Origin: Pyrinomonas methylaliphatogenes
Lineage (GTDB): Bacteria; Acidobacteriota; Blastocatellia; Pyrinomonadales; Pyrinomonadaceae
Direction: 5' to 3'
DNA length: 64,000 nt
Assembly (NCBI RefSeq): GCF_000820845.2
Contig: NZ_CBXV010000008.1
Location: 542,705-606,704, forward strand
Within the stretch, counting starts at the first letter, position 1. Every line of letters begins with the position of its first letter. The position numbers and the translations under genes are program-made. Shown here one piece after another: positions 1-64,000 of this stretch. The notes under the pieces were generated by a model, which did no database searches, had not been told where the DNA came from, and saw nothing but the letters and a program-made list of their open reading frames with translations.

Positions 1-49
1 CCGGCGTGTTGCTTGATTTCGCGCGCCAACGTAATATTGCCAAGTAGGC

Positions 50-1444
50 ATGGAACGCGCGATCGAAAAGGAGATCATCACACGCCTTTGTGAGATAGTC
101 GGGGAAGATCATGTCATCACGGAAGGGGAGAGGCTAGCGCCCTACGGACAAGATGCTCTCGGCGAACTCTTCCTGCCCGATCTCGTCGTCCTGCCGCGCA
201 CGACCGAAGAGGTGGCCGCCATCATGAAACTGGCTAACGAGAAGCTCTTGCCAGTGACGGCGCGCGGCGGTGGCGTCGGCTATACGGGCGGCGCCGTGCC
301 CATCAAAGGCGGACTTGTCCTGAGCACCGAGCGGATGAACCGCATCAAAGAGATCAACTTCGACGATCTTTACGCGGTCGTCGAACCGGGGGTGCGCACC
401 TATGAGTTGCAATGTGCGGTTGAAGCGCGCGGGCTATTTTATCCGCCCGATCCAGCTTCGTTTCGCGAATCCTTCATCGGCGGGAATATCGCTGAAAACG
501 CCGGCGGCCCGCGTTCGATTAAATACGGCGTGACCAAACACTACGTGCTCGGACTGGAGATCGTCACGCCGACGGGCGAGGTCATTCGCGCCGGAGGGCG
601 AACGACGAAGAACGTCGTTGGGTTCGATCTAGTCGGCTTGATCTGCGGTTCCGAAGGGTTGCTTGGCATCATCACGGAGGCGATCTTGCGCCTTCTGCCG
701 CTGCCTGAAGCGAGGCGTACGGTGCGCGCTCTTTTTCGCACTATGCGCGAAGCCTGCGCCTGCGTCCCGCAGTTTGTCCGCGCCGCGCTCGTCCCAGCCG
801 CGATCGAGGTTATGGATCGCCATTCCATTCGCGCCGTCAACGACGCCTTCTCCTTCGGCATCCCGGACGAGGCGGAAGCGTTACTGCTGGTCGAAGTTGA
901 CGGCAACCGAGACGAGGTGGAGCGCGAAGCGCGCATGGTCGAACGGATACTCCGCGAAAGCGGCGGATTCGATGTGCGGCGTGCAGAGACGGCTGAAGAG
1001 GAGAGAGAGCTTTGGGAAGTGCGCCGCGCTCTTTCCGACGCGATCAAACGATATGGGACGCTTAAGCTGAATAACGATGTCGTCGTCCCGCGCTCACGCA
1101 TCCCGGAGTTGATCGAGCGCGTCGAACAGATCGCGCAGCGATACGAAATCTTCGTCGTCAATTTTGGCCACGCGGGCGATGGGAACATCCACGTCAACTT
1201 CATGTGCGACGGCGACGATCGCGAGGCCGTGCGGCGCGCGCGCGAAGCCGTGCGTGAGACTTTCGCCGCGGCCCTCGAACTGGGTGGGACGATCAGCGCC
1301 GAACACGGCATCGGTTACACCAAAGCGCCCTATCTCAGAATGGCGCTTAGCGAGCCGACCATCGAAACGATGAAACGCATCAAGCGCGCGCTCGATCCGA
1401 ATTGGATCCTCAATCCCGGAAAGATGTTCAGCGACGACCGATGA
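50..1444 (+). CDS. FAD-linked D-2-hydroxyacid dehydrogenase (GlcD-like)
   Basis: Predicted flavoprotein that oxidises glycolate, D-lactate or a similar 2-hydroxyacid in the cytoplasm. The 464 residues match the usual GlcD length. A PCMH-type FAD-binding domain covers roughly residues 40-220, with the glycine-rich stretch ARGGGVGYTGG (about 71-81) and GGNIAENAGGP (about 144-154). The C-terminal FAD-oxidase domain carries HAGDGNIHVNF and the near-terminal SAEHGIGYTK. GlcE and GlcF partners are not next to it, so the exact substrate is open. The last codons and stop lie inside a 31-bp sequence that is repeated 66 bp downstream. The ATG at 50 has no strong ribosome site in the 49 bases available, so the start is only likely. 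Confidence 0.88.
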   Translation: MERAIEKEIITRLCEIVGEDHVITEGERLAPYGQDALGELFLPDLVVLPRTTEEVAAIMKLANEKLLPVTARGGGVGYTGGAVPIKGGLVLSTERMNRIKEINFDDLYAVVEPGVRTYELQCAVEARGLFYPPDPASFRESFIGGNIAENAGGPRSIKYGVTKHYVLGLEIVTPTGEVIRAGGRTTKNVVGFDLVGLICGSEGLLGIITEAILRLLPLPEARRTVRALFRTMREACACVPQFVRAALVPAAIEVMDRHSIRAVNDAFSFGIPDEAEALLLVEVDGNRDEVEREARMVERILRESGGFDVRRAETAEEERELWEVRRALSDAIKRYGTLKLNNDVVVPRSRIPELIERVEQIAQRYEIFVVNFGHAGDGNIHVNFMCDGDDREAVRRAREAVRETFAAALELGGTISAEHGIGYTKAPYLRMALSEPTIETMKRIKRALDPNWILNPGKMFSDDR

Positions 1445-1515
1445 GAATCTTCAAAAGATCCAGCATGTGGTCGGGGCTCTCATTGAAAGATGTTCAGCGA
1501 CGACCGATGAGAATC
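1419..1515. repeat. Repeat-spacer-repeat microlocus at the glcD-like stop
   Basis: A 31-bp sequence at 1419-1449 is repeated exactly at 1485-1515, with an unrelated 35-bp spacer between (period 66). The first copy includes the last codons and TGA of the dehydrogenase gene. Similarity stops abruptly at both edges, so this is not a decayed longer tandem duplication. It is the cleanest member of a family of loci in this window that share the geometry but not the repeat sequence. Confidence 0.9.
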
Positions 1516-1567
1516 CTCGACGGATTGATCAAGTTTCCGCTAGAAGCGCAGAGGTTGGAGCGACCGA

Positions 1568-2209
1568 GTGAAGATCTACTTGCTCTATATCGACAGCGTC
1601 GGCGCGCTCTTTTACAACGAGCGCGTCGAAGATTCGACCGACGATGCACGAAGAGAGCGGGCGCGCGCGTGGATCGAGCGCCAATACCGCCGTTTCCGAA
1701 AGAGCGTGCGAGCGGCTGAAAATGGGGTCGGGGCGAGATTTCGCCGGCTCGAACGATGGCTCGAAGGTCGAATCTCCCCCGAAGAGACTCTGCTGCGCAG
1801 ATTACGTCACGCTTCGACGATCGAACTGGTTTACCCTTCGGCGATGGCAGAGGGCGAAGCGCAAAAGCTTTGGCGCGGTTATCTAGCGCGTCAAAGGAGG
1901 GCCCATCTCAAATGGTTCGTCATAGACCTTCTGATCGCCCCTTTGACTTTGCTCCTGATGCCGCTGCCCGGCCCGAACATCATCGGCTACTGGTTCATCT
2001 ACCGCGCGCTCTGTCACCTTCTGGCGGTAATCGGAGCGCACTGCGCGATGAAGGCGCCTCTTGAATTGGTCGCCGCAGATATCCTCAACCCGAAAGCGAA
2101 GCAGGGAGATGAGGAATGGATGCGCGAACTCGCCGATGCGTGCGGATTGAAGGGGCTGCGACGATTCATCCGCCGCGCTAAACCTTTGCCGGCAAGCGGC
2201 GCGACTTGA
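1568..2209 (+). CDS. Membrane protein resembling the K+/H+ exchange-related (Mit_KHE1) family
   Basis: 213 residues, GTG start. The N-terminal half is charged and helical. A hydrophobic segment near residues 115-160 contains LLMPLPGPNIIGYWFIYRAL, which resembles the short conserved core of PF10173 (mitochondrial K+-H+ exchange-related) proteins, also found in bacteria. That relationship is recalled from motif shape and not tested. An alternative is an uncharacterised membrane-associated protein. It ends just before a strong bidirectional terminator and is convergent with the GWxTD gene. The neighbours give no functional hint. Confidence 0.6.
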   Translation: MKIYLLYIDSVGALFYNERVEDSTDDARRERARAWIERQYRRFRKSVRAAENGVGARFRRLERWLEGRISPEETLLRRLRHASTIELVYPSAMAEGEAQKLWRGYLARQRRAHLKWFVIDLLIAPLTLLLMPLPGPNIIGYWFIYRALCHLLAVIGAHCAMKAPLELVAADILNPKAKQGDEEWMRELADACGLKGLRRFIRRAKPLPASGAT

Positions 2210-2234
2210 GCGGATGAATGGGCCGGAAGGAAAA

Positions 2235-2262
2235 AAGGGAGCGCGACACATCGCGCTCCCTT
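2235..2262. terminator. Bidirectional intrinsic terminator
   Basis: A perfect 12-bp stem (AAGGGAGCGCGA with its complement) closes a 4-base CACA loop. An A-run lies on the left and TTAAAAATTT on the right, so it can end transcription from both convergent neighbours. Confidence 0.85.
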
Positions 2263-2286
2263 AAAAATTTCACAGAATAGATGCGC

Positions 2287-3903
2287 TCACTCTACGAGCG
2301 TGAATTTGGCCGATGGCGTAAGCGATTGACCGGAGACGCGATCCTTGATGCGGATCTGCAGTTCGTATTCGCCGGGCAGCAGACCGCTCGTTGAGATCAG
2401 CTTGGCGAGCGTCAAACGCTGCCCCGCATCGCTCATCCCGTGCCAATCCTCGACCACTTTATTGACCTCTTTGCCGTCCTTCAGCAAAACATATTCGACA
2501 TCGACCGATGGGCGCAACGTCATTTGATCTATGCCCGCGTTATAAACCTGCATGTAGATGCCGACCGGATCGCCGCGCCGGTAGATCCCTGAAACGTTCG
2601 GGATCACCTTGTTCTGTCCGATGACGAACTGCCCGACGGCAGGCTGATCGGTCAAACTCTGCAACTTGGCGGCCAGGACCAGCGTTGAGGTCGAGAGTTT
2701 CTGCGAATCGTATTTCGGCACGGTAAAACCTACGTGGCGCACGCCGGTCGCGCCAGAGTTGATGTCGCGCACGATGACATCGATCTTGTAGGTCCCCGGC
2801 GGAAGCGCTACCGCTTTTTGATAAGCCGACTTGCGATCCTTGAGCGCGACCAACTCTTCCGGCGTCGCCGTCGTCGTCACAGCGTCTTCGAAGACGCCGA
2901 CGCGCCGCCCGGTCACCGAGGTGATGCGCCCGAAGATGTTCAATTGGGCAACTTGCGCGCCGCCGCTATCTTTGAAGACGAGGTCTTTGTTCTCCGTTTG
3001 GATCGTGAAAGCGGTGACGACGCGATCCTCGGACTGGCGGAAGAAATCGATCCGCATGTCGAAGTTGAGCGGATTATCCTCGACGACGGGCGTGTTGACC
3101 GCCGTCGCCAGATCGTTGAATTTGATCTGCGGCGGTTTCTCAAGATCGGCCAAGATCTGCAAGCGCGTGAAGGGATTGTCCTGCTCGCGCATGTAATCCA
3201 TCGTGTTGAGCCCTGCGATGCGGTCGGCCTTGTTGGCCAATCCGAGCTGCTCGGCGAGCGTCAATCCCGCGCCCGGCACGTAGAGCAGAGCATCCTTTTC
3301 ATTCGGCGAACGGGCGATGTGATATTCGCCAGTGCCTGTCGGATCGACGAATTCGATCTCGATCCCGGAGCCGACGCCTGGGATGTAGCGATAGAACCAG
3401 ATTTCAAACGGATAGGTGGTCGTCTCGCCACCGCCCTCGTAGTAAGGACGCTGATATGGTCCACCCATCGGGTGGGATTCGATCTCGTCCGGCTTGCCGA
3501 ATTTTATGTAGATTCGTCCCCGATCGGTCTTCCAGCCCGGGATGCCCGAGGTGAAATGCTCATTCGCGTAAGCGATCCGTTCGTAATACTCTTCTTTGAA
3601 CTCATTCTCTTCCGTGTCCGGATCGGGGTCGCGCCGCCGCCAGAAAGCTTCGATGAACTGTTCGCGCTCTTCATCGGTCTGAAGTTTCAAGAAAGCCTTG
3701 CGCTCCTCATCGGTGATGATGTAGGCGACGTCCTCTTCGAGCCATTTTTTATAGACCTTTTTAAGTTCCGGCTTGACGTTTCGCGGGCGCTCTTCGACCG
3801 GCGTTTGGTTTTGCTCGCCCTTTTTGTTTTGCGCCAAGGCAGGAGGGAACGCCAACGAGAAGATCAAAGCCCACAATACCACACGGGACAGCTTGCCAAT
3901 CAT
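2287..3903 (-). CDS. Secreted GWxTD domain protein
   Basis: About 538 residues from an ATG at 3903, chosen because GAGGAG sits 7 bases upstream. A GTG 15 bases further up is possible. A signal peptide (hydrophobic VVLWALIFSLAFPPALA) ends near residue 24. The name-giving motif is GWKTDRGRIYIKFGKPDEIE, near residues 125-145. A beta-rich C-terminal half follows. GWxTD proteins are common in Acidobacteria and related phyla. Their function is unknown and a periplasmic or cell-envelope role is presumed. Convergent with the gene before it. Confidence 0.85.
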   Translation of the reverse strand: MIGKLSRVVLWALIFSLAFPPALAQNKKGEQNQTPVEERPRNVKPELKKVYKKWLEEDVAYIITDEERKAFLKLQTDEEREQFIEAFWRRRDPDPDTEENEFKEEYYERIAYANEHFTSGIPGWKTDRGRIYIKFGKPDEIESHPMGGPYQRPYYEGGGETTTYPFEIWFYRYIPGVGSGIEIEFVDPTGTGEYHIARSPNEKDALLYVPGAGLTLAEQLGLANKADRIAGLNTMDYMREQDNPFTRLQILADLEKPPQIKFNDLATAVNTPVVEDNPLNFDMRIDFFRQSEDRVVTAFTIQTENKDLVFKDSGGAQVAQLNIFGRITSVTGRRVGVFEDAVTTTATPEELVALKDRKSAYQKAVALPPGTYKIDVIVRDINSGATGVRHVGFTVPKYDSQKLSTSTLVLAAKLQSLTDQPAVGQFVIGQNKVIPNVSGIYRRGDPVGIYMQVYNAGIDQMTLRPSVDVEYVLLKDGKEVNKVVEDWHGMSDAGQRLTLAKLISTSGLLPGEYELQIRIKDRVSGQSLTPSAKFTLVE

Positions 3904-4057
3904 CGCTCTGCTCCTCACCTCCGTAGGTTGTCGGCGCCAGCCTCGGGGCCGTCAATGCGTCAGCGCGAAGGATCTCGCCTATTTTGGATGCATCGACCTT
4001 TCAGTTCGGCGGAAAAAATTTTATGACCTCGCTCGAGATCGCGTCAAGAAAGCGGCC

Positions 4058-5119
4058 TCACTCGGTCGTGCGCTTCTTCCCGAAGAGCCACGCGACGAAG
4101 ATCGAAACGATGTAAAGCAAGATCATCGGCGCGGCAAAGAGCATCATGTTCGGAACGTCATTGGTCGGCGAAAGCACGGCTGCCGCGATCAGAATGACGA
4201 TCAAGGCCGGGCGCCAAATGCGCACCAGAAGACCGGCGGAGACCAGCCCGATCCGGGCCAGGACATAGGTGATGGCCGGCATCTGAAAGATGACGCCCAT
4301 GCCTAACATCACGAGGATGATGAAATCGAAATAATCCGTCGCGCGCAACAGCAAGCGGAAATCTTGCCCCAACCCGAGGAGATAGGTCGCCGCCGGCGGG
4401 AAGATGACGTAGTAAGCGAAAGCTGCGCCGATGACGAACGAGATCGTCGAAAGCAGGATGAAGGGCAACGCATAAGCGCGTTCATGCGGATAGAGACCGG
4501 GCGAGACGAACGCCCAGATCTGCCACAGGATGAAAGGGACCGACAGACAGATCGCCGCATAGAGCGAGACCTTGACGTAGAGCGAGAAGGGCTCCATCGC
4601 CGTTGTAACGATCAACTTGTCATCGATGCCGGGGAGCGAACGCGCATCGAGTTCGATGGGCAACCGCACGCCCCTCGGGATCACCGTCGCTCCGGCGATG
4701 ATCGGCTCATCCGTGAAGAGACCGATCTGACCTTTCGCATCGCGCGCGACGCGCGCCTGAACCGCCGTTCCCGCCGGGATCACGCTCGTCCCCAGCCTCG
4801 TCGTTTCGGCGAAGACGTATCGCCCGACATCGCCTTCTTTTAACGAATCGAGCGGAAGGATTTTCTCTCCACCGGTCAATCCGCCGAGGGGAAGTTGCCG
4901 CTCTTGCGCCTCAGCGAGGGCCTGCCGGATCGGGATGGCGAGGAAGTTGTAGATGTGATCTGAGACGAACCAGCAGAAGATGAATGAAACGAAGACGAAT
5001 GCGATCGAGTAGATGATTCGGCGGCGCAACTCCTCGAGATGTTCGAGAAAAGACATCTGCCCGCCGAGCTCTCCCTCGCGCTCCCCTTCGATCTCCGGTC
5101 GCGATATGGTCGAAATCAT
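4058..5119 (-). CDS. tatC: Sec-independent translocase TatC with a long first-loop insertion
   Basis: Core integral membrane component of the twin-arginine pathway, exporting folded proteins. The N-terminal signature MSFLEHLEELRRRI and the later EPFSLYVKVSLYAA and SPGLYPHERAY blocks are clear. Six hydrophobic segments follow in the normal order. The protein is about 353 residues, well above the usual 240-280. The excess is a mostly hydrophilic stretch of about 85-90 residues (near 70-160) between the first and second membrane helices, placing it on the outer face of the membrane. Start chosen at ATG 5119; an ATG 12 bases upstream is equally open. A TatA/B gene lies just upstream on the same strand. 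Confidence 0.92.
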   Translation of the reverse strand: MISTISRPEIEGEREGELGGQMSFLEHLEELRRRIIYSIAFVFVSFIFCWFVSDHIYNFLAIPIRQALAEAQERQLPLGGLTGGEKILPLDSLKEGDVGRYVFAETTRLGTSVIPAGTAVQARVARDAKGQIGLFTDEPIIAGATVIPRGVRLPIELDARSLPGIDDKLIVTTAMEPFSLYVKVSLYAAICLSVPFILWQIWAFVSPGLYPHERAYALPFILLSTISFVIGAAFAYYVIFPPAATYLLGLGQDFRLLLRATDYFDFIILVMLGMGVIFQMPAITYVLARIGLVSAGLLVRIWRPALIVILIAAAVLSPTNDVPNMMLFAAPMILLYIVSIFVAWLFGKKRTTE

Positions 5120-5178
5120 ATACGAACGCACCGATAATCAGGCGCCCCAGGCCACCCTCTTTCCGCTGAGACGGACGT

Positions 5179-5547
5179 TCATAGCCAATCACGCTTCTCC
5201 GTTCCGCTCGACTTTTCCGGTTCGCTAGCGAGCGGCGACGATGAGCGCGCCACCGTATTATCCGCAGGCGCGACCTGCGGCTCGAGGGGCGAAACGGACT
5301 GATCCGCCTGCGGCTCTTCCGGTATCATAGCGCGCGAGACTTCCGCTTCACGCTCGATCCGCTCGCGCTCGACCTCCATCTCCCACGTGCGTTTGAAATC
5401 CTCCGACGCGCGCTTAAATTCGCTCAGGCTACGCCCCAGGGAGCGCCCGAGCTCCGGCAACCGTCGCGGACCGAACAGTATGAGCGCCACGACGAGTATG
5501 ACGAGCAACTCCGTCGTCCCTAGGAATTCGAAGATCAGCAGGAACAT
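5179..5547 (-). CDS. Twin-arginine translocase subunit TatA/TatB
   Basis: 122 residues. One N-terminal membrane helix (ELLVILVVALILFGP, about 13-27) is followed by the hinge FGPRRLPELGRSLG, an amphipathic helix and an acidic, proline-rich tail. This is the typical TatA/TatB plan. The tail length fits TatB or a bifunctional TatA. It lies 59 bases upstream of tatC and probably forms an operon with it. Substrates in this window include the aldehyde oxidoreductase 2Fe-2S subunit, which has a twin-arginine leader. Confidence 0.9.
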   Translation of the reverse strand: MFLLIFEFLGTTELLVILVVALILFGPRRLPELGRSLGRSLSEFKRASEDFKRTWEMEVERERIEREAEVSRAMIPEEPQADQSVSPLEPQVAPADNTVARSSSPLASEPEKSSGTEKRDWL

Positions 5548-5635
5548 CCCTATCCTCCAATCAATTTTGCGTTCACGCGCATTAGACTAGGCCCGCCACT
5601 GACCAAACCGCAGCATGCGTTGCGATGAAGAGGAT

Positions 5636-6424
5636 TTAATCTCCTTCGTTCGCTGATCTTTTCAGCGAATCATCTTTGATGCGCGGTTCACCCTCGCGCT
5701 TTGCTCCGACCCACGGCCTTCCGTAACGCTCCTCGAAGACGATCTCGCGCAACGGCAACCGCCCCGGATAGGGTTTCTCTTCCCCCTTCATGCGCCCGAT
5801 GGCTAGCAACCCGACGATCTCCGCCTCTTCCGGAATATCGAACTCGCGCCGCACGCCCTCGACGTCGAACCCTTCCAACAGGACCGTGTCAAAACCATAA
5901 GCCTCGGCGACGAGCATCATGGTTGTAAGCGCGATGGCCGTTTGTCGCGTCACCCAAACGTCGGTGCGCGTCTGCTCAAGATCTTGGATGGCTTGCGCGA
6001 CTTTTCGTTCGACCTCGTCGAGACGGCCCGCTCCGCGTCGCGCCCCCTCGCGAAAGATCCGCTCGGCATCCTTGCGCCAACTGCCCTTCAACCCAAGAGC
6101 GATGATGACCACGGGCGCTTCGCCGATCTTCGCCTGATTGAAAGCGACGCGCTGAAGACGCGCGCGATTGGCACGATCGCGCACGACGATGAAACGCCAA
6201 GGTTGAAGATTATAGCCCGATGGAGCCTGCGCCCCGAATCTGAGGATGGCCTCGAGCACCTCGGCGGGCACCTCATCCGAGGCGAAGCTAACGGTGGCGC
6301 GCCGGTCCAGTAAAACCTGCGTGATCGGCTTGAGAGGCGAACCGTCCGGTCGAGTTGCGGGGAAGTCTGCGGGCGGTTCGTCCATCTCGAAACCCTCTAC
6401 CTTTTCGGGCGAAGGCGTCTTCAT
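5636..6424 (-). CDS. Nitroreductase family FMN oxidoreductase
   Basis: 262 residues. The N-terminal half has LLDRRATVSFA and the FMN-contact region APSGYNLQPWRFIVVRD (near residues 72-88). The middle has TAIALTTMMLVAEAYGFDTV, as in other nitroreductase-fold enzymes. It likely reduces a quinone, nitro or other electrophile with NAD(P)H in the cytoplasm. The tail after residue 215 is charged and poorly conserved. Monocistronic; the 395 bases upstream, shared with the divergent gene, are filled with spaced repeats. Confidence 0.85.
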   Translation of the reverse strand: MKTPSPEKVEGFEMDEPPADFPATRPDGSPLKPITQVLLDRRATVSFASDEVPAEVLEAILRFGAQAPSGYNLQPWRFIVVRDRANRARLQRVAFNQAKIGEAPVVIIALGLKGSWRKDAERIFREGARRGAGRLDEVERKVAQAIQDLEQTRTDVWVTRQTAIALTTMMLVAEAYGFDTVLLEGFDVEGVRREFDIPEEAEIVGLLAIGRMKGEEKPYPGRLPLREIVFEERYGRPWVGAKREGEPRIKDDSLKRSANEGD

Positions 6425-6476
6425 CGCAGACGATTGTAGCGCGTCGCTTGGGCAGCGTAAAACCGACGGCTGAAAA

Positions 6477-6586
6477 ATCCAAAGGCGAGCGCAAAATGTT
6501 CAAAGGTTGGAAGATCTCGCGTGGATGCGCCGCTACGTGATCGTAACCATCCAAAGGCGAGCGCAAGATGGGCAGAAGGTTGGAAG
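6477..6586. repeat. Repeat-spacer-repeat microlocus (imperfect)
   Basis: A 37-bp copy at 6477-6513 and a 38-bp copy at 6549-6586 share ATCCAAAGGCGAGCGCAA and AAGGTTGGAAG. A 35-bp spacer separates them (period 72). It directly precedes the three-copy array at 6601 but has an unrelated repeat sequence. Confidence 0.75.
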
Positions 6587-6600
6587 GGAGCGTCGCTAAG

Positions 6601-6774
6601 GTCGAAACGGATTTAATCGCGTCCTTTGACTATGATGTCGCGCGCGCCCTCCGCCAACTGAATAGCGTCGAAACGGATTTAATAACTTCGTGTCCTTTGA
6701 CGCCAGAGCGTGCCCTGAATGTCCGCGGCAACAGCGCGCGTCGAAACGGATTTAATAACTTCGTGTCCTTTGAC
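6601..6774. CRISPR. Orphan three-repeat CRISPR-like array
   Basis: Repeats at 6601-6630 (30 bp, internally shortened by 5 bases), 6667-6701 and 6740-6774 (35 bp each, identical). They begin GTCGAAACGGATTTAAT and end GTCCTTTGAC. Spacers of 36 bp (6631-6666) and 38 bp (6702-6739) are unrelated to each other. The repeat ends form an imperfect dyad (GTC..AAA..GG against CCTTTGAC), as in many CRISPR repeats. No cas gene and no leader is visible nearby. It could be a relict array or the best-developed member of the spaced-repeat family seen elsewhere in the window. Confidence 0.6.
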
Positions 6775-6819
6775 GGCATCGGTGAATGGCTTTATGCTGT
6801 GGAGCGTTCGGAGAGAGCT

Positions 6820-7761
6820 ATGGCCGCACGCACGCCGCGCATCGCCTCGCTACTGCCATCAGCGACGGAGATCGTCTGCGCGCTCGGACTCGCTGACGCG
6901 CTGGTAGGGATCACGCACGAGTGCGATTATCCGCCCGCGATCGCATCAAAACCGCGCCTGACGTCAAGTCGCATCTCGCACCAAACGATGTCGAGCGCGG
7001 AGATAGATCACGCTGTCCGTTCGCAATTGGATGGACACGGCTCGATCTACGACCTCAACGAGGAGCTGTTGCGCGAGCTTAAGCCCGATCTGATCTTGAC
7101 ACAAGAGCTATGTGATGTCTGCGCCGTCAGCTACAAGACGGTCAGCCGCGCGGCGCGCATGTTCGAGAGCGAGGTGCGCGTCGTGTCACTGGAGCCCAAT
7201 ACGATCTCCGACATCTTCGACAACATCCTCACCGTCGGACGCCTCGCCGGTAAAGAGGATGAAGCGATGCGCGTGGTCCAGGAGTTGACCGCACGGCTTG
7301 ACGCGCTGAAAACGCGCGTCGCCCATCTAGCGCGCCCGCGCGCGCTGTTGCTCGAATGGCTCGAACCGCCATTTGCGCCGGGGCATTGGGTGCCGGAGCA
7401 GATCGAATTTGCCGGCGGCGATCCGTCCTTCGGTTTCAAAGGATCGCCTTCGCGCGTGACGACCGCCGAGGAGATCAAAGCCTACGATCCTGAGAAGATC
7501 GTCCTCATCCCGTGCGGCTACTACAGGGAAGACATTTTCGCCGCCCTCGAAAAGGCGCGATTGCCCAAGGGCTGGCGCGAACTTTGCGCCGTCAAGCGCG
7601 GCGAGGTGTGGGCGACCGACGCCACAGCTTATTTCAGCCGCCCTGGACCGCGCGTGGTCCGCGGGGCGGAGATCCTAGCGCGTATCTTTCACCCAGAGAT
7701 ATTTGGCCCACCGGACGAAGAGGAGGCGGTGCGAGTCCCCGCCGCATTGATGCGCGAGTGA
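6820..7761 (+). CDS. Helical-backbone metal/corrin-binding protein (BtuF-like)
   Basis: 313 residues from an ATG at 6820 with GGAGAG 5 bases upstream. The longer open frame upstream runs through repeats and is rejected. The N-terminus RIASLLPSATEIVCALGLAD and HECDYPP are typical of COG0614 periplasmic-binding-fold proteins usually annotated as cobalamin-binding. QELCDVCAVSY and a C-terminal VKRGEVWATDATAYFSRPGP also fit. There is no signal peptide, so it may act in the cytoplasm, and no permease or ATPase is adjacent. Its 3' end overlaps the convergent protease gene by 73 bases. Confidence 0.82.
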   Translation: MAARTPRIASLLPSATEIVCALGLADALVGITHECDYPPAIASKPRLTSSRISHQTMSSAEIDHAVRSQLDGHGSIYDLNEELLRELKPDLILTQELCDVCAVSYKTVSRAARMFESEVRVVSLEPNTISDIFDNILTVGRLAGKEDEAMRVVQELTARLDALKTRVAHLARPRALLLEWLEPPFAPGHWVPEQIEFAGGDPSFGFKGSPSRVTTAEEIKAYDPEKIVLIPCGYYREDIFAALEKARLPKGWRELCAVKRGEVWATDATAYFSRPGPRVVRGAEILARIFHPEIFGPPDEEEAVRVPAALMRE

Positions 7762-8675
7762 TCTTGCGCTGACCTACCCTTACGCGGAAGATCGATTCGG
7801 ATCAGACGCTTTTGCGGATCGAAAAGGAGGCGGAAAGGGCGCAGCGCCTCACGGCCCAACAGGATAGGCGTCTGCTCGTCAGCATCGACGATCAAATCCG
7901 TCGGCACGTTGCGCAAAACTAGCGATCCGAGTTCTAAAGTCATCGGAGCGAGCCGCAGGACGCGCGCCTCGCGCGGCGCATCAATTACAATCCCCATCGC
8001 CCTCGCCGCAACCCGGCTCAAAGCCAAGCCGAATCTCGAACCGGTATCGAGCAGGGCCGGTCGCCCGTCTGCGAGCTGAACGAATGGACGCCTCCCCTCG
8101 CGATCAGGTAACCAGCGCAAGATCGTCGCCTCCGTCCCGCCGCTTTCGATCGCCTCTCTCCGCGGGTCGAAAGCTCCCAACTCGTCGCGCGGCATGTCGA
8201 TGATGTAACCCAAGGGCCAATAGCCTTCTGTCGGATCGAGCAATCCGTCAACGCCTTCAGGAAGCGCAGCGATGATCGTCGTCCCTTGCGCCGGCAACCG
8301 ATTATCTGGATCGCCAACAGCTAAACTGCGCAATCGCGCGTATTCGCCGAAGATGCTTCTCCGACCATCGAACCACGCGATCTTGACTCGCCGTCCCATC
8401 CGCGCGACCTGCGCTTCGGATGCCACACGCGGGGAGAGGATGATCGCTCCGGCCCCTGTATCCAAAGCGAAGGTGTATGGGCCGACGCCATTGACCCAAG
8501 CTTGCAGCAGAAGGCCGCGCGCGCGCGTTTCGCGAAAGCGCACGGGGCGCGGCAGCGGGGCCTGAGGGATTGGCGCCCGATGAGAAAAAATGGCAGCTCC
8601 GATGTGCGGAGCTGCCCCAATGAAAGTGACAAGAAGGAGGAGGCTAAAAATGAAGGCTAACGTTTGTCTCTTCAC
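7689..8675 (-). CDS. Membrane-anchored retropepsin-like aspartyl protease
   Basis: 328 residues. An N-terminal hydrophobic segment (FIFSLLLLVTFIGAA, about 9-23) suggests export or anchoring. Two aspartic protease motifs are visible, FALDTGAGAIILS near residue 70 and ALLDTGSRFGLALS near 210, each with the DTG triad. So one chain holds two lobes, unlike dimeric viral retropepsins. Substrate unknown. The C-terminal 25 codons overlap the tail of the gene on the opposite strand. The Ser-rich end (TASSSSGG) may be dispensable. Confidence 0.78.
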   Translation of the reverse strand: MKRQTLAFIFSLLLLVTFIGAAPHIGAAIFSHRAPIPQAPLPRPVRFRETRARGLLLQAWVNGVGPYTFALDTGAGAIILSPRVASEAQVARMGRRVKIAWFDGRRSIFGEYARLRSLAVGDPDNRLPAQGTTIIAALPEGVDGLLDPTEGYWPLGYIIDMPRDELGAFDPRREAIESGGTEATILRWLPDREGRRPFVQLADGRPALLDTGSRFGLALSRVAARAMGIVIDAPREARVLRLAPMTLELGSLVLRNVPTDLIVDADEQTPILLGREALRPFRLLFDPQKRLIRIDLPRKGRSAQDHSRINAAGTRTASSSSGGPNISG

Positions 8676-8721
8676 GGTCCTTCGCTTCTCACGACGCTGG
8701 TTGCACGGCTAACTGTGACCA

Positions 8722-9264
8722 TCATCGATCGTCGCGCTTGCGCAGCTTATACGTGTAGAGCGCTGAGCCACCTGCTCCCGCTAAAGCGCCGATCAACGCG
8801 CCCTTCTTGCCACCGATCGCGCCTCCAACGGCAGCACCGACGCCCGTGCCGATCGCAACCGTCAGCTTATCCCGATGCTTGTCCCAAAACGAGCGATTAT
8901 CGCGCCGATAGTCGTAATAAACGCGCCGCGAAGAGCTGACCGGGACGCTACGGTAAACGATCCGCTCGGATCGCGTAGCGCCAACTGCACTTCTCGGTTG
9001 CTCGACCGTTTCGCGGCCCATGCGGAACCCCTCGGCGAAACCATCGCGATAAGCCGCTTGCTCGGGCGTGAGCGCCTCCGCCCCCTGCTGATCAGTCGTT
9101 TGCGGCGTGGCCTGCGGTGTAGGTTGCGGCGTAGACGTAGCTGCAACCACGGGCTCGCTCGCCTTCGGAGCGGTCGAACGCGAAACGAGCGCCCCAACCG
9201 ATCCGCCTAGAAGCGCCGCCGCCAACCCGATCGCCAGAATCTTGCTGTTATTGGTCGCAAACAT
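8722..9264 (-). CDS. Glycine-zipper envelope protein
   Basis: 180 residues from the ATG at 9264, preceded by GAGAAGGGAACA. A signal-anchor (ILAIGLAAALLGGSVGALVS) is followed by a Pro/Thr/Gln-rich linker, a segment ending YRDGFAEGFRMGRE, and a C-terminal glycine zipper (GTGVGAAVGGAIGGKKGALI). Such zipper proteins sit in bacterial envelopes, but no specific role can be assigned. It lies 46 bases downstream of the protease gene on the same strand. Confidence 0.75.
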   Translation of the reverse strand: MFATNNSKILAIGLAAALLGGSVGALVSRSTAPKASEPVVAATSTPQPTPQATPQTTDQQGAEALTPEQAAYRDGFAEGFRMGRETVEQPRSAVGATRSERIVYRSVPVSSSRRVYYDYRRDNRSFWDKHRDKLTVAIGTGVGAAVGGAIGGKKGALIGALAGAGGSALYTYKLRKRDDR

Positions 9265-9715
9265 TGTTCCCTTCTCCCTCGAAAAGCTCTGTCTTCGGAA
9301 TCCAAGACTCCTCGCCCTTCTGTGGTGCAATTGCCGTACCTCTCGCCCCGCATGTAAACCCTTGTCTCGCCGAATCGCCTACATTTTCCCGATTTAGCCT
9401 CTTCTCTTAAAGGCCTCTAGCGAGAAATAATCACCCCGCAACGCGATCGCAATAAACCGAAGAGCCTGCGAGTGAGCCAAACTGCACGAAAACGTCGATC
9501 AACAACACCAAATCATCCTCGCGCAACCCGGCCTAAGATGGATTAGCCAAACCGTCAAGCGCCGTGAGCGCAAAGATCGCCAACTTAATCAGCAACCCCA
9601 AGATGGACCTGTTAAACCGTCAGGCGCCGGTCGCGGCGAACGGAGTTGGAAAGAGTCAGAAGCAAGAGTTATAATTTCATTACCGCTTTTTATCGCTGGG
9701 TTTCCGGGGGGCAAC
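9265..9715. other. Gene-free stretch with one spaced repeat pair
   Basis: No coding signal on either strand. It contains the imperfect repeat pair at 9535-9629 and presumably the divergent promoters for the flanking genes, which I could not place with confidence. Confidence 0.6.
9535..9629. repeat. Repeat-spacer-repeat microlocus (imperfect)
   Basis: Copies at 9535-9564 and 9600-9629 share AAGATGGA and AAACCGTCA-GCGCCG (30 bp, about five mismatches, period 65, spacer 35). A weaker match (GCAACCC) extends each copy to the left. It sits 87 bases before the aminotransferase start. Confidence 0.65.
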
Positions 9716-10888
9716 GTGTCCGGCGCGCGTCTGAAAGCTTTCCATCTCGCCCGCAGACTCGACGGAGTCGGGTTTTCCGACATCGTGAAGATACGCAATC
9801 GCATCATGGAACTGCGCGCGCAAGGGGCGCGAGTTTTTCAATTCGAGGGCGGCGAACCTTTTCTCAACACGCCGGAACACATCAAGGAGGCGATGATGCG
9901 CGCATTGCGCGAGAACAAGACGCGCTATGCGCCTTCGTCCGGCATCCCGGAGCTTCGCGCCGCGATCGCCGAGAAGGTGCGCACGCGCAACCGCATCCCG
10001 GCGCGCGAAGAGGATGTGATCGTCTTGAACGGCGGGATGCAGGGGCTTTTCGGTGCGTTTCAATCGGTGGTCGATCCCGGGGATGAGGTGCTGGTCTTTT
10101 CGCCCTACTGGACGCCGATCAAGGATCTGATCGCGCATTGCCAAGGCGTGACGGTGCTCGTGCCAACGGCGGAAGCCAGACGCGAAGGATTTGCGGCGAC
10201 GCTCGCGCGTTACGCGAGTCCACGGACGCGCGCCATCTACTACAACACGCCGCAGAATCCGACTGGCGTGGTTTTTACGCGCGCCGAAGCGGAGGAGGTC
10301 GCGCGTTTCGCCACGGAGCGCGATCTGATCGTCATCGCCGATGAAGCTTACGAAGATCTGGTCTACGACGGCGAACACGTCTCCATCGCTTCATTGGATG
10401 GCATGTTCGAGCGGACCATCACTTCATTCACGCTCTCGAAATCATACGCAATGACCGGCTGGCGCGTCGGCTATGCGGTGGCGACTGAGCCTTGGATGAC
10501 TGGCTTGCGCAAGACCACGCTCTATTCGACCAATGGCGTTTCGACCCCTTCGCAGTGGGCCGCGGTTGCGGCGCTCGCGACGCCGGTCTCATTCTTCGAC
10601 GAGATCCGCGCCGAATACCGCCGGCGGCGCGATCTTCTCGTCGCCGGATTGAACGAACTCGGTTTCCATTGCGAAGCTCCTGCGGGAGCCTTCTACGCTT
10701 TTCCAGACGTCTCGCGCCTCGGCCTGGACAGCCGCGCGGCAGCCGATCACCTGTTGGAGAGAGCGCAAGTGGCGACCGTGCCGGGCGTCGTCTTCGGCGA
10801 GCACGGCGAAGGTCATTTGCGTTTTTCGTTCTCGACCTCGATCGAGACGATCGAACAAGGACTCGATTCGCTACGCCGCAATCTTTAG
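9716..10888 (+). CDS. Class I/II PLP-dependent aminotransferase
   Basis: 390 residues from a GTG at 9716 with GGGGGG close upstream. Fold type I aminotransferase of the aspartate/aromatic group. YAPSSGIPELRAAIAEKV and the cofactor region YYNTPQNPTGVVF are seen, then IADEAYEDLVYDG. The Schiff-base lysine is in TLSKSYAMTGWRVGYA (residue about 243), and the C-terminal RFSFSTS holds the carboxylate-binding arginine. It probably transfers an amino group to 2-oxoglutarate or pyruvate. Substrate cannot be told from sequence alone. Monocistronic. Confidence 0.9.
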   Translation: MSGARLKAFHLARRLDGVGFSDIVKIRNRIMELRAQGARVFQFEGGEPFLNTPEHIKEAMMRALRENKTRYAPSSGIPELRAAIAEKVRTRNRIPAREEDVIVLNGGMQGLFGAFQSVVDPGDEVLVFSPYWTPIKDLIAHCQGVTVLVPTAEARREGFAATLARYASPRTRAIYYNTPQNPTGVVFTRAEAEEVARFATERDLIVIADEAYEDLVYDGEHVSIASLDGMFERTITSFTLSKSYAMTGWRVGYAVATEPWMTGLRKTTLYSTNGVSTPSQWAAVAALATPVSFFDEIRAEYRRRRDLLVAGLNELGFHCEAPAGAFYAFPDVSRLGLDSRAAADHLLERAQVATVPGVVFGEHGEGHLRFSFSTSIETIEQGLDSLRRNL

Positions 10889-10975
10889 CGCTCAGCCTTT
10901 CGTCAGACGAGCGGAGACCTCATCGCAACTTCCCTGCACGAGACCTTCGCGAGCCGAAGAGGTTAATCGTTCCCT

Positions 10976-11083
10976 CTTTCAAGCAGCATGAACTCTTCTG
11001 ACTGAATCGCGATGCACTTTTCCCTAGGTTGCCGCATCGCCGCTTGCCTTTCAAGCGGCGCGAACTCTTCTGACTGAATCGCG
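10976..11083. repeat. Repeat-spacer-repeat microlocus at the AraC-family stop
   Basis: A 36-bp repeat at 10976-11011 recurs at 11048-11083 with four mismatches, after a 36-bp spacer (period 72). The core GAACTCTTCTGACTGAATCG is identical. The right copy encodes the final residues RDSVRRVRAA and the stop of the minus-strand AraC gene. The left copy is a non-coding echo downstream. Confidence 0.88.
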
Positions 11084-12037
11084 GCCAGATCGTTTCCCAT
11101 TGTACCCGCGCAACCGCTCGACATCGCGAAGCGGCGGGAGCCCGAAGAGCTTCTTGTACTCGCGATTGAAGTGTGAAGGATCGTTGTAGCCGACCTTGAA
11201 ACCGGCGCTTGCCGCGTCCAGACCTTCATGAAGCATGAGTCGGCGAGCCTCTTGAAGCCGTATCCGCTTCTGAAATTGCAAGGGGCTCATGGCGGTGACG
11301 GCTTTGAAGTGATGATGGAGACCAGACACGCTCATCCCGACCTCGCGTGCGATCTCATCGATGCGAAGCGGCTGATCGAAATTTCGCCTCAGCAGTTCGA
11401 TGGCCCGAGCTATGGGCGAAGTGTAGCCGCGCAAGATGGCGATGTGGCGAAGCCTATCGCCCTGCTTTCCCCTCAGGAGCCGATAGATGATCTCCCGCTT
11501 GATCAGCGGCGCGATGAAAGAGGCTTCTTCTGGGTGGTCCAGCAATCTGACGAGCCGCACTACGGCATCAAGCAGACCCGCATCCAGCGGACTGACATCA
11601 AACGCTTTTGCATCCACAGGCGATGAGGAGACGGCATGGCCCGATTCGATCATGACTGACCCGACGAGCGACGGATCCAGTCTCAGCACGAGGCTCAAAT
11701 AAGGCCGCTCCTTGGACGCCTCGACGATCCTGCTGACGATGGGCAGTTCGACCGTGCCGAGGCAGTAATGATAAGGATCGTACCGGTAGCGCTCCGTGCC
11801 CAAATAGACCTCTTTGCTGCCTTGCGCGATCACGCAAAAGGTTGGATCGGACACGCCCGGAAGAGGTTCGGTGGGTGAAGAGGCGCGATAGAGACGCAGT
11901 CCGGCTAATGGTTCGATCAATCCATCTTCGGGGACGGCCCGCGCGATGCGTTCCAACAACTCTTCTCGATATGACTTCATCCGCTGCGTTTCGCGATTCG
12001 GCAATTGAATGGCCTTTGTGCCCATAGGCGAACTCAT
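11051..12037 (-). CDS. AraC-family transcriptional regulator
   Basis: 328 residues. An N-terminal cupin-like AraC_N domain (PF06719 type; GVSDPTFCVIAQGSKEVYLG near residues 60-80) is followed by two HTH motifs in the last 100 residues (QPLRIDEIAREVGMSVSGLH and AASAGFKVGYNDPSHFNREY). Regulators with this layout commonly sit divergent to aldo/keto reductase or alcohol dehydrogenase genes and respond to aldehydes or alcohols. Here it diverges from exactly such a cluster, so control of that cluster is likely. An internal ATG (MKSYREELLER) at 11980 is an alternative start. The gene end lies in a duplicated 36-bp segment. Confidence 0.88.
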   Translation of the reverse strand: MSSPMGTKAIQLPNRETQRMKSYREELLERIARAVPEDGLIEPLAGLRLYRASSPTEPLPGVSDPTFCVIAQGSKEVYLGTERYRYDPYHYCLGTVELPIVSRIVEASKERPYLSLVLRLDPSLVGSVMIESGHAVSSSPVDAKAFDVSPLDAGLLDAVVRLVRLLDHPEEASFIAPLIKREIIYRLLRGKQGDRLRHIAILRGYTSPIARAIELLRRNFDQPLRIDEIAREVGMSVSGLHHHFKAVTAMSPLQFQKRIRLQEARRLMLHEGLDAASAGFKVGYNDPSHFNREYKKLFGLPPLRDVERLRGYNGKRSGRDSVRRVRAA

Positions 12038-12140
12038 CTTTGGCGTCGCGCGCCTCGAAAATCTGCAGAATAGTTCAATTACTTTGGACGATCATTCTAT
12101 CACCTTCTGCCGCCTCCCCGATATATTGAACGGCGACTGA

Positions 12141-13166
<1,026 letters not shown>

Positions 13167-13198
13167 GCGATGCGCGACGCGATAAGGGGAGAGGCCAT

Positions 13199-13720
13199 AT
13201 GGCGGAGCTGTCCGAATGGGCCGATTTCTATGTGATCGTCGGATCGGCGACGGGCGCTTTGATCGGGTTACAGTTCGTCGTCATGACGTTGATCGCCAAC
13301 AGAGCGGACTACGTGCCGCCGGAAGCCGGAGCCGCTTTCACGACGCCGAGCGTCGTCCATTTCGCCGTCGCGCTTCTGCTCTCGGCGGTGGCGAGCGCGC
13401 CATGGCATGGGAGAAAAGCGCTAACAATCTGCTGGGGCGTGATCGGTTTCAGCGGGCTCATCTACACCATCATCGTGGCTCGGCGCATGAGAGTCCAAAA
13501 AGTCTACCGGCCCGTCTGCGAAGATTGGCTTTTTCATGCCCTGCTCCCATTTGCAGCCTATGCGCTGCTCGTCGGAGCGGCGGTCGCCACCCGCTTCATT
13601 TTGCGCTCGGCTTTGTTTGCCGTCGGCTTGAGCGCGTTGCTGCTGCTCTTCATCGGCATTCACAACGCTTGGGATACGGTGACGTATCACGTCTTCGAGA
13701 AGCGGCAAAAAAGACCCTAA
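13199..13720 (+). CDS. Four-helix integral membrane protein of unknown function
   Basis: 173 residues from the ATG at 13199 with GGGGAGAGG 5 bases upstream; the longer upstream frame overlaps the reductase and is rejected. Hydrophobic segments are seen near residues 8-30, 50-68, 75-90, 110-130 and 135-155. The N-terminus DFYVIVGSATGALIGLQFVV resembles uncharacterised bacterial membrane proteins often found with oxidoreductases. No catalytic motif. Same strand and close spacing imply cotranscription with the reductase. Confidence 0.72.
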   Translation: MAELSEWADFYVIVGSATGALIGLQFVVMTLIANRADYVPPEAGAAFTTPSVVHFAVALLLSAVASAPWHGRKALTICWGVIGFSGLIYTIIVARRMRVQKVYRPVCEDWLFHALLPFAAYALLVGAAVATRFILRSALFAVGLSALLLLFIGIHNAWDTVTYHVFEKRQKRP

Positions 13721-13879
13721 AGGGGCATTACGCGAAGAGGCTCTTCAGCGATGCGGTGGACCGGCATCAGGGCTGAAGTTTTTGCGAGGCGCCATTCGAG
13801 AGGATGAGCGCGCTTCGCGCTCTGAGATCGTTCGATTGAAACTCGAAGAAGCGATCGGCAAGAGTGGAGGGGGTAAAGC

Positions 13880-14275
13880 ATGGAGATCAGAAGAGCTGAT
13901 TCACGACCTTCCAGCAAAGGGCCGGATGAATACTTTACCGGTTCGGTGCGCATAGATCCGTTGATCGAAGCGCCCGATCCGGCGCGCGTGCGCGCTTCCA
14001 GCGTCACGTTCGAGCCGGGCGCTCGAACCGCCTGGCACACCCATCCGCTGGGCCAGACATTGATCGTCACGGCGGGCCGCGGATGGGTGCAAGAGTGGGG
14101 CGGCCCCAAGAAGGAGATCGGGCCGGGAGATGTGGTTTGGATTCCGCCCGGCGTCAAGCACTGGCACGGCGCCACTTCGACCACTCAGATGACGCACATC
14201 GCCATTCAAGAAGCCTTCGAGGGCAAAGCGGTTGAGTGGTTGGAGAAGGTGAGCGATGAGGAATACGACGCATAG
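13880..14275 (+). CDS. Cupin-domain protein
   Basis: 131 residues, single-domain cupin. Motif 1 is visible as [20 protein letters not shown] (metal-binding His pair) and motif 2 as [29 protein letters not shown] at the N-terminus is typical of the carboxymuconolactone-associated cupins that accompany aldo/keto and alcohol dehydrogenases. Enzymatic role unknown, and a metal-dependent isomerase or dioxygenase-like activity is possible. Strong GGAGGGGGT upstream. Confidence 0.85.
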
Positions 14276-14594
14276 CGGGGCTGGGCGATCTTCGCCGTCT
14301 TAGCGATGCGCGCGTTGGGAAAGCTTCTCGATCCAGAGATCGGCGAGTTCTCCAGACGCCGACGCTCGCTGTAATGACTGATCGCGTGCGGAGAGTCGTC
14401 GCAGGCGTTTGCTCGCTTCTCGCCCGCTGGCATCGGTAGAAACCATTTCGCGACCACCTCGGGAGAAGCGGGCGCGAAGCGATCATGCGCGGAGCTTATG
14501 GCCGGCGCCGATCAAGCAGTCCTGTGAGAGTTTAGACGGAGCCATTCAGCGATCATCAGATCAGATTTTCAAGGAATCATAGGAGGACGGAGTC
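14276..14594. other. Intergenic stretch, no supported gene
   Basis: 319 bases between the cupin and alcohol dehydrogenase genes. A 48-codon minus-strand frame (14300-14446) has a plausible ribosome site but no recognisable product and is not annotated. AGGAATCATAGGAGG at the right end is the ribosome site of the next gene. Confidence 0.5.
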
Positions 14595-15668
14595 ATGTAC
14601 AAAGCCAAAGCTTATGCCGCTGCCGGTGCGACGTCGTCGCTCGCTCCGACGACGATCGCGCGACGCAGCTTGACATCACACGATGTGCAAATAGAGATCC
14701 TTTTCTGCGGCATCTGTCATTCCGACGTGCACGCGGTTCGCAACGAATGGACCGAGTTCCTACCGACCACCTATCCGATCGTCCCAGGCCATGAAATCAT
14801 CGGGCGCGTCGTCGAGACGGGTTCAGCCGTCACGAAGTTCAAGCCCGGCGATCTGGTCGGCGTCGGTTGTATGGTTGACTCGGATGGCACTTGCCCCGAA
14901 TGCCAGGCCGGCTTCGAGCAGTTCTGTCCGAACGTCGTGCTCACCTACAACTCGCCGGATAAGCATCTCGGCGGCGTCACCTACGGCGGTTATTCGGAAA
15001 GCATTGTGGTTGATGAGCGCTTCGTATTGCGCGTCCCTTCCCATCTCGATCCGGCAGGAGCCGCGCCGTTGCTCTGTGCGGGGATCACGACCTATTCGCC
15101 GCTACGTCGCTGGGGCGTCGGTCCGGGCCACAGAGTGGGCGTCGTCGGCTTGGGCGGACTGGGCCACATGGGAGTGAAGTTCGCCAAAGCTTTCGGCGCG
15201 CACGTCGCGGTCTTTACGACCTCGCCTCACAAGAGAGAGGATGCGCTACGGCTCGGCGCCGATGAAGTCGTCATCTCGCGCGACGCCGAAGAGATGCAGA
15301 AACGCGCCGGAAGCTTCGATTTCATCCTCGATACCGTTTCAGCCGATCATGACATCAGCGCCTATCTCAATCTCTTGCGGCGCGATGGTCAACTGACGAT
15401 CGTCGGCGCGCCGCCGAAAAGGCTCGAAGTTCCGGCCTTCTCTCTGATCATGGGGCGACGCAATCTTTCCGGTTCAATGATCGGCGGAATTCGCGAGACG
15501 CAGGAGATGCTCGACTTTTGCGGCGAGCATGGGATCACCGCTGACGTTGAAGTGATCCCGATTCAGAAGGTCAACGAAGCTTACGACCGATTGCTCAAGT
15601 CCGATGTGAAGTATCGCTTCGCGATCGACATGTCTTCGTTGAAGGCCGAAGAGGCGAAGGGTCTCTAA
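14595..15668 (+). CDS. Zinc-dependent NAD(P) alcohol dehydrogenase (CAD/YahK type)
   Basis: 357 residues, medium-chain dehydrogenase. Catalytic zinc ligands are in GICHSDVHAVRNEW and PGHEIIGRV. The structural zinc lobe is GTCPECQAGFEQFC. The Rossmann motif VVGLGGLGHMGVKFAK is near residue 180. It resembles cinnamyl-alcohol dehydrogenase-like YahK, an aldehyde reductase using NADPH. It would turn aldehydes into alcohols, complementing the oxidising molybdoenzyme encoded just downstream (20-base gap, same strand). Confidence 0.92.
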   Translation: MYKAKAYAAAGATSSLAPTTIARRSLTSHDVQIEILFCGICHSDVHAVRNEWTEFLPTTYPIVPGHEIIGRVVETGSAVTKFKPGDLVGVGCMVDSDGTCPECQAGFEQFCPNVVLTYNSPDKHLGGVTYGGYSESIVVDERFVLRVPSHLDPAGAAPLLCAGITTYSPLRRWGVGPGHRVGVVGLGGLGHMGVKFAKAFGAHVAVFTTSPHKREDALRLGADEVVISRDAEEMQKRAGSFDFILDTVSADHDISAYLNLLRRDGQLTIVGAPPKRLEVPAFSLIMGRRNLSGSMIGGIRETQEMLDFCGEHGITADVEVIPIQKVNEAYDRLLKSDVKYRFAIDMSSLKAEEAKGL

Positions 15669-15687
15669 GCAAAGGCGGAGAGCGAAT

Positions 15688-16539
15688 ATGAACGACAAGA
15701 ACGAACATCCCAGCGTTAACGATGGCGATCTTGAGTCGCTCAGTGCGGACGAAGAGAAGCTGCTCGACGAACTCGGGCTATTCGGCGCTGCGCGACGCCA
15801 GTTTCTGGGGCAAACTCTTGCCAGCGGACTCGGCATTTTCGCGCTTCAGTTGCTGGCGAAAGAAAAAGCTCTGGCGGCGATGACCTCTCCCGACGCCGTG
15901 CTGGCGCAGAACGCGGCGTCGGGAGACGCCATTCAAGTGACCATGAGGATCAACGGCTCGACGCAGATTTTGACGGTTGATCCGCGCACGGTTCTGCTCG
16001 ATGCTCTGCGCGAACGGCTGGGACTCACGGGCACCAAGAAGGGGTGCGATCAAGGGCAATGTGGTGCTTGCACGGTGATCGTTGATGGACGGCGCGTGCT
16101 TTCATGTTTGACGCTCTTAGCCAGTTGCGAAGGCAAAGAGGTGACGACCATCGAAGGATTGGCCAATGGCGCCGGACTTCACCCGATGCAAGCGGCCTTC
16201 ATCAAGCACGACGCTTTCCAGTGTGGCTACTGCACGCCGGGGCAGATCTGTTCGGCGGTCGCGCTGCTACGGGAAGCCGAAGCTGGCGAAGCAAGCTACG
16301 TCACCCGCAATCTACGGACGATCACGAAGGATCTGGAGCTTTCCGATGAAGAGATCCGGGAGCGCATGAGCGGCAACCTCTGTCGCTGCGGAGCATATCC
16401 GGGCATCGTCGCCGCGATCCGCGAAGTGCAATCGGGCCGCCAAACGGCGCAAGCATGGCATTTTGCCACCCAAGAAGAGATCGCCGCTGTCATGAACGAC
16501 AAACTCCTGCGGGAGGGCAGAAGCGATGAGACCGTTTAA
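15688..16539 (+). CDS. Aldehyde oxidoreductase, 2Fe-2S subunit (PaoA-like)
   Basis: 283 residues. A leader with the twin-arginine motif ARRQFLGQTLASG (about residues 32-44) suggests Tat export, as for E. coli PaoA. The plant-type 2Fe-2S domain has GCDQGQCGACTVIVDGRRVL, and the second 2Fe-2S helical domain has FQCGYCTPGQICSA and GNLCRCGAYPGIVAAI. It passes electrons from the molybdenum site to FAD. The 3' end overlaps the next gene by 14 bases, so the subunits are translationally coupled. Confidence 0.94.
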   Translation: MNDKNEHPSVNDGDLESLSADEEKLLDELGLFGAARRQFLGQTLASGLGIFALQLLAKEKALAAMTSPDAVLAQNAASGDAIQVTMRINGSTQILTVDPRTVLLDALRERLGLTGTKKGCDQGQCGACTVIVDGRRVLSCLTLLASCEGKEVTTIEGLANGAGLHPMQAAFIKHDAFQCGYCTPGQICSAVALLREAEAGEASYVTRNLRTITKDLELSDEEIRERMSGNLCRCGAYPGIVAAIREVQSGRQTAQAWHFATQEEIAAVMNDKLLREGRSDETV

Positions 16540-17518
16540 GTACGCGCGCGCTACAAGCGAAGCGGAGGCCGTGCAATTGGTATCCGCTACCCCGACGGCG
16601 AAATTCTTAGCCGGCGGGACCAATCTTCTCGACTTGATGAAGGAAGATGTCGAGCGCCCAACGCAGATCGTTGACCTCACACGTTTGAGTCACCTAGCGC
16701 AGATCAGGCCAACTTTAAACGGGATCTCCATCGGGGCGTTGGCAACGAACGCGCAAGTGGCGAACCATCCGCTCGTGCGGCAGAACTATCCACTCCTTTC
16801 GCGGGCGATATTAGCTGGCGCATCGGCCCAGATCCGCAACATGGCGACCGTCGGCGGGAATCTGATGCAACGCACGCGCTGCCCCTACTTCTACGATACG
16901 GCGATGCCGTGCAACAAACGCGAGCCGGGCTCGGGATGCGCAGCTTTTCATGGTCTCAACCGCATGCACGCCATCTTCGGCTATAGCGATAAATGCATCG
17001 CGACCTATCCGGGCGACATGGCCAATGCGCTCTATGCGCTCGACGCGACGGTGAAGATTCGCGGCGCGAATGGGCAAGAGCGCACGATCCCGATTCGGGA
17101 TTTTCATCGCCTGCCGGGCGATACGCCGGAACAAGACAACAACCTTCAGCACGGCGAATTGATCGTCGCCGTCGAACTGGCGAAGAACGATTTCGCGAAA
17201 CACTCCTACTACCTGAAGGTTCGCGACCGCGCTTCATACGCCTTTGCGCTCGTCGCCGTGGCCGCCGCGCTGGCGCTTGAAGGCGATCGAATCAAACAAG
17301 CGCGCGTCGTCTTAGGAGGCGTCGCCCATAAGCCTTGGCGCTCAACCGAAGCTGAAGATGCTTTGGTCGGGAAAGAGGCGACCGAAGCGAACTTTCGCGC
17401 CGCCGCCGAAGCGGCGATGAAAGAGGCGAAGCCGCTCGCGCACAACGCTTACAAGGTCGAGCTCGGCAAGCGCGCCATCGTTCTCGCTCTGCAACGCGCG
17501 ATGGATGAGACGATATAG
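16526..17518 (+). CDS. Aldehyde oxidoreductase, FAD subunit (PaoB-like)
   Basis: 330 residues, FAD-binding subunit of the xanthine dehydrogenase family. AKFLAGGTNLLDLMKED and ATVGGNLMQRTRCPYFYDT form the flavin site. The cysteine-rich insertion after it (CPYFYD, PCNKREPGSGCAA, SDKC) is the extra 4Fe-4S-binding loop found in PaoB-type subunits. The C-terminal CO_deh_flav_C domain follows. Sits between the 2Fe-2S and molybdenum subunits in the standard order. Confidence 0.93.
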   Translation: MRPFKYARATSEAEAVQLVSATPTAKFLAGGTNLLDLMKEDVERPTQIVDLTRLSHLAQIRPTLNGISIGALATNAQVANHPLVRQNYPLLSRAILAGASAQIRNMATVGGNLMQRTRCPYFYDTAMPCNKREPGSGCAAFHGLNRMHAIFGYSDKCIATYPGDMANALYALDATVKIRGANGQERTIPIRDFHRLPGDTPEQDNNLQHGELIVAVELAKNDFAKHSYYLKVRDRASYAFALVAVAAALALEGDRIKQARVVLGGVAHKPWRSTEAEDALVGKEATEANFRAAAEAAMKEAKPLAHNAYKVELGKRAIVLALQRAMDETI

Positions 17519-17538
17519 AGCTAAGGAGGCGTAAAGGG

Positions 17539-19719
17539 ATGGCAAGGTATATCGGAAAGGAGATGAGCCGTGTTGAAGGGATCGCGAAGGTGACAGGCAG
17601 AGCTAAATACGCTGCGGAATTTCGCGTGCCGAATCTCGCCTATGGTTTCATCGTATCGAGTTCCATTGCGAAAGGGACGATCAAATCCATCGACACGCGC
17701 GAAGCTGAGCGCGCGCCCGGCGTGATCCGCGTCTTCACTCACTTGAACGCGCCGAAGTTCAGAAACGATCCGCAAGATAGATCGTTTCGTGCCCTGCAAT
17801 CCGACCGGATCTATTTCAACATGCAGCCCGTCGCCTTGGTCGTCGCCGAGACCTATGAACAAGCGCGCTATGCGTCTCGCCTCGTCAAGGTTGATTACAA
17901 CGCCGAAAAGCATCAGACCGACACGGAAGCGCTGCTAGCAAGCGCGCGCGATCCCTCACATGGAAGAGGCACGAGAGTGCGCGGCAACCCCGAGGTAGCA
18001 CTGCGCGAGGCGCCGGTGAAGGTGGAAGCCGAATACCGCATCCCGATCGAGCATCACAACCCGATGGAGCCTCATGCGGCGATCGCTTTTTGGGAGGGCG
18101 ACCGGCTCACCATCTTCGATAAGACGCAGGGAGTTTACGAAGTGCGCAGGCATCTCGCCTCGAGCTTCGGCATTCCCGAAGAGGATGTGACCGTCATCTC
18201 GCCTTTTGTCGGCGGCGCTTTCGGCTCCGCGCTCAGACCGAACTACTATCCGACGCTGACGGCGATGGCCGCGCGCGAACTCAAACGTCCGGTCAAAATC
18301 GTCTATACGCGCACGCAGATGTTCGCCGGACACGGTTATCGCCCCTACACGATTCAAAGAGTCGCGCTCGGCGCGGACCGGTCCGGGAAGCTGACCGCGA
18401 TAATCCATGAAGCGGTGCATAACACGTCCAGTTTCGAAGAGTTCGATGACAACACGACGGGGTTCGCGCGCCAAGTTTACGCCTGTCCGAATCTTCGCGC
18501 CTCGCTGAAGATAGTCAGCACCGACCTTCACACGCCGACATGGATGCGCGCTCCCGGCGCCGTGAGCGGCATGTTCGCTCTCGAATCCGCGATGGATGAG
18601 TTGGCCTACGCGCTCAAGATCGATCCGCTGCAACTGCGCCTCATCAACTATGCCGAGACCGATCCCGAAAGCGGCAAGCCGTGGTCGAGCAAAGCGCTAC
18701 GCGAATGTTACCTGCTGGGGGCGAAAAAGTTCGGTTGGGAGAAGCGCAAATTCGAGCCGCGTTCGATGCGCGATGGCGAGTGGTTAATCGGATGGGGCAT
18801 GGCAACCGGCGTCTGGGGAGCTTTTCAAGCGCCCGCCGCCGCTCGCATCACGCTCAGGGCGGACGGCACGGCGCATGTCGTCAGCGCAACCAGCGACATC
18901 GGTCCGGGGACATACACGGCGATGACCATCATCGCGGCTGAATTCCTCGGCTTGAAGCCGGAGCAGATCAAATTCGAACTGGGCGACACGAGGTTCCCTC
19001 GCGCTCCGCTGGAAGGCGGCTCGATGACGACGGCCAGCGTCGGCTCGGCTGTACACGGCGCGGCGATGGCCATCGTCGCGCGTCTGCTTGATTTAGCGAA
19101 CCGCAACGAGGACTCGCCGCTGAAGGGCGCGGCGGCATCGGATGTCGAGCTACTTGATGGGCGGTTGCAACTTAAAAGCGACCCGTCGCGATACGTTGAC
19201 GCTTTCGATCTGATGAAGCGCCATAACCTTAACGAGATCACCGAGACGTTTGAAGCCCGCCCGTCGAGGGAACGAGAAGACTATGCGATGTTGGCCCACG
19301 GAGCGCAGTTCGTTGAAGTGAAGGTGCATTCCGAATTGGGGATCGTCCGCGTCACGCGCATCGTCGAAGTGACCGCCTGCGGGCGGATCGTCAATCCGAA
19401 AACGGCCCATAGCCAAGAGATCGGCGGCGTCGTCTGGGGCATCGGCATGGCGTTGCAGGAAGCGACGGAAGTGGACCATCGTTACGGGCGAATCGTGAAC
19501 CCGAACCTGCAACATTATCACGTTCCGGTCAACGCCGATGTGCTTGAGGTCGAAACGATCTTCGTCGAAGAGGATGACAAAATCGTCAACCCTCTGGGCG
19601 TGAAAGGTATGGGCGAACTCGGCATGGTCGGCATCCCGGCGGCGATCGCCAATGCGGTCTTTCATGCGACCGGCAAACGCATCAGAGAGCTGCCGATCAC
19701 GCCCGATAAACTCTTATGA
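17539..19719 (+). CDS. Aldehyde oxidoreductase, molybdenum-cofactor subunit (PaoC-like)
   Basis: 726 residues, catalytic subunit binding molybdopterin-cytosine dinucleotide. The N-terminal a/b hammerhead domain begins RVEGIAKVTGRAKYAAEF. SPFVGGAFGSALRPN and the cofactor-contact region GGSMTTASVGSAVHG follow. The catalytic glutamate is in the terminal GVKGMGELGMVGIP. Length matches PaoC. With the two preceding subunits it forms a heterotrimer that oxidises aromatic or aliphatic aldehydes to acids. The neighbouring MocA and XdhC genes supply and insert its cofactor. Confidence 0.95.
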   Translation: MARYIGKEMSRVEGIAKVTGRAKYAAEFRVPNLAYGFIVSSSIAKGTIKSIDTREAERAPGVIRVFTHLNAPKFRNDPQDRSFRALQSDRIYFNMQPVALVVAETYEQARYASRLVKVDYNAEKHQTDTEALLASARDPSHGRGTRVRGNPEVALREAPVKVEAEYRIPIEHHNPMEPHAAIAFWEGDRLTIFDKTQGVYEVRRHLASSFGIPEEDVTVISPFVGGAFGSALRPNYYPTLTAMAARELKRPVKIVYTRTQMFAGHGYRPYTIQRVALGADRSGKLTAIIHEAVHNTSSFEEFDDNTTGFARQVYACPNLRASLKIVSTDLHTPTWMRAPGAVSGMFALESAMDELAYALKIDPLQLRLINYAETDPESGKPWSSKALRECYLLGAKKFGWEKRKFEPRSMRDGEWLIGWGMATGVWGAFQAPAAARITLRADGTAHVVSATSDIGPGTYTAMTIIAAEFLGLKPEQIKFELGDTRFPRAPLEGGSMTTASVGSAVHGAAMAIVARLLDLANRNEDSPLKGAAASDVELLDGRLQLKSDPSRYVDAFDLMKRHNLNEITETFEARPSREREDYAMLAHGAQFVEVKVHSELGIVRVTRIVEVTACGRIVNPKTAHSQEIGGVVWGIGMALQEATEVDHRYGRIVNPNLQHYHVPVNADVLEVETIFVEEDDKIVNPLGVKGMGELGMVGIPAAIANAVFHATGKRIRELPITPDKLL

Positions 19720-20318
19720 GACCGAAAATCGGCATCATCATCCTCGCCGCCGGACGTGCGAGCAGGATGGGCAACGAGCCAAAACAATTGCTGAAGCTTC
19801 GAGGCAAAACGCTCTTGCGGCGAGCGGTTGAGGCGGCTTTGCGCACGGAACTGCGGACAATCGTCGTCCTCGGAGCGCAACACGAAGCTTGCCAAAGAGA
19901 GATCGAAGATCTGCCGATCAAGATCGCCATCAACGAGGATTGGCCGACCGGGATCAGTTCATCGCTCAAGAAAGGCATCTCCGTTTCGATGGAAGAAGAG
20001 CTGGATGGAGCGATCATCATGTTGTGCGATCAGCCGCGCGTAACGTCTGAAACCTTGCTGCGGCTCAGAGACGCTTTCATCGGATCGAAAAAGCCAATCG
20101 CGGCCTGCTCTTACGGAAGCGCGATCGGCGCTCCGGCTCTGTTCGGACGGGAGACTTTCGTTGAATTCGCAACCTTGCAGGGCGATGAGGGGGCGAAAAA
20201 ACTCATCGCCAAAGATTTGACGAGAGCGACCATCGTCAACGCGCCGGAAGCCGCATTCGACATCGACACCTATCAGGATTTTCAAAGACTGGCGAACGAA
20301 GAGGTTCGGGACCGTTGA
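19716..20318 (+). CDS. mocA: Molybdenum cofactor cytidylyltransferase (MocA-like)
   Basis: 200 residues. Nucleotidyltransferase fold with IILAAGRASRMGNEPKQLLK at the N-terminus (nucleotide loop and signature lysine), MLCDQPRVTSE for metal binding, and a conserved C-terminal DIDTYQDFQRL. It would convert molybdopterin to the cytosine dinucleotide form required by the adjacent aldehyde oxidoreductase. Its ATG overlaps the stop of the molybdenum subunit by 4 bases, showing tight coupling. Confidence 0.9.
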   Translation: MRPKIGIIILAAGRASRMGNEPKQLLKLRGKTLLRRAVEAALRTELRTIVVLGAQHEACQREIEDLPIKIAINEDWPTGISSSLKKGISVSMEEELDGAIIMLCDQPRVTSETLLRLRDAFIGSKKPIAACSYGSAIGAPALFGRETFVEFATLQGDEGAKKLIAKDLTRATIVNAPEAAFDIDTYQDFQRLANEEVRDR

Positions 20319-20325
20319 AAGAGCC

Positions 20326-21510
20326 ATGAACAAGGAACTGCTCGATATCATCGAATATCTCGAGTCGCCTGAAGCGCCGTGGACCGTTCTTGCAACCGTC
20401 GTGGATGTGGAAGGTTCGAGCTATCGTTTGCCCGGCGCGCGGATGCTGATCGCGCCGGACGGACGGACCATCGGCACGGTATCCGGCGGTTGCCTCGAAG
20501 CCGATCTGATCGAACGCGCCAAACGTGTTCTGAGAACCGCAGAGGCGGAAGTCATCACCTATGACACGCGAACGAGCGACGATTCCGTCTTCTCGCTGAA
20601 CATGGGATGCAAGGGCGCGATCAGAATCTTGCTCGAACTTCCTCGCGAAGAATTGATCGGTTTTCTGAAACACCGTTGGCAGACGGACAAGCCTGGCGTG
20701 GCGGCGACTTTGATCTCAGTTAAAAACGCGCAGCGCGAGGAGCGGGTTGGAGCGCGATTGTTGCTCGATGAGCGCGGCATCGTCTTCAAAGACTTAAGCG
20801 ACGCGACGCTTGATGCCCTGCTCCCGCACTGCCATGCGGTTTTGCGGGGAAGGAAGTCGAAGCTTCTGGCGACGCCGATCGGCGAAGCGTTTTTGGAATA
20901 CGTCAGCGCTCCGACGCATCTGGTGATCTTCGGCGCGGGGTCGGATGCCGTCTCGCTCGCCGAATTGGCGAAGGGCGTGGGATGGCGTGTGACTGTAGTT
21001 GATCACCGTCCGGCATTGATCACGCGCGAAAGGTTCCAAACGGCTGACGAAACGTTGCAATCGCGCCCGGAAGAGCTGAGCGCGAGGTTGCGAATCGGTG
21101 GGAACGTCGCCGCCGTCGTGATGACGCACAGCTACACGCATGACCGCGAAATCTTGAAGTTCCTTCTCGGCTCGGAAGCTTTTTACATCGGCTCGCTCGG
21201 TCCAAAGAAACGCGCTGAAAAGATCCTAAGCGAGCTCGCTCGCGGCGGAGCGGAAGTCGATGGTTTGCTATCCGCCGAAAATTTGGAGCGACTGCATGCG
21301 CCTATCGGGCTTGACATCGGCGCCGACACGCCGGAGTTGATCGCCATCTCCATCATCGCGGAGATTCAAAGCGTCTTGCGGAATCGCCGGGGCGGTTTCT
21401 TGCGCGAGAGAACGGGACCGATTCACGAGCGCAACGGTCATGCTGCGCCCTTGATCCACGAGCCGGAACTCGCGCCACGTGGCGAGCAGGTGCTAAGCCT
21501 AAGGGCCTGA
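20326..21510 (+). CDS. XdhC/PaoD-family cofactor insertion chaperone
   Basis: 394 residues. XdhC-type N-terminal half (VEGSSYRLPGARMLIAPDG, TVSGGCLEADLIERA) and a Rossmann C-terminal half (LVIFGAGSDAVSLAELAKGV, VDHRPALITRERF, MTHSYTHDREILKFLL). Such proteins bind and protect sulphurated molybdenum cofactor and load it into xanthine-dehydrogenase-family enzymes. Last of the five genes for the molybdoenzyme, with a 7-base gap to mocA. Confidence 0.9.
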   Translation: MNKELLDIIEYLESPEAPWTVLATVVDVEGSSYRLPGARMLIAPDGRTIGTVSGGCLEADLIERAKRVLRTAEAEVITYDTRTSDDSVFSLNMGCKGAIRILLELPREELIGFLKHRWQTDKPGVAATLISVKNAQREERVGARLLLDERGIVFKDLSDATLDALLPHCHAVLRGRKSKLLATPIGEAFLEYVSAPTHLVIFGAGSDAVSLAELAKGVGWRVTVVDHRPALITRERFQTADETLQSRPEELSARLRIGGNVAAVVMTHSYTHDREILKFLLGSEAFYIGSLGPKKRAEKILSELARGGAEVDGLLSAENLERLHAPIGLDIGADTPELIAISIIAEIQSVLRNRRGGFLRERTGPIHERNGHAAPLIHEPELAPRGEQVLSLRA

Positions 21511-21584
21511 TTTGCCTTTCGGTTGGGGCCACTCATGGAAGCGCCGCGCAAGTAGGAGGCGGAAGCGAAAGGAGGAGATCGCTG

Positions 21585-21995
21585 GTGTTCGATAAACAGA
21601 TCGAAGCGGGAAAATGGTCCAGAGAAGAATTGAGCAAGATCGCGACGGCGGACGATCTGCACGTCTCGCCCTTTCGCGAAGACGGCGTCACCTACGGCAC
21701 TCCCACTTGGGTCTGGTGCGTGGTGGTGGACGAGGCGGTCTGCGCGCGAGCGTATAACGGGCCGCGTTCGAGCTGGTATCAAGCCGCCGTGCGAGAACGC
21801 GCGGGAAGAGTCACGGTCGCCGGGATGACAAAAGAGGTGGTCTTCGAAGCGGTCGCCGCCGATGATCCAATTCAGGGCCGGATCGATGATGCCTATCGCG
21901 CAAAATACCGCGGCAGTCCATATCTTGAGCCGATGATCGGCGCGCGCGCTCGTTCGGCTACGGTTCGGATCTTGCCGCGCGTTGAATCGGCATAA
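21585..21995 (+). CDS. DUF2255 family protein
   Basis: 136 residues from a GTG with AAAGGAGGAG upstream. Visible blocks are TADDLHVSPFREDGVTYGTP, RAYNGPRSSWYQAAV and DDAYRAKYRG, which match my recollection of DUF2255. Small cytosolic protein, possibly with a flavin-reductase-like split barrel, of unknown function, often beside short-chain dehydrogenases. It is followed here by one. Confidence 0.75.
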   Translation: MFDKQIEAGKWSREELSKIATADDLHVSPFREDGVTYGTPTWVWCVVVDEAVCARAYNGPRSSWYQAAVRERAGRVTVAGMTKEVVFEAVAADDPIQGRIDDAYRAKYRGSPYLEPMIGARARSATVRILPRVESA

Positions 21996-22061
21996 GCGAA
22001 TCGGAGTTTTAGCGGAGCGCCCCCGTTTGCCGCATGAACTGATCGCAAGTACAAGACGCCT

Positions 22062-22829
22062 ATGAGATCGAGAAGGATCTTCATCACCGGCTCAGCCGAT
22101 GGTCTAGGGCAGCTGGCCGCGCGCCGATTGTCGGAGCAGGGACACCGAGTGGTTCTACACGCGCGCAACCCGAAGAGAGCGCGCGAGGCTTTGACCAGCG
22201 TCTCGAAAGCCGAGGGAGTGCTCGTCGCGGATCTATCTCGCCTCGAAGAGGTGAAGCGCTTGGCCGAAGAAGCCAACGTCATAGGCCCGTTCGATGCGGT
22301 GATCCACAACGCCGGAGTCTATCAAGCTTCGAACCGTGATCTGCTCACTGTCAACACCCTAGCGCCTTACGTTCTCACCTGCCTGATCCACAGGCCTGAG
22401 CGGTTGATCTATATCAGTTCGGATCTGCACTTGCACGGGCGCGCTGATCTCAAAGCCTTGGCTTCCGAAAGGATCAGCTACGCCGATTCCAAGTTCTACT
22501 TGGTGCTGCTGGCGAAAGCCGTCGCTCGCAAATGGTCGAACGTGTATGCCAACGCGGTCGACCCCGGTTGGGTGCCGACGAAGATGGGCGGTCCAAACGC
22601 GCCGGACGATCTCGAAAAGGGGGTCGAGACGCAAGTTTGGTTAGCTGCAAGCGACGATCCACAAGCAAAGGTCAGCGGCCGTTACTTCTACCACCTGCGC
22701 GAAGCGCGCTATCACCCTCGGGCCGACGACCTAGCGTTGCAAGAGGATTTCTTAGCCGTTTGCGAAAAGCTGACGGGCGTCGCCCTGCTCAAGGAGGAGA
22801 ACCGTAGTCCAAGGAAAGAAACCGGATAA
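22062..22829 (+). CDS. Short-chain dehydrogenase/reductase
   Basis: 255 residues. NAD(P) loop RRIFITGSADGLGQLAAR with TGxxxGxG, the HNAGVY motif, and an active-site region with SSDLHLHGR and YADSKFYLVLLA (Tyr-x-x-x-Lys present as YADSK). Classical SDR, substrate unknown, last gene of the aldehyde/alcohol cluster. The stop codon lies in a 29-bp segment repeated 67 bp downstream. Confidence 0.9.
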   Translation: MRSRRIFITGSADGLGQLAARRLSEQGHRVVLHARNPKRAREALTSVSKAEGVLVADLSRLEEVKRLAEEANVIGPFDAVIHNAGVYQASNRDLLTVNTLAPYVLTCLIHRPERLIYISSDLHLHGRADLKALASERISYADSKFYLVLLAKAVARKWSNVYANAVDPGWVPTKMGGPNAPDDLEKGVETQVWLAASDDPQAKVSGRYFYHLREARYHPRADDLALQEDFLAVCEKLTGVALLKEENRSPRKETG

Positions 22830-22903
22830 GCTCTTTATCGCTTCGCTCTTTCGGCTGATCATCTCTGTTACTAATCAAAGGAAAGAAAATGCATAAGCTC
22901 TAT
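22808..22903. repeat. Repeat-spacer-repeat microlocus at the SDR stop
   Basis: Copies at 22808-22836 and 22875-22903 (29 bp, about five mismatches) share AAGGAAAGAAA and ATAAGCTCT, with period 67 and a 38-bp spacer. The first copy contains the SDR stop TAA. Confidence 0.7.
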
Positions 22904-22970
22904 ACTCCGATTATCTCAGTCATTCCCACAGTCATCTTTAAGCGCTGCCTGTGCGTCCACGCTAAAACCC

Positions 22971-23258
22971 TTGTCGGAACCCAATTTGCCACCGCTTACC
23001 GAACCAAAAGGGAAAACGACTATACCTACAAGCAAACTACCAAACGGCGAAACGCGCATGCGGGTGATCATCAGAGACGCAATCTTAAATGGACGATTGT
23101 GGGATAATGTTACAGCACGCGATTTGATCGCTCATCTCAGCTTAACTTTGACTTTCCGTGATTTCAACCATGTCGAGAAGATTGCAGATCGGCGGCTGCC
23201 GCCTCACGAGCATTTCAACTCAGCTTCCGGCGCTACTACACCTTTACCAATTAACTGA
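22971..23258 (+). pseudogene. Truncated cyclophilin-like fold protein
   Basis: 95 codons. After an uninformative N-terminus, the segment MRVIIRDAILNGRLWDNVTA, SLTLTFRDFNHVEKIADRRL resembles the first 45 residues of cyclophilin-like (PF18050-type) proteins, which are usually about 110-130 residues. The second half of the domain is missing and replaced by unrelated sequence. No good ribosome site. First element of the decayed region after the aldehyde cluster. Confidence 0.55.
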
Positions 23259-23710
23259 AACTTCTGCGAACATCAGATAACACATCAACAACTGCTGAGG
23301 AGGGACCTCCTCACATCCTCCGCAAGGGAATTTACACGGACGCAAGGGATCTGACCCCAACGTCCGCCCGAGCAGTTTCACTCTAGGGGCTTGAGGCGCG
23401 CTCCGGGCCGCGCTGACGGTCTCGCGCCTCGCGCGAAGCCAAGCCCAATCGTTGCGCCTTCATTCCTCCTTCGAAAGGTGGACCGCTCGGGCGGTAGCTT
23501 CTCGTAAGCCAAGAGCGACGAGAAAACTTGACAAACCACTGGTCGATGCACATTATCCCGACGCAAACTGGCATCATAAGGGCAGCGTCTACGCCAATTA
23601 TCGCGCCATATCGACGCAAATCATCCCGACGCAAATTGGCATAAGCTTGTAAGGCGGAAACAAAACGCCCTAAGGCAAGACGCCAGCGAAACGATCGAAT
23701 GAGGTAGACA
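23259..23710. other. Gene-free stretch with one spaced repeat pair
   Basis: 452 bases without a supported gene. Contains the small hairpin GAGGAGGGACCTCCTC near 23300 and the repeat pair at 23543-23642. The right end supplies the ribosome site of the hsdM remnant. Confidence 0.55.
23543..23642. repeat. Repeat-spacer-repeat microlocus
   Basis: 32-bp copies at 23543-23574 and 23611-23642 (four mismatches; shared ATCCCGACGCAAA and TGGCAT), spacer exactly 36 bp, period 68. Confidence 0.75.
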
Positions 23711-24239
23711 TTGGCAAAGCGAAGAAACAATAGGAACACAACAAGCACCAATGGCGCCACGGTGGGCTATGAACCTCAGCTCTGGCAAATGGCCGACGCC
23801 CTGTGCGGCTCGATGGACGCCGCCGAGTACAAGCATGTCGTCCTCGGTCTGATCTTCCTCAAGTATATCTCCGACGCTTTCGAGGAGCATCACCGGAAAC
23901 TCGAAGCCGAGCGCTCGGAGGGCGCCGACCCGGAAGACCCCGACGAATATCGCGCCGAAGGTATCTTCTGGGCGCCGCCCGAAGCCCGCTGGGAGAGACT
24001 TAAGCAAAACGCCCGCCAGCCGAACATCGGCCAGATCGTTGATGAAGCAATGGAAGCCGTCGAGCGCGACAATCCTCCCGGGCCGGTATGTCGGCGCCGA
24101 GGTGCAGGACGAGGGCGACAAGCCGTTTGAAGAGAAAATGGCCCGCCTCGTGGCACCACTGCGCGAGCAGCAGGCCAAGGCTGCGAGGTTGGATGAGGCG
24201 ATTGCGAAGAACCTTAAGGAACTGGGCTATGATGGTTGA
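23711..24239 (+). pseudogene. hsdM: hsdM (type I restriction methyltransferase) with internal deletion
   Basis: TTG start. The first 120 codons are the N-terminal helical domain of HsdM ([36 protein letters not shown]). Near 24075 the frame changes, and the next recognisable sequence is the HsdM C-terminus ([20 protein letters not shown] to ELGYDG stop at 24239). The whole catalytic core, about 350 residues including the SAM and NPPY motifs, is absent. This is a fusion of the two gene ends by a frame-breaking deletion. It cannot methylate DNA. Its stop overlaps the start of the MntA gene. Confidence 0.88.
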
Positions 24240-24519
24240 AGAGCTTCTTAAAGCGAAACGCGAGGAAATCCTGCGCGTCGCCGCCAAATACGGCGCCCGT
24301 AATGTGCGCGTGTTCGGCTCTGTAGCCCGCGGCCAGGCGGACGAGCAAAGCGACATCGATCTCGTTGTCGAATTCGAGCCCGAACGCAGCCTGCTCGATC
24401 ATGCGGCGCTTTGGCTCGAACTGCAGGAACTACTCGGCTGCAAGGTGGACGTGGTGAGCGAACGCGGCATCAAGCCGCGCATTCGGGAGCGGGTGCTAAA
24501 GGAGGCCGTGCCGCTATGA
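24229..24519 (+). CDS. mntA: MntA-type nucleotidyltransferase antitoxin
   Basis: 96 residues from the ATG at 24229 (a second ATG follows at once). Minimal nucleotidyltransferase domain with [20 protein letters not shown], which carries the GSxARG and SDxDL catalytic signatures. Family members AMPylate or otherwise modify the partner HEPN toxin and neutralise it. The start overlaps the hsdM remnant stop and the end overlaps the HEPN start (ATGA), giving a compact pair. The reading frame is intact, in contrast to nearly everything around it. Confidence 0.88.
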
Positions 24520-24860
24520 GGGACCCGAAGGAGCGCCTCAGAGACATCCTCGAGGCCATCGTCCGGATCGAGCGCTACGCCTCCCGCGGCCGCGAGGTTT
24601 TCGAGGGCGACGAGCTGATCCAGGTCTGGATATTTCACCACATTCAGATCATCAGTGAGGCTGCGGCCAACCTCGGCCGGGACTTTCACGAGGCGCACCC
24701 GGAGGTGCCGTGGCCGCAGATCGTTGCCATGCGCAATGTGCTGGTTCACGAATACTTCGGCGTTGACCTCGGGGAGGTCTGGAAGACCGTGGAGCGCGAT
24801 CTACCGGCTTTGAAGCTCGCCATCGAGCGGCTTTTGCAGTGGCTGGAGGAACAAGGATGA
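24516..24860 (+). CDS. hepT: HepT-type HEPN ribonuclease toxin
   Basis: 114 residues. DUF86/HEPN fold with the RNase motif RNVLVHEYFGVD (R-x4-H-x-Y) near residue 78. Family HepT proteins cleave RNA, including tRNA, and are silenced by the adjacent MntA enzyme. Overlaps mntA by 4 bases. The pair is flanked by two 59-bp hsdM 3'-end sequences (24181-24239 and 24896-24954, 46 of 59 identical). Confidence 0.88.
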   Translation: MRDPKERLRDILEAIVRIERYASRGREVFEGDELIQVWIFHHIQIISEAAANLGRDFHEAHPEVPWPQIVAMRNVLVHEYFGVDLGEVWKTVERDLPALKLAIERLLQWLEEQG

Positions 24861-24895
24861 GGCCGGTGCGCGTGTCCTGCAATCAGAAGCCGAGA

Positions 24896-24954
24896 CTCCG
24901 AGGTGGGATGAGGCGATTGGGAAGAGTCTTCAGAGACTGGGCTATGGCAGCTAA
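24896..24954 (+). pseudogene. Second hsdM 3'-end fragment
   Basis: 59 bases that read WDEAIGKSLQRLGYGS and stop, matching the HsdM tail [16 protein letters not shown] at 24181-24239 in 46 of 59 positions with no gap. It shows either that a second hsdM stood here or that the mntA-hepT pair entered by recombination at hsdM ends. Confidence 0.8.
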
Positions 24955-25010
24955 ACAAGCGAATGAGATAGGATTGTTTTTTCTATCCTTGCGTTAGCAA
25001 GGAGGTGGCG

Positions 25011-25256
25011 ATGCGGCAGGTTTTCGACCACATCCAAAAGTATCGGTCAGAAAAACAGGAGGTCTCTATGGCGAATAGACCAATCAATGAAGCCGAAGCT
25101 GAACTTCTGATTGAGAAGCATCTCCGTGAGCGAGGGTGGAGCATCATCGAAACCTACGGCGATCTTGACTACAACGCTTTGCTCAAAGCGGTTTATGAGA
25201 AATATCCGGCTTACGCCCGCAGGAGCAGACTCAAGCACAATAAGCGAAGCCAGTAA
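25011..25256 (+). CDS. Small hypothetical protein
   Basis: 81 residues from the ATG at 25011 (AAGGAGGTGGCG upstream). A second ATG at 25068 also has AGGAGG, giving a 62-residue form beginning MANRPINEAEAELLIEKHLR. Acidic N-terminus, basic C-terminus (RRSRLKHNKRSQ). Not recognised. It lies between the hsdM tail and a broken Mrr_N-like gene and may be part of the old restriction cluster. Confidence 0.5.
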   Translation: MRQVFDHIQKYRSEKQEVSMANRPINEAEAELLIEKHLRERGWSIIETYGDLDYNALLKAVYEKYPAYARRSRLKHNKRSQ

Positions 25257-25270
25257 CCGGAGGTGAACCG

Positions 25271-25841
25271 ATGCAGGGCAACGAAGTCAACACAGCTTTC
25301 GAGATTCTGCTCGAAGAGATCGAGCTTGTCGCCAACCAACTCAACGACGACGGCGCGCAAGCCTTCAAAGAAGGCGATTTCGATACGGCGCGCCGCGCCA
25401 TAGAATAAGCGATTCGTCTGGCGGAGTTCCGTGAGAAGGTCAAGGCCCTTCAAAAAGAATGGGCTTCTTTCCTGGCCAAGAGGCCACAGCACCCGAAGAA
25501 GGCGGGTCGCGCGGTCAAAAGCCGTTTGCCGCGGGGACTTCGTACCCCAGAGGACGCTTCTCGCCGGCCCATTTTGGAAGCGCTCGTCGAGCTTGGCGGA
25601 AAAAGGATCCATTGGCGAGGTCCTCGACCTTGTCGGGAAGAAAATGCGCGCCAAGCTGACGAAATACGACCTTGAGCCGTTAGCATCAGATCCCAATTCC
25701 ATTCGTTGGCGCAACACGGCCAAGTGGTGCCGCAATACGCTGGTTCGCGAAGGCCTGATGAAGCGGGATTCTCAGCACGGAATCTGGGAAATCTCGGACT
25801 TGGGACGGAGAGCATTGAAAGATGAAAGCCCGATCGCGTGA
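25271..25841 (+). pseudogene. Winged-helix (Mrr_N-like) protein, broken
   Basis: Starts MQGNEVNTAFEILLEEIELV with a good ribosome site (CCGGAGGTG). A TAA at 25406 interrupts a frame that continues unchanged (AIRLAEFREKVKALQKEW). A second lesion near 25600, at an A-run, shifts the frame before KKMRAKLTKYDLEPL and WCRNTLVREGLMKRD, a winged-helix module like that at the N-terminus of Mrr-type restriction proteins. One nonsense change and one frameshift, so inactive. Overlaps the next remnant by 20 bases. Confidence 0.75.
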
Positions 25842-26783
25842 GCTGTTGGACCACGCCATTGCCGCGATGGTAGCGGCTATCGACGTGTACAACAAGCCTG
25901 ACTTCCCCTATCGCGCCGAATCGTTCACGATCCTGGCGCTCAACGCCTGGGAGCTTTTGCTCAAGGCCAAATGGCTGGTGATGAACAAAAATCGTCTAAA
26001 TAGCCTCTACATGCGCGAAGGGAAAGGCGGGAAGCGCCCTCGCTATAAGCGCACGTGATCGGGGAGTCCTCGCACGCACACCCTCGACTACTGGCTAAGA
26101 AGCTCACCGAGCAGAAGGTGCTCGATGAAGCCTGCCGCAAGAATTTAGGAGCCCTGGCTGAACTTCGCGACACGAGCGTCCACTTCTATCACCGCAGCCC
26201 CGAGCTTGAGGAGCGGGTCCAGGAAATCGGTATGGCCGCAGTGAAGAACTTTGTGGCGGCTGCACAGGACTGGTTTAAGGAAGATCTCTCCCGCTTCAAC
26301 TTCTATATCATGCCGCTTTCCTTCATATCACCGCCTCCGACTACGGAAGCAATAGAGTTAAACAAGGAAGAAAAGAACTTTCTCCGCTATCTTGCCCGGT
26401 TGGATAGCGGTGAGAGCGACCCCAATGGCAAGTACTCCGTGGCGATCAATGTCGAGGTACGGTTCGTCCGTTCGAAGTCCACAACGGCAACACCCGTTCG
26501 TGTCACCAACAACCCGAACGCCCCAGCCGTCCGCTTGACTAACGAGCAAATTCGCGAACGGTATCCTTGGGATTACGCAAGGCTGACAGAGGAGTGCAAG
26601 AACAGATACGACGGATTCAAAGTGGACAAGCAATACCACGCTATCCGCAAAGGGCTCCTAGACGACAAACGCTACTGCTACGTCCGCCGACTCGACCCCG
26701 ACAATCCTAAGAGCGCGAAAAAACCATTTTTCAACCCAAACATTCTCAAAGAATTCGACAAGCATTACACGAGCAAGCCATGA
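25822..26783 (+). pseudogene. DUF3644 family protein, broken
   Basis: N-terminal part MKARSRELLDHAIAAMVAAI with NAWELLLKAKWL fits DUF3644, a HEPN-related family frequent beside restriction genes. A TGA at 26056 is followed by in-frame SGSPRTHTLDY. A one-base loss near 26088 then moves the true frame to LAKKLTEQKVLDEACRKNLG and LRDTSVHFYHRSPELE. The remaining 230 codons are open to a normal end (KEFDKHYTSKP). So a full-length gene with two recent lesions. Confidence 0.8.
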
Positions 26784-26932
26784 ATCAAACTAGATTGAAG
26801 TTTCGTCAGCCCGACCCTCGTGCCTTGGACGACATAGTGTTCGACGTGTTGGGCTTGACGGCAGGGGAGCGGGAGGTTATGAAGCGGTTATCAAGCTTGT
26901 CCGCACAACTGGAGAAAGCGAAGAGTGTGTAA
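26780..26932 (+). pseudogene. C-terminal tail of an adenine-specific DNA methylase
   Basis: 50 codons from an ATG that overlaps the preceding stop: FRQPDPRALDDIVFDVLGLT, then LEKAKSV and stop. LDDIVFDxLGL...LEKAKSV is the usual end of large Eco57I/BREX-type N6-adenine methylases of about 1000 residues. Nothing of the catalytic part is present, so this is a 3' stub. Confidence 0.6.
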
Positions 26933-26969
26933 AAAATTGATGAACAACTAAGTGTGGGGCGAAAGCGTC

Positions 26970-27566
26970 ATGGAAAAGTCAATCGAAACACTGGTTGAGC
27001 GGATCGGAAACGATTTGCAAGAAATCGAAAACTGTCTAAAGAGCGAAGGCGATCGATGTCTGAAAATCCGCTTCCCTCGCGGCTATCTGCGAAAGGCCAA
27101 GTTCTTTCGGAAACAGTATTGGTTTATCAGCAATCCCAACCTGCAGCGCAACATCGCCTACACACTGATCCTTAGCGACGTTTACCGGTGGCTGTTGAAT
27201 CGAACTGACCTGTACGGTACAGCTCGTGAGATGATTATCAAGGAGGGAATCTGTCTCGTCGGCAGCCTCTGTGAAAGCATCACCAAAGATGTTGCACAGC
27301 ATAAGAATATTTGTGGGAAGAACGCGGGATATAAACAGCGGACTGCCGCCATGGTCGAACAAGGTATGATTTCTGATAATTTAAAAAAGGACCTTGACGA
27401 TTTATGGGACTGGCGCAATCGCGAACATCTGTTTCTCCTCGATGAATGGGAATATGGCAAGTATACGCTCAAGCGCTACAACGACGCTATCCGGGTTCTT
27501 GGATGCCTGCGTGAATCGCTTGATGCCTATTTCCGAAAAACTGGAAAACCCCATTTTGACGGATGA
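26970..27566 (+). CDS. Uncharacterised protein in the defence remnant region
   Basis: 198 residues from the ATG at 26970; a GTG 18 bases upstream is possible. All-helical in appearance, intact frame. WDWRNREHLFLLDEWEYGKY (near residue 155) recalls the Arg-x-His surface of HEPN-fold RNases but does not meet the R-x4-6-H spacing. Codon use is AT-richer than the flanking core genes, suggesting transfer. Product unknown. One of the few unbroken genes here, hence possibly still selected. Confidence 0.6.
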   Translation: MEKSIETLVERIGNDLQEIENCLKSEGDRCLKIRFPRGYLRKAKFFRKQYWFISNPNLQRNIAYTLILSDVYRWLLNRTDLYGTAREMIIKEGICLVGSLCESITKDVAQHKNICGKNAGYKQRTAAMVEQGMISDNLKKDLDDLWDWRNREHLFLLDEWEYGKYTLKRYNDAIRVLGCLRESLDAYFRKTGKPHFDG

Positions 27567-27767
27567 CCTCGTGTCAACTTTACCTTTGACCGCTGGGAGC
27601 GGGAGGCGGCGCGTGAGGCGGTCATCGATTTGGTCCGCGCGTTCCGAAAGAGCCCAAAGCGTGGGAGAGAATATTGCATGCTTGCAACTGGACACTAAAG
27701 CAAATCAGGATTGCGCAGGGGCATCACGGCACAGGCATTATCGCTATTGATCTAGGCAGAAGCCGCA

Positions 27768-28718
27768 GCTTGATTCTGGAGAGGTACGAGGTCTGCTGCA
27801 GCCCCTTCCACGGCTTCGACTGGACGGCGTGGAAGACCGGCAGCTCCGAAGAGCGGTGCTCTGCTGTCTGTGGCTCAGGAGCATATTCTCGCCCAGGAGA
27901 ACGGGAAGGAACGGCTGCTGGAGGCGGTTTCGGCACTTTCGCGCGCCTTCGCGCTGGCAGTACCCCACGAAAAAGCCCTTGCTATCAGCGATGATGTGGC
28001 CTTCTTCCAGGCAGTGCGGGCAGCTCTCACCAAACGCGCCCCCAGCCAGCAGCGAACCGAGGAGGCACTCGATCACGCTATCCGCCAGATCGTCTCCAGC
28101 GCAGTAGCTCCTGAGGGTGTCGTGGACATTTTCGCTGCGGCAGGTCTCAAAAAGCCCGATATTTCCATTCTTTCCGATGAGTTCCTGGCTGAAGTGCGCG
28201 GCATGCCGCAGAAAAACTTAGCGGTGGAGCTTTTGCGCAAGCTCCTCGAAGGCGAAATCAAAATCTGGAGGCGAAAAAACCTGGTTCAGGCGCGCTCCTT
28301 CGCCGAGATGCTGGAGGCGGCGATTCGCCGCTACAAAAACCGGGCTATCCAAGCAGCAGAGGTCATCGAAGAGCTTATTCAGCTGGCTAAGGAGATACGC
28401 GAGGCGGACCGCCGCGGCGAAGCGCTCGGCCTCACCGAAGAAGAGCTTGCCTTCTACGATGCGCTGGAGATAAACGATAGCGCGGTGAAAGTTCTTGGTG
28501 AGCCGACACTACGGCAAATCGCCCAAGAGCTGGTGCGAACTGTTCGGGAAAACGTTTCGATCGACTAGGCGGTACGCGAAAACGTTCGCGCCAACCTGCG
28601 GCGCTTGGTCAAGCGCATCCTGCGCAAATACGGCTACCCGCCCGATAAGCAGGAAAAAGCAACCGAGACCATGCTCGAGCAAGCCGAACTCCTCTCCGCC
28701 GAATGGGCAGCCGCATGA
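27768..28718 (+). pseudogene. hsdR: hsdR (type I restriction endonuclease) C-terminal remnant
   Basis: Begins in one frame with [20 protein letters not shown], a segment found after the helicase core of HsdR. It shifts frame near 27858 and runs through [40 protein letters not shown] and [24 protein letters not shown] at 28566 replaces the Trp expected there, and the frame continues to the natural end SAEWAAA at 28718. The nuclease and motor domains are absent. 27567-27767, upstream, holds only short unassignable frames. Confidence 0.85.
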
Positions 28719-29149
28719 CGTGAGCGTCTAAACGTCGGTTACAGCAGGCGGTGCTGCGCAGCCCGCATCAGAATTGGTGAGTTGCCTTACTAAAAGGTGT
28801 CGATTTTTCCCGGGCATTTATTTTCGCAGAAAGCGGCGGGTCGGAGACCACTCCGGCGGAGCGCGTGTCGGCTTTTCCCCGAGCATTGATTATTTTCGCA
28901 AAGCTACGTGCGCACCAATTGCAGAGTGTGACGATGAAGTTAAGCACAGTGCAGGCAACGATACGTTATGAGTGTTAGACGGAAACCAGATGACACGACG
29001 GAGGTTTTCTTCGAGTGATGGAATATGACGAAGAAAACAAAGAACTTGGCCATCCACCCGCCGATGTGTATTATGCCGACATTCTAGATGCATTTTAGGC
29101 ATAAATCAGATAAAAATTAGCCGCCGCCATAAATCTTGGGAGGTAAAAG
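28719..29149. other. AT-richer gene-free stretch with one spaced repeat pair
   Basis: 431 bases between the hsdR remnant and the second MNT gene. No supported gene; contains the repeat pair at 28797-28900 and ends in GGGAGG upstream of the next ATG. Confidence 0.55.
28797..28900. repeat. Repeat-spacer-repeat microlocus (diverged)
   Basis: Copies at 28797-28828 (32 bp) and 28865-28900 (36 bp, a few extra bases) share GTGTCG, CTTTTCCC-GAGCATT-like and ATTTTCGCA blocks. Spacer 36 bp, start-to-start period 68. Confidence 0.6.
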
Positions 29150-29521
29150 ATGAGTCGTGAGGAGGTCATCAAATTACTACGGCAACATTACCCTATCTGG
29201 CCGCTCATTACGGCGTTAAAAGAATATGTCTGTTCAGCTCTATCGCTGCGCAACTTTTCGTTTTGCGGGAACCACCTCCACTACAGCGTTAAAAGAATTG
29301 ATCTGTTCGGCTCTTTTGCTCAGGGCGGGCCAGGTGAAACAGGCGACTCTGACCTTGTTGTGGAGTCTGAGCGTCCGATAGGGTTTCGGTTAGTAGAGTT
29401 GGTCGAGTATTTGGAGAATCTCCTAGGCCGGAAGGTTGATGTATTAACTCTAATGGGGGTTCGCGGGATTCGGTTGCCGTGGGTAGCCGCAGAGATTGAG
29501 CGAAGCATTATCTATGTCTAA
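29150..29521 (+). pseudogene. MNT nucleotidyltransferase interrupted by a spaced repeat
   Basis: Open for 123 codons, but the middle is wrong. After MSREEVIKLLRQHYP the expected LAAHYGVKRI lies in another frame. Then come 73 inserted bases, and the true protein resumes at VKRIDLFGSFAQGG, GDSDLVVESERPIGFRLVEL, LLGRKVDVLTLMGVRGIRLP. A compensating indel keeps the frame open. The nucleotidyltransferase aspartates remain, though the usual Ser before the first one is Gly (GDSDL). The end overlaps the broken HEPN gene. Likely inactive. Confidence 0.75.
29213..29320. repeat. Repeat-spacer-repeat microlocus inside the MNT gene
   Basis: 35-bp copies at 29213-29247 and 29286-29320 begin GCGTTAAAAGAAT and contain CTGTTC-GCTCT. 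Spacer 38 bp, period 73. In the old frame the first copy reads VKRICLFSSIA and the second VKRIDLFGSFA, so the catalytic-loop region of the gene has been duplicated around foreign DNA. Confidence 0.82.
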
Positions 29522-29943
29522 ACGGACAGACAGGGAGTTCTTGAGCGACATCCTAGAAACCATCCCCGAAAAATAGTCGGACGTTACGCTTAGCATCTCT
29601 CGTTCTTGAGCGACATCCTAGAAGCCATCCGCCGGATTCAGTCATATACGGGTGGGAACGTTTGAGGCGTTTTTGAGGTGATACGAAGACGCAGGATGCA
29701 GTGGTACGCAACCTAGAGATAGTCGGTGAGGCGGCGAAGGGATTGTCCGGCGAGGTGCGGGAGAGGTATCCTACAGTTCCCTAGAAGGGTATGGCGGGGA
29801 TGCGGGATCGCTTAATCCATCACTATTTTGGGGTGAGCCTAGATGTGGTGTGGGAGATTGTGAGCGCTGAGTTGGGCGAGGTAGCGCTGCAGGTAGAAGA
29901 GATTCTACGAGAGTTGGGAGAGCAGCAGCTAATCTGCGCTTGA
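29514..29943 (+). pseudogene. HEPN (DUF86) toxin gene, broken
   Basis: The ATG at 29514 overlaps the end of the MNT gene. The frame reads MSKRTDREFLSDILETI and stops at TAG 29573, because 65 bases are inserted there. FLSDILEAIRRIQSYTGG then resumes in another frame. Further stops precede QDAVVRNLEIVGEAAKGLSG and the RNase motif region RDRLIHHYFGVSLDVVWEIV. Homologous in layout to HepT, degenerate throughout. No protein can be made. Confidence 0.82.
29537..29630. repeat. Repeat-spacer-repeat microlocus inside the HEPN gene
   Basis: 29-bp copies at 29537-29565 and 29602-29630 differ at one base (GTTCTTGAGCGACATCCTAG shared). Spacer 36 bp, period 65. The left copy is joined to the authentic upstream codons and the right copy to the authentic downstream codons. 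So the inserted unit is spacer plus one copy. Confidence 0.92.
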
Positions 29944-30033
29944 TGCGGACGGCACTTCGCTTGCCCCGCGCTCGCCGCTAAGGCACAAGTTGTTAGGCGT
30001 CAATGCCTAAAAAATTCCATAGGAGGAAGGATT

Positions 30034-30479
30034 ATGGATAAGAATCTGGCAGTCAATCCAATTCGCGAGGGATTCCATACAGTAACGCCCTATTTGCTGG
30101 TTGACGGAGCTGACCGACTGATTGATTTCCTCTCAGCGGCATTCGATGCCGAAATCCTGGATCGCAAATTCCGTCCCGATGGCACGGTGATGCATGCCGA
30201 GTGCGCATCGGTGACTCGATGGTGATGCTTGGAGAAGCCAGCAGCGAGTTTAGGCCCATGCCCGCCTCCATCTACCTGTACGTTCAAGACTGCGACCGGG
30301 TCTATCAACAAGCGTTAGCTGCTGGCGGGGAATCAGTGTTTGCCATCAGAAATTTGCCCTCAGGCGAGCGATACGGTGGCGTGAAGGATCCCTGTGGCAA
30401 CATCTGGTGGGTTGCTACCCATATTGAAGATGTGTCGCCCGAGGAGGAAGAACGACGTTGGAGAGAGTTCAAGTTATAG
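30034..30479 (+). pseudogene. VOC/glyoxalase-family (PhnB-like) protein, frameshifted
   Basis: REGFHTVTPYLLVDGADRLI and AAFDAEILDRKFRPDGTVMH form the first VOC repeat. Near 30199 one base is missing (GAGTGCGC for an expected GAGGTGCGC), and the frame moves to RIGDSMVMLGEASSEFRPMP, YVQDCDRVYQQALAAGG and GDRYGGVKDPCGNIW-like sequence (actual GERYGGVKDPCGNIWWVATH). Otherwise full length, with AGGAGGAAGG upstream. A single recent lesion or a sequencing error. Confidence 0.82.
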
Positions 30480-30653
30480 GGGCCATTCAGGACGGTTCAT
30501 CTTTGCAATGAGAAAATAGAAGTATCAACAGGCAACTTCCTTCTGGCTTGGTTCGTACCGCGCATAACAGCAGCATACACAGCTCTGCATCTGGAGCGAC
30601 CAGTAAAACGCAGCAGCAGATCTAGGCTAAGCTTTGATTGAAGGAAGGTGCAG

Positions 30654-31124
30654 ATGCAAATCGGTTCACCTCATCTGGGAGGCAAGATCCCGCACCTGAT
30701 TATTCGACCGTCGCGCACCCAACTCGCCGTTCGCATCGCGTTCCTCTGCCTCTTTGCACTCGGCGTGCTGGTTTTGATTAGCGCCACCCACAAACTCGAA
30801 CCTGTCGCCTACTTGTTCGTCGGCTTGCCGCTTTTGCTTGTCTTGGACGCCCTGCTCACGTTTCGCACGCATATCGAGATCAACGACTGGGGGATCTCTC
30901 AGTCGCATTACTGGTCTAGCTGGAGCCACCGGTGGGACGAAATCTCAGGTTGGAGCTTGCACGAAATGAGTTCGCGAGGGCCAGATTTAGTCAGGATTGA
31001 GTTACATCTCGCTGCTGGTGGTCGGCGACAGAAGCTGACTCCCGCTCTCGTGCGATACAAGGATGCAAATTACCACAAAGTTCGCGACGCCCTCGTCAGG
31101 CATCTCGGCCCACCCTCGCCGTAG
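30654..31124 (+). CDS. Two-helix membrane protein with PH-like C-terminus
   Basis: 156 residues from the ATG at 30654 (AAGGAAGG 5 bases upstream). Two adjacent hydrophobic helices (IAFLCLFALGVLVLISA, AYLFVGLPLLLVLDALL) are followed by a beta-rich domain beginning TFRTHIEINDWGISQSHYWS, as in small bPH2-like membrane proteins. Function unknown. Intact despite lying within the decayed region. Confidence 0.65.
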   Translation: MQIGSPHLGGKIPHLIIRPSRTQLAVRIAFLCLFALGVLVLISATHKLEPVAYLFVGLPLLLVLDALLTFRTHIEINDWGISQSHYWSSWSHRWDEISGWSLHEMSSRGPDLVRIELHLAAGGRRQKLTPALVRYKDANYHKVRDALVRHLGPPSP

Positions 31125-31173
31125 TGAGGGTGACGAGGCGTGAGCCATTTTCAAGGACAGTCGTTCACTTGCG

Positions 31174-31270
31174 AAAAGTCAGTGCTTAATTGAGCATGCA
31201 TATTTAACGTGACCGGCGGGCAGAACTATTCCAACACTACTTAAAAGTCGATACTTAACTGAGCATGCAT
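31174..31270. repeat. Repeat-spacer-repeat microlocus
   Basis: 28-bp copies at 31174-31201 and 31243-31270 share AAAAGTC, CTTAA and TGAGCATGCAT (about five mismatches). Spacer 41 bp, period 69. Confidence 0.72.
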
Positions 31271-31305
31271 GACGGCAAACCTGATCGTAAGTTTACGGAT
31301 ACGCT

Positions 31306-31404
31306 GTCGATGAGAAAGCAGAGGGCTGGCTGAAAGATGAAAAGACTGAGGGCGAAACTGACTATCTACAAGTCGATGAGAAAGCAAAGAACTGTTGACT
31401 GAAA
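31306..31404. repeat. Repeat-spacer-repeat microlocus
   Basis: Copies at 31306-31335 (30 bp) and 31372-31404 (33 bp) share GTCGATGAGAAAGCA-AG and GACTGAAA-like ends. Spacer 36 bp, period 66. Confidence 0.7.
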
Positions 31405-31436
31405 CCCCTCAGCAGACGTTATTCCAGCGGCAACGC

Positions 31437-31612
31437 CTCAAACCGCCTCATCCGTAGCGCTAGTTTAAGCGATGAGGTAGGGTTAGTCGTATCGCGCTCT
31501 ACGCTCAAACCAGCTCAGCCACAGCGCTAGTTTAAGCGATAGAAGGTGCGCGGCTCAGCTCCCGCGCCTGATGATCCGCGCTCAAGCCATCCACAGCGTT
31601 GATTTAAGCGAT
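31437..31612. repeat. Three-copy CRISPR-like array, diverged
   Basis: Copies at 31437-31473 and 31504-31540 (37 bp each) and 31581-31612 (32 bp) follow CTCAAACC...CACAGCGCTAGTTTAAGCGAT with several mismatches. Spacers are 30 and 40 bp, periods 67 and 72 measured at TTTAAGCGAT. The repeat differs from the 6601 array. Confidence 0.68.
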
Positions 31613-31805
31613 GGGAGGGGCGCGTCACGCACGAGTTAGGGAGTTGAGTCGTATTCCTAGCAGAAAGCGAGAGAGGGAAGGTCGTTGTAAGGGGGAGAAG
31701 GCTTGGAATCGTATGGCTTGGCGACGGAAATTGGCCGCCCTTGATATCGGGCCTTGCGCTGCTTCGCGTTATAATCCCAAATACGTTCGTCTTTCGAGGT
31801 TGAAG

Positions 31806-32291
31806 ATGCTGGATGTCCTGAATAGACCGAACAGAGGGTCGCTCATCGCTAATCTGTGTGTTGCGCTTGCGTCCGTTTTGCTGATGAACGCGCTGATCTT
31901 TGGTTTCGGTTGGAACATCCCAAGCGACCAGATGCGAAGGGTTTGGTTTGAGCCGCCCGATTATGTGGTCGGCGCGGTTTGGGTAGCGTTGTTCGCGCTA
32001 ATGGCTTTTGCCCGCTGGCAACTCAACGGAACAACGACCGGGCAAGCTAGGCGCGCCCGCTTTTGGATAACATTTTTGCTCGTTTCCTGCCTGCTTTATC
32101 CGCTCTATTCGCTAGCGATCGGCAGCGTGATTGGCGGTTTGATCGGCAATCTCTGGACGATCGCGCTTGCCGCCTTCACGATCTCGCGCGTGTGGCGCGT
32201 TTCGCCCATCGCCGCATACTGTATCGCGCCCGTCATCGTTTGGGTAACGTTCGCGACGTTCATTACGCTTGGAGAGCTAGGTTATTTGTGA
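31806..32291 (+). CDS. TspO/MBR-like tryptophan-rich membrane protein
   Basis: 161 residues from the ATG at 31806; the longer upstream frame crosses repeats and is rejected. Five hydrophobic helices. WFEPPDYVVGAVWVALFALM matches the PP-x-W/Y-V-x-G-x-VW core of TspO proteins, and the end SPIAAYCIAPVIVWVTFATF fits the last helix. TspO binds porphyrins and sterols and influences their transport or breakdown in membranes. Somewhat divergent, with fewer Trp than usual. Confidence 0.68.
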   Translation: MLDVLNRPNRGSLIANLCVALASVLLMNALIFGFGWNIPSDQMRRVWFEPPDYVVGAVWVALFALMAFARWQLNGTTTGQARRARFWITFLLVSCLLYPLYSLAIGSVIGGLIGNLWTIALAAFTISRVWRVSPIAAYCIAPVIVWVTFATFITLGELGYL

Positions 32292-32333
32292 GCGAGGCGT
32301 CTTTTCACCATTAGCGAGAGCGGCAAAAGATCG

Positions 32334-33485
32334 ATGAAAAGCCGAGGCGTTGCGAAGGCGTTGGGCGCAAACGGATTCGACGCATCGCAAGAAAGCCCAC
32401 GTGCGGATGAATCCGAGAGCTTGCGAGAAAAATTGTCTGGACCTGCTAGCAAGCATGTGGCCGGGAAAGGACGCAGCGAGTTTGACCTCATCGCGCGCCT
32501 TCGCCGCATCGCAGCGACCGCTAAGCCGCGCCTTGTTATCGGCATCGGCGATGATGCCGCTCTGGTGCGCGAGCGGACCGGCCAGACGCTCGCCATCACG
32601 GCTGACATGCTCGTCGAGGAGATAGATTTTCGGCGACAATGGACGACGGCGCGCGATCTGGGCCACAAAGCTTTGGCCGTCTCTCTTTCCGATATCGCGG
32701 CGATGGGTGCGCGTCCGCGCTGGGCGCTCATTTCGCTCGGCGTGCCGCAAGAGATCTGGCGCACAGATTTTCTCGACGATTTCTACCGCGGATGGTTCGC
32801 CCTGGCGCGCGCAAGCGGCGTCGCGCTGATCGGCGGCGACATCTCGCGCACGCCCGAACGCATCGTGATCGACTCGGTCGTCCTCGGCGAAACGCGGCGG
32901 GCCATCATGCGTTCAGGGGCGCGCCCGGGCGATCTGCTCTTCGTCACGGGCGCGCTTGGCGGTGCCGCCGCCGGATTGCATCTGCTCATGACGAACGGTG
33001 TCGAAGAAGCGCACGAGAACGCATCTTTTCGTCCGCGACGCACGTCACGCGCAGATCGTCGCTTGATCCGTCGCCATCTGCGTCCAGAGCCGCGGCTCTC
33101 ATGGGGCAACTACTTGACTGAAAAGAAGCTTGCGACGGCGATGATCGATCTAAGCGATGGGCTATCGTCCGACCTTGCGCACCTGTGCCGCGAAAGCGGC
33201 GTCGGAGCGATCATCAACGCCGAGGCTATCCCTATCGATCCGCTGATCGCCAAGTCTTCGCTACGAGGCGAAGATCCGCTTCGCTTGGCGCTCGATGGTG
33301 GCGAGGATTTCGAGCTGCTCTTCACGGTGCGCCCGCGAGATATCCGACGTTTGCCGCGCGAACTGGATGGCGTGCGCGCCGTCTGCATCGGCGAAGTGAC
33401 GGCACGGCGACGGCTCGTGCTCGTTCGTGACGGGCACACGCTCCCTTTGCGCCCCGGCGGCTTCGTCCATTTCCACAGCCGATAA
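32334..33485 (+). CDS. thiL: Thiamine-monophosphate kinase
   Basis: 383 residues. Phosphorylates thiamine monophosphate to thiamine diphosphate with ATP. SEFDLIARLRRIAA, IGIGDDAALV and ITADMLVEEIDFRRQWTT give the Mg-ATP site. GHKALAVSLSDIAAMGARPR, GGDISRTPERIVI and MIDLSDGLSSDLAHLCRESG complete the signature. The first 45 residues are extra relative to typical ThiL, so the real start may be further in (no internal ATG with a good site was seen). The stop lies at the edge of a duplicated segment. Confidence 0.93.
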   Translation: MKSRGVAKALGANGFDASQESPRADESESLREKLSGPASKHVAGKGRSEFDLIARLRRIAATAKPRLVIGIGDDAALVRERTGQTLAITADMLVEEIDFRRQWTTARDLGHKALAVSLSDIAAMGARPRWALISLGVPQEIWRTDFLDDFYRGWFALARASGVALIGGDISRTPERIVIDSVVLGETRRAIMRSGARPGDLLFVTGALGGAAAGLHLLMTNGVEEAHENASFRPRRTSRADRRLIRRHLRPEPRLSWGNYLTEKKLATAMIDLSDGLSSDLAHLCRESGVGAIINAEAIPIDPLIAKSSLRGEDPLRLALDGGEDFELLFTVRPRDIRRLPRELDGVRAVCIGEVTARRRLVLVRDGHTLPLRPGGFVHFHSR

Positions 33486-33576
33486 AATGACCAGAAGTTT
33501 TTCTCATTTCGCGACAGACGCGCGCTCGCACGTCTCATCTTGCGCGCAATAAATGACCAGAAGTTTTTCTCATTTC
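33485..33576. repeat. Repeat-spacer-repeat microlocus at the thiL stop
   Basis: A 26-bp sequence at 33485-33510 recurs exactly at 33551-33576 (AAATGACCAGAAGTTTTTCT...), period 66, spacer 40 bp. A gapped match extends both copies a few bases left across the thiL TAA. Confidence 0.85.
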
Positions 33577-33617
33577 AGCCCTGTGGATCTTCTTCTCAGC
33601 CCTGTGGATCTTCTTCG
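33576..33617. repeat. 21-bp tandem duplication
   Basis: CAGCCCTGTGGATCTTCTTC plus one base occurs twice in direct tandem (33576-33596, 33597-33617), touching the right edge of the spaced repeat before it. The remaining 170 bases to the TonB gene hold nothing recognisable. Confidence 0.85.
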
Positions 33618-33789
33618 TTCCGCGCCGATCTTTAAAGCCTCTCGCGTGAGAGCGACGAACACTCGATCCCTTGCGGATCGCTCCTAGATTTTCGCGGTCA
33701 TGTGCCGGACTTCCGCTGATTGACTCGCTTGCAGACCTTGCCTAGACTCTTTCCGTGAAGATGAGGTGACACTAAAGGGGGCTTAGGCA

Positions 33790-34206
33790 ATGAGAGAAGC
33801 GCTACTTCGATTTTCGGCAACGCTCTGCGCTTTTCTGCTCGGCACGGGCACCGCGAGCGTTTGGAATCGCTGGACCGGCGAAAATTCCACGCGCCACAGC
33901 GGCATGGGAACGCTCTGCCACACGAGCGCCGCAAATTCGCCGTCTATCGTCAACGGGCGCGCCATCTCTTTGCCGCAGCCCGTTTATCCGCCGGCAGCCA
34001 AAGCAGCGCGCGCGTCCGGCGCGGTCAACGTGCAAATCGTCGTTGATGAAGAGGGCAAGGTCATCTCGGCCCGGGCCGTCTCCGGCCATCCGCTGCGCCA
34101 AGCGGCGGAAGAAGCGGCCCTTCGCGCGCGCTTTACGCCGACGCGCGTCGACGGCAAGCCGGTCAAAGTGAACGGCACCATCGCCTACAATTTCGCGCTC
34201 CTCTAA
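33790..34206 (+). CDS. TonB-family energy transducer C-terminal protein
   Basis: 138 residues. Short N-terminal hydrophobic segment (FSATLCAFLLGTG), a linker, then a TonB C-terminal domain: LPQPVYPPAAKAARASGAVN, VQIVVDEEGKVISARAVSGH, LRQAAEEAALRARFTPTRVD. The long proline-rich spacer of true TonB is missing, so it may be a secreted TonB-domain protein rather than the energy coupler. A TonB-dependent receptor is encoded at the end of the window. Confidence 0.83.
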   Translation: MREALLRFSATLCAFLLGTGTASVWNRWTGENSTRHSGMGTLCHTSAANSPSIVNGRAISLPQPVYPPAAKAARASGAVNVQIVVDEEGKVISARAVSGHPLRQAAEEAALRARFTPTRVDGKPVKVNGTIAYNFALL

Positions 34207-34264
34207 AGTTCGAGGCGCCATCGAAGATCCATCCGCCAAAACTTTAAAGACACAGCGAACGGGA

Positions 34265-35665
34265 ATGTTGAAGTTTCACAATACGCTTTCAGGCAGGCTC
34301 GAAGAGTTTCGCCCGTTGCGCGAGGGCGAAGTCGGATTCTACTTCTGCGGGCCGACCGTTTACGACTACGCGCACATCGGCAACTTCCGCTCGATGATCT
34401 TCGCCGACGTGCTGCGGCGTTACCTGAAGTTCAAAGGCTATCGCGTCACGCACGTGATGAACATCACGGACGTCGAAGATCGCATCATTGCCCGCTCGCA
34501 GGAGCGCGGCATCACGATCGACGAATACACGGCGCAGTATATCGAAGCGCTGTGGGAAGATTTCGACGCTCTGGGTTGCGAACGGCCCGACGTGGTGCCG
34601 CGCGCGACGCGCCATATCCCCGAGATGGTCGCGTTGATCAAACGGCTGCTCGAACGCGGTCACGCCTACAAGTCGGATGGTTCGATCTACTACCGCATCA
34701 GTTCTTTCCCAGAGTACGGGAAGCTATCGAAGATAAATTTCGCGGGCAACATCGTCGGCGGAAGCGAGCGCGTCGATTCAGACCGGTACGACAAAGAGGA
34801 CGCGCGCGACTTCGCCCTGTGGAAAGCGCCGAAGACGCCCGATGAGCCTGCATGGGATACCGAGATCGGGCGTGGGCGACCCGGCTGGCACATCGAATGC
34901 TCGGCGATGTCGATGAAATATCTGGGCGAGACGTTCGACATTCACGCCGGCGGCATCGATCTCGTCTTCCCGCATCACGAAAACGAGATCGCGCAGAGCG
35001 AAGGCGCGACCGGAAAGCAGTTCGTCCGCTACTGGCTCCATGCCGAGCATTTGAAAGTCGAAGGCGAAACGATGTCCAAATCGCGCGGCAATTACTACAC
35101 GTTCCGCGATCTTCGCGCGCAAGGTTACAAGCCAGAAGGCATCCGTTACCTTCTGCTGAGCGTGCCCTATCGCAAGCAGTTGAACTTCACCTTCGATGCG
35201 CTTCGCGCGGCGGAAAAGACGGTCGAATCGTTGCGCGATTTTCACCTCAGATTGGCCGAAGCGCGCACGGAACCGGGCAGCAACGGGGAAGTGCGTGCTG
35301 CCGCCGCGCGCGCCGCCGAAGAGTTCGAAGCCGGCATGGATGACGATCTGAACACATCGGTCGCGCTCGCGGCGATCCACACGCTGACGCACGAAATCAA
35401 CCCTGTGCTCGTCTGCGGCGCGTTGCGCGAGGACGATAAACGCGACCTATTGAACCTCGTCGCGCGCTTCGATTCCGTGCTCAACATCTTCGGTAAACCG
35501 GAACGCGAGATGTTGGACTCGGAGATTCAAGCCTTGATCGATGAACGGCAGGAAGCTCGCCGCCGTCGTGACTGGGCGCGCGCCGATGAAATCCGCAATT
35601 ATCTAGCCGAGCGCGGCATCATTCTGGAAGACACGCGCGAAGGCGTCCGCTGGAAACGGCGTTAG
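34265..35665 (+). CDS. cysS: Cysteinyl-tRNA synthetase
   Basis: 466 residues. Class I synthetase charging tRNA-Cys. Zinc-binding Cys in FYFCGPTVYDYAHIGNFRSM, which also contains the HIGH-like HIGN. WHIECSAMSMKYLGETFDIH, HHENEIAQSE and the KMSKS-type loop GETMSKSRGNYYT are present. Normal length. Upstream GGGA at a suitable distance. Monocistronic housekeeping gene. Confidence 0.97.
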   Translation: MLKFHNTLSGRLEEFRPLREGEVGFYFCGPTVYDYAHIGNFRSMIFADVLRRYLKFKGYRVTHVMNITDVEDRIIARSQERGITIDEYTAQYIEALWEDFDALGCERPDVVPRATRHIPEMVALIKRLLERGHAYKSDGSIYYRISSFPEYGKLSKINFAGNIVGGSERVDSDRYDKEDARDFALWKAPKTPDEPAWDTEIGRGRPGWHIECSAMSMKYLGETFDIHAGGIDLVFPHHENEIAQSEGATGKQFVRYWLHAEHLKVEGETMSKSRGNYYTFRDLRAQGYKPEGIRYLLLSVPYRKQLNFTFDALRAAEKTVESLRDFHLRLAEARTEPGSNGEVRAAAARAAEEFEAGMDDDLNTSVALAAIHTLTHEINPVLVCGALREDDKRDLLNLVARFDSVLNIFGKPEREMLDSEIQALIDERQEARRRRDWARADEIRNYLAERGIILEDTREGVRWKRR

Positions 35666-36189
35666 AAAAAACGCCTCCCGAGAAGGAGTGAGGTAACGGG
35701 CTGCATAGGCGCTTCTGTTACGATCAGCACATCGCCGTTCTATGAAAACTTCGAGGCGCGATGCGCTGGTTGGCACGGGCGCAGCGTTCATAGTGCTTCC
35801 GAAGTGAACATGCTGGGCCATGAGTTGGCTTCCATCGAACGCATTAACCTGAAGGCGGGGGCGTACTCGTTGGGGTTGAGCCAAACTGGCTTCCATCGAA
35901 CGCATGGACCTGAAAGAGCGACCCTTTATCAGCAATGTTAGTCCGCGGTCTCTTTTGAACTCATCGGTTCGGCTCAGCATCTTCCGTCGCTCATCCGGCG
36001 AAGCGGGAAGACAGCCGGGCGCACGCTCTGAGATTTTCCGAAGTCAAACACATGCGCGAGGTCTAAGAAAAAAGCCTCTCCGCGACCGGAGCGAGGATGA
36101 CGGAGAGCTGAAGAACATGTCGCCCGAGGAGCGTCTTCGGTTGGTGTGATCGTTGACGTTGAGCGCTTGGGCATTCAAGGAGCGACTCG
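35666..36189. other. Gene-free stretch with one spaced repeat pair
   Basis: 524 bases. Contains the pair at 35825-35914. Two short similar GC-rich hairpin-prone segments (near 35668-35700 and 36066-36110, each with AAAAAA-GCCTC and GAG-GAGG) may be terminator-like copies. A short frame ending MSPEERLRLV at 36149 looks like the decayed partner of the next remnant. Confidence 0.5.
35825..35914. repeat. Repeat-spacer-repeat microlocus
   Basis: 29-bp copies at 35825-35853 and 35886-35914 share TGGCTTCCATCGAACGCAT and ACCTGAA (three to four mismatches), period 61, the shortest in the window. A gapped match extends the copies leftward, so the true spacer is about 24-32 bp. Confidence 0.72.
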
Positions 36190-36363
36190 ATGCTGAACCG
36201 CGACTACAAAGAGATGTTGTCGTGCTTGAAAGAAGAAGGGGTTGAATTCATCATCGTCGGTGCCTACGCTTTGGCGGCTTGTTCTTTATCCTGCCCTCGT
36301 GCGCAAAGAGCCATGCGCATGATTATCAAGGCGCACATTGGAAAGATCCTGTGCCAGTGGTGA
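36190..36363 (+). pseudogene. Nucleotidyltransferase (AbiEii-like) N-terminal fragment
   Basis: 57 codons from an ATG with AAGGAGCG upstream. MLNRDYKEMLSCLKEEGVEF and IIVGAYALAA match the start of small MNT-fold proteins of defence operons. The catalytic D-x-D that should follow is absent and the rest is unrelated. Preceded by in-frame but stop-interrupted LSAWAFKERLDAEPR, probably its former partner. Confidence 0.6.
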
Positions 36364-36439
36364 ATAGATGGGGTTCTCATCTCTAGGCTCCGAGTCGGTT
36401 TATCTTGGCAGCTTTTATAGTGAATCTCAGCAAAAAGGC

Positions 36440-36739
36440 TCAGTCATTTATAACCTCTCTCAAACCTGAGAAATACCAATCTTCTATAACATCTCTCAAA
36501 CCTGAGAAATACCAATCTTCGCCTATCCAGCGCGCTTCTATTGCCATCTCATTCTTGTAAACTTCTCCTCCTTTGTCCACTTTCGCCATTCCCAAAATGT
36601 GGTAACGGACTATGCCCTCAGCATCGTTAGATAGATCAACCACCCAAGTAGGTTTGAGCTCCAAAAGGACGCTTCGATGCCCCTCAGCTACGGACTTTTT
36701 GCTAGCATCAACATATGCTTTCCGATCAAACTCATCTGG
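36440..36739 (-). pseudogene. Unidentified coding remnant with an internal 12-residue duplication
   Basis: An open minus-strand frame runs from just after a stop at 36742 to a TGA near 36440: DASKKSVAEGHRSVLLELKP, VDLSNDAEGIVRYHILGMAK and then EDWYFSGLRDVI twice (second copy reads EDWYFSGLREVI). The duplication is a 36-bp tandem repeat that keeps the frame. No start codon with a ribosome site at the true beginning, so probably the 3' part of a lost gene. Family not recognised. Confidence 0.5.
36449..36520. repeat. 36-bp tandem repeat without spacer
   Basis: 36449-36484 and 36485-36520 differ at one base (shared CTCTCAAACCTGAGAAATAC). The unit length equals the repeats of the spaced loci, but no spacer lies between the copies. 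Confidence 0.92.
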
Positions 36740-37055
36740 TTAACAGAACATTCGAGCGCCGTTGAGTTTTCCGAGCGAGAGAAGATAAAATCAAGCCTTG
36801 ACTTCGTTTCGGTTCTGGAACGAAGTCAGCCTGCATGGTTGTAAATCGAGCGTCGGTTCAAGATGAAATCGCGTAGAGCTTCCACGCACACTTGCAAGAT
36901 CATCCGCGCGACCAGCGCGTTGCACCTTCGTCCGCTTGATCTCCGCCCGAACCTCTTTGCGGACTAGCTCCCAGCTTCTCCTGCCGTCTCAACCACCATC
37001 AACAAACGCTCGACCCATACGCTTGACTCTTCGACGAGAGAAAGGAGAAGAAAAA
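36665..37055. other. Upstream region of the aminotransferase
   Basis: Nothing coding after 36742. A 10-bp inverted repeat (TGACTTCGTT, 10-base gap, AACGAAGTCA) at 36799-36828 could be a terminator stem or operator. GAAAGGAGAAG precedes the next ATG. Confidence 0.5.
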
Positions 37056-38417
37056 ATGTCCGCCATTTTCACCGTCAACAGGCCGCAGATCAAGACCGCA
37101 CTACCCGGACCGAAAGCGCAAGAGATCATCAACGCCGATCACCGTTTCGTTTCGCCTTCTTACACGCGGCCCTATCCGTTCGTTGCGGCGCGCGCCGAAG
37201 GCGTCTGGATCGAAGACCCGGACGGCAACATCTTCCTCGATTGCAACGCGGGCGTCGCCGTCTGCTCGACGGGCCACTGCCACCCCGAAATCGTCCGCGT
37301 CATTCAAGAGCAGGCGGCTGAATTGATTCACGTCTGCGGCACCGACTACTACTACCGGCACATGCCACTCTTAGCGCGCAAGCTCGATGAGATCGTGCCT
37401 GTGCCGAGTCCGACGCGCACGCACTTTGCCAACAGCGGCACGGAAGCGGTCGAGACCGCCTTGAAACTGGCGATGTATGCGACGGGGCGCGAAAAATTCA
37501 TCGCCTTCTTCAATAGCTTTCACGGGCGCACGCTCGGGTCGCTCTCGCTCACTTCGTCCAAAGCGGCGCAGCGGCGCGGCTTTCGCCGGCAAGCGCTGGA
37601 CGTCACGCACGTGCCTTACGCTTATTGCTTCCGCTGCCCGTACAACCTCGGCAAGCGCGAAGATGGTGCATGCTGTTTGGGCGCGATCGATTGGATCGAA
37701 AATCGCCTCTTCAAGACGACGTTGCCGCCCGAAGAGTGCGCCGCCATCGTCGTCGAGTGCGTGCAGGGCGAAGGAGGGTACATCCCTGCGCCGCGCGAAT
37801 TCTTACAAGGCTTGCGTCGCATCTGCGATGAACACGGCATCTTGCTCATCGTTGACGAAGTGCAATCCGGGATGGGACGCACGGGCAAGATGTTCGCTTG
37901 CGAACACTACGACCTCAAACCGGACATCATCTGTCTGGCGAAGGGGATCGCATCGGGCCTTCCGCTCGGCGCATGTGTCGCGCGCGCCGATCTGATGACA
38001 TGGAAGCCGGGCGCGCACGCTTCGACTTTCGGCGGCAATCCGGTCGCCATCGCCGCCGCTTTGAAAACGATTGAACTGCTTGAACGCGAACTGATTGCCA
38101 ATGCCGCGAGCGTCGGCGAGCACCTGCAGCAGGGGTTGCGTCGGCTGATGGAAAAGCACGAAGTGATCGGCGATGTGCGCGGACTTGGCTTGATGATCGG
38201 CGTCGAGTTCGTCGAAGACCGAAAGACGATGAAGCCTGCGCCCGAACTTCGCGACCGCGTCGAGCGCGCCTGTTTCGAACGCGGCTTGATCTTGCTCGGC
38301 GCCGGTACGAATACGATCCGTTGGTCACCGCCGCTCATCCTGACGCGCGAGCAAGCGGATGTCGCCATCGAGATCTTCGATGAAGCGATCGCTGCAACCT
38401 GCCGCTCCAGCGCTTGA
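37056..38417 (+). CDS. Class III PLP aminotransferase (GABA/acetylornithine type)
   Basis: 453 residues from the ATG at 37056, chosen for its strong ribosome site and because the upstream 40 codons look non-coding. Fold type I, subgroup III: GVAVCSTGHCHPEIVRVI, HFANSGTEAVETALKLA, FHGRTLGSLSLTS, LIVDEVQSGMGRTGKMFACE and the PLP lysine in ICLAKGIASGLPLGACVAR, then HASTFGGNPVA. A cysteine pair (YCFRCPYN) is seen near residue 190. Closest to 4-aminobutyrate or diaminobutyrate aminotransferases. Substrate uncertain. Stop codon lies in a duplicated 33-bp segment. Confidence 0.9.
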   Translation: MSAIFTVNRPQIKTALPGPKAQEIINADHRFVSPSYTRPYPFVAARAEGVWIEDPDGNIFLDCNAGVAVCSTGHCHPEIVRVIQEQAAELIHVCGTDYYYRHMPLLARKLDEIVPVPSPTRTHFANSGTEAVETALKLAMYATGREKFIAFFNSFHGRTLGSLSLTSSKAAQRRGFRRQALDVTHVPYAYCFRCPYNLGKREDGACCLGAIDWIENRLFKTTLPPEECAAIVVECVQGEGGYIPAPREFLQGLRRICDEHGILLIVDEVQSGMGRTGKMFACEHYDLKPDIICLAKGIASGLPLGACVARADLMTWKPGAHASTFGGNPVAIAAALKTIELLERELIANAASVGEHLQQGLRRLMEKHEVIGDVRGLGLMIGVEFVEDRKTMKPAPELRDRVERACFERGLILLGAGTNTIRWSPPLILTREQADVAIEIFDEAIAATCRSSA

Positions 38418-38506
38418 TTTGCGCCGAAGAATACAGCATCGCTGGACCGGCAAACAGAGTAGAAAGCCAACGAGCCGCTCCAGCGCTTGATTTGCGCCGA
38501 AGAATA
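38401..38506. repeat. Repeat-spacer-repeat microlocus at the aminotransferase stop
   Basis: A 33-bp sequence at 38401-38433 recurs exactly at 38474-38506 (GCCGCTCCAGCGCTTGATTT...), period 73, spacer 40 bp. With two or three mismatches both copies extend 6 bases left. The first copy contains the last codons and TGA. Confidence 0.9.
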
Positions 38507-38531
38507 GAGGGCGAAGGCGCGCTTCAACGCG

Positions 38532-38594
38532 CCCGCCTGAAAGGCGGCTGATCGCGAAGCAGCGCCTCGGGAAGATGCCGCCTCGAGGCGGCAT
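38532..38594. terminator. Two adjacent palindromes, possible terminator
   Basis: CCGCCTGAAAGGCGG near 38534-38548 and the perfect 20-base palindrome ATGCCGCCTCGAGGCGGCAT at 38575-38594. Both can form strong stems downstream of the aminotransferase. No long T-run follows, so termination is only likely. Confidence 0.5.
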
Positions 38595-38644
38595 TAAGAT
38601 GATCGCGCCGAACGTCGATAGCGTTGTTTCATATGCGGCATCAT

Positions 38645-38673
38645 TTGCGAGACTTGAAACAACGTGCTATAGT
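38645..38673 (+). promoter_or_regulatory. Sigma70-like promoter overlapped by an inverted repeat
   Basis: TTGCGA (38645-38650), 17 bases, TATAGT (38668-38673), 32 bases before the next ATG. The 10-bp inverted repeat CGTTGTTTCA (38622-38631) / TGAAACAACG (38655-38664) brackets the -35 box, so a repressor or activator could bind here. Confidence 0.5.
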
Positions 38674-38704
38674 CTCATTTGCTCCCGCCAAACGGTGATC
38701 CTTT

Positions 38705-39250
38705 ATGAAGCTCTATTGCAACCGCTATTCGCACTTCAAGGATCCTTTGGTTTGCGCGCTCAATTGCCAGTATCGGCTACGCTGCCGCGATTTCGCGCTC
38801 TTTTACGACGCCAATCGCGAGACCGTCGATTCGATGCTGGATCGGTATCTGACCTTTCGGCGAAGCCGCGAAGAGTTAGAGCGATCTCTTCCCGTGCTCG
38901 CCCCGTCGGGTCCTCATCTGGTTTTGGAGGTCAAACGGAAGATGGCTGAAGCGATGTACATCTGGATCGGCGCGGACGATCGCGCCGAATTGGTCACTCA
39001 TCAGGAAGCTTTGAAACGCGCCGAACAAGGAATGAAGCCGAAGAAGATTTATCGCGTTTCGCAGGAGATGGAGCTGCGCTACCAGCTCGTGCCGCGCCGT
39101 CAGATCGAGAAAGCCAAGCGCGAAGCTTCGGTCGAAGAGGCGCGCGCACGAGCGCGCCGTTTGCGCGTCGTCGAAGATGCCGGGGAGAAGAACGAAAAAG
39201 AGGCGGCGATGAAAGGCGCAGCGAAGCGCCGACGCGCGGCTTCAAGATGA
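38705..39250 (+). CDS. Hypothetical protein with N-terminal cysteine cluster
   Basis: 181 residues. Four cysteines near the start (CNRYSHFKDPLVC, NCQYRLRC) have the spacing of a small metal site. The middle contains LVLEVKRKMAEAMYIWIGAD and the C-terminal 60 residues are a highly charged, Arg/Lys/Glu-rich coil (KAKREASVEEARARARRLR). I know no family for it. It looks like a conserved acidobacterial protein, possibly nucleic-acid binding. Has its own promoter. Confidence 0.7.
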   Translation: MKLYCNRYSHFKDPLVCALNCQYRLRCRDFALFYDANRETVDSMLDRYLTFRRSREELERSLPVLAPSGPHLVLEVKRKMAEAMYIWIGADDRAELVTHQEALKRAEQGMKPKKIYRVSQEMELRYQLVPRRQIEKAKREASVEEARARARRLRVVEDAGEKNEKEAAMKGAAKRRRAASR

Positions 39251-39371
39251 GGTGAAGATATCCGGGATCGGGATCTTAAAGATCTTTCACAAACTGATTC
39301 GGATCGACGCGATACGCGCTTGCCAATGAGCTCGCGCTTCGTCATACTCGTGGGAGAAAGAAGTTCGCGCG

Positions 39372-40385
39372 ATGCTCCGGATCAGGCTTCACGAAATCTT
39401 TCGATCGATCATCGCCCTGTCGCTCGTCATGCTCGCGAGCCAGAGCGGGCGCGCGCAAGACGAAGATGTCGTGCGCATCGGCGTCAACCTCGTGCAACTC
39501 AATGTCGGCGTAACCGACCGCCGAGGCCATCCGGTGACCGATCTTTCGCCGGAAGAGTTCGTCGTCTACGAAGACGGAGTGCCGCAGCGCATCGTCTCTT
39601 TCGAGCCGACGACGACGCCTTTCAGCCTCGTATTGTTGCTCGACGTCTCGGGTTCGACGCTCAACTTCCGCACGACGCTCAAACAGGCTGCGCTGCGCTT
39701 CATCGATGCCCTAGCGCCGGACGATCGCGTCGCCGTCGTCGCTTTCAACGACCATACGAAGCTGCTGACCAACTTCACTTCAGATCGCAAGAAGATCGCG
39801 TGGGCGATCGAGAGGGCCGAAGGTCATGGCGAAACGATGCTCTATCGCGCGCTCGGCTACGCGCTCGAACTTCTCGCCAAAGAGGGGAAGCGGCGCAAAG
39901 CGATCGTCGTCATGACCGATGGGTTAGACACCGAGTTACGCAACCTCGATCGCACGGCGGTGGCCGATGCGCAATCGGAAGAAGAGGCCTTAGCGCGAGT
40001 CAAGCCCGAGGCGAACGCCCTGCTCAAAGGGGTGCTCGATGCGATCGATCATCAAGGCGTGACGATCTATCCGCTAGCCTTGGCTTCGGGCGACCCGCGC
40101 CGCCTGCCGATCACGACGCCGCAGATTATGGCGATCTACAGCGCCGCGCGCGCGCGCTTGCAGCTTCTCGCCGATCGTTCCGGCGGACGTCTTCACCAGA
40201 TCAATCGCTTGGAAGATCTGGGCCGGCTTTATGCAGAAGTCGCCGCAGATCTGCGCACGCTGTATAGCATCGCCTATCAGCCTTCGGGCGATCGTCCGCG
40301 AGATGGGAGCTGGCGGTCGATCCGCGTCGAGATAAAGCGACCTGACCTGATTGCGCGCACGAAACAAGGATACTACGCCCGGTAG
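39372..40385 (+). CDS. VWFA-related secreted protein (acidobacterial type)
   Basis: 337 residues. Signal peptide (SIIALSLVMLASQSGRAQ) ends near residue 29. A short beta domain (VRIGVNLVQLNVGVTDRRGH, FVVYEDGVPQRI) precedes a von Willebrand A domain with the metal-ion motif LLLDVSGSTLNFR and VVMTDGLDTE. TIGR03436-type proteins with this layout are abundant in Acidobacteria. Presumed periplasmic adhesion or assembly role. Seven bases upstream of the thioredoxin gene. Confidence 0.88.
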   Translation: MLRIRLHEIFRSIIALSLVMLASQSGRAQDEDVVRIGVNLVQLNVGVTDRRGHPVTDLSPEEFVVYEDGVPQRIVSFEPTTTPFSLVLLLDVSGSTLNFRTTLKQAALRFIDALAPDDRVAVVAFNDHTKLLTNFTSDRKKIAWAIERAEGHGETMLYRALGYALELLAKEGKRRKAIVVMTDGLDTELRNLDRTAVADAQSEEEALARVKPEANALLKGVLDAIDHQGVTIYPLALASGDPRRLPITTPQIMAIYSAARARLQLLADRSGGRLHQINRLEDLGRLYAEVAADLRTLYSIAYQPSGDRPRDGSWRSIRVEIKRPDLIARTKQGYYAR

Positions 40386-40391
40386 AGGACG

Positions 40392-40832
40392 ATGATCGTC
40401 ACCTGCGCCAAGTGTGGGCTGAAGAATCGCGTAGATCGAACGCGCGTTGGAACGATGCAGCCGGTCTGTGGCCGGTGCGGGGCGAAGCTCGAAGCGCATC
40501 TGGACGATGGCCGACCGATCGAAGTGACCGACGAGACTTTTGCGCGCGTCCTGCGAGAATCAGGCGAAAAGCCCGTCCTGCTCGACTGTTGGGCGCCGTG
40601 GTGCGGGCCATGCCGGATGATCGCCCCGGCGTTGGACCAGTTGGCGGCGGAAGCGAACGGGCGCTACATCGTCGCCAAACTGAACGTCGATGAAAATCAG
40701 CAGACGGCGCTACGCCTCGGGATTCAGAGCATCCCGACGCTCATCATCTTCAAGGGAGGCAAAGTGGTCGATGTTCTGATCGGCGCACAGCCCAAAAGCG
40801 TGATCTTCTCCCATCTCGCCGCGCACATTTGA
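40392..40832 (+). CDS. trxC: Thioredoxin 2 (zinc-ribbon thioredoxin)
   Basis: 146 residues. N-terminal zinc ribbon with two CxxC pairs (VTCAKCGLKN, PVCGRCGAKL) and a thioredoxin domain with the active site CWAPWCGPCRMIAPAL and the cis-proline loop GIQSIPTLIIFKGG. This is the TrxC layout, a cytosolic disulfide reductase often induced by oxidative stress. Convergent with the TPR gene with a one-base gap between the two stops. Confidence 0.93.
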   Translation: MIVTCAKCGLKNRVDRTRVGTMQPVCGRCGAKLEAHLDDGRPIEVTDETFARVLRESGEKPVLLDCWAPWCGPCRMIAPALDQLAAEANGRYIVAKLNVDENQQTALRLGIQSIPTLIIFKGGKVVDVLIGAQPKSVIFSHLAAHI

Positions 40833-43154
40833 TCATCGCGGCTCACCAGGTTGGGGCTCATCCTCTTTAGCGAACTTCCCTCTGCGCTGCCTTTTCGCCT
40901 CGCTCCCCTCATCCGCTCTTCGATCCTCGCTCCGCGGCACGGGCGGCGAAGTCGCTTCTCCGCCAACGCGCCTCTCAGCAGATCTTCGCTCATCGTTTTG
41001 ACCGACGGCGTTTGCGCTGTTCTGCGTTTGAGATGCCGACCGATCCGCTTCTGACTCGCGCTTCACTTCGGGCGGCGCGCTCGGGGCTCCACTCGCCGGC
41101 TCGACTGCCGCCTCAGGCGACTTCGCTTCGACTTTGGCGGGTTGCGCGCCCGTCGAAGATGGCGATTTAAGCTCGAAGGATGAGAGCGACGATCCGCCGA
41201 TCCGCTCTTCCAAACCGTCGAGCGAGCCGTTGAGTCGGCGGTAGAGCGCTTCGATGATCGCGCGCCGGGCCGGATTGGGTGGTCCACCGCGGTAGCTCGC
41301 GATGTAGTTCGAAAGCGCTTCTTGCGCTTCACCGGCGGCTTCGAGCGCAGCCCCGAGATGCCATAGGGCCGTGCGCCACCACACGCTCTTTTCCGGCAAC
41401 ACGCCGGTCGCGCGCCGTAGATGGATGATCGCTTCTTCGGTCCTCCCCTGATTGAACAACGACCAGCCGATGATATCTTCGATCCGCCCGCGCATGATGT
41501 GCGAGATGATCAACGTAGGCACTTCGGGCAATTGGGGCGTCGCGCCAACGGCGATCGTTTGCGCGCGCAGATCGCGCAGTTCGCTGGCGACGGCGGCGAC
41601 ATTCGCCACGGGCGAGTTGACCGCGCTTTCAACTCGAGCGGCGGCCTTCTGCGCTAGATCGATGGCCAGTTCATAAGCTCGCCCCCGCGCCAACAGTTGA
41701 TCGGCTGCGTAAAGGGCGCGAAAGGCGCTCATCTCATCATCGCCTGCCGTGAACTCTTCGATCGCAGAGCGCAGCTCTTCATCCTTCGCCTCCGCCTGCA
41801 TGGCCGCGCGGAGAGCGAGGAGCCCTTTGAGTCGCTGCGCGTTCTCGCGCGTCTCAGCCATGCGAGATTGGAAGAGGCCGGCGCGAACTTCCGGCAACAG
41901 GAGATCGGTGAAAGTCTCAGCGCGCGCCGCGATCTTTCCGGCAAGATGGGTCGCAATCTGGCCATCCTCTATTTTGAACGACCGCGCCAGCTCTTCTGCC
42001 GCTTCCGCATAGAAACCGGCGCTCGCCAGCGCCGCGGCCAATTCGTAATCGAGCGTCGGGAAGTCGCCGTACTGCCGTGCGAACCGCAGCGCCCGTTCAG
42101 CTTCGAGCGGGCGTCGCTGCGCGATCAATGCCCGCGCCAAAGCTATCTGCGCCCAAGTGTAACGCGGCTCGATCTCCACGGCGCGACGCGCTAGCTCGAA
42201 CGCCCGCGTCGCATCGCCGCTGGCCGCATACCAATATGCTGCGCCGACGAGCAGCGGGAAGTTGCGCGGATTTTCCTCGAGCGCAGCCGTCAACTCGCGC
42301 TCCGCCTCCTCACGCTGGCCCGAATCGAAGAGCGCGAGGACCAGTCCGGCGCGCGCCGCAACATCCTGGCCGTTATCGGCGACGAGCTCGCGATAGAGTT
42401 TGAGCGCTTCTTCCGTCCTCCCCGTTGCGCGGAGAAGATCCGCCAGACTCAGCTTCGCACTTCGCCCGCCTTCGAGTTCGAGCGCGCGCCGATACGCTTC
42501 CACGGCGTCATCGAGTTTGAGTTCGAGCCGCCGCGCGGCGCCGAGCGCCTGGTACGCGGCGCTCATCCGAGGCGCAAGTTCAATCGCCCGCTCCGCACAA
42601 CGCACGGCCGAGGCGGCATCTTCGACTCTGAGATAAAAAGCCGCGATGACGAGCAACTTTTGCGGAGCATCGTTGAATTTCGTTTCAATCAACCTCGCCA
42701 TCTCGAACGCCTCTCGATGAAGCTTCCGCGCGAAGAGCTGAGGCGGAATCTGAGCGATCGTCTCGATGAAGAGCTTGTCCGAATCGCTTTCGGGGAACTC
42801 GGCGATGGCGCGGCGAAACTGCTCGAGAGCGCCCTGCTGATCGCCCGCTTCGATCTGATTCAGCCCAAACTCGAGGCGCGCGCGCACGAGTAGCTCCGCC
42901 ACCTTGCGCATGGCGACCTCGTCGCCGCTCGCCTGCCGCGCCAGCGCTTGCAAACGCTCGATCCGCTCCTGCGGGGGGAGCGCGGCGACCGCCGCGAACT
43001 CTTCGTCCGTCACGAGCTGTCGCGCCCCGTCCTTCGCTCCAACCCGATTCTCGGGTGCCTTCGCTGCGCGCTTTTGCTGCGCTTCTGACGCCGCTGAGAA
43101 AAGCAGGATGAAGATCAACGCCGCTCGGAGCCCTGCGCCAAACACCGCTTTCAC
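40833..43154 (-). CDS. Secreted TPR-repeat protein
   Basis: 773 residues. Signal peptide (ALIFILLFSAASEAQ). At least ten tetratricopeptide-like repeats between residues 60 and 620, recognisable by A-x-x-x-L/Y-x-x-A-I/L-x-L-x-P patterns (for example AVRCAERAIELAPRMSAAYQ, AVEAYRRALELEGGRSAKLS). The last 120 residues are Pro/Ser/Glu-rich and disordered. Likely a periplasmic scaffold, partner unknown. Confidence 0.85.
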   Translation of the reverse strand: MKAVFGAGLRAALIFILLFSAASEAQQKRAAKAPENRVGAKDGARQLVTDEEFAAVAALPPQERIERLQALARQASGDEVAMRKVAELLVRARLEFGLNQIEAGDQQGALEQFRRAIAEFPESDSDKLFIETIAQIPPQLFARKLHREAFEMARLIETKFNDAPQKLLVIAAFYLRVEDAASAVRCAERAIELAPRMSAAYQALGAARRLELKLDDAVEAYRRALELEGGRSAKLSLADLLRATGRTEEALKLYRELVADNGQDVAARAGLVLALFDSGQREEAERELTAALEENPRNFPLLVGAAYWYAASGDATRAFELARRAVEIEPRYTWAQIALARALIAQRRPLEAERALRFARQYGDFPTLDYELAAALASAGFYAEAAEELARSFKIEDGQIATHLAGKIAARAETFTDLLLPEVRAGLFQSRMAETRENAQRLKGLLALRAAMQAEAKDEELRSAIEEFTAGDDEMSAFRALYAADQLLARGRAYELAIDLAQKAAARVESAVNSPVANVAAVASELRDLRAQTIAVGATPQLPEVPTLIISHIMRGRIEDIIGWSLFNQGRTEEAIIHLRRATGVLPEKSVWWRTALWHLGAALEAAGEAQEALSNYIASYRGGPPNPARRAIIEALYRRLNGSLDGLEERIGGSSLSSFELKSPSSTGAQPAKVEAKSPEAAVEPASGAPSAPPEVKRESEADRSASQTQNSANAVGQNDERRSAERRVGGEATSPPVPRSEDRRADEGSEAKRQRRGKFAKEDEPQPGEPR

Positions 43155-43182
43155 CTCGCGATCAAAAAGATGTAAACCGAGT

Positions 43183-44922
43183 TTACCTCAACTCCGCCCG
43201 CGCGCGCAGCGCGTCGCTGTCCAGCGCTTCGACGAGCGCGCGCCCGGTCGCACTGCTCGGCGGTTGCACGCGCAACAGCGTCGCCAGAGTCGGCGCGATA
43301 TCAGCCGGCGTCGCCGCTTGGGCGTAACGGCCCGGACGCACACCGGCTCCCATGATGATGAGCGGCACATGGGTGTCGTAGGAATATGGCGTGCCGTGCG
43401 TCGTTCCGGCTGGGAATTCGGATGAAAATTTGAAAGGTTCGTAAACGATGACCAACTCGCCGTTTCGGCGCGAGTTGAAACCGTTGTAGACGCGCCGCGC
43501 GATCGGATCCGACGATGAAACGCCGTGCATCTCAAGTTGCGTGCGCGTAAAACAGCGCGCGACGCCCGGAACGGTCATCACCGCCTCGGCGGCCAAACGT
43601 TCGATCTCCGCGCGCGCGATCCCATCCCGTCGCAATGCCGCGAGGTCGAAATAGACGTTGCCGTTGGTGAAGTGCTGCACGTACTCCTTCTCGCGACCGT
43701 AACGCGCGCGAATCGCTTCGCGAATCGCGTTCAGGATCGCGTCGCGTTTGACGCGCCCGCCCGGCAGATTGAGCGTCGCGGCATGTTCGGGGATAGGCGC
43801 CACGCCGTGATCGGCAGTAAAGACGACGATCGTCCGCCGAAGACCGACGTGCGCCTCGACGAAATTCAGAAGCTTTTCGATCTGCCGGTCCACGCGCAAG
43901 ACCATATCCATCTCTTCATGGCTGTATGGACCGAAGCGGTGCCCGACGTAATCGTTCGACGAAAAGCTCACGGATAAAAGATCCGTATCATCATCTGCGC
44001 CCAAACCTTCGTTGATGATGGCCTGTTCGGCGAAGGCTTCCAAAAGCTCATTGGCGAAGGGCGAATATTCAAGCGCTTCATAAAACTCTCGGCCCGGTTT
44101 TTGGGCGCCGCCCGTGATGTTGTGCGGGAACGTGTTCGTATCCTTGACCCGTCCGATGTTCTCCCACGAAGGGGCATCGGCTCCGGCCCGCTTCTCATAC
44201 TCCGCTTCGGGCAACAAACGCTCCCACCGCGCCCCAAAATACCTGTCGGCGAAACGCGATTGATTGAAGCGAACGACCCACGCCGGAAGCTGAGTCAGAT
44301 AGTAGCTGCTCGACACCATGTTGCCCGTCTGCGTGCTGAACCAATAGGCCGCCGAGGCGTGACGCCCAGCCGGGAGGATGGCCGAGCGATCCTTGAGCGA
44401 GATGCCGATGACTTTGGCGCGGTCCTGCGTCGCAAGGCGCAGCTCGTCGCCGAGCGTCGAAGCGAGCAGGCGATGCGGACTGGAGGCCGTTTCGCTCTCC
44501 CCTCCGCCGAGCAGTTTAACGCTCTCATCGGAAACGCTGGTCACCAGCTTGCCCTCATCGCGGTCGAACCAACTGTTCCCGACGATCCCAGTATTGGCGG
44601 GCCACGTCCCCGTCATCAGCGTCGCATGACCGGGCGCCGTCTCGGTCGGCACATGGTCGTAGTTGGCATTGGTCCACGAGGCGCCTTCGCGCAAGAGCCG
44701 CTTGATCCCTCCGGCGGAAAAGAGGTCTCCGAAGCGATCGAGATAATCGTACCGGAATTGATCCACGACGATCAGCAGGACCAAGCGCGGACGCGCGCCC
44801 TCGGCTTGAGACACAAGGCGCCGCTGCGCGCTCAACTCGAGGGTTGGAACGATGAAGAGCAATAAAGCGAGCAACGAAGCGATGCAGCGCGACGCCGCTC
44901 GACGACGAATCGTGGAGATCAT
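43183..44922 (-). CDS. Alkaline phosphatase superfamily protein (PafA-like)
   Basis: About 579 residues from the ATG at 44922 (GAGG 8 bases upstream). An ATG 33 bases further up is open too. Signal peptide (CIASLLALLLFIVPTLELSA). VLLIVVDQFRYDYLDRFGD has the first metal aspartate. The nucleophile is the Thr of PTETAPGHATLMTG. SFSSNDYVGHRFGPYSHEEM and FTADHGVAPIPEHA carry the remaining metal ligands. Threonine nucleophile and spacing fit the PafA group, phosphate-irrepressible phosphomonoesterases of the periplasm. 28 bases upstream of the TPR gene, same strand. Confidence 0.9.
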   Translation of the reverse strand: MISTIRRRAASRCIASLLALLLFIVPTLELSAQRRLVSQAEGARPRLVLLIVVDQFRYDYLDRFGDLFSAGGIKRLLREGASWTNANYDHVPTETAPGHATLMTGTWPANTGIVGNSWFDRDEGKLVTSVSDESVKLLGGGESETASSPHRLLASTLGDELRLATQDRAKVIGISLKDRSAILPAGRHASAAYWFSTQTGNMVSSSYYLTQLPAWVVRFNQSRFADRYFGARWERLLPEAEYEKRAGADAPSWENIGRVKDTNTFPHNITGGAQKPGREFYEALEYSPFANELLEAFAEQAIINEGLGADDDTDLLSVSFSSNDYVGHRFGPYSHEEMDMVLRVDRQIEKLLNFVEAHVGLRRTIVVFTADHGVAPIPEHAATLNLPGGRVKRDAILNAIREAIRARYGREKEYVQHFTNGNVYFDLAALRRDGIARAEIERLAAEAVMTVPGVARCFTRTQLEMHGVSSSDPIARRVYNGFNSRRNGELVIVYEPFKFSSEFPAGTTHGTPYSYDTHVPLIIMGAGVRPGRYAQAATPADIAPTLATLLRVQPPSSATGRALVEALDSDALRARAELR

Positions 44923-45059
44923 CAGATGAGCCTCATCTCGGATAAGGTCAATCAAAGACGCCGAATGCGCGCGAGAAGCTTAGCTTAACGCGCCGCGCTT
45001 TGCCAAACCGTTAACCCGGCGACACGTCGTTCTAAGCCCAAATCCCAAACCGAAGCGGT

Positions 45060-45088
45060 TTGACAAAGCGTTCGCTTGGACTTAAGCT
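45060..45088 (+). promoter_or_regulatory. Likely promoter of the Fur-family/Dps genes
   Basis: TTGACA at 45060-45065, 17-base gap, TAAGCT at 45083-45088, followed 22 bases later by the ATG. The AT-rich GGACTTAAGCTTATCC around the -10 box could also hold a Fur-family operator, but no clear 19-bp dyad is visible. Confidence 0.45.
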
Positions 45089-45109
45089 TATCCATGCGTG
45101 TAAACGAAG

Positions 45110-45604
45110 ATGTCTGCAGATGTGAGAGAGATCATCGAGGGGCAGTTGCGCGCGGCGGGTTTGAAGGTGACGCCGCAGCGCTACGCCGTGCTCGATTATT
45201 TGTGGAGCAATCGGACGCATCCGACCGCCGAGGAGATCGAGGCGGCGGTCAACCAGCGGTTTCCGTGTGCGTCGCGGGCGACCGTCTACAACACGTTGCA
45301 TGCGTTGCACGAGGCTGGGCTGGTGCAGGAGCTGTATGGGCAGGGCGGGGTGACGCGGTATGACATCAAGGTTGAGCCGCATCACCACTTCATCTGCCGC
45401 CGATGCGGGCAACTGGAGGATATCGAAGCTAGCGCCGTACAAGTTGAGGCCCGCGAAAAGTTCAGCGATTATCAGGTCGAATCGATCGAAGTCGTGGTCC
45501 GCGGCCTGTGCGGCGAATGCCAACGTGATCTTGAAAACCAAGGGGAGGGGGAAAATCATGCAGAGCATAGAGGCGAGAGCGATTCCTTTGAATATCGGTC
45601 TTGA
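45110..45604 (+). CDS. Fur-family regulator, PerR-like
   Basis: 164 residues. Winged helix with [30 protein letters not shown] and [20 protein letters not shown]. Dimerisation/metal half with [18 protein letters not shown] and a second CxxC in GLCGECQ, which form the structural zinc site. Placement directly upstream of a Dps gene points to peroxide sensing (PerR) rather than iron regulation. The last 47 bases overlap the dps reading frame, so the last 15 residues may be poorly conserved. Confidence 0.9.
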
Positions 45605-46082
45605 CGAGAAGGAACGCGAAGAGATCGCACAAGGGCTATCGCGCCTTCTGGCTGATACTTTCACGCTCTATCTCAAAACGCACAACTTTCACTGGAACGT
45701 GACTGGCCCAATGTTCCAAACGCTGCACCTCATGTTCGAGGAGCAGTACAAGGAACTGTGGCAAGCGGTCGATACGATCGCCGAACGAATTCGCGCGCTC
45801 GGATTTCCAGCGCCGGGCACTTATCGAGAGTACAGCAGCCTCTCCTCAATTCACGAAGAGGAGGGCATCCCGACCGCCGAAGAGATGATCCGCCTGCTCG
45901 TCGAAGGGCATGAAGCGGCGGTTCGCACGGCGCGGTCCGTCTACTCGCTCGCCGATCAGGTCAACGACGCCCCCACCGTTGATCTGCTGACGGATCGAAT
46001 GGAGATTCATGAGAAGACGGCGTGGATGCTCCGCAGCCTCCTCGCCGAAAGCGGCGAGGCCGCTGCCAAACAAGGCGCTTGA
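45558..46082 (+). CDS. dps: Dps-family DNA-binding ferritin
   Basis: 174 residues. ATG at 45558 with GGGGAGGGGG upstream, inside the end of the Fur-family gene. Ferroxidase-centre residues are in [20 protein letters not shown] and [20 protein letters not shown]. The protein forms a 12-mer cage that oxidises Fe(II) with peroxide and protects DNA. The 47-base overlap with the regulator gene suggests coupled expression. A strong terminator follows. Confidence 0.94.
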
Positions 46083-46108
46083 AACTGAGCAAGGCGACGA
46101 AGAACGAT

Positions 46109-46139
46109 AAAGGGGGGCGGGTAACGCCTGCCCCCCTTT
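46109..46139. terminator. Strong intrinsic terminator after dps
   Basis: AAAGGGGGGC pairs with GCCCCCCTTT around an 11-base centre and is followed by TTTAAAA. Lies between the convergent dps and mntH genes and can serve both. Confidence 0.85.
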
Positions 46140-46167
46140 AAAAAATTCCAGAGGGGGTTGCGCCTCT

Positions 46168-47523
46168 TCAACCGATCCACTCGCGGAACGTTTGCAAAAG
46201 CAACCAGATGTTGAAAGAGGCGATGATGACCGCAACCGTCCAAGCCAGCCATTTTAACCACGCGGGATTGACGAACTCCCCCATCTTCCTCGGATCGCTC
46301 GTGAACTTCACCAACGGGAAGACCGCGAAGCTCAACTGCATGCTAAGCACAACCTGACTGAAGATGAGAAGTTGCGCCGTGCCGGATTCGCCGTAAAGCG
46401 CCGTCACTATGATCGCCGGAACGATGGCGACAAGGCGCGTGATCAATCGGCGGAGCCACGGGCGCAGACGAATGTTCAAAAAACCTTCCATCACGATCTG
46501 GCCAGCGAGCGTTCCCGTCAAAGTTGAGTTCTGTCCCGAAGCGAGCAGAGCGATGGCGAAGAGCGTGCTCGCTACGCTTACGCCGAGAAGCGGTGAAAGC
46601 AACTTGTACGCATCTTGGATCTCGGCCACCGCGTAATTGCCCGTGCGGTGAAACGTCGCCGCCGCGACGACGAGGATGGCCCCGTTGATGAATAAAGCGA
46701 GCATCAAGGCGATGGTCGAATCGATCGTCGCAAACCGAATCGCCTCGCGCTTCCCCGCCGCCGACAGCTCATACCGGCGCGTCTGCACGACCGAAGAATG
46801 AAGATAGAGATTGTGCGGCATGACGGTCGCGCCTAAGATGCCGATCGCGATATAGAGCATTCCCGAATCGGTGATGATCTGCGGCGATGGGATGAAACCG
46901 CGCAAGATGCCGCTCACATCGGGACGCGAGAAGATGATCTCCGCCGCAAAACAGACGCCGATGACGATGATGAGCGAAATGACGATGGCTTCCAGCAGAC
47001 GAAAGCCGCGATTCTGCAACATCAAAAGCAGGATGACATCGAGCGCCGTAAGCATCACGCCCCAAACCAGCGGGATGCCGAACAGCAGATTAAGCGCGAT
47101 GGCCGAACCGATGACTTCGGCAAGGTCGCAGGCGACGATCGCGATCTCGCAAAGGACCCAGAGGATGAAAGAGACGCGCGGACTGTAATGATCACGGCAG
47201 GCTTGGGCTAGATCGCGCCCCGTCGCAACCCCTAATCTGACGGCGAGGCTCTGTAGCAGGATCGCCATCAGATTCGACAGCATGATGACCGATAGCAGCG
47301 TATAGTTGAATCGCGATCCGGCGGCGATGTCGGTGGCCCAGTTCCCCGGGTCCATGTAGCCGACGGCGACCATGTAACCTGGACCGGAGAAAGCGAGCAT
47401 CTTGCGCCAAAACCCAGCCCGTTGCGGCACGCCCAAAGCGCGATAGGCCTCCGGCAGACTCACCTGCGCTGAGAACCTCCGCCAGCCAGTCAAACGAGTT
47501 GCGTCGGTCCAGTTGTCCCCCAT
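46168..47523 (-). CDS. mntH: NRAMP-family Mn2+/Fe2+ transporter MntH
   Basis: About 451 residues from the ATG at 47523; an ATG 24 bases upstream is possible. Eleven or so membrane helices. The metal-binding motifs are explicit: [16 protein letters not shown] (DPGN) in helix 1 and [14 protein letters not shown] (MPH) in helix 6. Proton-coupled uptake of manganese or iron across the inner membrane. Divergent from a DtxR/MntR regulator, with a long palindrome between them, giving a self-contained manganese uptake unit. Confidence 0.95.
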
Positions 47524-47589
47524 AGCCCCTTCCGTCGCTCCCCACAACGCGAAAGCGCGCTGCCGGAGGGCGCACTTTTTTGCTTACAG

Positions 47590-47623
47590 AAACGGAAGTT
47601 TAGACCGATCTAAACTTCCGTTT
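47590..47623. promoter_or_regulatory. Palindromic operator between mntH and mntR
   Basis: Perfect 15-bp arms (AAACGGAAGTTTAGA and complement) around CCGA. The inner TTTAGACCGATCTAAA resembles DtxR/MntR boxes. It sits 67 bases upstream of mntH and 53 upstream of the regulator, so it can control both. Confidence 0.75.
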
Positions 47624-47675
47624 TGAGTTATATCCGATATAATCTGAGAAATCAAGGGGGAGCCTGAGACCGAAG

Positions 47676-48380
47676 ATGGCCAAAGCGGTGGCGCGCAAAC
47701 AGCTTCCGGCGGGCATCACGCCCGTCATCGAGGACTATCTGAAGACCATCTACTTCATGGCGCAAGAGCAGGCGCAGGTCAAAACGACCGATGTGGCGAA
47801 ACGCTTGCGTGTCAAGCCATCGTCCGTCACGGCCATGCTTAAAACTTTGGCTGATCTCAAGCTCGTCGAATACCGCCCCTACTACGGAGTCGCGCTCACG
47901 CCGCTCGGCAACCAGATAGCATTAGAGGTGATCCGCCATCACCGCCTCATCGAGCTATATCTCGTCAAAGCACTGGGCTTCAGTTGGGACGAGGTGCATG
48001 AGGAGGCCGAGGTCTTAGAGCACGTCCTTTCGGAGAAGCTGGAAGCGCGGATCGCGGCGCATCTTGGCGATCCGACGCTCGATCCGCACGGCGATCCGAT
48101 CCCTGCCCTTGACGGCACTCTTCCCGAAACAGCGACGATGACGCTGGCCGATGCCCCGTTGCGTAAACGTTTGCGGGTCGTGCGCGTTCGCGACCAGGAT
48201 GCCGAACGCTTGCGCTACATCGCCACTCTCGGTTTGGTCCCGGGCGCGCACCTGCGTTTGATCGAACGGGCGCCATTTGAAGGGCCGGTCACGGTGCGCA
48301 TAGGCAAACGAGTTCACGCGCTCGATTCTCGGCTGGCGCGCACGATCCTCGTCGAAGAGGCCCCGCGGCATCCCTCTTAA
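47676..48380 (+). CDS. mntR: DtxR/MntR-family metalloregulator
   Basis: 234 residues. Winged helix (VIEDYLKTIYFMAQEQAQVK, VAKRLRVKPSSVTAMLKTLA), the metal-binding dimerisation domain (VIRHHRLIELYLVKALGFSW, EEAEVLEHVLSEKLE) and a C-terminal SH3-like FeoA domain. His/Glu ligands of the primary site are present. It presumably represses the divergent mntH when Mn2+ or Fe2+ is plentiful, through the palindrome between them. The symbol is inferred from context. Confidence 0.88.
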   Translation: MAKAVARKQLPAGITPVIEDYLKTIYFMAQEQAQVKTTDVAKRLRVKPSSVTAMLKTLADLKLVEYRPYYGVALTPLGNQIALEVIRHHRLIELYLVKALGFSWDEVHEEAEVLEHVLSEKLEARIAAHLGDPTLDPHGDPIPALDGTLPETATMTLADAPLRKRLRVVRVRDQDAERLRYIATLGLVPGAHLRLIERAPFEGPVTVRIGKRVHALDSRLARTILVEEAPRHPS

Positions 48381-48468
48381 TCTTTGATAAAAAAGGAGAT
48401 TGACAGCGTCGGCGTGCACGCGATAACATGCATGCCCAAAAGATTGGCAGTCGTTTCGGGAGCGGACG

Positions 48469-48945
48469 ATGAATCGCGCGGCTGTGACGATTCCCGAAAA
48501 GCTGTTCTTCAAAATCGGCGAAGTTTGCGCCATCACCGGCGTGCAAGCGCACGTGTTGCGCTACTGGGAATCCGAATTTCCCATGCTTGCGCCGCAGAAG
48601 AATCGCGCCGGACAACGCACCTATCGCAAGCGCGATGTGGAAATGGTGCTGCGCATCAAAGAACTGCTCTACGAAGAACAGTACACGATCGCCGGCGCGA
48701 AGAAGAAGCTGGCCAACGAACTGCGCAATGCCAGCAAGTTGAAGGTCGTGACCCCGGAGATGAGCGGGCCACAACCGCTCGCCCCGGCACAAGGGGCGGA
48801 AGTCTCTCCTTTCATCGCCGGGAACTCTTCGTCCCTGACCGAAGAACAACGTCTGGCGCTGCGCGCGCTTCGGCAGAATCTCATCGAACTGCTTGAACTT
48901 CTCGACGGCGATCGCGCCCCGCAGGGCACAAACGAACGGCGCTGA
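48469..48945 (+). CDS. MerR-family regulator
   Basis: 158 residues. N-terminal MerR HTH (FFKIGEVCAITGVQAHVLRY, then WESEFPMLAPQKNRAGQRTY) and a coiled C-terminal half (SLTEEQRLALRALRQNLIEL). No effector-binding cysteines. The WESEFP form is typical of the short MerR proteins found near tRNA genes and integration factors in Acidobacteria, Deltaproteobacteria and others. Target genes unknown. 44 bases before tRNA-Pro. Confidence 0.88.
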   Translation: MNRAAVTIPEKLFFKIGEVCAITGVQAHVLRYWESEFPMLAPQKNRAGQRTYRKRDVEMVLRIKELLYEEQYTIAGAKKKLANELRNASKLKVVTPEMSGPQPLAPAQGAEVSPFIAGNSSSLTEEQRLALRALRQNLIELLELLDGDRAPQGTNERR

Positions 48946-48989
48946 CGCTTTGACAAACCCATAACATCTGCCATACCTTTTCAATTTGC

Positions 48990-49066
48990 CGGGACGTGGC
49001 GCAGCCTGGTAGCGCGCACGCTTGGGGTGCGTGAGGTCGCGAGTTCAAATCTCGCCGTCCCGACCA
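48990..49066 (+). tRNA. tRNA-Pro (GGG anticodon)
   Basis: 77 bases. Acceptor stem CGGGACG/CGTCCCG, D stem GCGC/GCGC with AGCCTGGTA loop, anticodon stem CACGC/GCGTG with loop TTGGGGT (anticodon GGG), T arm GCGAG-TTCAAAT-CTCGC and encoded 3' ACCA. All four arms pair fully. Confidence 0.97.
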
Positions 49067-49072
49067 GTTCAG

Positions 49073-49137
49073 AGAGCTTTCGGCATCAGGATCGCGAAAG
49101 ACTCAAAGGCTTGAGAAGCGGGGGTGCCGAAAGCTCT
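49073..49137 (+). terminator. Long inverted repeat after tRNA-Pro, probable terminator
   Basis: AGAGCTTTCGGCA (49073-49085) and its exact complement (49125-49137) enclose 39 bases and are followed by TCGTCTCTTTT. A 16-base tandem repeat (AGGACCGCTATCAT-like) follows at 49150-49178. Confidence 0.6.
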
Positions 49138-49252
49138 TCGTCTCTTTTAGGACCGCTATCATAGGACCGCTATCAACTTGCGATGGATCACGCCGTGCAG
49201 CTACACTTCTCGCGCTCTCGATCATAAAAGAATTCTAGCTTGAGGTCTGCAG

Positions 49253-50425
<1,173 letters not shown>

Positions 50426-50510
50426 GGACGGAAAGTTCGAGGTTGAAGGCTCTGCGCTTTCGCGTAAGATTTAGGCTAGAGCCTTGAGCGCTCTTGAAAG
50501 GAGGCGCTAG

Positions 50511-51095
50511 ATGTCGGCACAACCCGAACGCTTTTTCACGCTCGAAGAATATTTCGCGCTGGAACGAAGTTCGGAGCGGCGGTTCGAGTACCGCGACGGT
50601 GAAATCTTCCTGATGTCCGGCGGCACTCGTCAACATGGCGCGATAGCGAGTAATCTTGTGCGACACTTGGGCAACCGCTTAGCTTCCCAAGGATGTCGCG
50701 TTTACGGAAGCGACATCGCTCTCTTCGTCCCTGCAGCGCCGCCCTATCGCTATCCCGACGTGAGCGTCGCTTGTGGACGGGCGGAGTTTCGGCGCATCGA
50801 AGTGCTCGACGCGCTCGTCAATCCCGTGTTGATCGCCGAGGTGCTTTCGCCGACGACCGAAAACTACGATCGCGGCATGAAATTCGAGTGGTACAAGTCG
50901 ATCCCGACTTTCGAGGAATACTTGTTGATCGCGCAAGATCGGCCACACGTCACACAGCGAACGAAACAGCAAGACGGAAGCTGGCTCGAACGCACGATCG
51001 AAGGGATGGAAGCCGTCTTGCGCTTGAATTCGCTCGGCAGCGAGCTGCCGTTGAGCGAAATCTACGAGGGCGTCGAGTTCGAATCGGCACGCTGA
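50511..51095 (+). CDS. Uma2-family (DUF820) putative endonuclease
   Basis: 194 residues, PD-(D/E)XK fold. ERFFTLEEYFALERSSERRF and EYRDGEIFLMSGGTRQHGAI at the N-terminus, YPDVSVACGRAEF and NPVLIAEVLSPTTENYDRGM with the catalytic Asp/Glu, YLLIAQDRPHV near the end. Uma2 proteins multiply in Cyanobacteria, Chloroflexi and Acidobacteria. Their role is unproven. One of the genes separating sucC from sucD. Confidence 0.9.
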   Translation: MSAQPERFFTLEEYFALERSSERRFEYRDGEIFLMSGGTRQHGAIASNLVRHLGNRLASQGCRVYGSDIALFVPAAPPYRYPDVSVACGRAEFRRIEVLDALVNPVLIAEVLSPTTENYDRGMKFEWYKSIPTFEEYLLIAQDRPHVTQRTKQQDGSWLERTIEGMEAVLRLNSLGSELPLSEIYEGVEFESAR

Positions 51096-51166
51096 TCGAA
51101 CTTGCGCCAGCTCTTCATCCGACGCTCTTTCGCCGCGATGACTGGTCCAAATGGAAAGGACGTTCG

Positions 51167-52564
51167 ATGCTGAAGTTATCTTTTTGGGGCGCCGCCGGCA
51201 CGGTCACCGGCTCGAAATATCTGATCGAAACCGAGCGCGCTAGGGTGCTCGTCGATTGCGGCCTCTTTCAAGGTCTCAAAGAGTTACGGGAGTTGAATTG
51301 GACCGATCCGCCGTTCGATCCCGCCGCTTTGGATGCCTGCCTGATCACGCACGCGCACATCGATCACATCGGGTATCTGCCGCGTCTCGTCGCGCGCGGA
51401 TTCTCCGGCCCGATCTATTGCACGCGCGCGACCGCCGAGTTGCTTCGCGTTTCGCTTCTCGACGCAGCGCGGCTGCAAGAGGAAGAGGCCGACTATCGCA
51501 ACCGCCACGGCTTGACTTCGCACACGCCCGCGCTCCCGCTCTACACGGAAGAGGACGCGCGCGCCGTGTTCGATCTTTTGCGAGCTGCGAGCAACGATGG
51601 CACGCCCGTCGAAGCGGCGCGCGGCATCGGCGCGAGCTTTCACGTCGCCGGGCACATCCTCGGCGCAAGTCACATCCTCGTCGAAGCGGAAGGCGTGAAT
51701 GCGCCGCCACTGCGCGTTCTCTTTTCGGGCGATCTGGGCCGCCTCGATCAGCCGATCATCCGCCCGCCTGCGCCGCCGCCCGCTTGTGACTATCTCCTTC
51801 TCGAATCGACCTACGGCGATCAACTGCACGACCGCACGCCGCCGAAAGATCTTCTGGCCGCCGTCATCAATGAAGCCGCTGAAAGCGACGCTCCGCTTCT
51901 TATTCCGAGTTTTGCCATCGGGCGCACGCAAGAGATTCTCTATTTGATCCGTGAACTAGAAGACGAAGGGCGCATTCCCGTTCTGCGCGTGCGCGTCGAC
52001 TCTCCGATGGCTAACGCGATCACGCAGATCTACCAAAATCGGAGCGAGGAGCAGGATGAAGAGTACCGCGATCTGGTCGTGTTGAAGCGCCGCCCGCTGC
52101 ACACTCAGTCGATGCTCATCGCCTCGTCACGCGAAGAATCGAAACGCTTGAACGAGGAGCGCGGTGCGCGCATCATCATCAGTTCATCGGGAATGATGAC
52201 GGGCGGGCGCGTGCTCCACCACGCGATGCGCATCTTGCCGGACGAACGCGCCATCATCTGTTTCGTCGGCTATCAAGCCGCCGGGACGACCGGACGGAAG
52301 ATCCTCGACGGCGCGCGCGAAGTCAAGATCATGAAGGAGATGATCCCCGTGCGGTGTCGCGTCCGGCAGATCAGCAGCCTTTCAGCTCACGCCGATTACG
52401 AAGAGATGCTCGCTTGGTTGAGCGGGCTCGAACGCGCGCCCCGGACCATTTTCCTCACGCATGGCGAGCCGCACGCCGCCGAAGCCTTACGCGCGCACAT
52501 CGCAGAGCGTTTCGGCTGGCGCGCGGAAACGGCAAGTTACGGCCAAACCGTCGCGCTCGGTTGA
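51167..52564 (+). CDS. Metallo-beta-lactamase fold RNase (beta-CASP family)
   Basis: 465 residues from the ATG at 51167 (GGAAAGGA upstream). The long upstream frame overlaps the Uma2 gene and is rejected. KLSFWGAAGTVTGSKYLI, ITHAHIDHIGYLPRL (HxHxDH) and LFSGDLGRLDQPI are the MBL core. The beta-CASP insert carries LLIPSFAIGRTQEILYLI and ISSSGMMTGGRVLHHA. LSAHADYEEMLAWL is the final His motif. Related to archaeal/bacterial CPSF-like RNases, so RNA processing or decay is likely. Confidence 0.93.
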   Translation: MLKLSFWGAAGTVTGSKYLIETERARVLVDCGLFQGLKELRELNWTDPPFDPAALDACLITHAHIDHIGYLPRLVARGFSGPIYCTRATAELLRVSLLDAARLQEEEADYRNRHGLTSHTPALPLYTEEDARAVFDLLRAASNDGTPVEAARGIGASFHVAGHILGASHILVEAEGVNAPPLRVLFSGDLGRLDQPIIRPPAPPPACDYLLLESTYGDQLHDRTPPKDLLAAVINEAAESDAPLLIPSFAIGRTQEILYLIRELEDEGRIPVLRVRVDSPMANAITQIYQNRSEEQDEEYRDLVVLKRRPLHTQSMLIASSREESKRLNEERGARIIISSSGMMTGGRVLHHAMRILPDERAIICFVGYQAAGTTGRKILDGAREVKIMKEMIPVRCRVRQISSLSAHADYEEMLAWLSGLERAPRTIFLTHGEPHAAEALRAHIAERFGWRAETASYGQTVALG

Positions 52565-52618
52565 GCGAAGAGACCAAGATCGCCGTCGGGAGAGCATCAA
52601 GACAGTGTTGGGCCGCTT

Positions 52619-52855
52619 TTGACATACAGTGCGGGGACGCTCGAGATCATGATCCTATCTGCCGAACATGAGAGACCCAATCGCAATTTGGCGCGGATCG
52701 CCGAAGAGCTTGAAACAGACTTCGAAGCGCTCGGTTCGACGACCTTCAAACGCGAAGATCTGAAAAAGGTTTCGAGCCTGACCGTCTTTCTACATCCAGA
52801 ACGCGGCGCTCGGGGCGAGATCCATTCACGCCGCCCGCTTAGCATAAAGCCTTAA
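52619..52855 (+). pseudogene. Uma2-family fragment
   Basis: TYSAGTLEIMILSAEHERPN, LARIAEELETDFEALGSTTF and KREDLKK match the N-terminal part of a second type of Uma2 protein. Near 52770 the frame breaks: FEP.. and FYIQNAAL, expected next, lie in other frames. No catalytic half follows. A truncated gene. Confidence 0.65.
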
Positions 52856-53148
52856 ATTCCACTCGGCTCATCCTCAAGCCACCACTTACTGACGCGCAGG
52901 TCGCACCCATCCTGATCGTTGTATTCCTCAAGGAGCGTCTCCCACAACCGCCGCGATCCGACAAATACAGGGTCGACTTGTCTGAGGGCGCGCCTAACGC
53001 GCGCACGCCACTCGCTGCTTTGGCGAATCTTGCCATATAGCCAACGCCAATCGTCCGTTCCGCCGTGTTGGATTAAATTCACCAACTCAACTTGGGTCAT
53101 CTCGTCCGGCGATGACGCGCGCTTGAGCGAACGAGCAAAATCGATCAT
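52852..53148 (-). CDS. Small partner protein of the nucleotidyltransferase (antitoxin-like)
   Basis: 98 residues. MIDFARSLKRASSPDEMTQV, VNLIQHGGTDDWRWLYGKIR, RRLWETLLEEYNDQDG. Its start overlaps the stop of the upstream nucleotidyltransferase by 4 bases (ATGA), so the pair is translationally coupled. I do not recognise a named family. Its size and place suggest the regulatory half of an AbiE-like module, although the usual AbiEi helix-turn-helix is not evident. Confidence 0.65.
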   Translation of the reverse strand: MIDFARSLKRASSPDEMTQVELVNLIQHGGTDDWRWLYGKIRQSSEWRARVRRALRQVDPVFVGSRRLWETLLEEYNDQDGCDLRVSKWWLEDEPSGI

Positions 53149-53870
53149 CTTACACGTCCTTCTTCCTGCTCTCTTGTCAGCCTCTTTTCGCTCTGTCGTT
53201 CCAACTCACGTCGAGCGAGCGATGCGGCCAACATTCGCCCACGCTCGTAGATATACTCCTCTTGATCGTAAGGCGTGATTAATCCCTTGTACTCAGAGAG
53301 TTTCACATCATCAGCATCTGCCGGTTTGCGGCAAAGGGCTTCGGCCAACCGAAGGCGTCGCGTCAAACTCGATCGCGACGGATACAATTCGTTGAGTCGG
53401 TCGAGCGCCGTTAAGCTCTTCTCAAAGCCCATCTTGTCAACTAGCGCCACAAGGTCAACATAGTCCCGCAACGCGCCGCGTTCCGTCAATAGGTGGGCTT
53501 TGATGAGGACCATCTCTTCAAGTGTTGCCAGCCTCAACCCACGATCACTTATCGTAGTTTCAACAGGGGAGGATCTTCTCTGCTGTCGAAGACCGATCTG
53601 TTTTCCCTCGAAACTTCCGAGGATCATAACACCGACCACTTCACGCGCGGTTTTCCATTCCGGCCAACTCTCTATTTCCCGCTTGACTTCGTAAAAATTA
53701 CCGGCAAGTTCAGATGTCAGAAAATCGATGTCCATCGAAAACCGATGGCCCGCGTGAAGCGCAGCTGCCGTACCGCCGGCAACATATGGTTTGAGGCGCT
53801 CTAATCTCGCTTGCACCTCCAATCCAACACGAATCAATCGCTCGAATTGCGCCCGTTCGCTCTCCGTCAT
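53145..53870 (-). CDS. AbiEii-like nucleotidyltransferase
   Basis: 241 residues. YVAGGTAAALHAGHRFSMDI and DFLTSELAGNFYEVKREIES give the GG-x-A...H...S-x-D-x-D signature of the nucleotidyltransferase fold used by AbiEii/AbiGii toxins. LATLEEMVLIKAHLLTERGA, LRDYVDLVALVDKM is the typical conserved later segment. In the AbiE systems this enzyme modifies tRNA or other targets. Intact. Found with its small partner between sucC and sucD and probably a mobile insert. Confidence 0.8.
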   Translation of the reverse strand: MTESERAQFERLIRVGLEVQARLERLKPYVAGGTAAALHAGHRFSMDIDFLTSELAGNFYEVKREIESWPEWKTAREVVGVMILGSFEGKQIGLRQQRRSSPVETTISDRGLRLATLEEMVLIKAHLLTERGALRDYVDLVALVDKMGFEKSLTALDRLNELYPSRSSLTRRLRLAEALCRKPADADDVKLSEYKGLITPYDQEEYIYERGRMLAASLARRELERQSEKRLTREQEEGRVR

Positions 53871-54243
53871 GGTCGCTCATTATATATCATAGCTCTATAG
53901 CGTTTGCGGCAACTGTTAGCGTCGCGCCACATGGCGCACTTTCGATTGACGGCGCACAACCCATCTATCACCTGATCCAAACTTGGTCGCCGCCCCCGTC
54001 TCCCGCAGACTCGGGGATTATGGCGGCTAGAGCTTTGCGTGAAGGACGAGGGTCGCGCATCGCTCGAACCGAAGAGCGAAACGCATGAACTCCTCGTCGC
54101 TTTCGCCGTCTTCCCATCACGGCCTCCTCACGAGCGATACCCTGTCTCCCATCAACATCTCAGCGCTTTCGGCTGCGCGCCTTGCTCGTGCTATACTATC
54201 GCGTTTTGCGATTCATCTCGAAGCCATTCGGAGCGACGTAACT
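53871..54243. other. Promoter region of sucD
   Basis: No gene. TATACT at 54192-54197 is a good -10 box about 47 bases before the proposed sucD start; a -35 box is not convincing. An open frame that extends sucD upstream across this region lacks family similarity. Confidence 0.5.
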
Positions 54244-55116
54244 TTGAGCGTACTCGTTGACCGCAACACGCGCCTCATCGTGCAAGGCATCACGGGCAAA
54301 GAGGGGACCTTCCACACGCGGCAGATGATCGAATACGGCACCAAGGTGGTCGGCGGTGTGACGCCCGGCAAGGGCGGAACCACGCACGAAGGCGTGCCCG
54401 TTTTCAACACGGTCGCCGAAGCCGTGCGCGAGACGGGAGCTAACGCTTCGGTCATCTACGTGCCGCCAGCTTTCGCCGCTGACGCGATCATGGAAGCGGC
54501 GGACGCCGGCGTGCCGCTCGTCGTCTGCATCACCGAAGGCATCCCCGTGCTCGACATGGTGAAGGTCAAAAGGTATCTGGAAGGGAGAGCGACGCGCCTC
54601 ATCGGGCCGAACTGTCCGGGCATCATCTCGCCGGGTAAATGCAAGATCGGCATCATGCCGGGCCACATCCACAAAGAAGGGCCGATCGGCGTCGTCTCGC
54701 GCTCGGGAACGTTGACCTACGAAGCGGTGGACCAGTTGACCAAGCTGGGTTTGGGCCAGTCAACGGCGATCGGCATCGGCGGCGATCCCATCGTCGGCAC
54801 GACGCACACCGATGCGCTGCGGCTTTTTCAAGACGATCCCGAAACCGAAGGCATCGTGATGATCGGCGAGATCGGCGGCACGGCGGAAGAAGAGGCCGCC
54901 GAGTTCGCCCGAAAGTACGTGACCAAACCGATCGTCGCTTTCATCGCCGGGCAGACCGCGCCGCCGGGCCGTCGTATGGGCCACGCGGGCGCGATCATCT
55001 CTGGCGGTAAGGGGACGGCGGCGGAGAAGATGCGCGCGCTCGAACAAGCGGGCATCCGCGTCGTCCGCTCGCCGGCGGAGATCGGCGCGACGATGAAGGA
55101 GGCTTTGAGGGGATAG
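54244..55116 (+). CDS. sucD: Succinyl-CoA synthetase, alpha subunit
   Basis: 290 residues from a TTG at 54244, chosen because [20 protein letters not shown] is the normal SucD N-terminus. An upstream ATG would add 53 residues with no similarity. CoA-binding [29 protein letters not shown], and the phosphohistidine in [18 protein letters not shown]. It forms the heterodimer or tetramer with SucC. It carries its own promoter-like sequence because the gene is split away from sucC. Confidence 0.95.
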
Positions 55117-55434
55117 AAAGAATGCGGGTCGCAGCCAAAGCGTTCGGGGCAACGTGGCCTTTACGGTTAGGCAAAGCTTCGAGCGGAACGATCGATCCCG
55201 AAACCATCGGATCGGATGCCAGCGCGCCTTTGCGCGACTCGCGTTTGTGAAACATGAAGCTTTGAGAAAGGCGAACGACGCCGCAACGCGAGACGAAAGA
55301 TTCGATCAACCGAGCGCTCGATCGATTCTGTCTGCGCCCGTTTCCCGAAGGCGCTTTATCGAGCTTTAGCGTCGCAAAGTTTTCTACATTCTTGAATTCT
55401 GAGTTCTAGAGTTTTCACGACCGAGGAGCGCTTC
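55117..55434. other. Intergenic stretch, nothing recognised
   Basis: 318 bases between sucD and ndk with no gene, repeat pair or clear terminator. GAGGAGCG near the right end is the ndk ribosome site. Confidence 0.5.
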
Positions 55435-55854
55435 ATGGCTAACAATTTGACGCTTGGAATCATCAAACCCGATGCTGTAAGACAAGGGAAGATCGGACTC
55501 ATCCTGCAACGGATCATCGACCGCGGCTTCAACATTCGCGCGATGAAGCTGATCCGCATGACGCGCGAAGAGGCCGAAGGCTTCTACGCCGTCCATCGCG
55601 AGCGACCTTTTTTCGGCGAGCTGACGGCTTTCATGTCGAGTGGTCCTTGTGTTGTAATGGTACTGGAAAAGGAGGATGCCGTGCGCGCGTGGCGCGATCT
55701 GATGGGCGCGACCGATCCGGCGAAGGCTGCCGAAGGGACGATTCGCAAGGAGTTCGGCTCGTCCGTCGGCGAAAACGCCGTGCACGGTTCCGACTCGGAC
55801 GAAAACGCGGCGATCGAGATCGCTTACTTCTTCAGCCGCCTCGAAATGGTTTGA
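55435..55854 (+). CDS. ndk: Nucleoside diphosphate kinase
   Basis: 139 residues. Transfers the gamma phosphate of ATP to other NDPs. [20 protein letters not shown] at the N-terminus, the phosphohistidine motif [20 protein letters not shown] near the C-terminus. Full length and orthodox. Confidence 0.97.
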
Positions 55855-55908
55855 CGAAGAGCGGCTCTCGATCCGAGGAACCGAAACCGTTGGTTTGAAT
55901 ATAACGCC

Positions 55909-56430
55909 ATGTCAATCATCAGCGACATCGTCGAATCGACCAAAGCGATCATCAAGGGGATGAGCGTCACCTTCTCGAAGATACCGAAGGAGAAGTGGAC
56001 CGTTCAGTACCCGGATGAACCCGTCACCGTGCAGCCGCGCTATCGCGGGCAGCACTTGCTTCACGTTGATGAGAACGGCAAAGAGAAGTGCGTCGCCTGT
56101 TTCCTATGCGCGGCGGCCTGCCCGTCGGACTGCATCTACATCGTCGCGGCGGATGACCCGCGCCCGTACGAAGAGCGGATCGGCGTGGATAATCGCTATG
56201 CGGCCGTTTACAACATAGATTACGGGCGCTGCATCTTCTGCGGCTTCTGCGTCGAAGCTTGTCCGAAGGATGCGATCACGCACGGTTACAACTTCGAGCT
56301 ATCGGTCTACAATCGCGCCGATCTGCTGAAGACCAAGGACGATCTGCTCATCACCAAGCAGAAGCAATCGCCCAACTATCGCGTCGCTTGGGCGGACGAA
56401 GATGTCGATTCGGAATACAAGGTAGTTTAG
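55909..56430 (+). CDS. nuoI: NADH-quinone oxidoreductase subunit I
   Basis: 173 residues. Two 4Fe-4S sites: CVACFLCAAACPSDCIYIVA and CIFCGFCVEACPKDAITHGY. GMSVTFSKIPKEKWTVQYPD at the N-terminus is typical of NuoI. It carries electrons to the quinone site of complex I. No other nuo gene is nearby, so it is separate from the main nuo operon or a second copy. Followed by a strong terminator. Confidence 0.94.
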   Translation: MSIISDIVESTKAIIKGMSVTFSKIPKEKWTVQYPDEPVTVQPRYRGQHLLHVDENGKEKCVACFLCAAACPSDCIYIVAADDPRPYEERIGVDNRYAAVYNIDYGRCIFCGFCVEACPKDAITHGYNFELSVYNRADLLKTKDDLLITKQKQSPNYRVAWADEDVDSEYKVV

Positions 56431-56460
56431 GCTCTTGCGGCGCGAGTGGCCTTCCGTTTG

Positions 56461-56493
56461 CAGAAAGCCGTTGTGAGACGCAACGGCTTTCTG
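56461..56493 (+). terminator. Intrinsic terminator after nuoI
   Basis: Perfect 13-bp stem CAGAAAGCCGTTG / CAACGGCTTTCTG around TGAGACG, then ATTAAAAA. The T-run is weak but the stem is very stable. Confidence 0.75.
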
Positions 56494-56525
56494 ATTAAAA
56501 ACTCGCTTTAGATCACAGAGGGGAA

Positions 56526-57224
56526 ATGATCCGCGCCATCCTATTCGACTTTAACGGCGTCATTATCGACGACGAACCGCTCCAACTCCAAGCCTATCAG
56601 GAGGCGTTGAAGCCCGAAGGCATCGCGCTTACGGAAGAGGATTACTACAATTCGCTCGGCACGGATGAAGTGACATTTGTGATCCGCGCCTTCGCGCGCG
56701 CGGGCAAAGAGTTATCCGACGAGGCGCTCACCCGCGTGCTGAAGCGTAAGACGGAGTTACATCGTCGAATGCTCGAAGGGGAGCCGCCCCTTTTTCCAGG
56801 CGTCATCAATTTCATCAAAGCTTGCGCCCGCCGCTACACGCTCGGCATCGTCAGCATGTCTCGCCGCCGCGAGATCGCGGACATCTTGAATCGCACTGGA
56901 CTCGAGACGACTTTTACGGTCATCGTCAGCGCCGAAGATGTGCAACTTTGCAAACCTAATCCGGAATGTTTCAACCGCGCCTTTCGCCTGCTGAATGAGG
57001 CGCGTTACCGTCGCGGTGAAAGTCAGCTATCACCCGCAGAGTGCCTGGCGATCGAGGACTCTCCGCCCGGAGTGCGCGCCGCGCGCGCTGCCGGAATGCG
57101 CACGCTCGCAGTCACCAATACCGTATCGGCGCACCTCTTGCGCGAAGCCGGAGCTGAGATCGTCACTCCCAATCTCGCTGATTGGACGCCCGAAGCGATC
57201 CATCGCCTCTACGACCCGTTTTAG
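56526..57224 (+). CDS. HAD-superfamily hydrolase (beta-phosphoglucomutase-like)
   Basis: 232 residues. Motif I is ILFDFNGVIIDDEPLQL. The nucleophile Asp is present, but the second Asp of the usual DxD is Asn, which removes the general acid/base of phosphomutases. LGIVSMSRRREIADIL, CKPNPECFNRAF and LAIEDSPPGVRAARAAGM are the other HAD motifs. Probably a phosphatase or a catalytically altered member. GAGGGGAA upstream of the ATG. Confidence 0.88.
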   Translation: MIRAILFDFNGVIIDDEPLQLQAYQEALKPEGIALTEEDYYNSLGTDEVTFVIRAFARAGKELSDEALTRVLKRKTELHRRMLEGEPPLFPGVINFIKACARRYTLGIVSMSRRREIADILNRTGLETTFTVIVSAEDVQLCKPNPECFNRAFRLLNEARYRRGESQLSPAECLAIEDSPPGVRAARAAGMRTLAVTNTVSAHLLREAGAEIVTPNLADWTPEAIHRLYDPF

Positions 57225-57283
57225 TGCGCGCCGTCCCGGCCATCAGTATCACAGGGCTGGCCCAACTTCGAACCCCCTCTCGA

Positions 57284-58579
57284 TCATCGAAGCCAGCGGT
57301 CAACTTCGAGTTGATGCGGAATGTAATCGCGATCCAACTTGAAAGCGCGTAGCACCTTTACGCGCTCAGGCGAACAGCTCAAATTTTCGCGACAACCGCA
57401 GCAGCGAATGCGAAGACTGGTGATGCGCCTTGGATCGTAATCTTTGGGGAGTCGCACGGCGGCGCGAAAGTATCCCTCCCGCTCGACGCATAATCTTTCA
57501 TCGCAGCCATCGGAGCGGAAGGCTCGCCGCGCCCCATCCATCTGCACCTCGAAAGCGATCGGGCCGCTTTTCGCTTCGGCCCGCGCCTCGATATACAGAT
57601 AATCACGCGGATCAGCGATCTTGTCTAGATCGGATGGCGATTCGCCTATTCGCCCTTCGCGTTTCAGCTCCTCAGCCATGATGCGATAGATCCAGGGATG
57701 CGCATCCATGACGCTTTCACGCGAAGCGGATTTGAGTTCTACGCGAATGGGCAGCGGCGCGAAACGCCTCGTCGGAGATGGAAGGTCCGAGAAGTTGTTG
57801 TTCGATGAAACGACCGTAAGCAACGGATGATCGCCTTGAATCTTTCGTCCGGCGAAAGGCTTGGTGCGATGTTCGACGCCTTGATAAGAGGCTTCTTCTA
57901 TTCTGCCTCCGCGTAAGCTCAATTCATAAACCCACTCGATGTCGGTCGTCCTTCCCCAACGAGCCATGAGCGCGGCGGTTTGCGTGCCTCCATCCTCATT
58001 CGAGAAGATGAGCGTATAACGCAGGCGAAGAAGATCTTCAGGTCCGCGCGTTAGTTCGTAGTACATCAGAAGCGGTATGTCGGTGAAGCGCTCTATCGAA
58101 TCGCTACGCGCGCCGATTATGGGGGCGTTTGCGATCGCGATCAAATCCTCTTCCGACGTATTGGCCCGGTTGAAGAGAAGAGGGCGCGCCGAGCGGATCT
58201 CGACCGCGCGCGCGTTTTTCGCCCTGCTCGCGGCATCGAGCGAAAGCGAGACGGTGTGCCGTCCTGCCGATGCCCGACCGAGAAGTATTCGGTAGGTAAA
58301 GAAGCTATCTCCGGACCAAAGCAGCAGGTCCTGATTGCGCATCCCATCGAGATAGACGATCAACACGGCGGCTTCCGCCCCCTGCCGCTCCCACGAAGTG
58401 CCAACTGCGCGCGCCTCGATCTCGAACCCGAGTTCGCTCGCCTCCATCAAACTGAAGTCACGCGCGTAAATCGTCCCGGTTCGCTGCCCGTTGGCGCTCA
58501 AAGGCAGCGCGAGCGCGAAGAGCGCGGTCAAAAGCCCCGTTCCTCTCCTCAGGCGAAGATTGGTCGCAAAGCGTCCCAT
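57284..58579 (-). CDS. Secreted protein of unknown function
   Basis: About 431 residues from the ATG at 58579 (GAGAGG upstream), which places the signal peptide (GLLTALFALALPLSANGQ) correctly. A longer frame begins 108 bases earlier but runs through a repeat. Beta-rich, with WSGDSFFTYRILLGRASAGR, DAHPWIYRIMAEELKREGRI and a Cys-rich end (RIRCCGCRENLSCSPERV). Not recognised. Follows the PHP hydrolase gene and may act with it outside the cytoplasm. Confidence 0.7.
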   Translation of the reverse strand: MGRFATNLRLRRGTGLLTALFALALPLSANGQRTGTIYARDFSLMEASELGFEIEARAVGTSWERQGAEAAVLIVYLDGMRNQDLLLWSGDSFFTYRILLGRASAGRHTVSLSLDAASRAKNARAVEIRSARPLLFNRANTSEEDLIAIANAPIIGARSDSIERFTDIPLLMYYELTRGPEDLLRLRYTLIFSNEDGGTQTAALMARWGRTTDIEWVYELSLRGGRIEEASYQGVEHRTKPFAGRKIQGDHPLLTVVSSNNNFSDLPSPTRRFAPLPIRVELKSASRESVMDAHPWIYRIMAEELKREGRIGESPSDLDKIADPRDYLYIEARAEAKSGPIAFEVQMDGARRAFRSDGCDERLCVEREGYFRAAVRLPKDYDPRRITSLRIRCCGCRENLSCSPERVKVLRAFKLDRDYIPHQLEVDRWLR

Positions 58580-58635
58580 CGCGGACCTCTCAGCGAGAGG
58601 TGGATCGGTTAAGGAAGAGCGGCCCTTCGGCTTTC

Positions 58636-58728
58636 GATCCAACGTAGATCGGATTCGTGAATGAGACAGAAAAAGAGTTTTCCTCATCGTGTACGCTCTT
58701 TAGATCCAACGTAGATCGGATTCGTGAA
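58636..58728. repeat. Repeat-spacer-repeat microlocus at the PHP gene end
   Basis: A 26-bp sequence at 58703-58728, coding FTNPIYVGS near the end of the minus-strand PHP gene, recurs exactly at 58636-58661 (GATCCAACGTAGATCGGATT...), period 67, spacer 41 bp. Weaker similarity adds a few bases on both sides. Confidence 0.85.
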
Positions 58729-60261
58729 GGCGAGCATCCTTCCCTCATGATCGCGTAGTTCGAGACGGTAATATGCGTTTTCGCTTCGCAGTTTGAAAAT
58801 CCTCTCTCTCCCATCGGGCGCGAACTCTTCGATCACTTTGCCGTTCGAGATGATCTTGACGATGGCGCCTGAAGGCGCGCTCGCGACCTTCACGCTCAAC
58901 TCTATCTCCTGCGGCGCGCGCAATGGCACAAAGTCTCCGATGCCATAAAGTTTCTTCGCGCCTGCCACTCGGAGCGAAAAAGCGAGCCGAAAGTCCGACG
59001 CTAGATCCGCCACATAGGCGCGTCCGGTGCGAATCGCGGTGAGGATCGCGCCTTCTGAGCGCGTCCTAGCGCGCACGTAAGTAGATGGCTGGCCCAGACG
59101 ATCCGTCACACGATGCGCATCGCTTGAGCCGACGGCAGCGATCCGCCCGCCGCGACGCAAAATCTCATCCCAAAGTTTTAACGCCCGTTCGTCCGAATCG
59201 TCCCACGCCCCATTCCAAACCTCTATCGCATCGAAGAGCTTCTCGCTCTCGGCATACTCCCAAGCGCAACCATCGCACGGGGCGAAAGGATGATTGATCG
59301 AAGCTATCGCGCCCAAACTTCGCGCATGCCGGATGGTTCGGGATAACTTCGCCGGATCGCGCGGCGTTAGGCGAAAATCTACCCACTCGCCTGAGCTCAA
59401 TCCCCAAACGTTGAAGTGGCCGCCATAAGTCGTCACCTCTTCGCCACGGATGATGAGCGGCGAAATCTTTCCCTGAGCCAGGAGAGCGTCTATTTCAGCG
59501 TGATGGCTCGGCGTGTTGTGATCGGTGATGGCGATAAAATCCAGCCGGGCTGCGCGCGCGCGTTCGACCAATTCCGCGACCGTCAAATCGCCGTCGCTGT
59601 GAACCGTGTGCAGATGCAGATCACCTCGCAACCAACCTCCGATAGGCGAATCTCGTTCTTTCGCCGAGCGTGAGGAAGATGAAGGTGGGAACGATGTCCG
59701 TCGCGGTGCGCGCGCGACGGACATCGCAACTGCGCTATAGGTTGGGCTGTTCTCGGAGCGTAGCGCATGGCGGGAAATGATCGAACTCTGTTCCTCCTTC
59801 TCTTTTTCTATCTCGATGCGCAGTGTGACCTCGACGCCGTTCGGAGCGAGGCGATACAAGCCGAGGATGACGCGCCACGTCCCGGCAAAGAGCGGTCCGG
59901 GGAGGTAACCCGGCGTCGCGCTCGCGCGCGCGATGGAGATCGAAGATCGCCGACCGCCGCTCCAACCGCGGAACCCTTTCTGGTCCACTGCCTCTCCGGT
60001 GGAACGAGCATCGAAAAGACCGAGATCGAGCGCATTGGCGCCGCCAGCGCGATCGTAGATGATCTCAATGTTCAGTCTGACCGCATTCGCCGGCACCTCG
60101 AACGGGATGTAAACGTAGCGCTCGCTATCCGCTTTTGGTCGCGCTATCTTGAAGCGTTTTTCGATCCGCTGACGGAGAGGTGGCGTGCTCCCGGATGCCA
60201 AAGAAGCGTTCAGCGCTTTGATGACGATCAGCAGCGCAATCATCGAGAGCTTCCCTTTCAC
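58684..60261 (-). CDS. PHP-domain metallohydrolase (CehA/McbA type)
   Basis: 525 residues with a signal-like N-terminus (LSMIALLIVIKALNASLASG). Residues about 30-170 form a beta domain. The PHP domain starts at GDLHLHTVHSDGDLTVAELV and continues with DFIAITDHNTPSHH, INHPFAPCDGC and VGSSDAHRVT, supplying the trinuclear metal ligands. A C-terminal beta domain follows. Family members are phosphoesterases or carbamate/amide hydrolases. Exported here. The last codons lie in a duplicated segment. Confidence 0.85.
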   Translation of the reverse strand: MKGKLSMIALLIVIKALNASLASGSTPPLRQRIEKRFKIARPKADSERYVYIPFEVPANAVRLNIEIIYDRAGGANALDLGLFDARSTGEAVDQKGFRGWSGGRRSSISIARASATPGYLPGPLFAGTWRVILGLYRLAPNGVEVTLRIEIEKEKEEQSSIISRHALRSENSPTYSAVAMSVARAPRRTSFPPSSSSRSAKERDSPIGGWLRGDLHLHTVHSDGDLTVAELVERARAARLDFIAITDHNTPSHHAEIDALLAQGKISPLIIRGEEVTTYGGHFNVWGLSSGEWVDFRLTPRDPAKLSRTIRHARSLGAIASINHPFAPCDGCAWEYAESEKLFDAIEVWNGAWDDSDERALKLWDEILRRGGRIAAVGSSDAHRVTDRLGQPSTYVRARTRSEGAILTAIRTGRAYVADLASDFRLAFSLRVAGAKKLYGIGDFVPLRAPQEIELSVKVASAPSGAIVKIISNGKVIEEFAPDGRERIFKLRSENAYYRLELRDHEGRMLAFTNPIYVGSKERTR

Positions 60262-60279
60262 CTTCCGCTCACCCTCCGT

Positions 60280-63200
60280 TTAGAAATTTAACCGCAGAGC
60301 GAATTGCATGACGCGCGGATCGCCCGCTAAAGTGGTGATCGTTCCCACGCTCGAGCTTTGCAGATCTCTATTCGGCAACCCGAAATTGGCCCGATTGAGC
60401 GCATTGAACATCTCCCAGCGGAATTCCAAGTAGCGCGTCTCTGCGCCCAATCCGAAGCGGCGATGGATTCCCAGATTGAGCGAAGCGAAATTCGGTCCGC
60501 GCAAAATGTTGCGCCCTTCCGTGCCGAAACGATTCAAACCGTTCGGCAGCGCGCGGAAAGCGCGCGGATCGAACCACCTTTCAACCGTCGGGGCGGAAAC
60601 GCGCGGATCGCCGATCAGATCTGGCAATGTCGTCGAAAGCGAGCCGAGAGAGAGCGGATCTCCCGATTGCGTCACGGTGAAAGGCAGACCGGAGCGAAAA
60701 TTGAACGAGCCAGCGATGGTCCAGCCGCCGAGGACGGCGGCGCTAACGCCGCTACGCAATAGAGCGCGCCCTTTGCCGAAGGGCAGCTCCCAAATCCCGT
60801 TGATGACCAAGCGATGACGAACATCGAAATCCGATGGCCCATACCAAGAACGAACGTCACGTGCGTTCTGCGGAAAAGAGTTCGAACCGCCGCTCGTCAA
60901 GTGCTCGAAGGAGTTATCGAGCGATTTCGCAAGCGTGTAGGCGACGCGCGTCGTCCACCCGTGACTGAAACGTTTATCGAGCGTCACTTCCATCGAGTGA
61001 TAATTCGAGATTCCGTTATCGTCGCGATATTCGATCAAGCCGTAAGCCGGATATGGGAAGAAGAGCGAGCGCGCCGGAAATGAGATGTTGGGATCCGGAT
61101 CGTTGACGGCAGCCGGCTTTGCGCCCGGCAGCGGCTGGTTCAGATCGCGCAACGTCATCAAGTGCGTCCCCTTGCTCCCAACGTAACTCACTTCAGTTAA
61201 CCAATCGCGTCCGAACTGCCGTTGAAGGCTGAGGCTCCACTGCTGCATGTAGGGCGTGCGCGCATTCGGATTGGCAGCGCGAAGTTGCACGCGACGCACA
61301 TCAACTTTCGCTGGCGATAAAGTGTCAGAAGCGAAGCCCGCGCTCAGCCGAAGCGCCGGCGTGAAAGCATCGCTCGTGAAGTTGTAATTGACGAGGAAGG
61401 GCGGATTGAGCGAAAGCTGATCTTCCGATCCGATGCGATCGATCAAGTTGTAATAGATGCCGTAACCTCCGCGAAGCACCCACGACTCGGCCAGCGAATA
61501 AGCGAAGCCAAACCGCGGCGCAAAGTTCAGATGATCTGGACGCACGAGCGCACGATCAGCTAGATCGCCGTCCTTGGCGAGGCGCAGCGCAGCGAGCGCT
61601 TCCTGTGGCGTGCGCGCGCGCCTTCCCGCCTCCGGATCGAAATTGGCCAAATGGTTGCCCGCCTCATAAGCTGGCGAACCGAAATCGTAACGCAACCCGA
61701 GGTTGAGCGTCAGATGCGGCGTCGCCTTCCAATCGTCTTGAGCGAAGAAGGCGTACATGTAACGCCGCTGATGGACGATGAATAGATTGGCGAGCGCCGC
61801 GTTGCGCGCCCAACCGATGAGAAGATCGGCTAACGGTGCGCCCGTGCCGGCAAGCCCTCCGGCAAATTGCGTATAACTTCCGTCAAAAGAGACGCGCCCG
61901 CGCGTCGCTGGAACATCGAGATAATCGAGCCGAAGCGGCCACATCACATCTGAGCCGAGACGAAAACTATGCGCGCCGCGCACGTAAGAAAGCGTGTCGG
62001 TAAACTGAAACTGCTCCGACCGCTGAAATTTCGGCAGAAAGTCGGGCGAACCCAAACGCGGGCTGTAACCGGAGACGACTACGCCGGGAAGCCCCCCTTG
62101 CACCTCGGCGTTATTGGGGATGCCAGCGATAAAATCGCTCGATGAACCCTGCCCGAACGGCTCCTGTTTGGCTTCGGCGTCGGCGCGCGAATACCCGAAA
62201 CGGAATTGATTGATGATCTTCGGCGAAAGCACCGCGTTCCAACCGATGGTCAGCGCATGACTGATGATCTCGTTCCTTCCCCAAGCGGAGGTGTCCGTCC
62301 CGTCGGCGAGGCCGCCGAAGAATCCCGGGACGAAACGATCGCGGCGGCTGTATGCATAGCGACCGAAAAGATCGTTCCCTTCACTGAGGCGCCAATCGAG
62401 CCGCGTCGTGAACCGATCTTGATCATCGGATATGCCCGGCGTGCGGGCGAAGTTGTTCGCCCGTCCCGGAAGATTTGGCGATGGCCACAACGCCACAAGC
62501 CGCGCAGCGATCGGATCTATATCCGCGATGCGATTGCCGGGAAAAGGCTGACGGATGAAGCGCGGGTTGAGAGGTGAAACTGGCTGCGAGGGATCGAAGC
62601 GCGGATTTGGAACCTGCGTGCGCGGATCGAATATCTGACCGCGGCGAACAAACTGGCCCGATGGCGTACCATCAGGGTTCAAGATCGGAACGCGCTGGCC
62701 ATTGAAGAGCAACTCATCCCCCAACGATGCGGAGAAATCGCCGCGCTTTTCCGCATCGAGCGGCACGGTCGCAATTCTCAAGACGCCTTGCCTGATGCGC
62801 GTCGCTTCGTAGTCGGCGAAGAAGAAAGCGCGATCGCGCACGATCGGACCGCCCAGATTGCCGCCGAATTGATGCTGGTTGCGCTGTGGCTTCTTTCGGC
62901 CCAGCCGGTTGGAGAAGAAATCGTTAGCATCGAAGATCTTGTTCCGAAAATATTCGTAGACGAGACCGCGAAACTGGTTGGTCCCAGAACGTGTCGTCAC
63001 GCTGATGACGCCGCCCGCTGCACGCCCCGTATCGGCGGCGTATTGCGATGTGATGACCTTGAATTCCGCGATCGAATCGATCGAAGGGCGCGCAACCTGT
63101 GTGGAAAGCTCCTGCACGTTGGTCGAAATCGAGTTATTGTCCTGTCCGTCGAGAACGAAGTTGTTCATCAAAGAGCGCGTGCCGTGAATGTTAACTCCGC

Positions 63201-63762
63201 CCGTGCGCCCGGATGCCGTGCCTCCCGCCTGCTCCGTGTACGGGTCGCCTTGCGTGCCCGCAACCTGCACGAGCAGATCATCCCACGTCCTTTGCGCCAG
63301 CGGCAGCGTGGTGATCCGACGATTGTCCACGGTATTTCCGAGAGAAGCATCCTCGCGCTGCAATTGGAGCGGCTCGTCCGTGATGGTGACAACCTCCGCG
63401 ACATCTCCGACGGCGAGAGTGAAATCCAAACGCGCCCGCTGCCCGATCGAAAGCTTCAAAGCGGATCGCATTTCGCGCCGAAAGCCGCTCCGCTCGACGC
63501 TGATCGTATAAAGGCCCGGGCGTAATGCGGTGAAAGTGTAGTAACCATCCGCTCCCGTCATCGCCTGAAAGGTCGCATTCGTCTCCTGATCGCGTGCGAT
63601 GACTCGCGCATCGGGAATCGCCGCGCCATTCGCATCGGTGACGAGCCCGGTCAAAGATGCCGTATCGACCTGCGCCACCGAATGTGGGACGAAAACGATC
63701 GTCATGAATATGATCCACAGCCAATGAATCCACGCTCGTGGCGAAATGCCCTTCCTCTCCAT
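60280..63762 (-). CDS. Oar-like TonB-dependent receptor
   Basis: 1160 residues. Signal peptide, then a carboxypeptidase-regulatory-like domain (SLTGLVTDANGAAIPDARVI, TGADGYYTFTALRPGLYTIS). Plug domain with TLPLAQRTWDDLLVQVAGTQ and GGVINIHG-like GGVNIHGTRSLMNNFVLDGQ. A long beta-barrel follows, ending in the outer-membrane signature QFALRLNF. Oar-type receptors are highly multiplied in Acidobacteria and are thought to import oligosaccharides or peptides. 18 bases upstream of the PHP hydrolase gene on the same strand, so the two may share substrate handling. Confidence 0.93.
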   Translation of the reverse strand: MERKGISPRAWIHWLWIIFMTIVFVPHSVAQVDTASLTGLVTDANGAAIPDARVIARDQETNATFQAMTGADGYYTFTALRPGLYTISVERSGFRREMRSALKLSIGQRARLDFTLAVGDVAEVVTITDEPLQLQREDASLGNTVDNRRITTLPLAQRTWDDLLVQVAGTQGDPYTEQAGGTASGRTGGVNIHGTRSLMNNFVLDGQDNNSISTNVQELSTQVARPSIDSIAEFKVITSQYAADTGRAAGGVISVTTRSGTNQFRGLVYEYFRNKIFDANDFFSNRLGRKKPQRNQHQFGGNLGGPIVRDRAFFFADYEATRIRQGVLRIATVPLDAEKRGDFSASLGDELLFNGQRVPILNPDGTPSGQFVRRGQIFDPRTQVPNPRFDPSQPVSPLNPRFIRQPFPGNRIADIDPIAARLVALWPSPNLPGRANNFARTPGISDDQDRFTTRLDWRLSEGNDLFGRYAYSRRDRFVPGFFGGLADGTDTSAWGRNEIISHALTIGWNAVLSPKIINQFRFGYSRADAEAKQEPFGQGSSSDFIAGIPNNAEVQGGLPGVVVSGYSPRLGSPDFLPKFQRSEQFQFTDTLSYVRGAHSFRLGSDVMWPLRLDYLDVPATRGRVSFDGSYTQFAGGLAGTGAPLADLLIGWARNAALANLFIVHQRRYMYAFFAQDDWKATPHLTLNLGLRYDFGSPAYEAGNHLANFDPEAGRRARTPQEALAALRLAKDGDLADRALVRPDHLNFAPRFGFAYSLAESWVLRGGYGIYYNLIDRIGSEDQLSLNPPFLVNYNFTSDAFTPALRLSAGFASDTLSPAKVDVRRVQLRAANPNARTPYMQQWSLSLQRQFGRDWLTEVSYVGSKGTHLMTLRDLNQPLPGAKPAAVNDPDPNISFPARSLFFPYPAYGLIEYRDDNGISNYHSMEVTLDKRFSHGWTTRVAYTLAKSLDNSFEHLTSGGSNSFPQNARDVRSWYGPSDFDVRHRLVINGIWELPFGKGRALLRSGVSAAVLGGWTIAGSFNFRSGLPFTVTQSGDPLSLGSLSTTLPDLIGDPRVSAPTVERWFDPRAFRALPNGLNRFGTEGRNILRGPNFASLNLGIHRRFGLGAETRYLEFRWEMFNALNRANFGLPNRDLQSSSVGTITTLAGDPRVMQFALRLNF

Positions 63763-64000
63763 CGAACATGCCTCCTAAAAGGTCGTAAAGCCTCGCCCAT
63801 CGAGGGCCGCTAATCGTTCGCGGCGAATGCTGACAGCCAAACGTTGCGCCCCGTTTATCGAAACCTTTCTTCGACCTTAAATCTTCAGCGCCGGAAAGCT
63901 GCCTCCCGGCAGAGGATGCCTCTCGCTCGAGGAAGGCATGCCGATGGGGAAGAGCGGAATAGCAGAGAAGAAAAGAAGCGCTGCCTCAACATTGGCGGCC
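63763..64000. other. Upstream region of the TonB-dependent receptor
   Basis: 238 bases to the window edge. AGGAGG (minus strand) lies just before the receptor start. Nothing else recognised. Confidence 0.5.

Follow-up and report, generated by a model that had tools for sequence, protein, structure and literature searches.

Probable scars of off-target spacer integration by Cas1-Cas2, mostly between genes, in Pyrinomonas methylaliphatogenes

Off-target integration by Cas1-Cas2 has been proposed as a route to new CRISPR arrays and, to our knowledge, natural evidence for the birth of arrays in this way has been thin so far. In 2018 Nivala, Shipman and Church reportedly found that spacer-sized DNA had entered sites other than arrays and that a repeat-length target resembling the native one was duplicated in the process. 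Hundreds of sites are said to have been seen in E. coli overexpressing Cas1-Cas2, together with a few putative natural cases, and the genesis of repeat-spacer-repeat (neo-CRISPR) loci was reportedly proposed. Casposons are kilobase elements with terminal repeats and duplications of 14-15 bp. Passages of PMC11788318 and PMC9456107 cite Nivala et al. 2018 for off-target Cas1-Cas2 integration as a known reaction. In the accessible portions of the literature searched, which was thin on subscription papers, no report was found of mass natural off-target integration, of such integration in Pyrinomonas or of three size classes together. It looks as though the reaction is already known and the scale and the match to three CRISPR types are new.

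Here three repeat groups are described that stand side by side in a 64,000-nt stretch of DNA from the hot-soil bacterium P. methylaliphatogenes K22 ("the window", meaning the whole stretch analysed), together with other pairs of the same class (Table 1). The groups are interpreted, with a probability of roughly 0.92, as scars left where Cas1-Cas2 integrated spacers off target, such insertions being tolerated for the most part between genes. As in neo-CRISPR loci, a repeat-length duplication surrounds a spacer-sized insert; the differences are that 148 pairs were found in 30.5% of one natural genome, in three classes matching three types, and that some inserts are self-derived, decay is graded and presence or absence is seen in a sister genome. 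Casposons share with the reaction proposed here a Cas1-family integrase and a target-site duplication, but the present inserts are ~33-37 bp and the duplications ~28-36 bp (medians).

Table 1 Repeat pairs and flanking open reading frames (ORFs) in the window, with the contig of sister genome G001 that shares them
Feature	Position	Strand	Description	Shared with
Pair	1419..1518	.	period 66, repeat 34, insert 32	
Weak pair	6477..6570	.	period 72, repeat 22	
Three copies	6601..6778	.	periods 66 and 73	
Pair	10976..11083	.	period 72, repeat 36, insert 36	
Pair	22805..22904	.	period 67, repeat 33, insert 34	G001:C209
Pair	23543..23642	.	period 68, repeat 32, insert 36	
Pair	29206..29320	.	period 73, 8 mismatches, within nucleotidyltransferase-like ORF	
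Pair	29537..29630	.	period 65, repeat 29, insert 36	G001:C209
Flanking ORF	30648..31124		no Pfam match	
Group 1	31174..31270	.	duplicated target 28 nt with 4 mismatches, 41-nt insert, period 69 (copies 31174-31201 / 31243-31270)	
Group 2 (weakest)	31306..31404	.	duplicated target ~23-33 nt, small indel, period 66 (core 31306-31328 / 31372-31394)	G001:C120
Group 3, first pair	31437..31540	.	37-nt repeat, 30-nt insert, period 67 (31437/31504)	G001:C120
Group 3, second pair	31516..31624	.	37-nt repeat, 35-nt insert, period 72 (31516/31588)	G001:C120
Flanking ORF	31611..32291		TspO/MBR-family match	
Pair	33485..33576	.	period 66, exact 26-nt repeat	G001:C120
I-E-size pair	35826..35914	.	period 61, repeat 28, insert 33	G001:C120
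Pair	38395..38509	.	period 73, 3' end of aminotransferase ORF	
Pair	58631..58728	.	period 67, repeat 31, insert 36	

The first-pass annotation had described the three groups as adjacent, each with its own repeat and with periods of 66-72. All three were found where it had placed them, at periods 69, 66 and 67/72. When units were compared between groups, 49 to 225 of 300 shuffles reached the observed score (16 comparisons), so that their likeness is that of shuffled letters, whereas within groups no shuffle out of 300 did so (5 comparisons). The repeats are thus private to each group, and descent from one ancient, diverged repeat, the finding that the annotation had named as contrary to its view, was not seen; a single ancestral repeat is ruled out by this comparison. 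A genuine CRISPR array was also rejected, because each group has a private repeat, in only two or three copies. No simple tandem repeat was reported here by Tandem Repeats Finder, and in an Rfam scan of the window the gathering score was reached by one tRNA only, with no family at the groups.

The triplet of group 3 consists of two pairs. The second is shifted in register by 12 nt and is therefore probably a separate event that overlaps the first. Group 2 is weak when taken alone: its core is identical at 20 of 23 positions, a longer extension of the copies needs a small indel, and its score of 15.5 lies below the cut-off of 16 used in the census. The dimensions of group 1 (28+41) match none of the size classes described below exactly, the 41-nt insert being outside the native spacer lengths.

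When the window was scanned against shifted copies of itself, 20 pairs appeared at periods of 20-400, 17 of them at 61-73. A census of non-tandem repeat pairs (score at least 16) was then made in 1,156,874 bases, or 30.5%, of the host genome. The sampled stretches were picked by contig, around the window and around cas loci, and so are not random; the native arrays (on contigs C5 and C9) and pairs with a repeat as long as the period were excluded. The host assembly comprises 3,788,560 bases on 16 contigs, equal to the 3,788,560 bp in 16 scaffolds that PMC4644332 gives for the published genome of strain K22T. Passages of that paper list 15 CRISPR repeats, the word "CRISPR" occurring twice in its text, and suggest that junctions between scaffolds may be due to the abundance of CRISPRs and of repeats of other kinds.

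The sample holds 148 pairs at periods 57-78, 10 at 15-56 and 85 at 79-400. Random far offsets gave 0.1 pair per offset in 903 kb (20 pairs, 200 offsets) and, in a second estimate, ~0.3 pair per offset per Mb (60 offsets). At these rates about three to eight pairs would be expected over 22 offsets, and chance is excluded as the source of the class. In other bacteria, ~490 kb scanned at a score of at least 15 gave 4 pairs at periods 60-76. Pairs are unevenly spread in the host. The 64-kb window holds 16, the 110 kb surrounding the Cas4-Cas1 locus and the 160 kb that follow the window downstream hold 28 each, an N-containing 200-kb stretch holds 9, and 40 kb of contig C3 hold none. Extrapolation to the whole genome gives about 480 such pairs. 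They are clustered: gaps of 300 bp or less number 36, whereas 300 simulations of random placement in non-coding DNA averaged 14.3 such gaps and never exceeded 25. A few clusters hold three or more copies.

Unequal crossing-over commonly yields tandem copies, and this general knowledge is what favours reading the pairs as tandem duplications of 61-73 bp whose second halves have diverged. However, in 21 of the 148 pairs perfect repeats of 24 nt or more give way to unlike inserts, an abrupt change; periods outside 57-78 are rare and some inserts match distant sites instead. The chance that tandem duplication is the origin is accordingly put close to nil. Mismatch between the copies of a pair spans 0 to more than 20%, as would be expected if scars of Cas1-Cas2 integration decayed by mutation.

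When pairs with at most two mismatches and repeats of at least 22 nt were taken, three size classes were seen, whose limits were picked after inspection of the data: median repeat 28 and insert 33 at periods 59-64 (n = 16), 30 and 36 at periods 65-69 (n = 34), and 36 and 37 at periods 70-76 (n = 17). In type I-E the native repeat is 29 nt (28 effective) and the spacer 32 (33 effective), and in E. coli the net result of integration by type I-E Cas1-Cas2 is a 28-bp duplication and a 33-bp insert. The duplication medians of 28, 30 and 36 nt correspond to native repeats of 29, 30 and 36, and the insert medians of 33, 36 and 37 to native spacers of 32, 36-38 and 34-39. The three classes thus equal the unit sizes of the genus's three cas1-bearing types: I-E, I-B and the array beside Cas4g/Cas1g.

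Two cas1 loci were found in the host genome. One has a Cas4g/Cas1g fusion, with csm genes nearby, and a 49-repeat array whose unit is 36 bp and whose spacers measure 34-39; the fusion would be the module behind the 70-76 class. The other, at a contig end, is an I-B operon (cas6, cas7, cas3, cas4, cas1, cas2) with a 30-bp repeat and a period of 66. The sister genome has an I-B array (30-bp repeat, period 66-68) and, beside Cas1e (365 bits), three repeats of an I-E array spaced at a period of 61. By type, therefore, I-B cas1/cas2 and cas4-cas1 are present in K22, and Cas1e in the sister genome only. A search of the K22 assembly found no Cas1e and no I-E-like repeat, and perfect 28+33 pairs are nonetheless present there, which requires recent loss or an assembly gap.

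Several further observations were made at cas loci. Just past the 36-bp native array, at C5:119085-119372 of K22 (L024:19085-19372), lie five imperfect copies of a ~30-nt unit, with periods of 57, 65 and 67 between neighbouring units of like type; this is possibly a grown private array. The region L024:4743-12661, near csm and cas4-cas1, encodes a 1008-aa ORF with no NCBIfam, PADLOC or Pfam match and a 1634-aa DEAD-helicase/MZB protein resembling DruE. The N-terminal part of the Cas1 of the I-B operon (L026:11624-12985) includes an acidic, low-complexity stretch of ~100 residues; those matches in six relatives that begin, as here, at profile position 21-26 likewise sit within long open frames (375-433 aa). 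On contig C586 of the sister (L148:1795-3267) the N-terminal part of a gamma-glutamyltranspeptidase runs in frame into the C-terminal part of a Cas1, either by rearrangement or by misassembly.

Target-site preference was analysed with the duplication fixed at the native length; pairs too far from the class length were left out, so that 49 of 66 pairs were used at periods 65-68, 29 of 47 at 70-75 and 14 of 25 at 59-63. Motif positions, like the class limits, were picked after inspection. In the I-B class (49 pairs, 98 ends) G was found at -2 in 59 of the 98 ends (p = 2.5e-10, uncorrected), and the other favoured positions were A at -5 (43), G at -3 (42), G at -1 (42), G at +1 (43), T at +3 (31), A at +11 (41) and A at +12 (42). 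This boundary motif is symmetric, being seen on both sides. The G at -2, the sole position retested, held in 8 of 10 ends (5 pairs) from sequence added after the motif had been spotted. Native I-B repeats have G at +1 of their ends and A at +12, and the native I-B array of the sister adjoins a G run, reading towards the repeat. The 70-75 class (29 pairs, 58 ends) favours T at +2 (26 of 58), A at +6 (26) and A at +7 (22), and the 59-63 class (14 pairs, 28 ends) T at +4 (13 of 28), C at +8 (17) and C at +9 (15).

Likeness to native repeat ends was scored out of 26 against neighbouring sequence, with 500 controls. The I-E class resembled I-E ends (10.21 against 7.67, z 4.9, 0/500 controls) and the I-B class I-B ends (9.27 against 7.61, z 5.4, 0/500). 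Some likeness was also seen across classes, of the I-E class to I-B ends (z 2.6, 3/500) and of the I-B class to I-E ends (z 1.8, 20/500), so specificity is incomplete. The 70-76 class was not above control against the ends of its presumed native repeat (z 1.2, 56/500) and matched I-B ends better than its own array (z 3.6, 0/500). According to passages of PMC6895254, off-target sites of S. thermophilus Cas1-Cas2 also favour a border G and resemble the leader-repeat junction, with the repeat length set by a ruler, as the length of the duplication here would be. That case is type II, in vitro and on a plasmid target, with probably half-site products, whereas full-site products fixed in a chromosome are seen here.

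The sources of 141 inserts were sought, seven of the 148 pairs being left out as their inserts fall outside 20-52 nt. Near full-length copies of seven inserts (34-38 nt, 89-100% identity by BLAST) occur elsewhere in the 30.5% sample, each alignment beginning at the first base of the insert, and one further insert has a 25-nt partial match. Control stretches of equal lengths beside the pairs gave a single 22-nt match. About a fifth of the inserts would be self-derived, if sources are evenly spread. A source was found in the sample for 1 of 65 pairs with at most one mismatch, taken as young, and for 7 of 76 older ones, which counts against off-target integration by Cas1-Cas2. The 48 native spacers of the 36-bp array gave no comparable match in a smaller sample, the longest being 20 nt, and no shared PAM motif was visible by eye beside the 8 source sites, which are of mixed classes. 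In a BLAST search against the sample, other inserts included, no insert sequence was held in common; a mobile element of fixed sequence was rejected on this ground.

These data also bear on the possibility that the pairs stem from a different insertion process that leaves long target-site duplications, be it a small mobile element, a casposase-like enzyme or staggered-break repair, and that the match to CRISPR sizes is coincidental. Filler-DNA repair could likewise copy distant DNA into the inserts, the 70-76 class is unlike the ends of its native repeat and the search for a PAM at source sites found none. Such a process would, however, have to produce by coincidence three separate size pairs equal to those of three native CRISPR types, and two of the classes bear the repeat-end motif of their own type around inserts with no sequence in common. 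We consider it improbable. Off-target integration by Cas1-Cas2 has weak points of its own, namely the failure to find a PAM, the failure to detect Cas1e in K22 although perfect 28+33 pairs occur there, the motif mismatch of the 70-75 class and the odd dimensions of group 1.

The sister genome is 97-99% identical to K22 over 19566-22912 and 29281-38386 of the window (contigs C209 and C120), its other matching parts being 66-86% identical. The annotation had suggested alignment with sister genomes as a check. At group 1 the sister has one copy, which does not differ from the second K22 copy, and lacks the 41-nt insert; the first K22 copy differs from the sister copy by four transitions. On this alignment, insertion in K22 is a simpler reading than deletion between the copies in the sister. 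Groups 2 and 3, in contrast, are present in both genomes. About 20 bp upstream of the group 1 site, contig C120 of the sister carries an insertion absent from K22, with an outer period of 135 and an inner pair at period 72, which may be read as two nested events. Over 113 kb of the sister, partly chosen for its match to K22, 32 pairs have periods of 57-78 and 16 of these are off-array, a similar density.

Other differences from the sister were noted. The flanks of 22913-29280 in the window (99.5% and 98.4% identical) are directly adjacent in C209, so this 6.4-kb stretch, in which DUF3644 and the C-terminal domain of a type I restriction endonuclease are partially matched, is either an island of K22 or a deletion in the sister. 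At 33575-33616 K22 has a 21-bp tandem duplication where the sister alignment is 21 bases shorter. Near the counterpart of window position 35694 the sister (C120, L140:5340-5480) has a 49-bp tandem duplication that is absent from K22 and outside the size classes.

With ORFs called mechanically (at least 120 codons), 35 of the 148 pairs lie wholly inside an ORF, 39 partly and 74 outside, whereas 81% of random windows lie inside. Periods that are multiples of three were found in 21 of the 35 pairs inside ORFs against 41 of the 113 elsewhere (p = 0.018). At 29206-29320 the copies stand in different reading frames, as a period of 73 is not a multiple of three. The annotation had taken the groups to lie in DNA free of selection, and both the depletion in ORFs and the preferred periods within them agree with this. 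Its picture of a hot spot where loci keep forming was borne out: new insertions appear in the comparison with the sister and clustering exceeds random placement, but the place is one of many in the genome. It had offered no mechanism; supplying one corrects a reading that is otherwise supported.

That most pairs lie outside ORFs, several of them near ORF ends, and that a few clusters have three or more copies could also suggest small elements under selection for a function, such as terminators, regulatory repeats or working mini-CRISPR arrays. This is regarded as very improbable, for each of the three groups has a separate sequence, the mismatch runs from 0 to over 20%, the sister lacks the group 1 insert, and no Rfam family reached threshold at the groups.

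Relatives were scanned at a score of at least 16 and periods 57-78. Among those with cas1, G028 gave 8 rows in 295 kb (5 from one local cluster, 1 clean 28+33 pair and 2 weak), G026 gave 7 in 99.9 kb (6 from one dispersed palindromic family and 1 of low complexity), G023 gave 1 in 100 kb, of low complexity, G034 gave 2 in 100 kb, G014 gave 1 in 80 kb, with a 64-nt repeat, and G019 gave 54 in 39.9 kb, all within one native array. G003, without cas1, gave none in 80 kb. The scarcity or lack of pairs in relatives that carry cas1 counts against the proposal, as the presence of cas1 is by itself no predictor of pairs; Pyrinomonas may differ through relaxed targeting, high expression or slow loss. 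The family in G026 (contig C4, L212-L214) is a dispersed palindromic element with a AATCCCACCAACGCAGTTGGTGG core and varying spacings. G028 is a relative from the same class in which cas1 is matched several times; its perfect 28+33 pair (contig C1, L165:1786-1874) is perhaps a rare off-target event.

We propose that Cas1-Cas2 carrying spacer-sized DNA would attack the two strands of an ordinary chromosomal site at an offset equal to the CRISPR repeat length, targets resembling native repeat ends being favoured. Gap repair would then duplicate the target on both sides of the insert, giving a repeat-spacer-repeat with a private repeat. The three modules of the genus (I-B, I-E and the Cas4-Cas1 beside the 36-bp array) would each leave scars of their own repeat and spacer length. 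Insertions would persist mainly between genes, some of them in or beside earlier ones, as in the triplet, and would then decay by mutation. Off-target Cas1-Cas2 integration would explain jointly the sizes, the classes, the motifs, the nature of the inserts, the decay and the polymorphism, and it may be continuing today.

Several hundred scars (by extrapolation), ranging from perfect to decayed, would make natural off-target integration measurable from sequence alone, including its target preference, repeat-length control, spacer source, selection and turnover. A bolder view, for which the odds are rather low, is that the adaptation machinery of Pyrinomonas acts on its own genome as a major insertion mutagen and keeps giving rise to new CRISPR loci, in which private repeats hit again become proto-arrays of three to five units (the triplet and the copies past the 36-bp array being examples), some of them perhaps read and used. 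If the pairs are scars of Cas1-Cas2, adaptation genes carry a mutational cost, and the scars are a possible readout of past CRISPR types, as with the I-E-sized scars in an assembly in which no I-E system was found.
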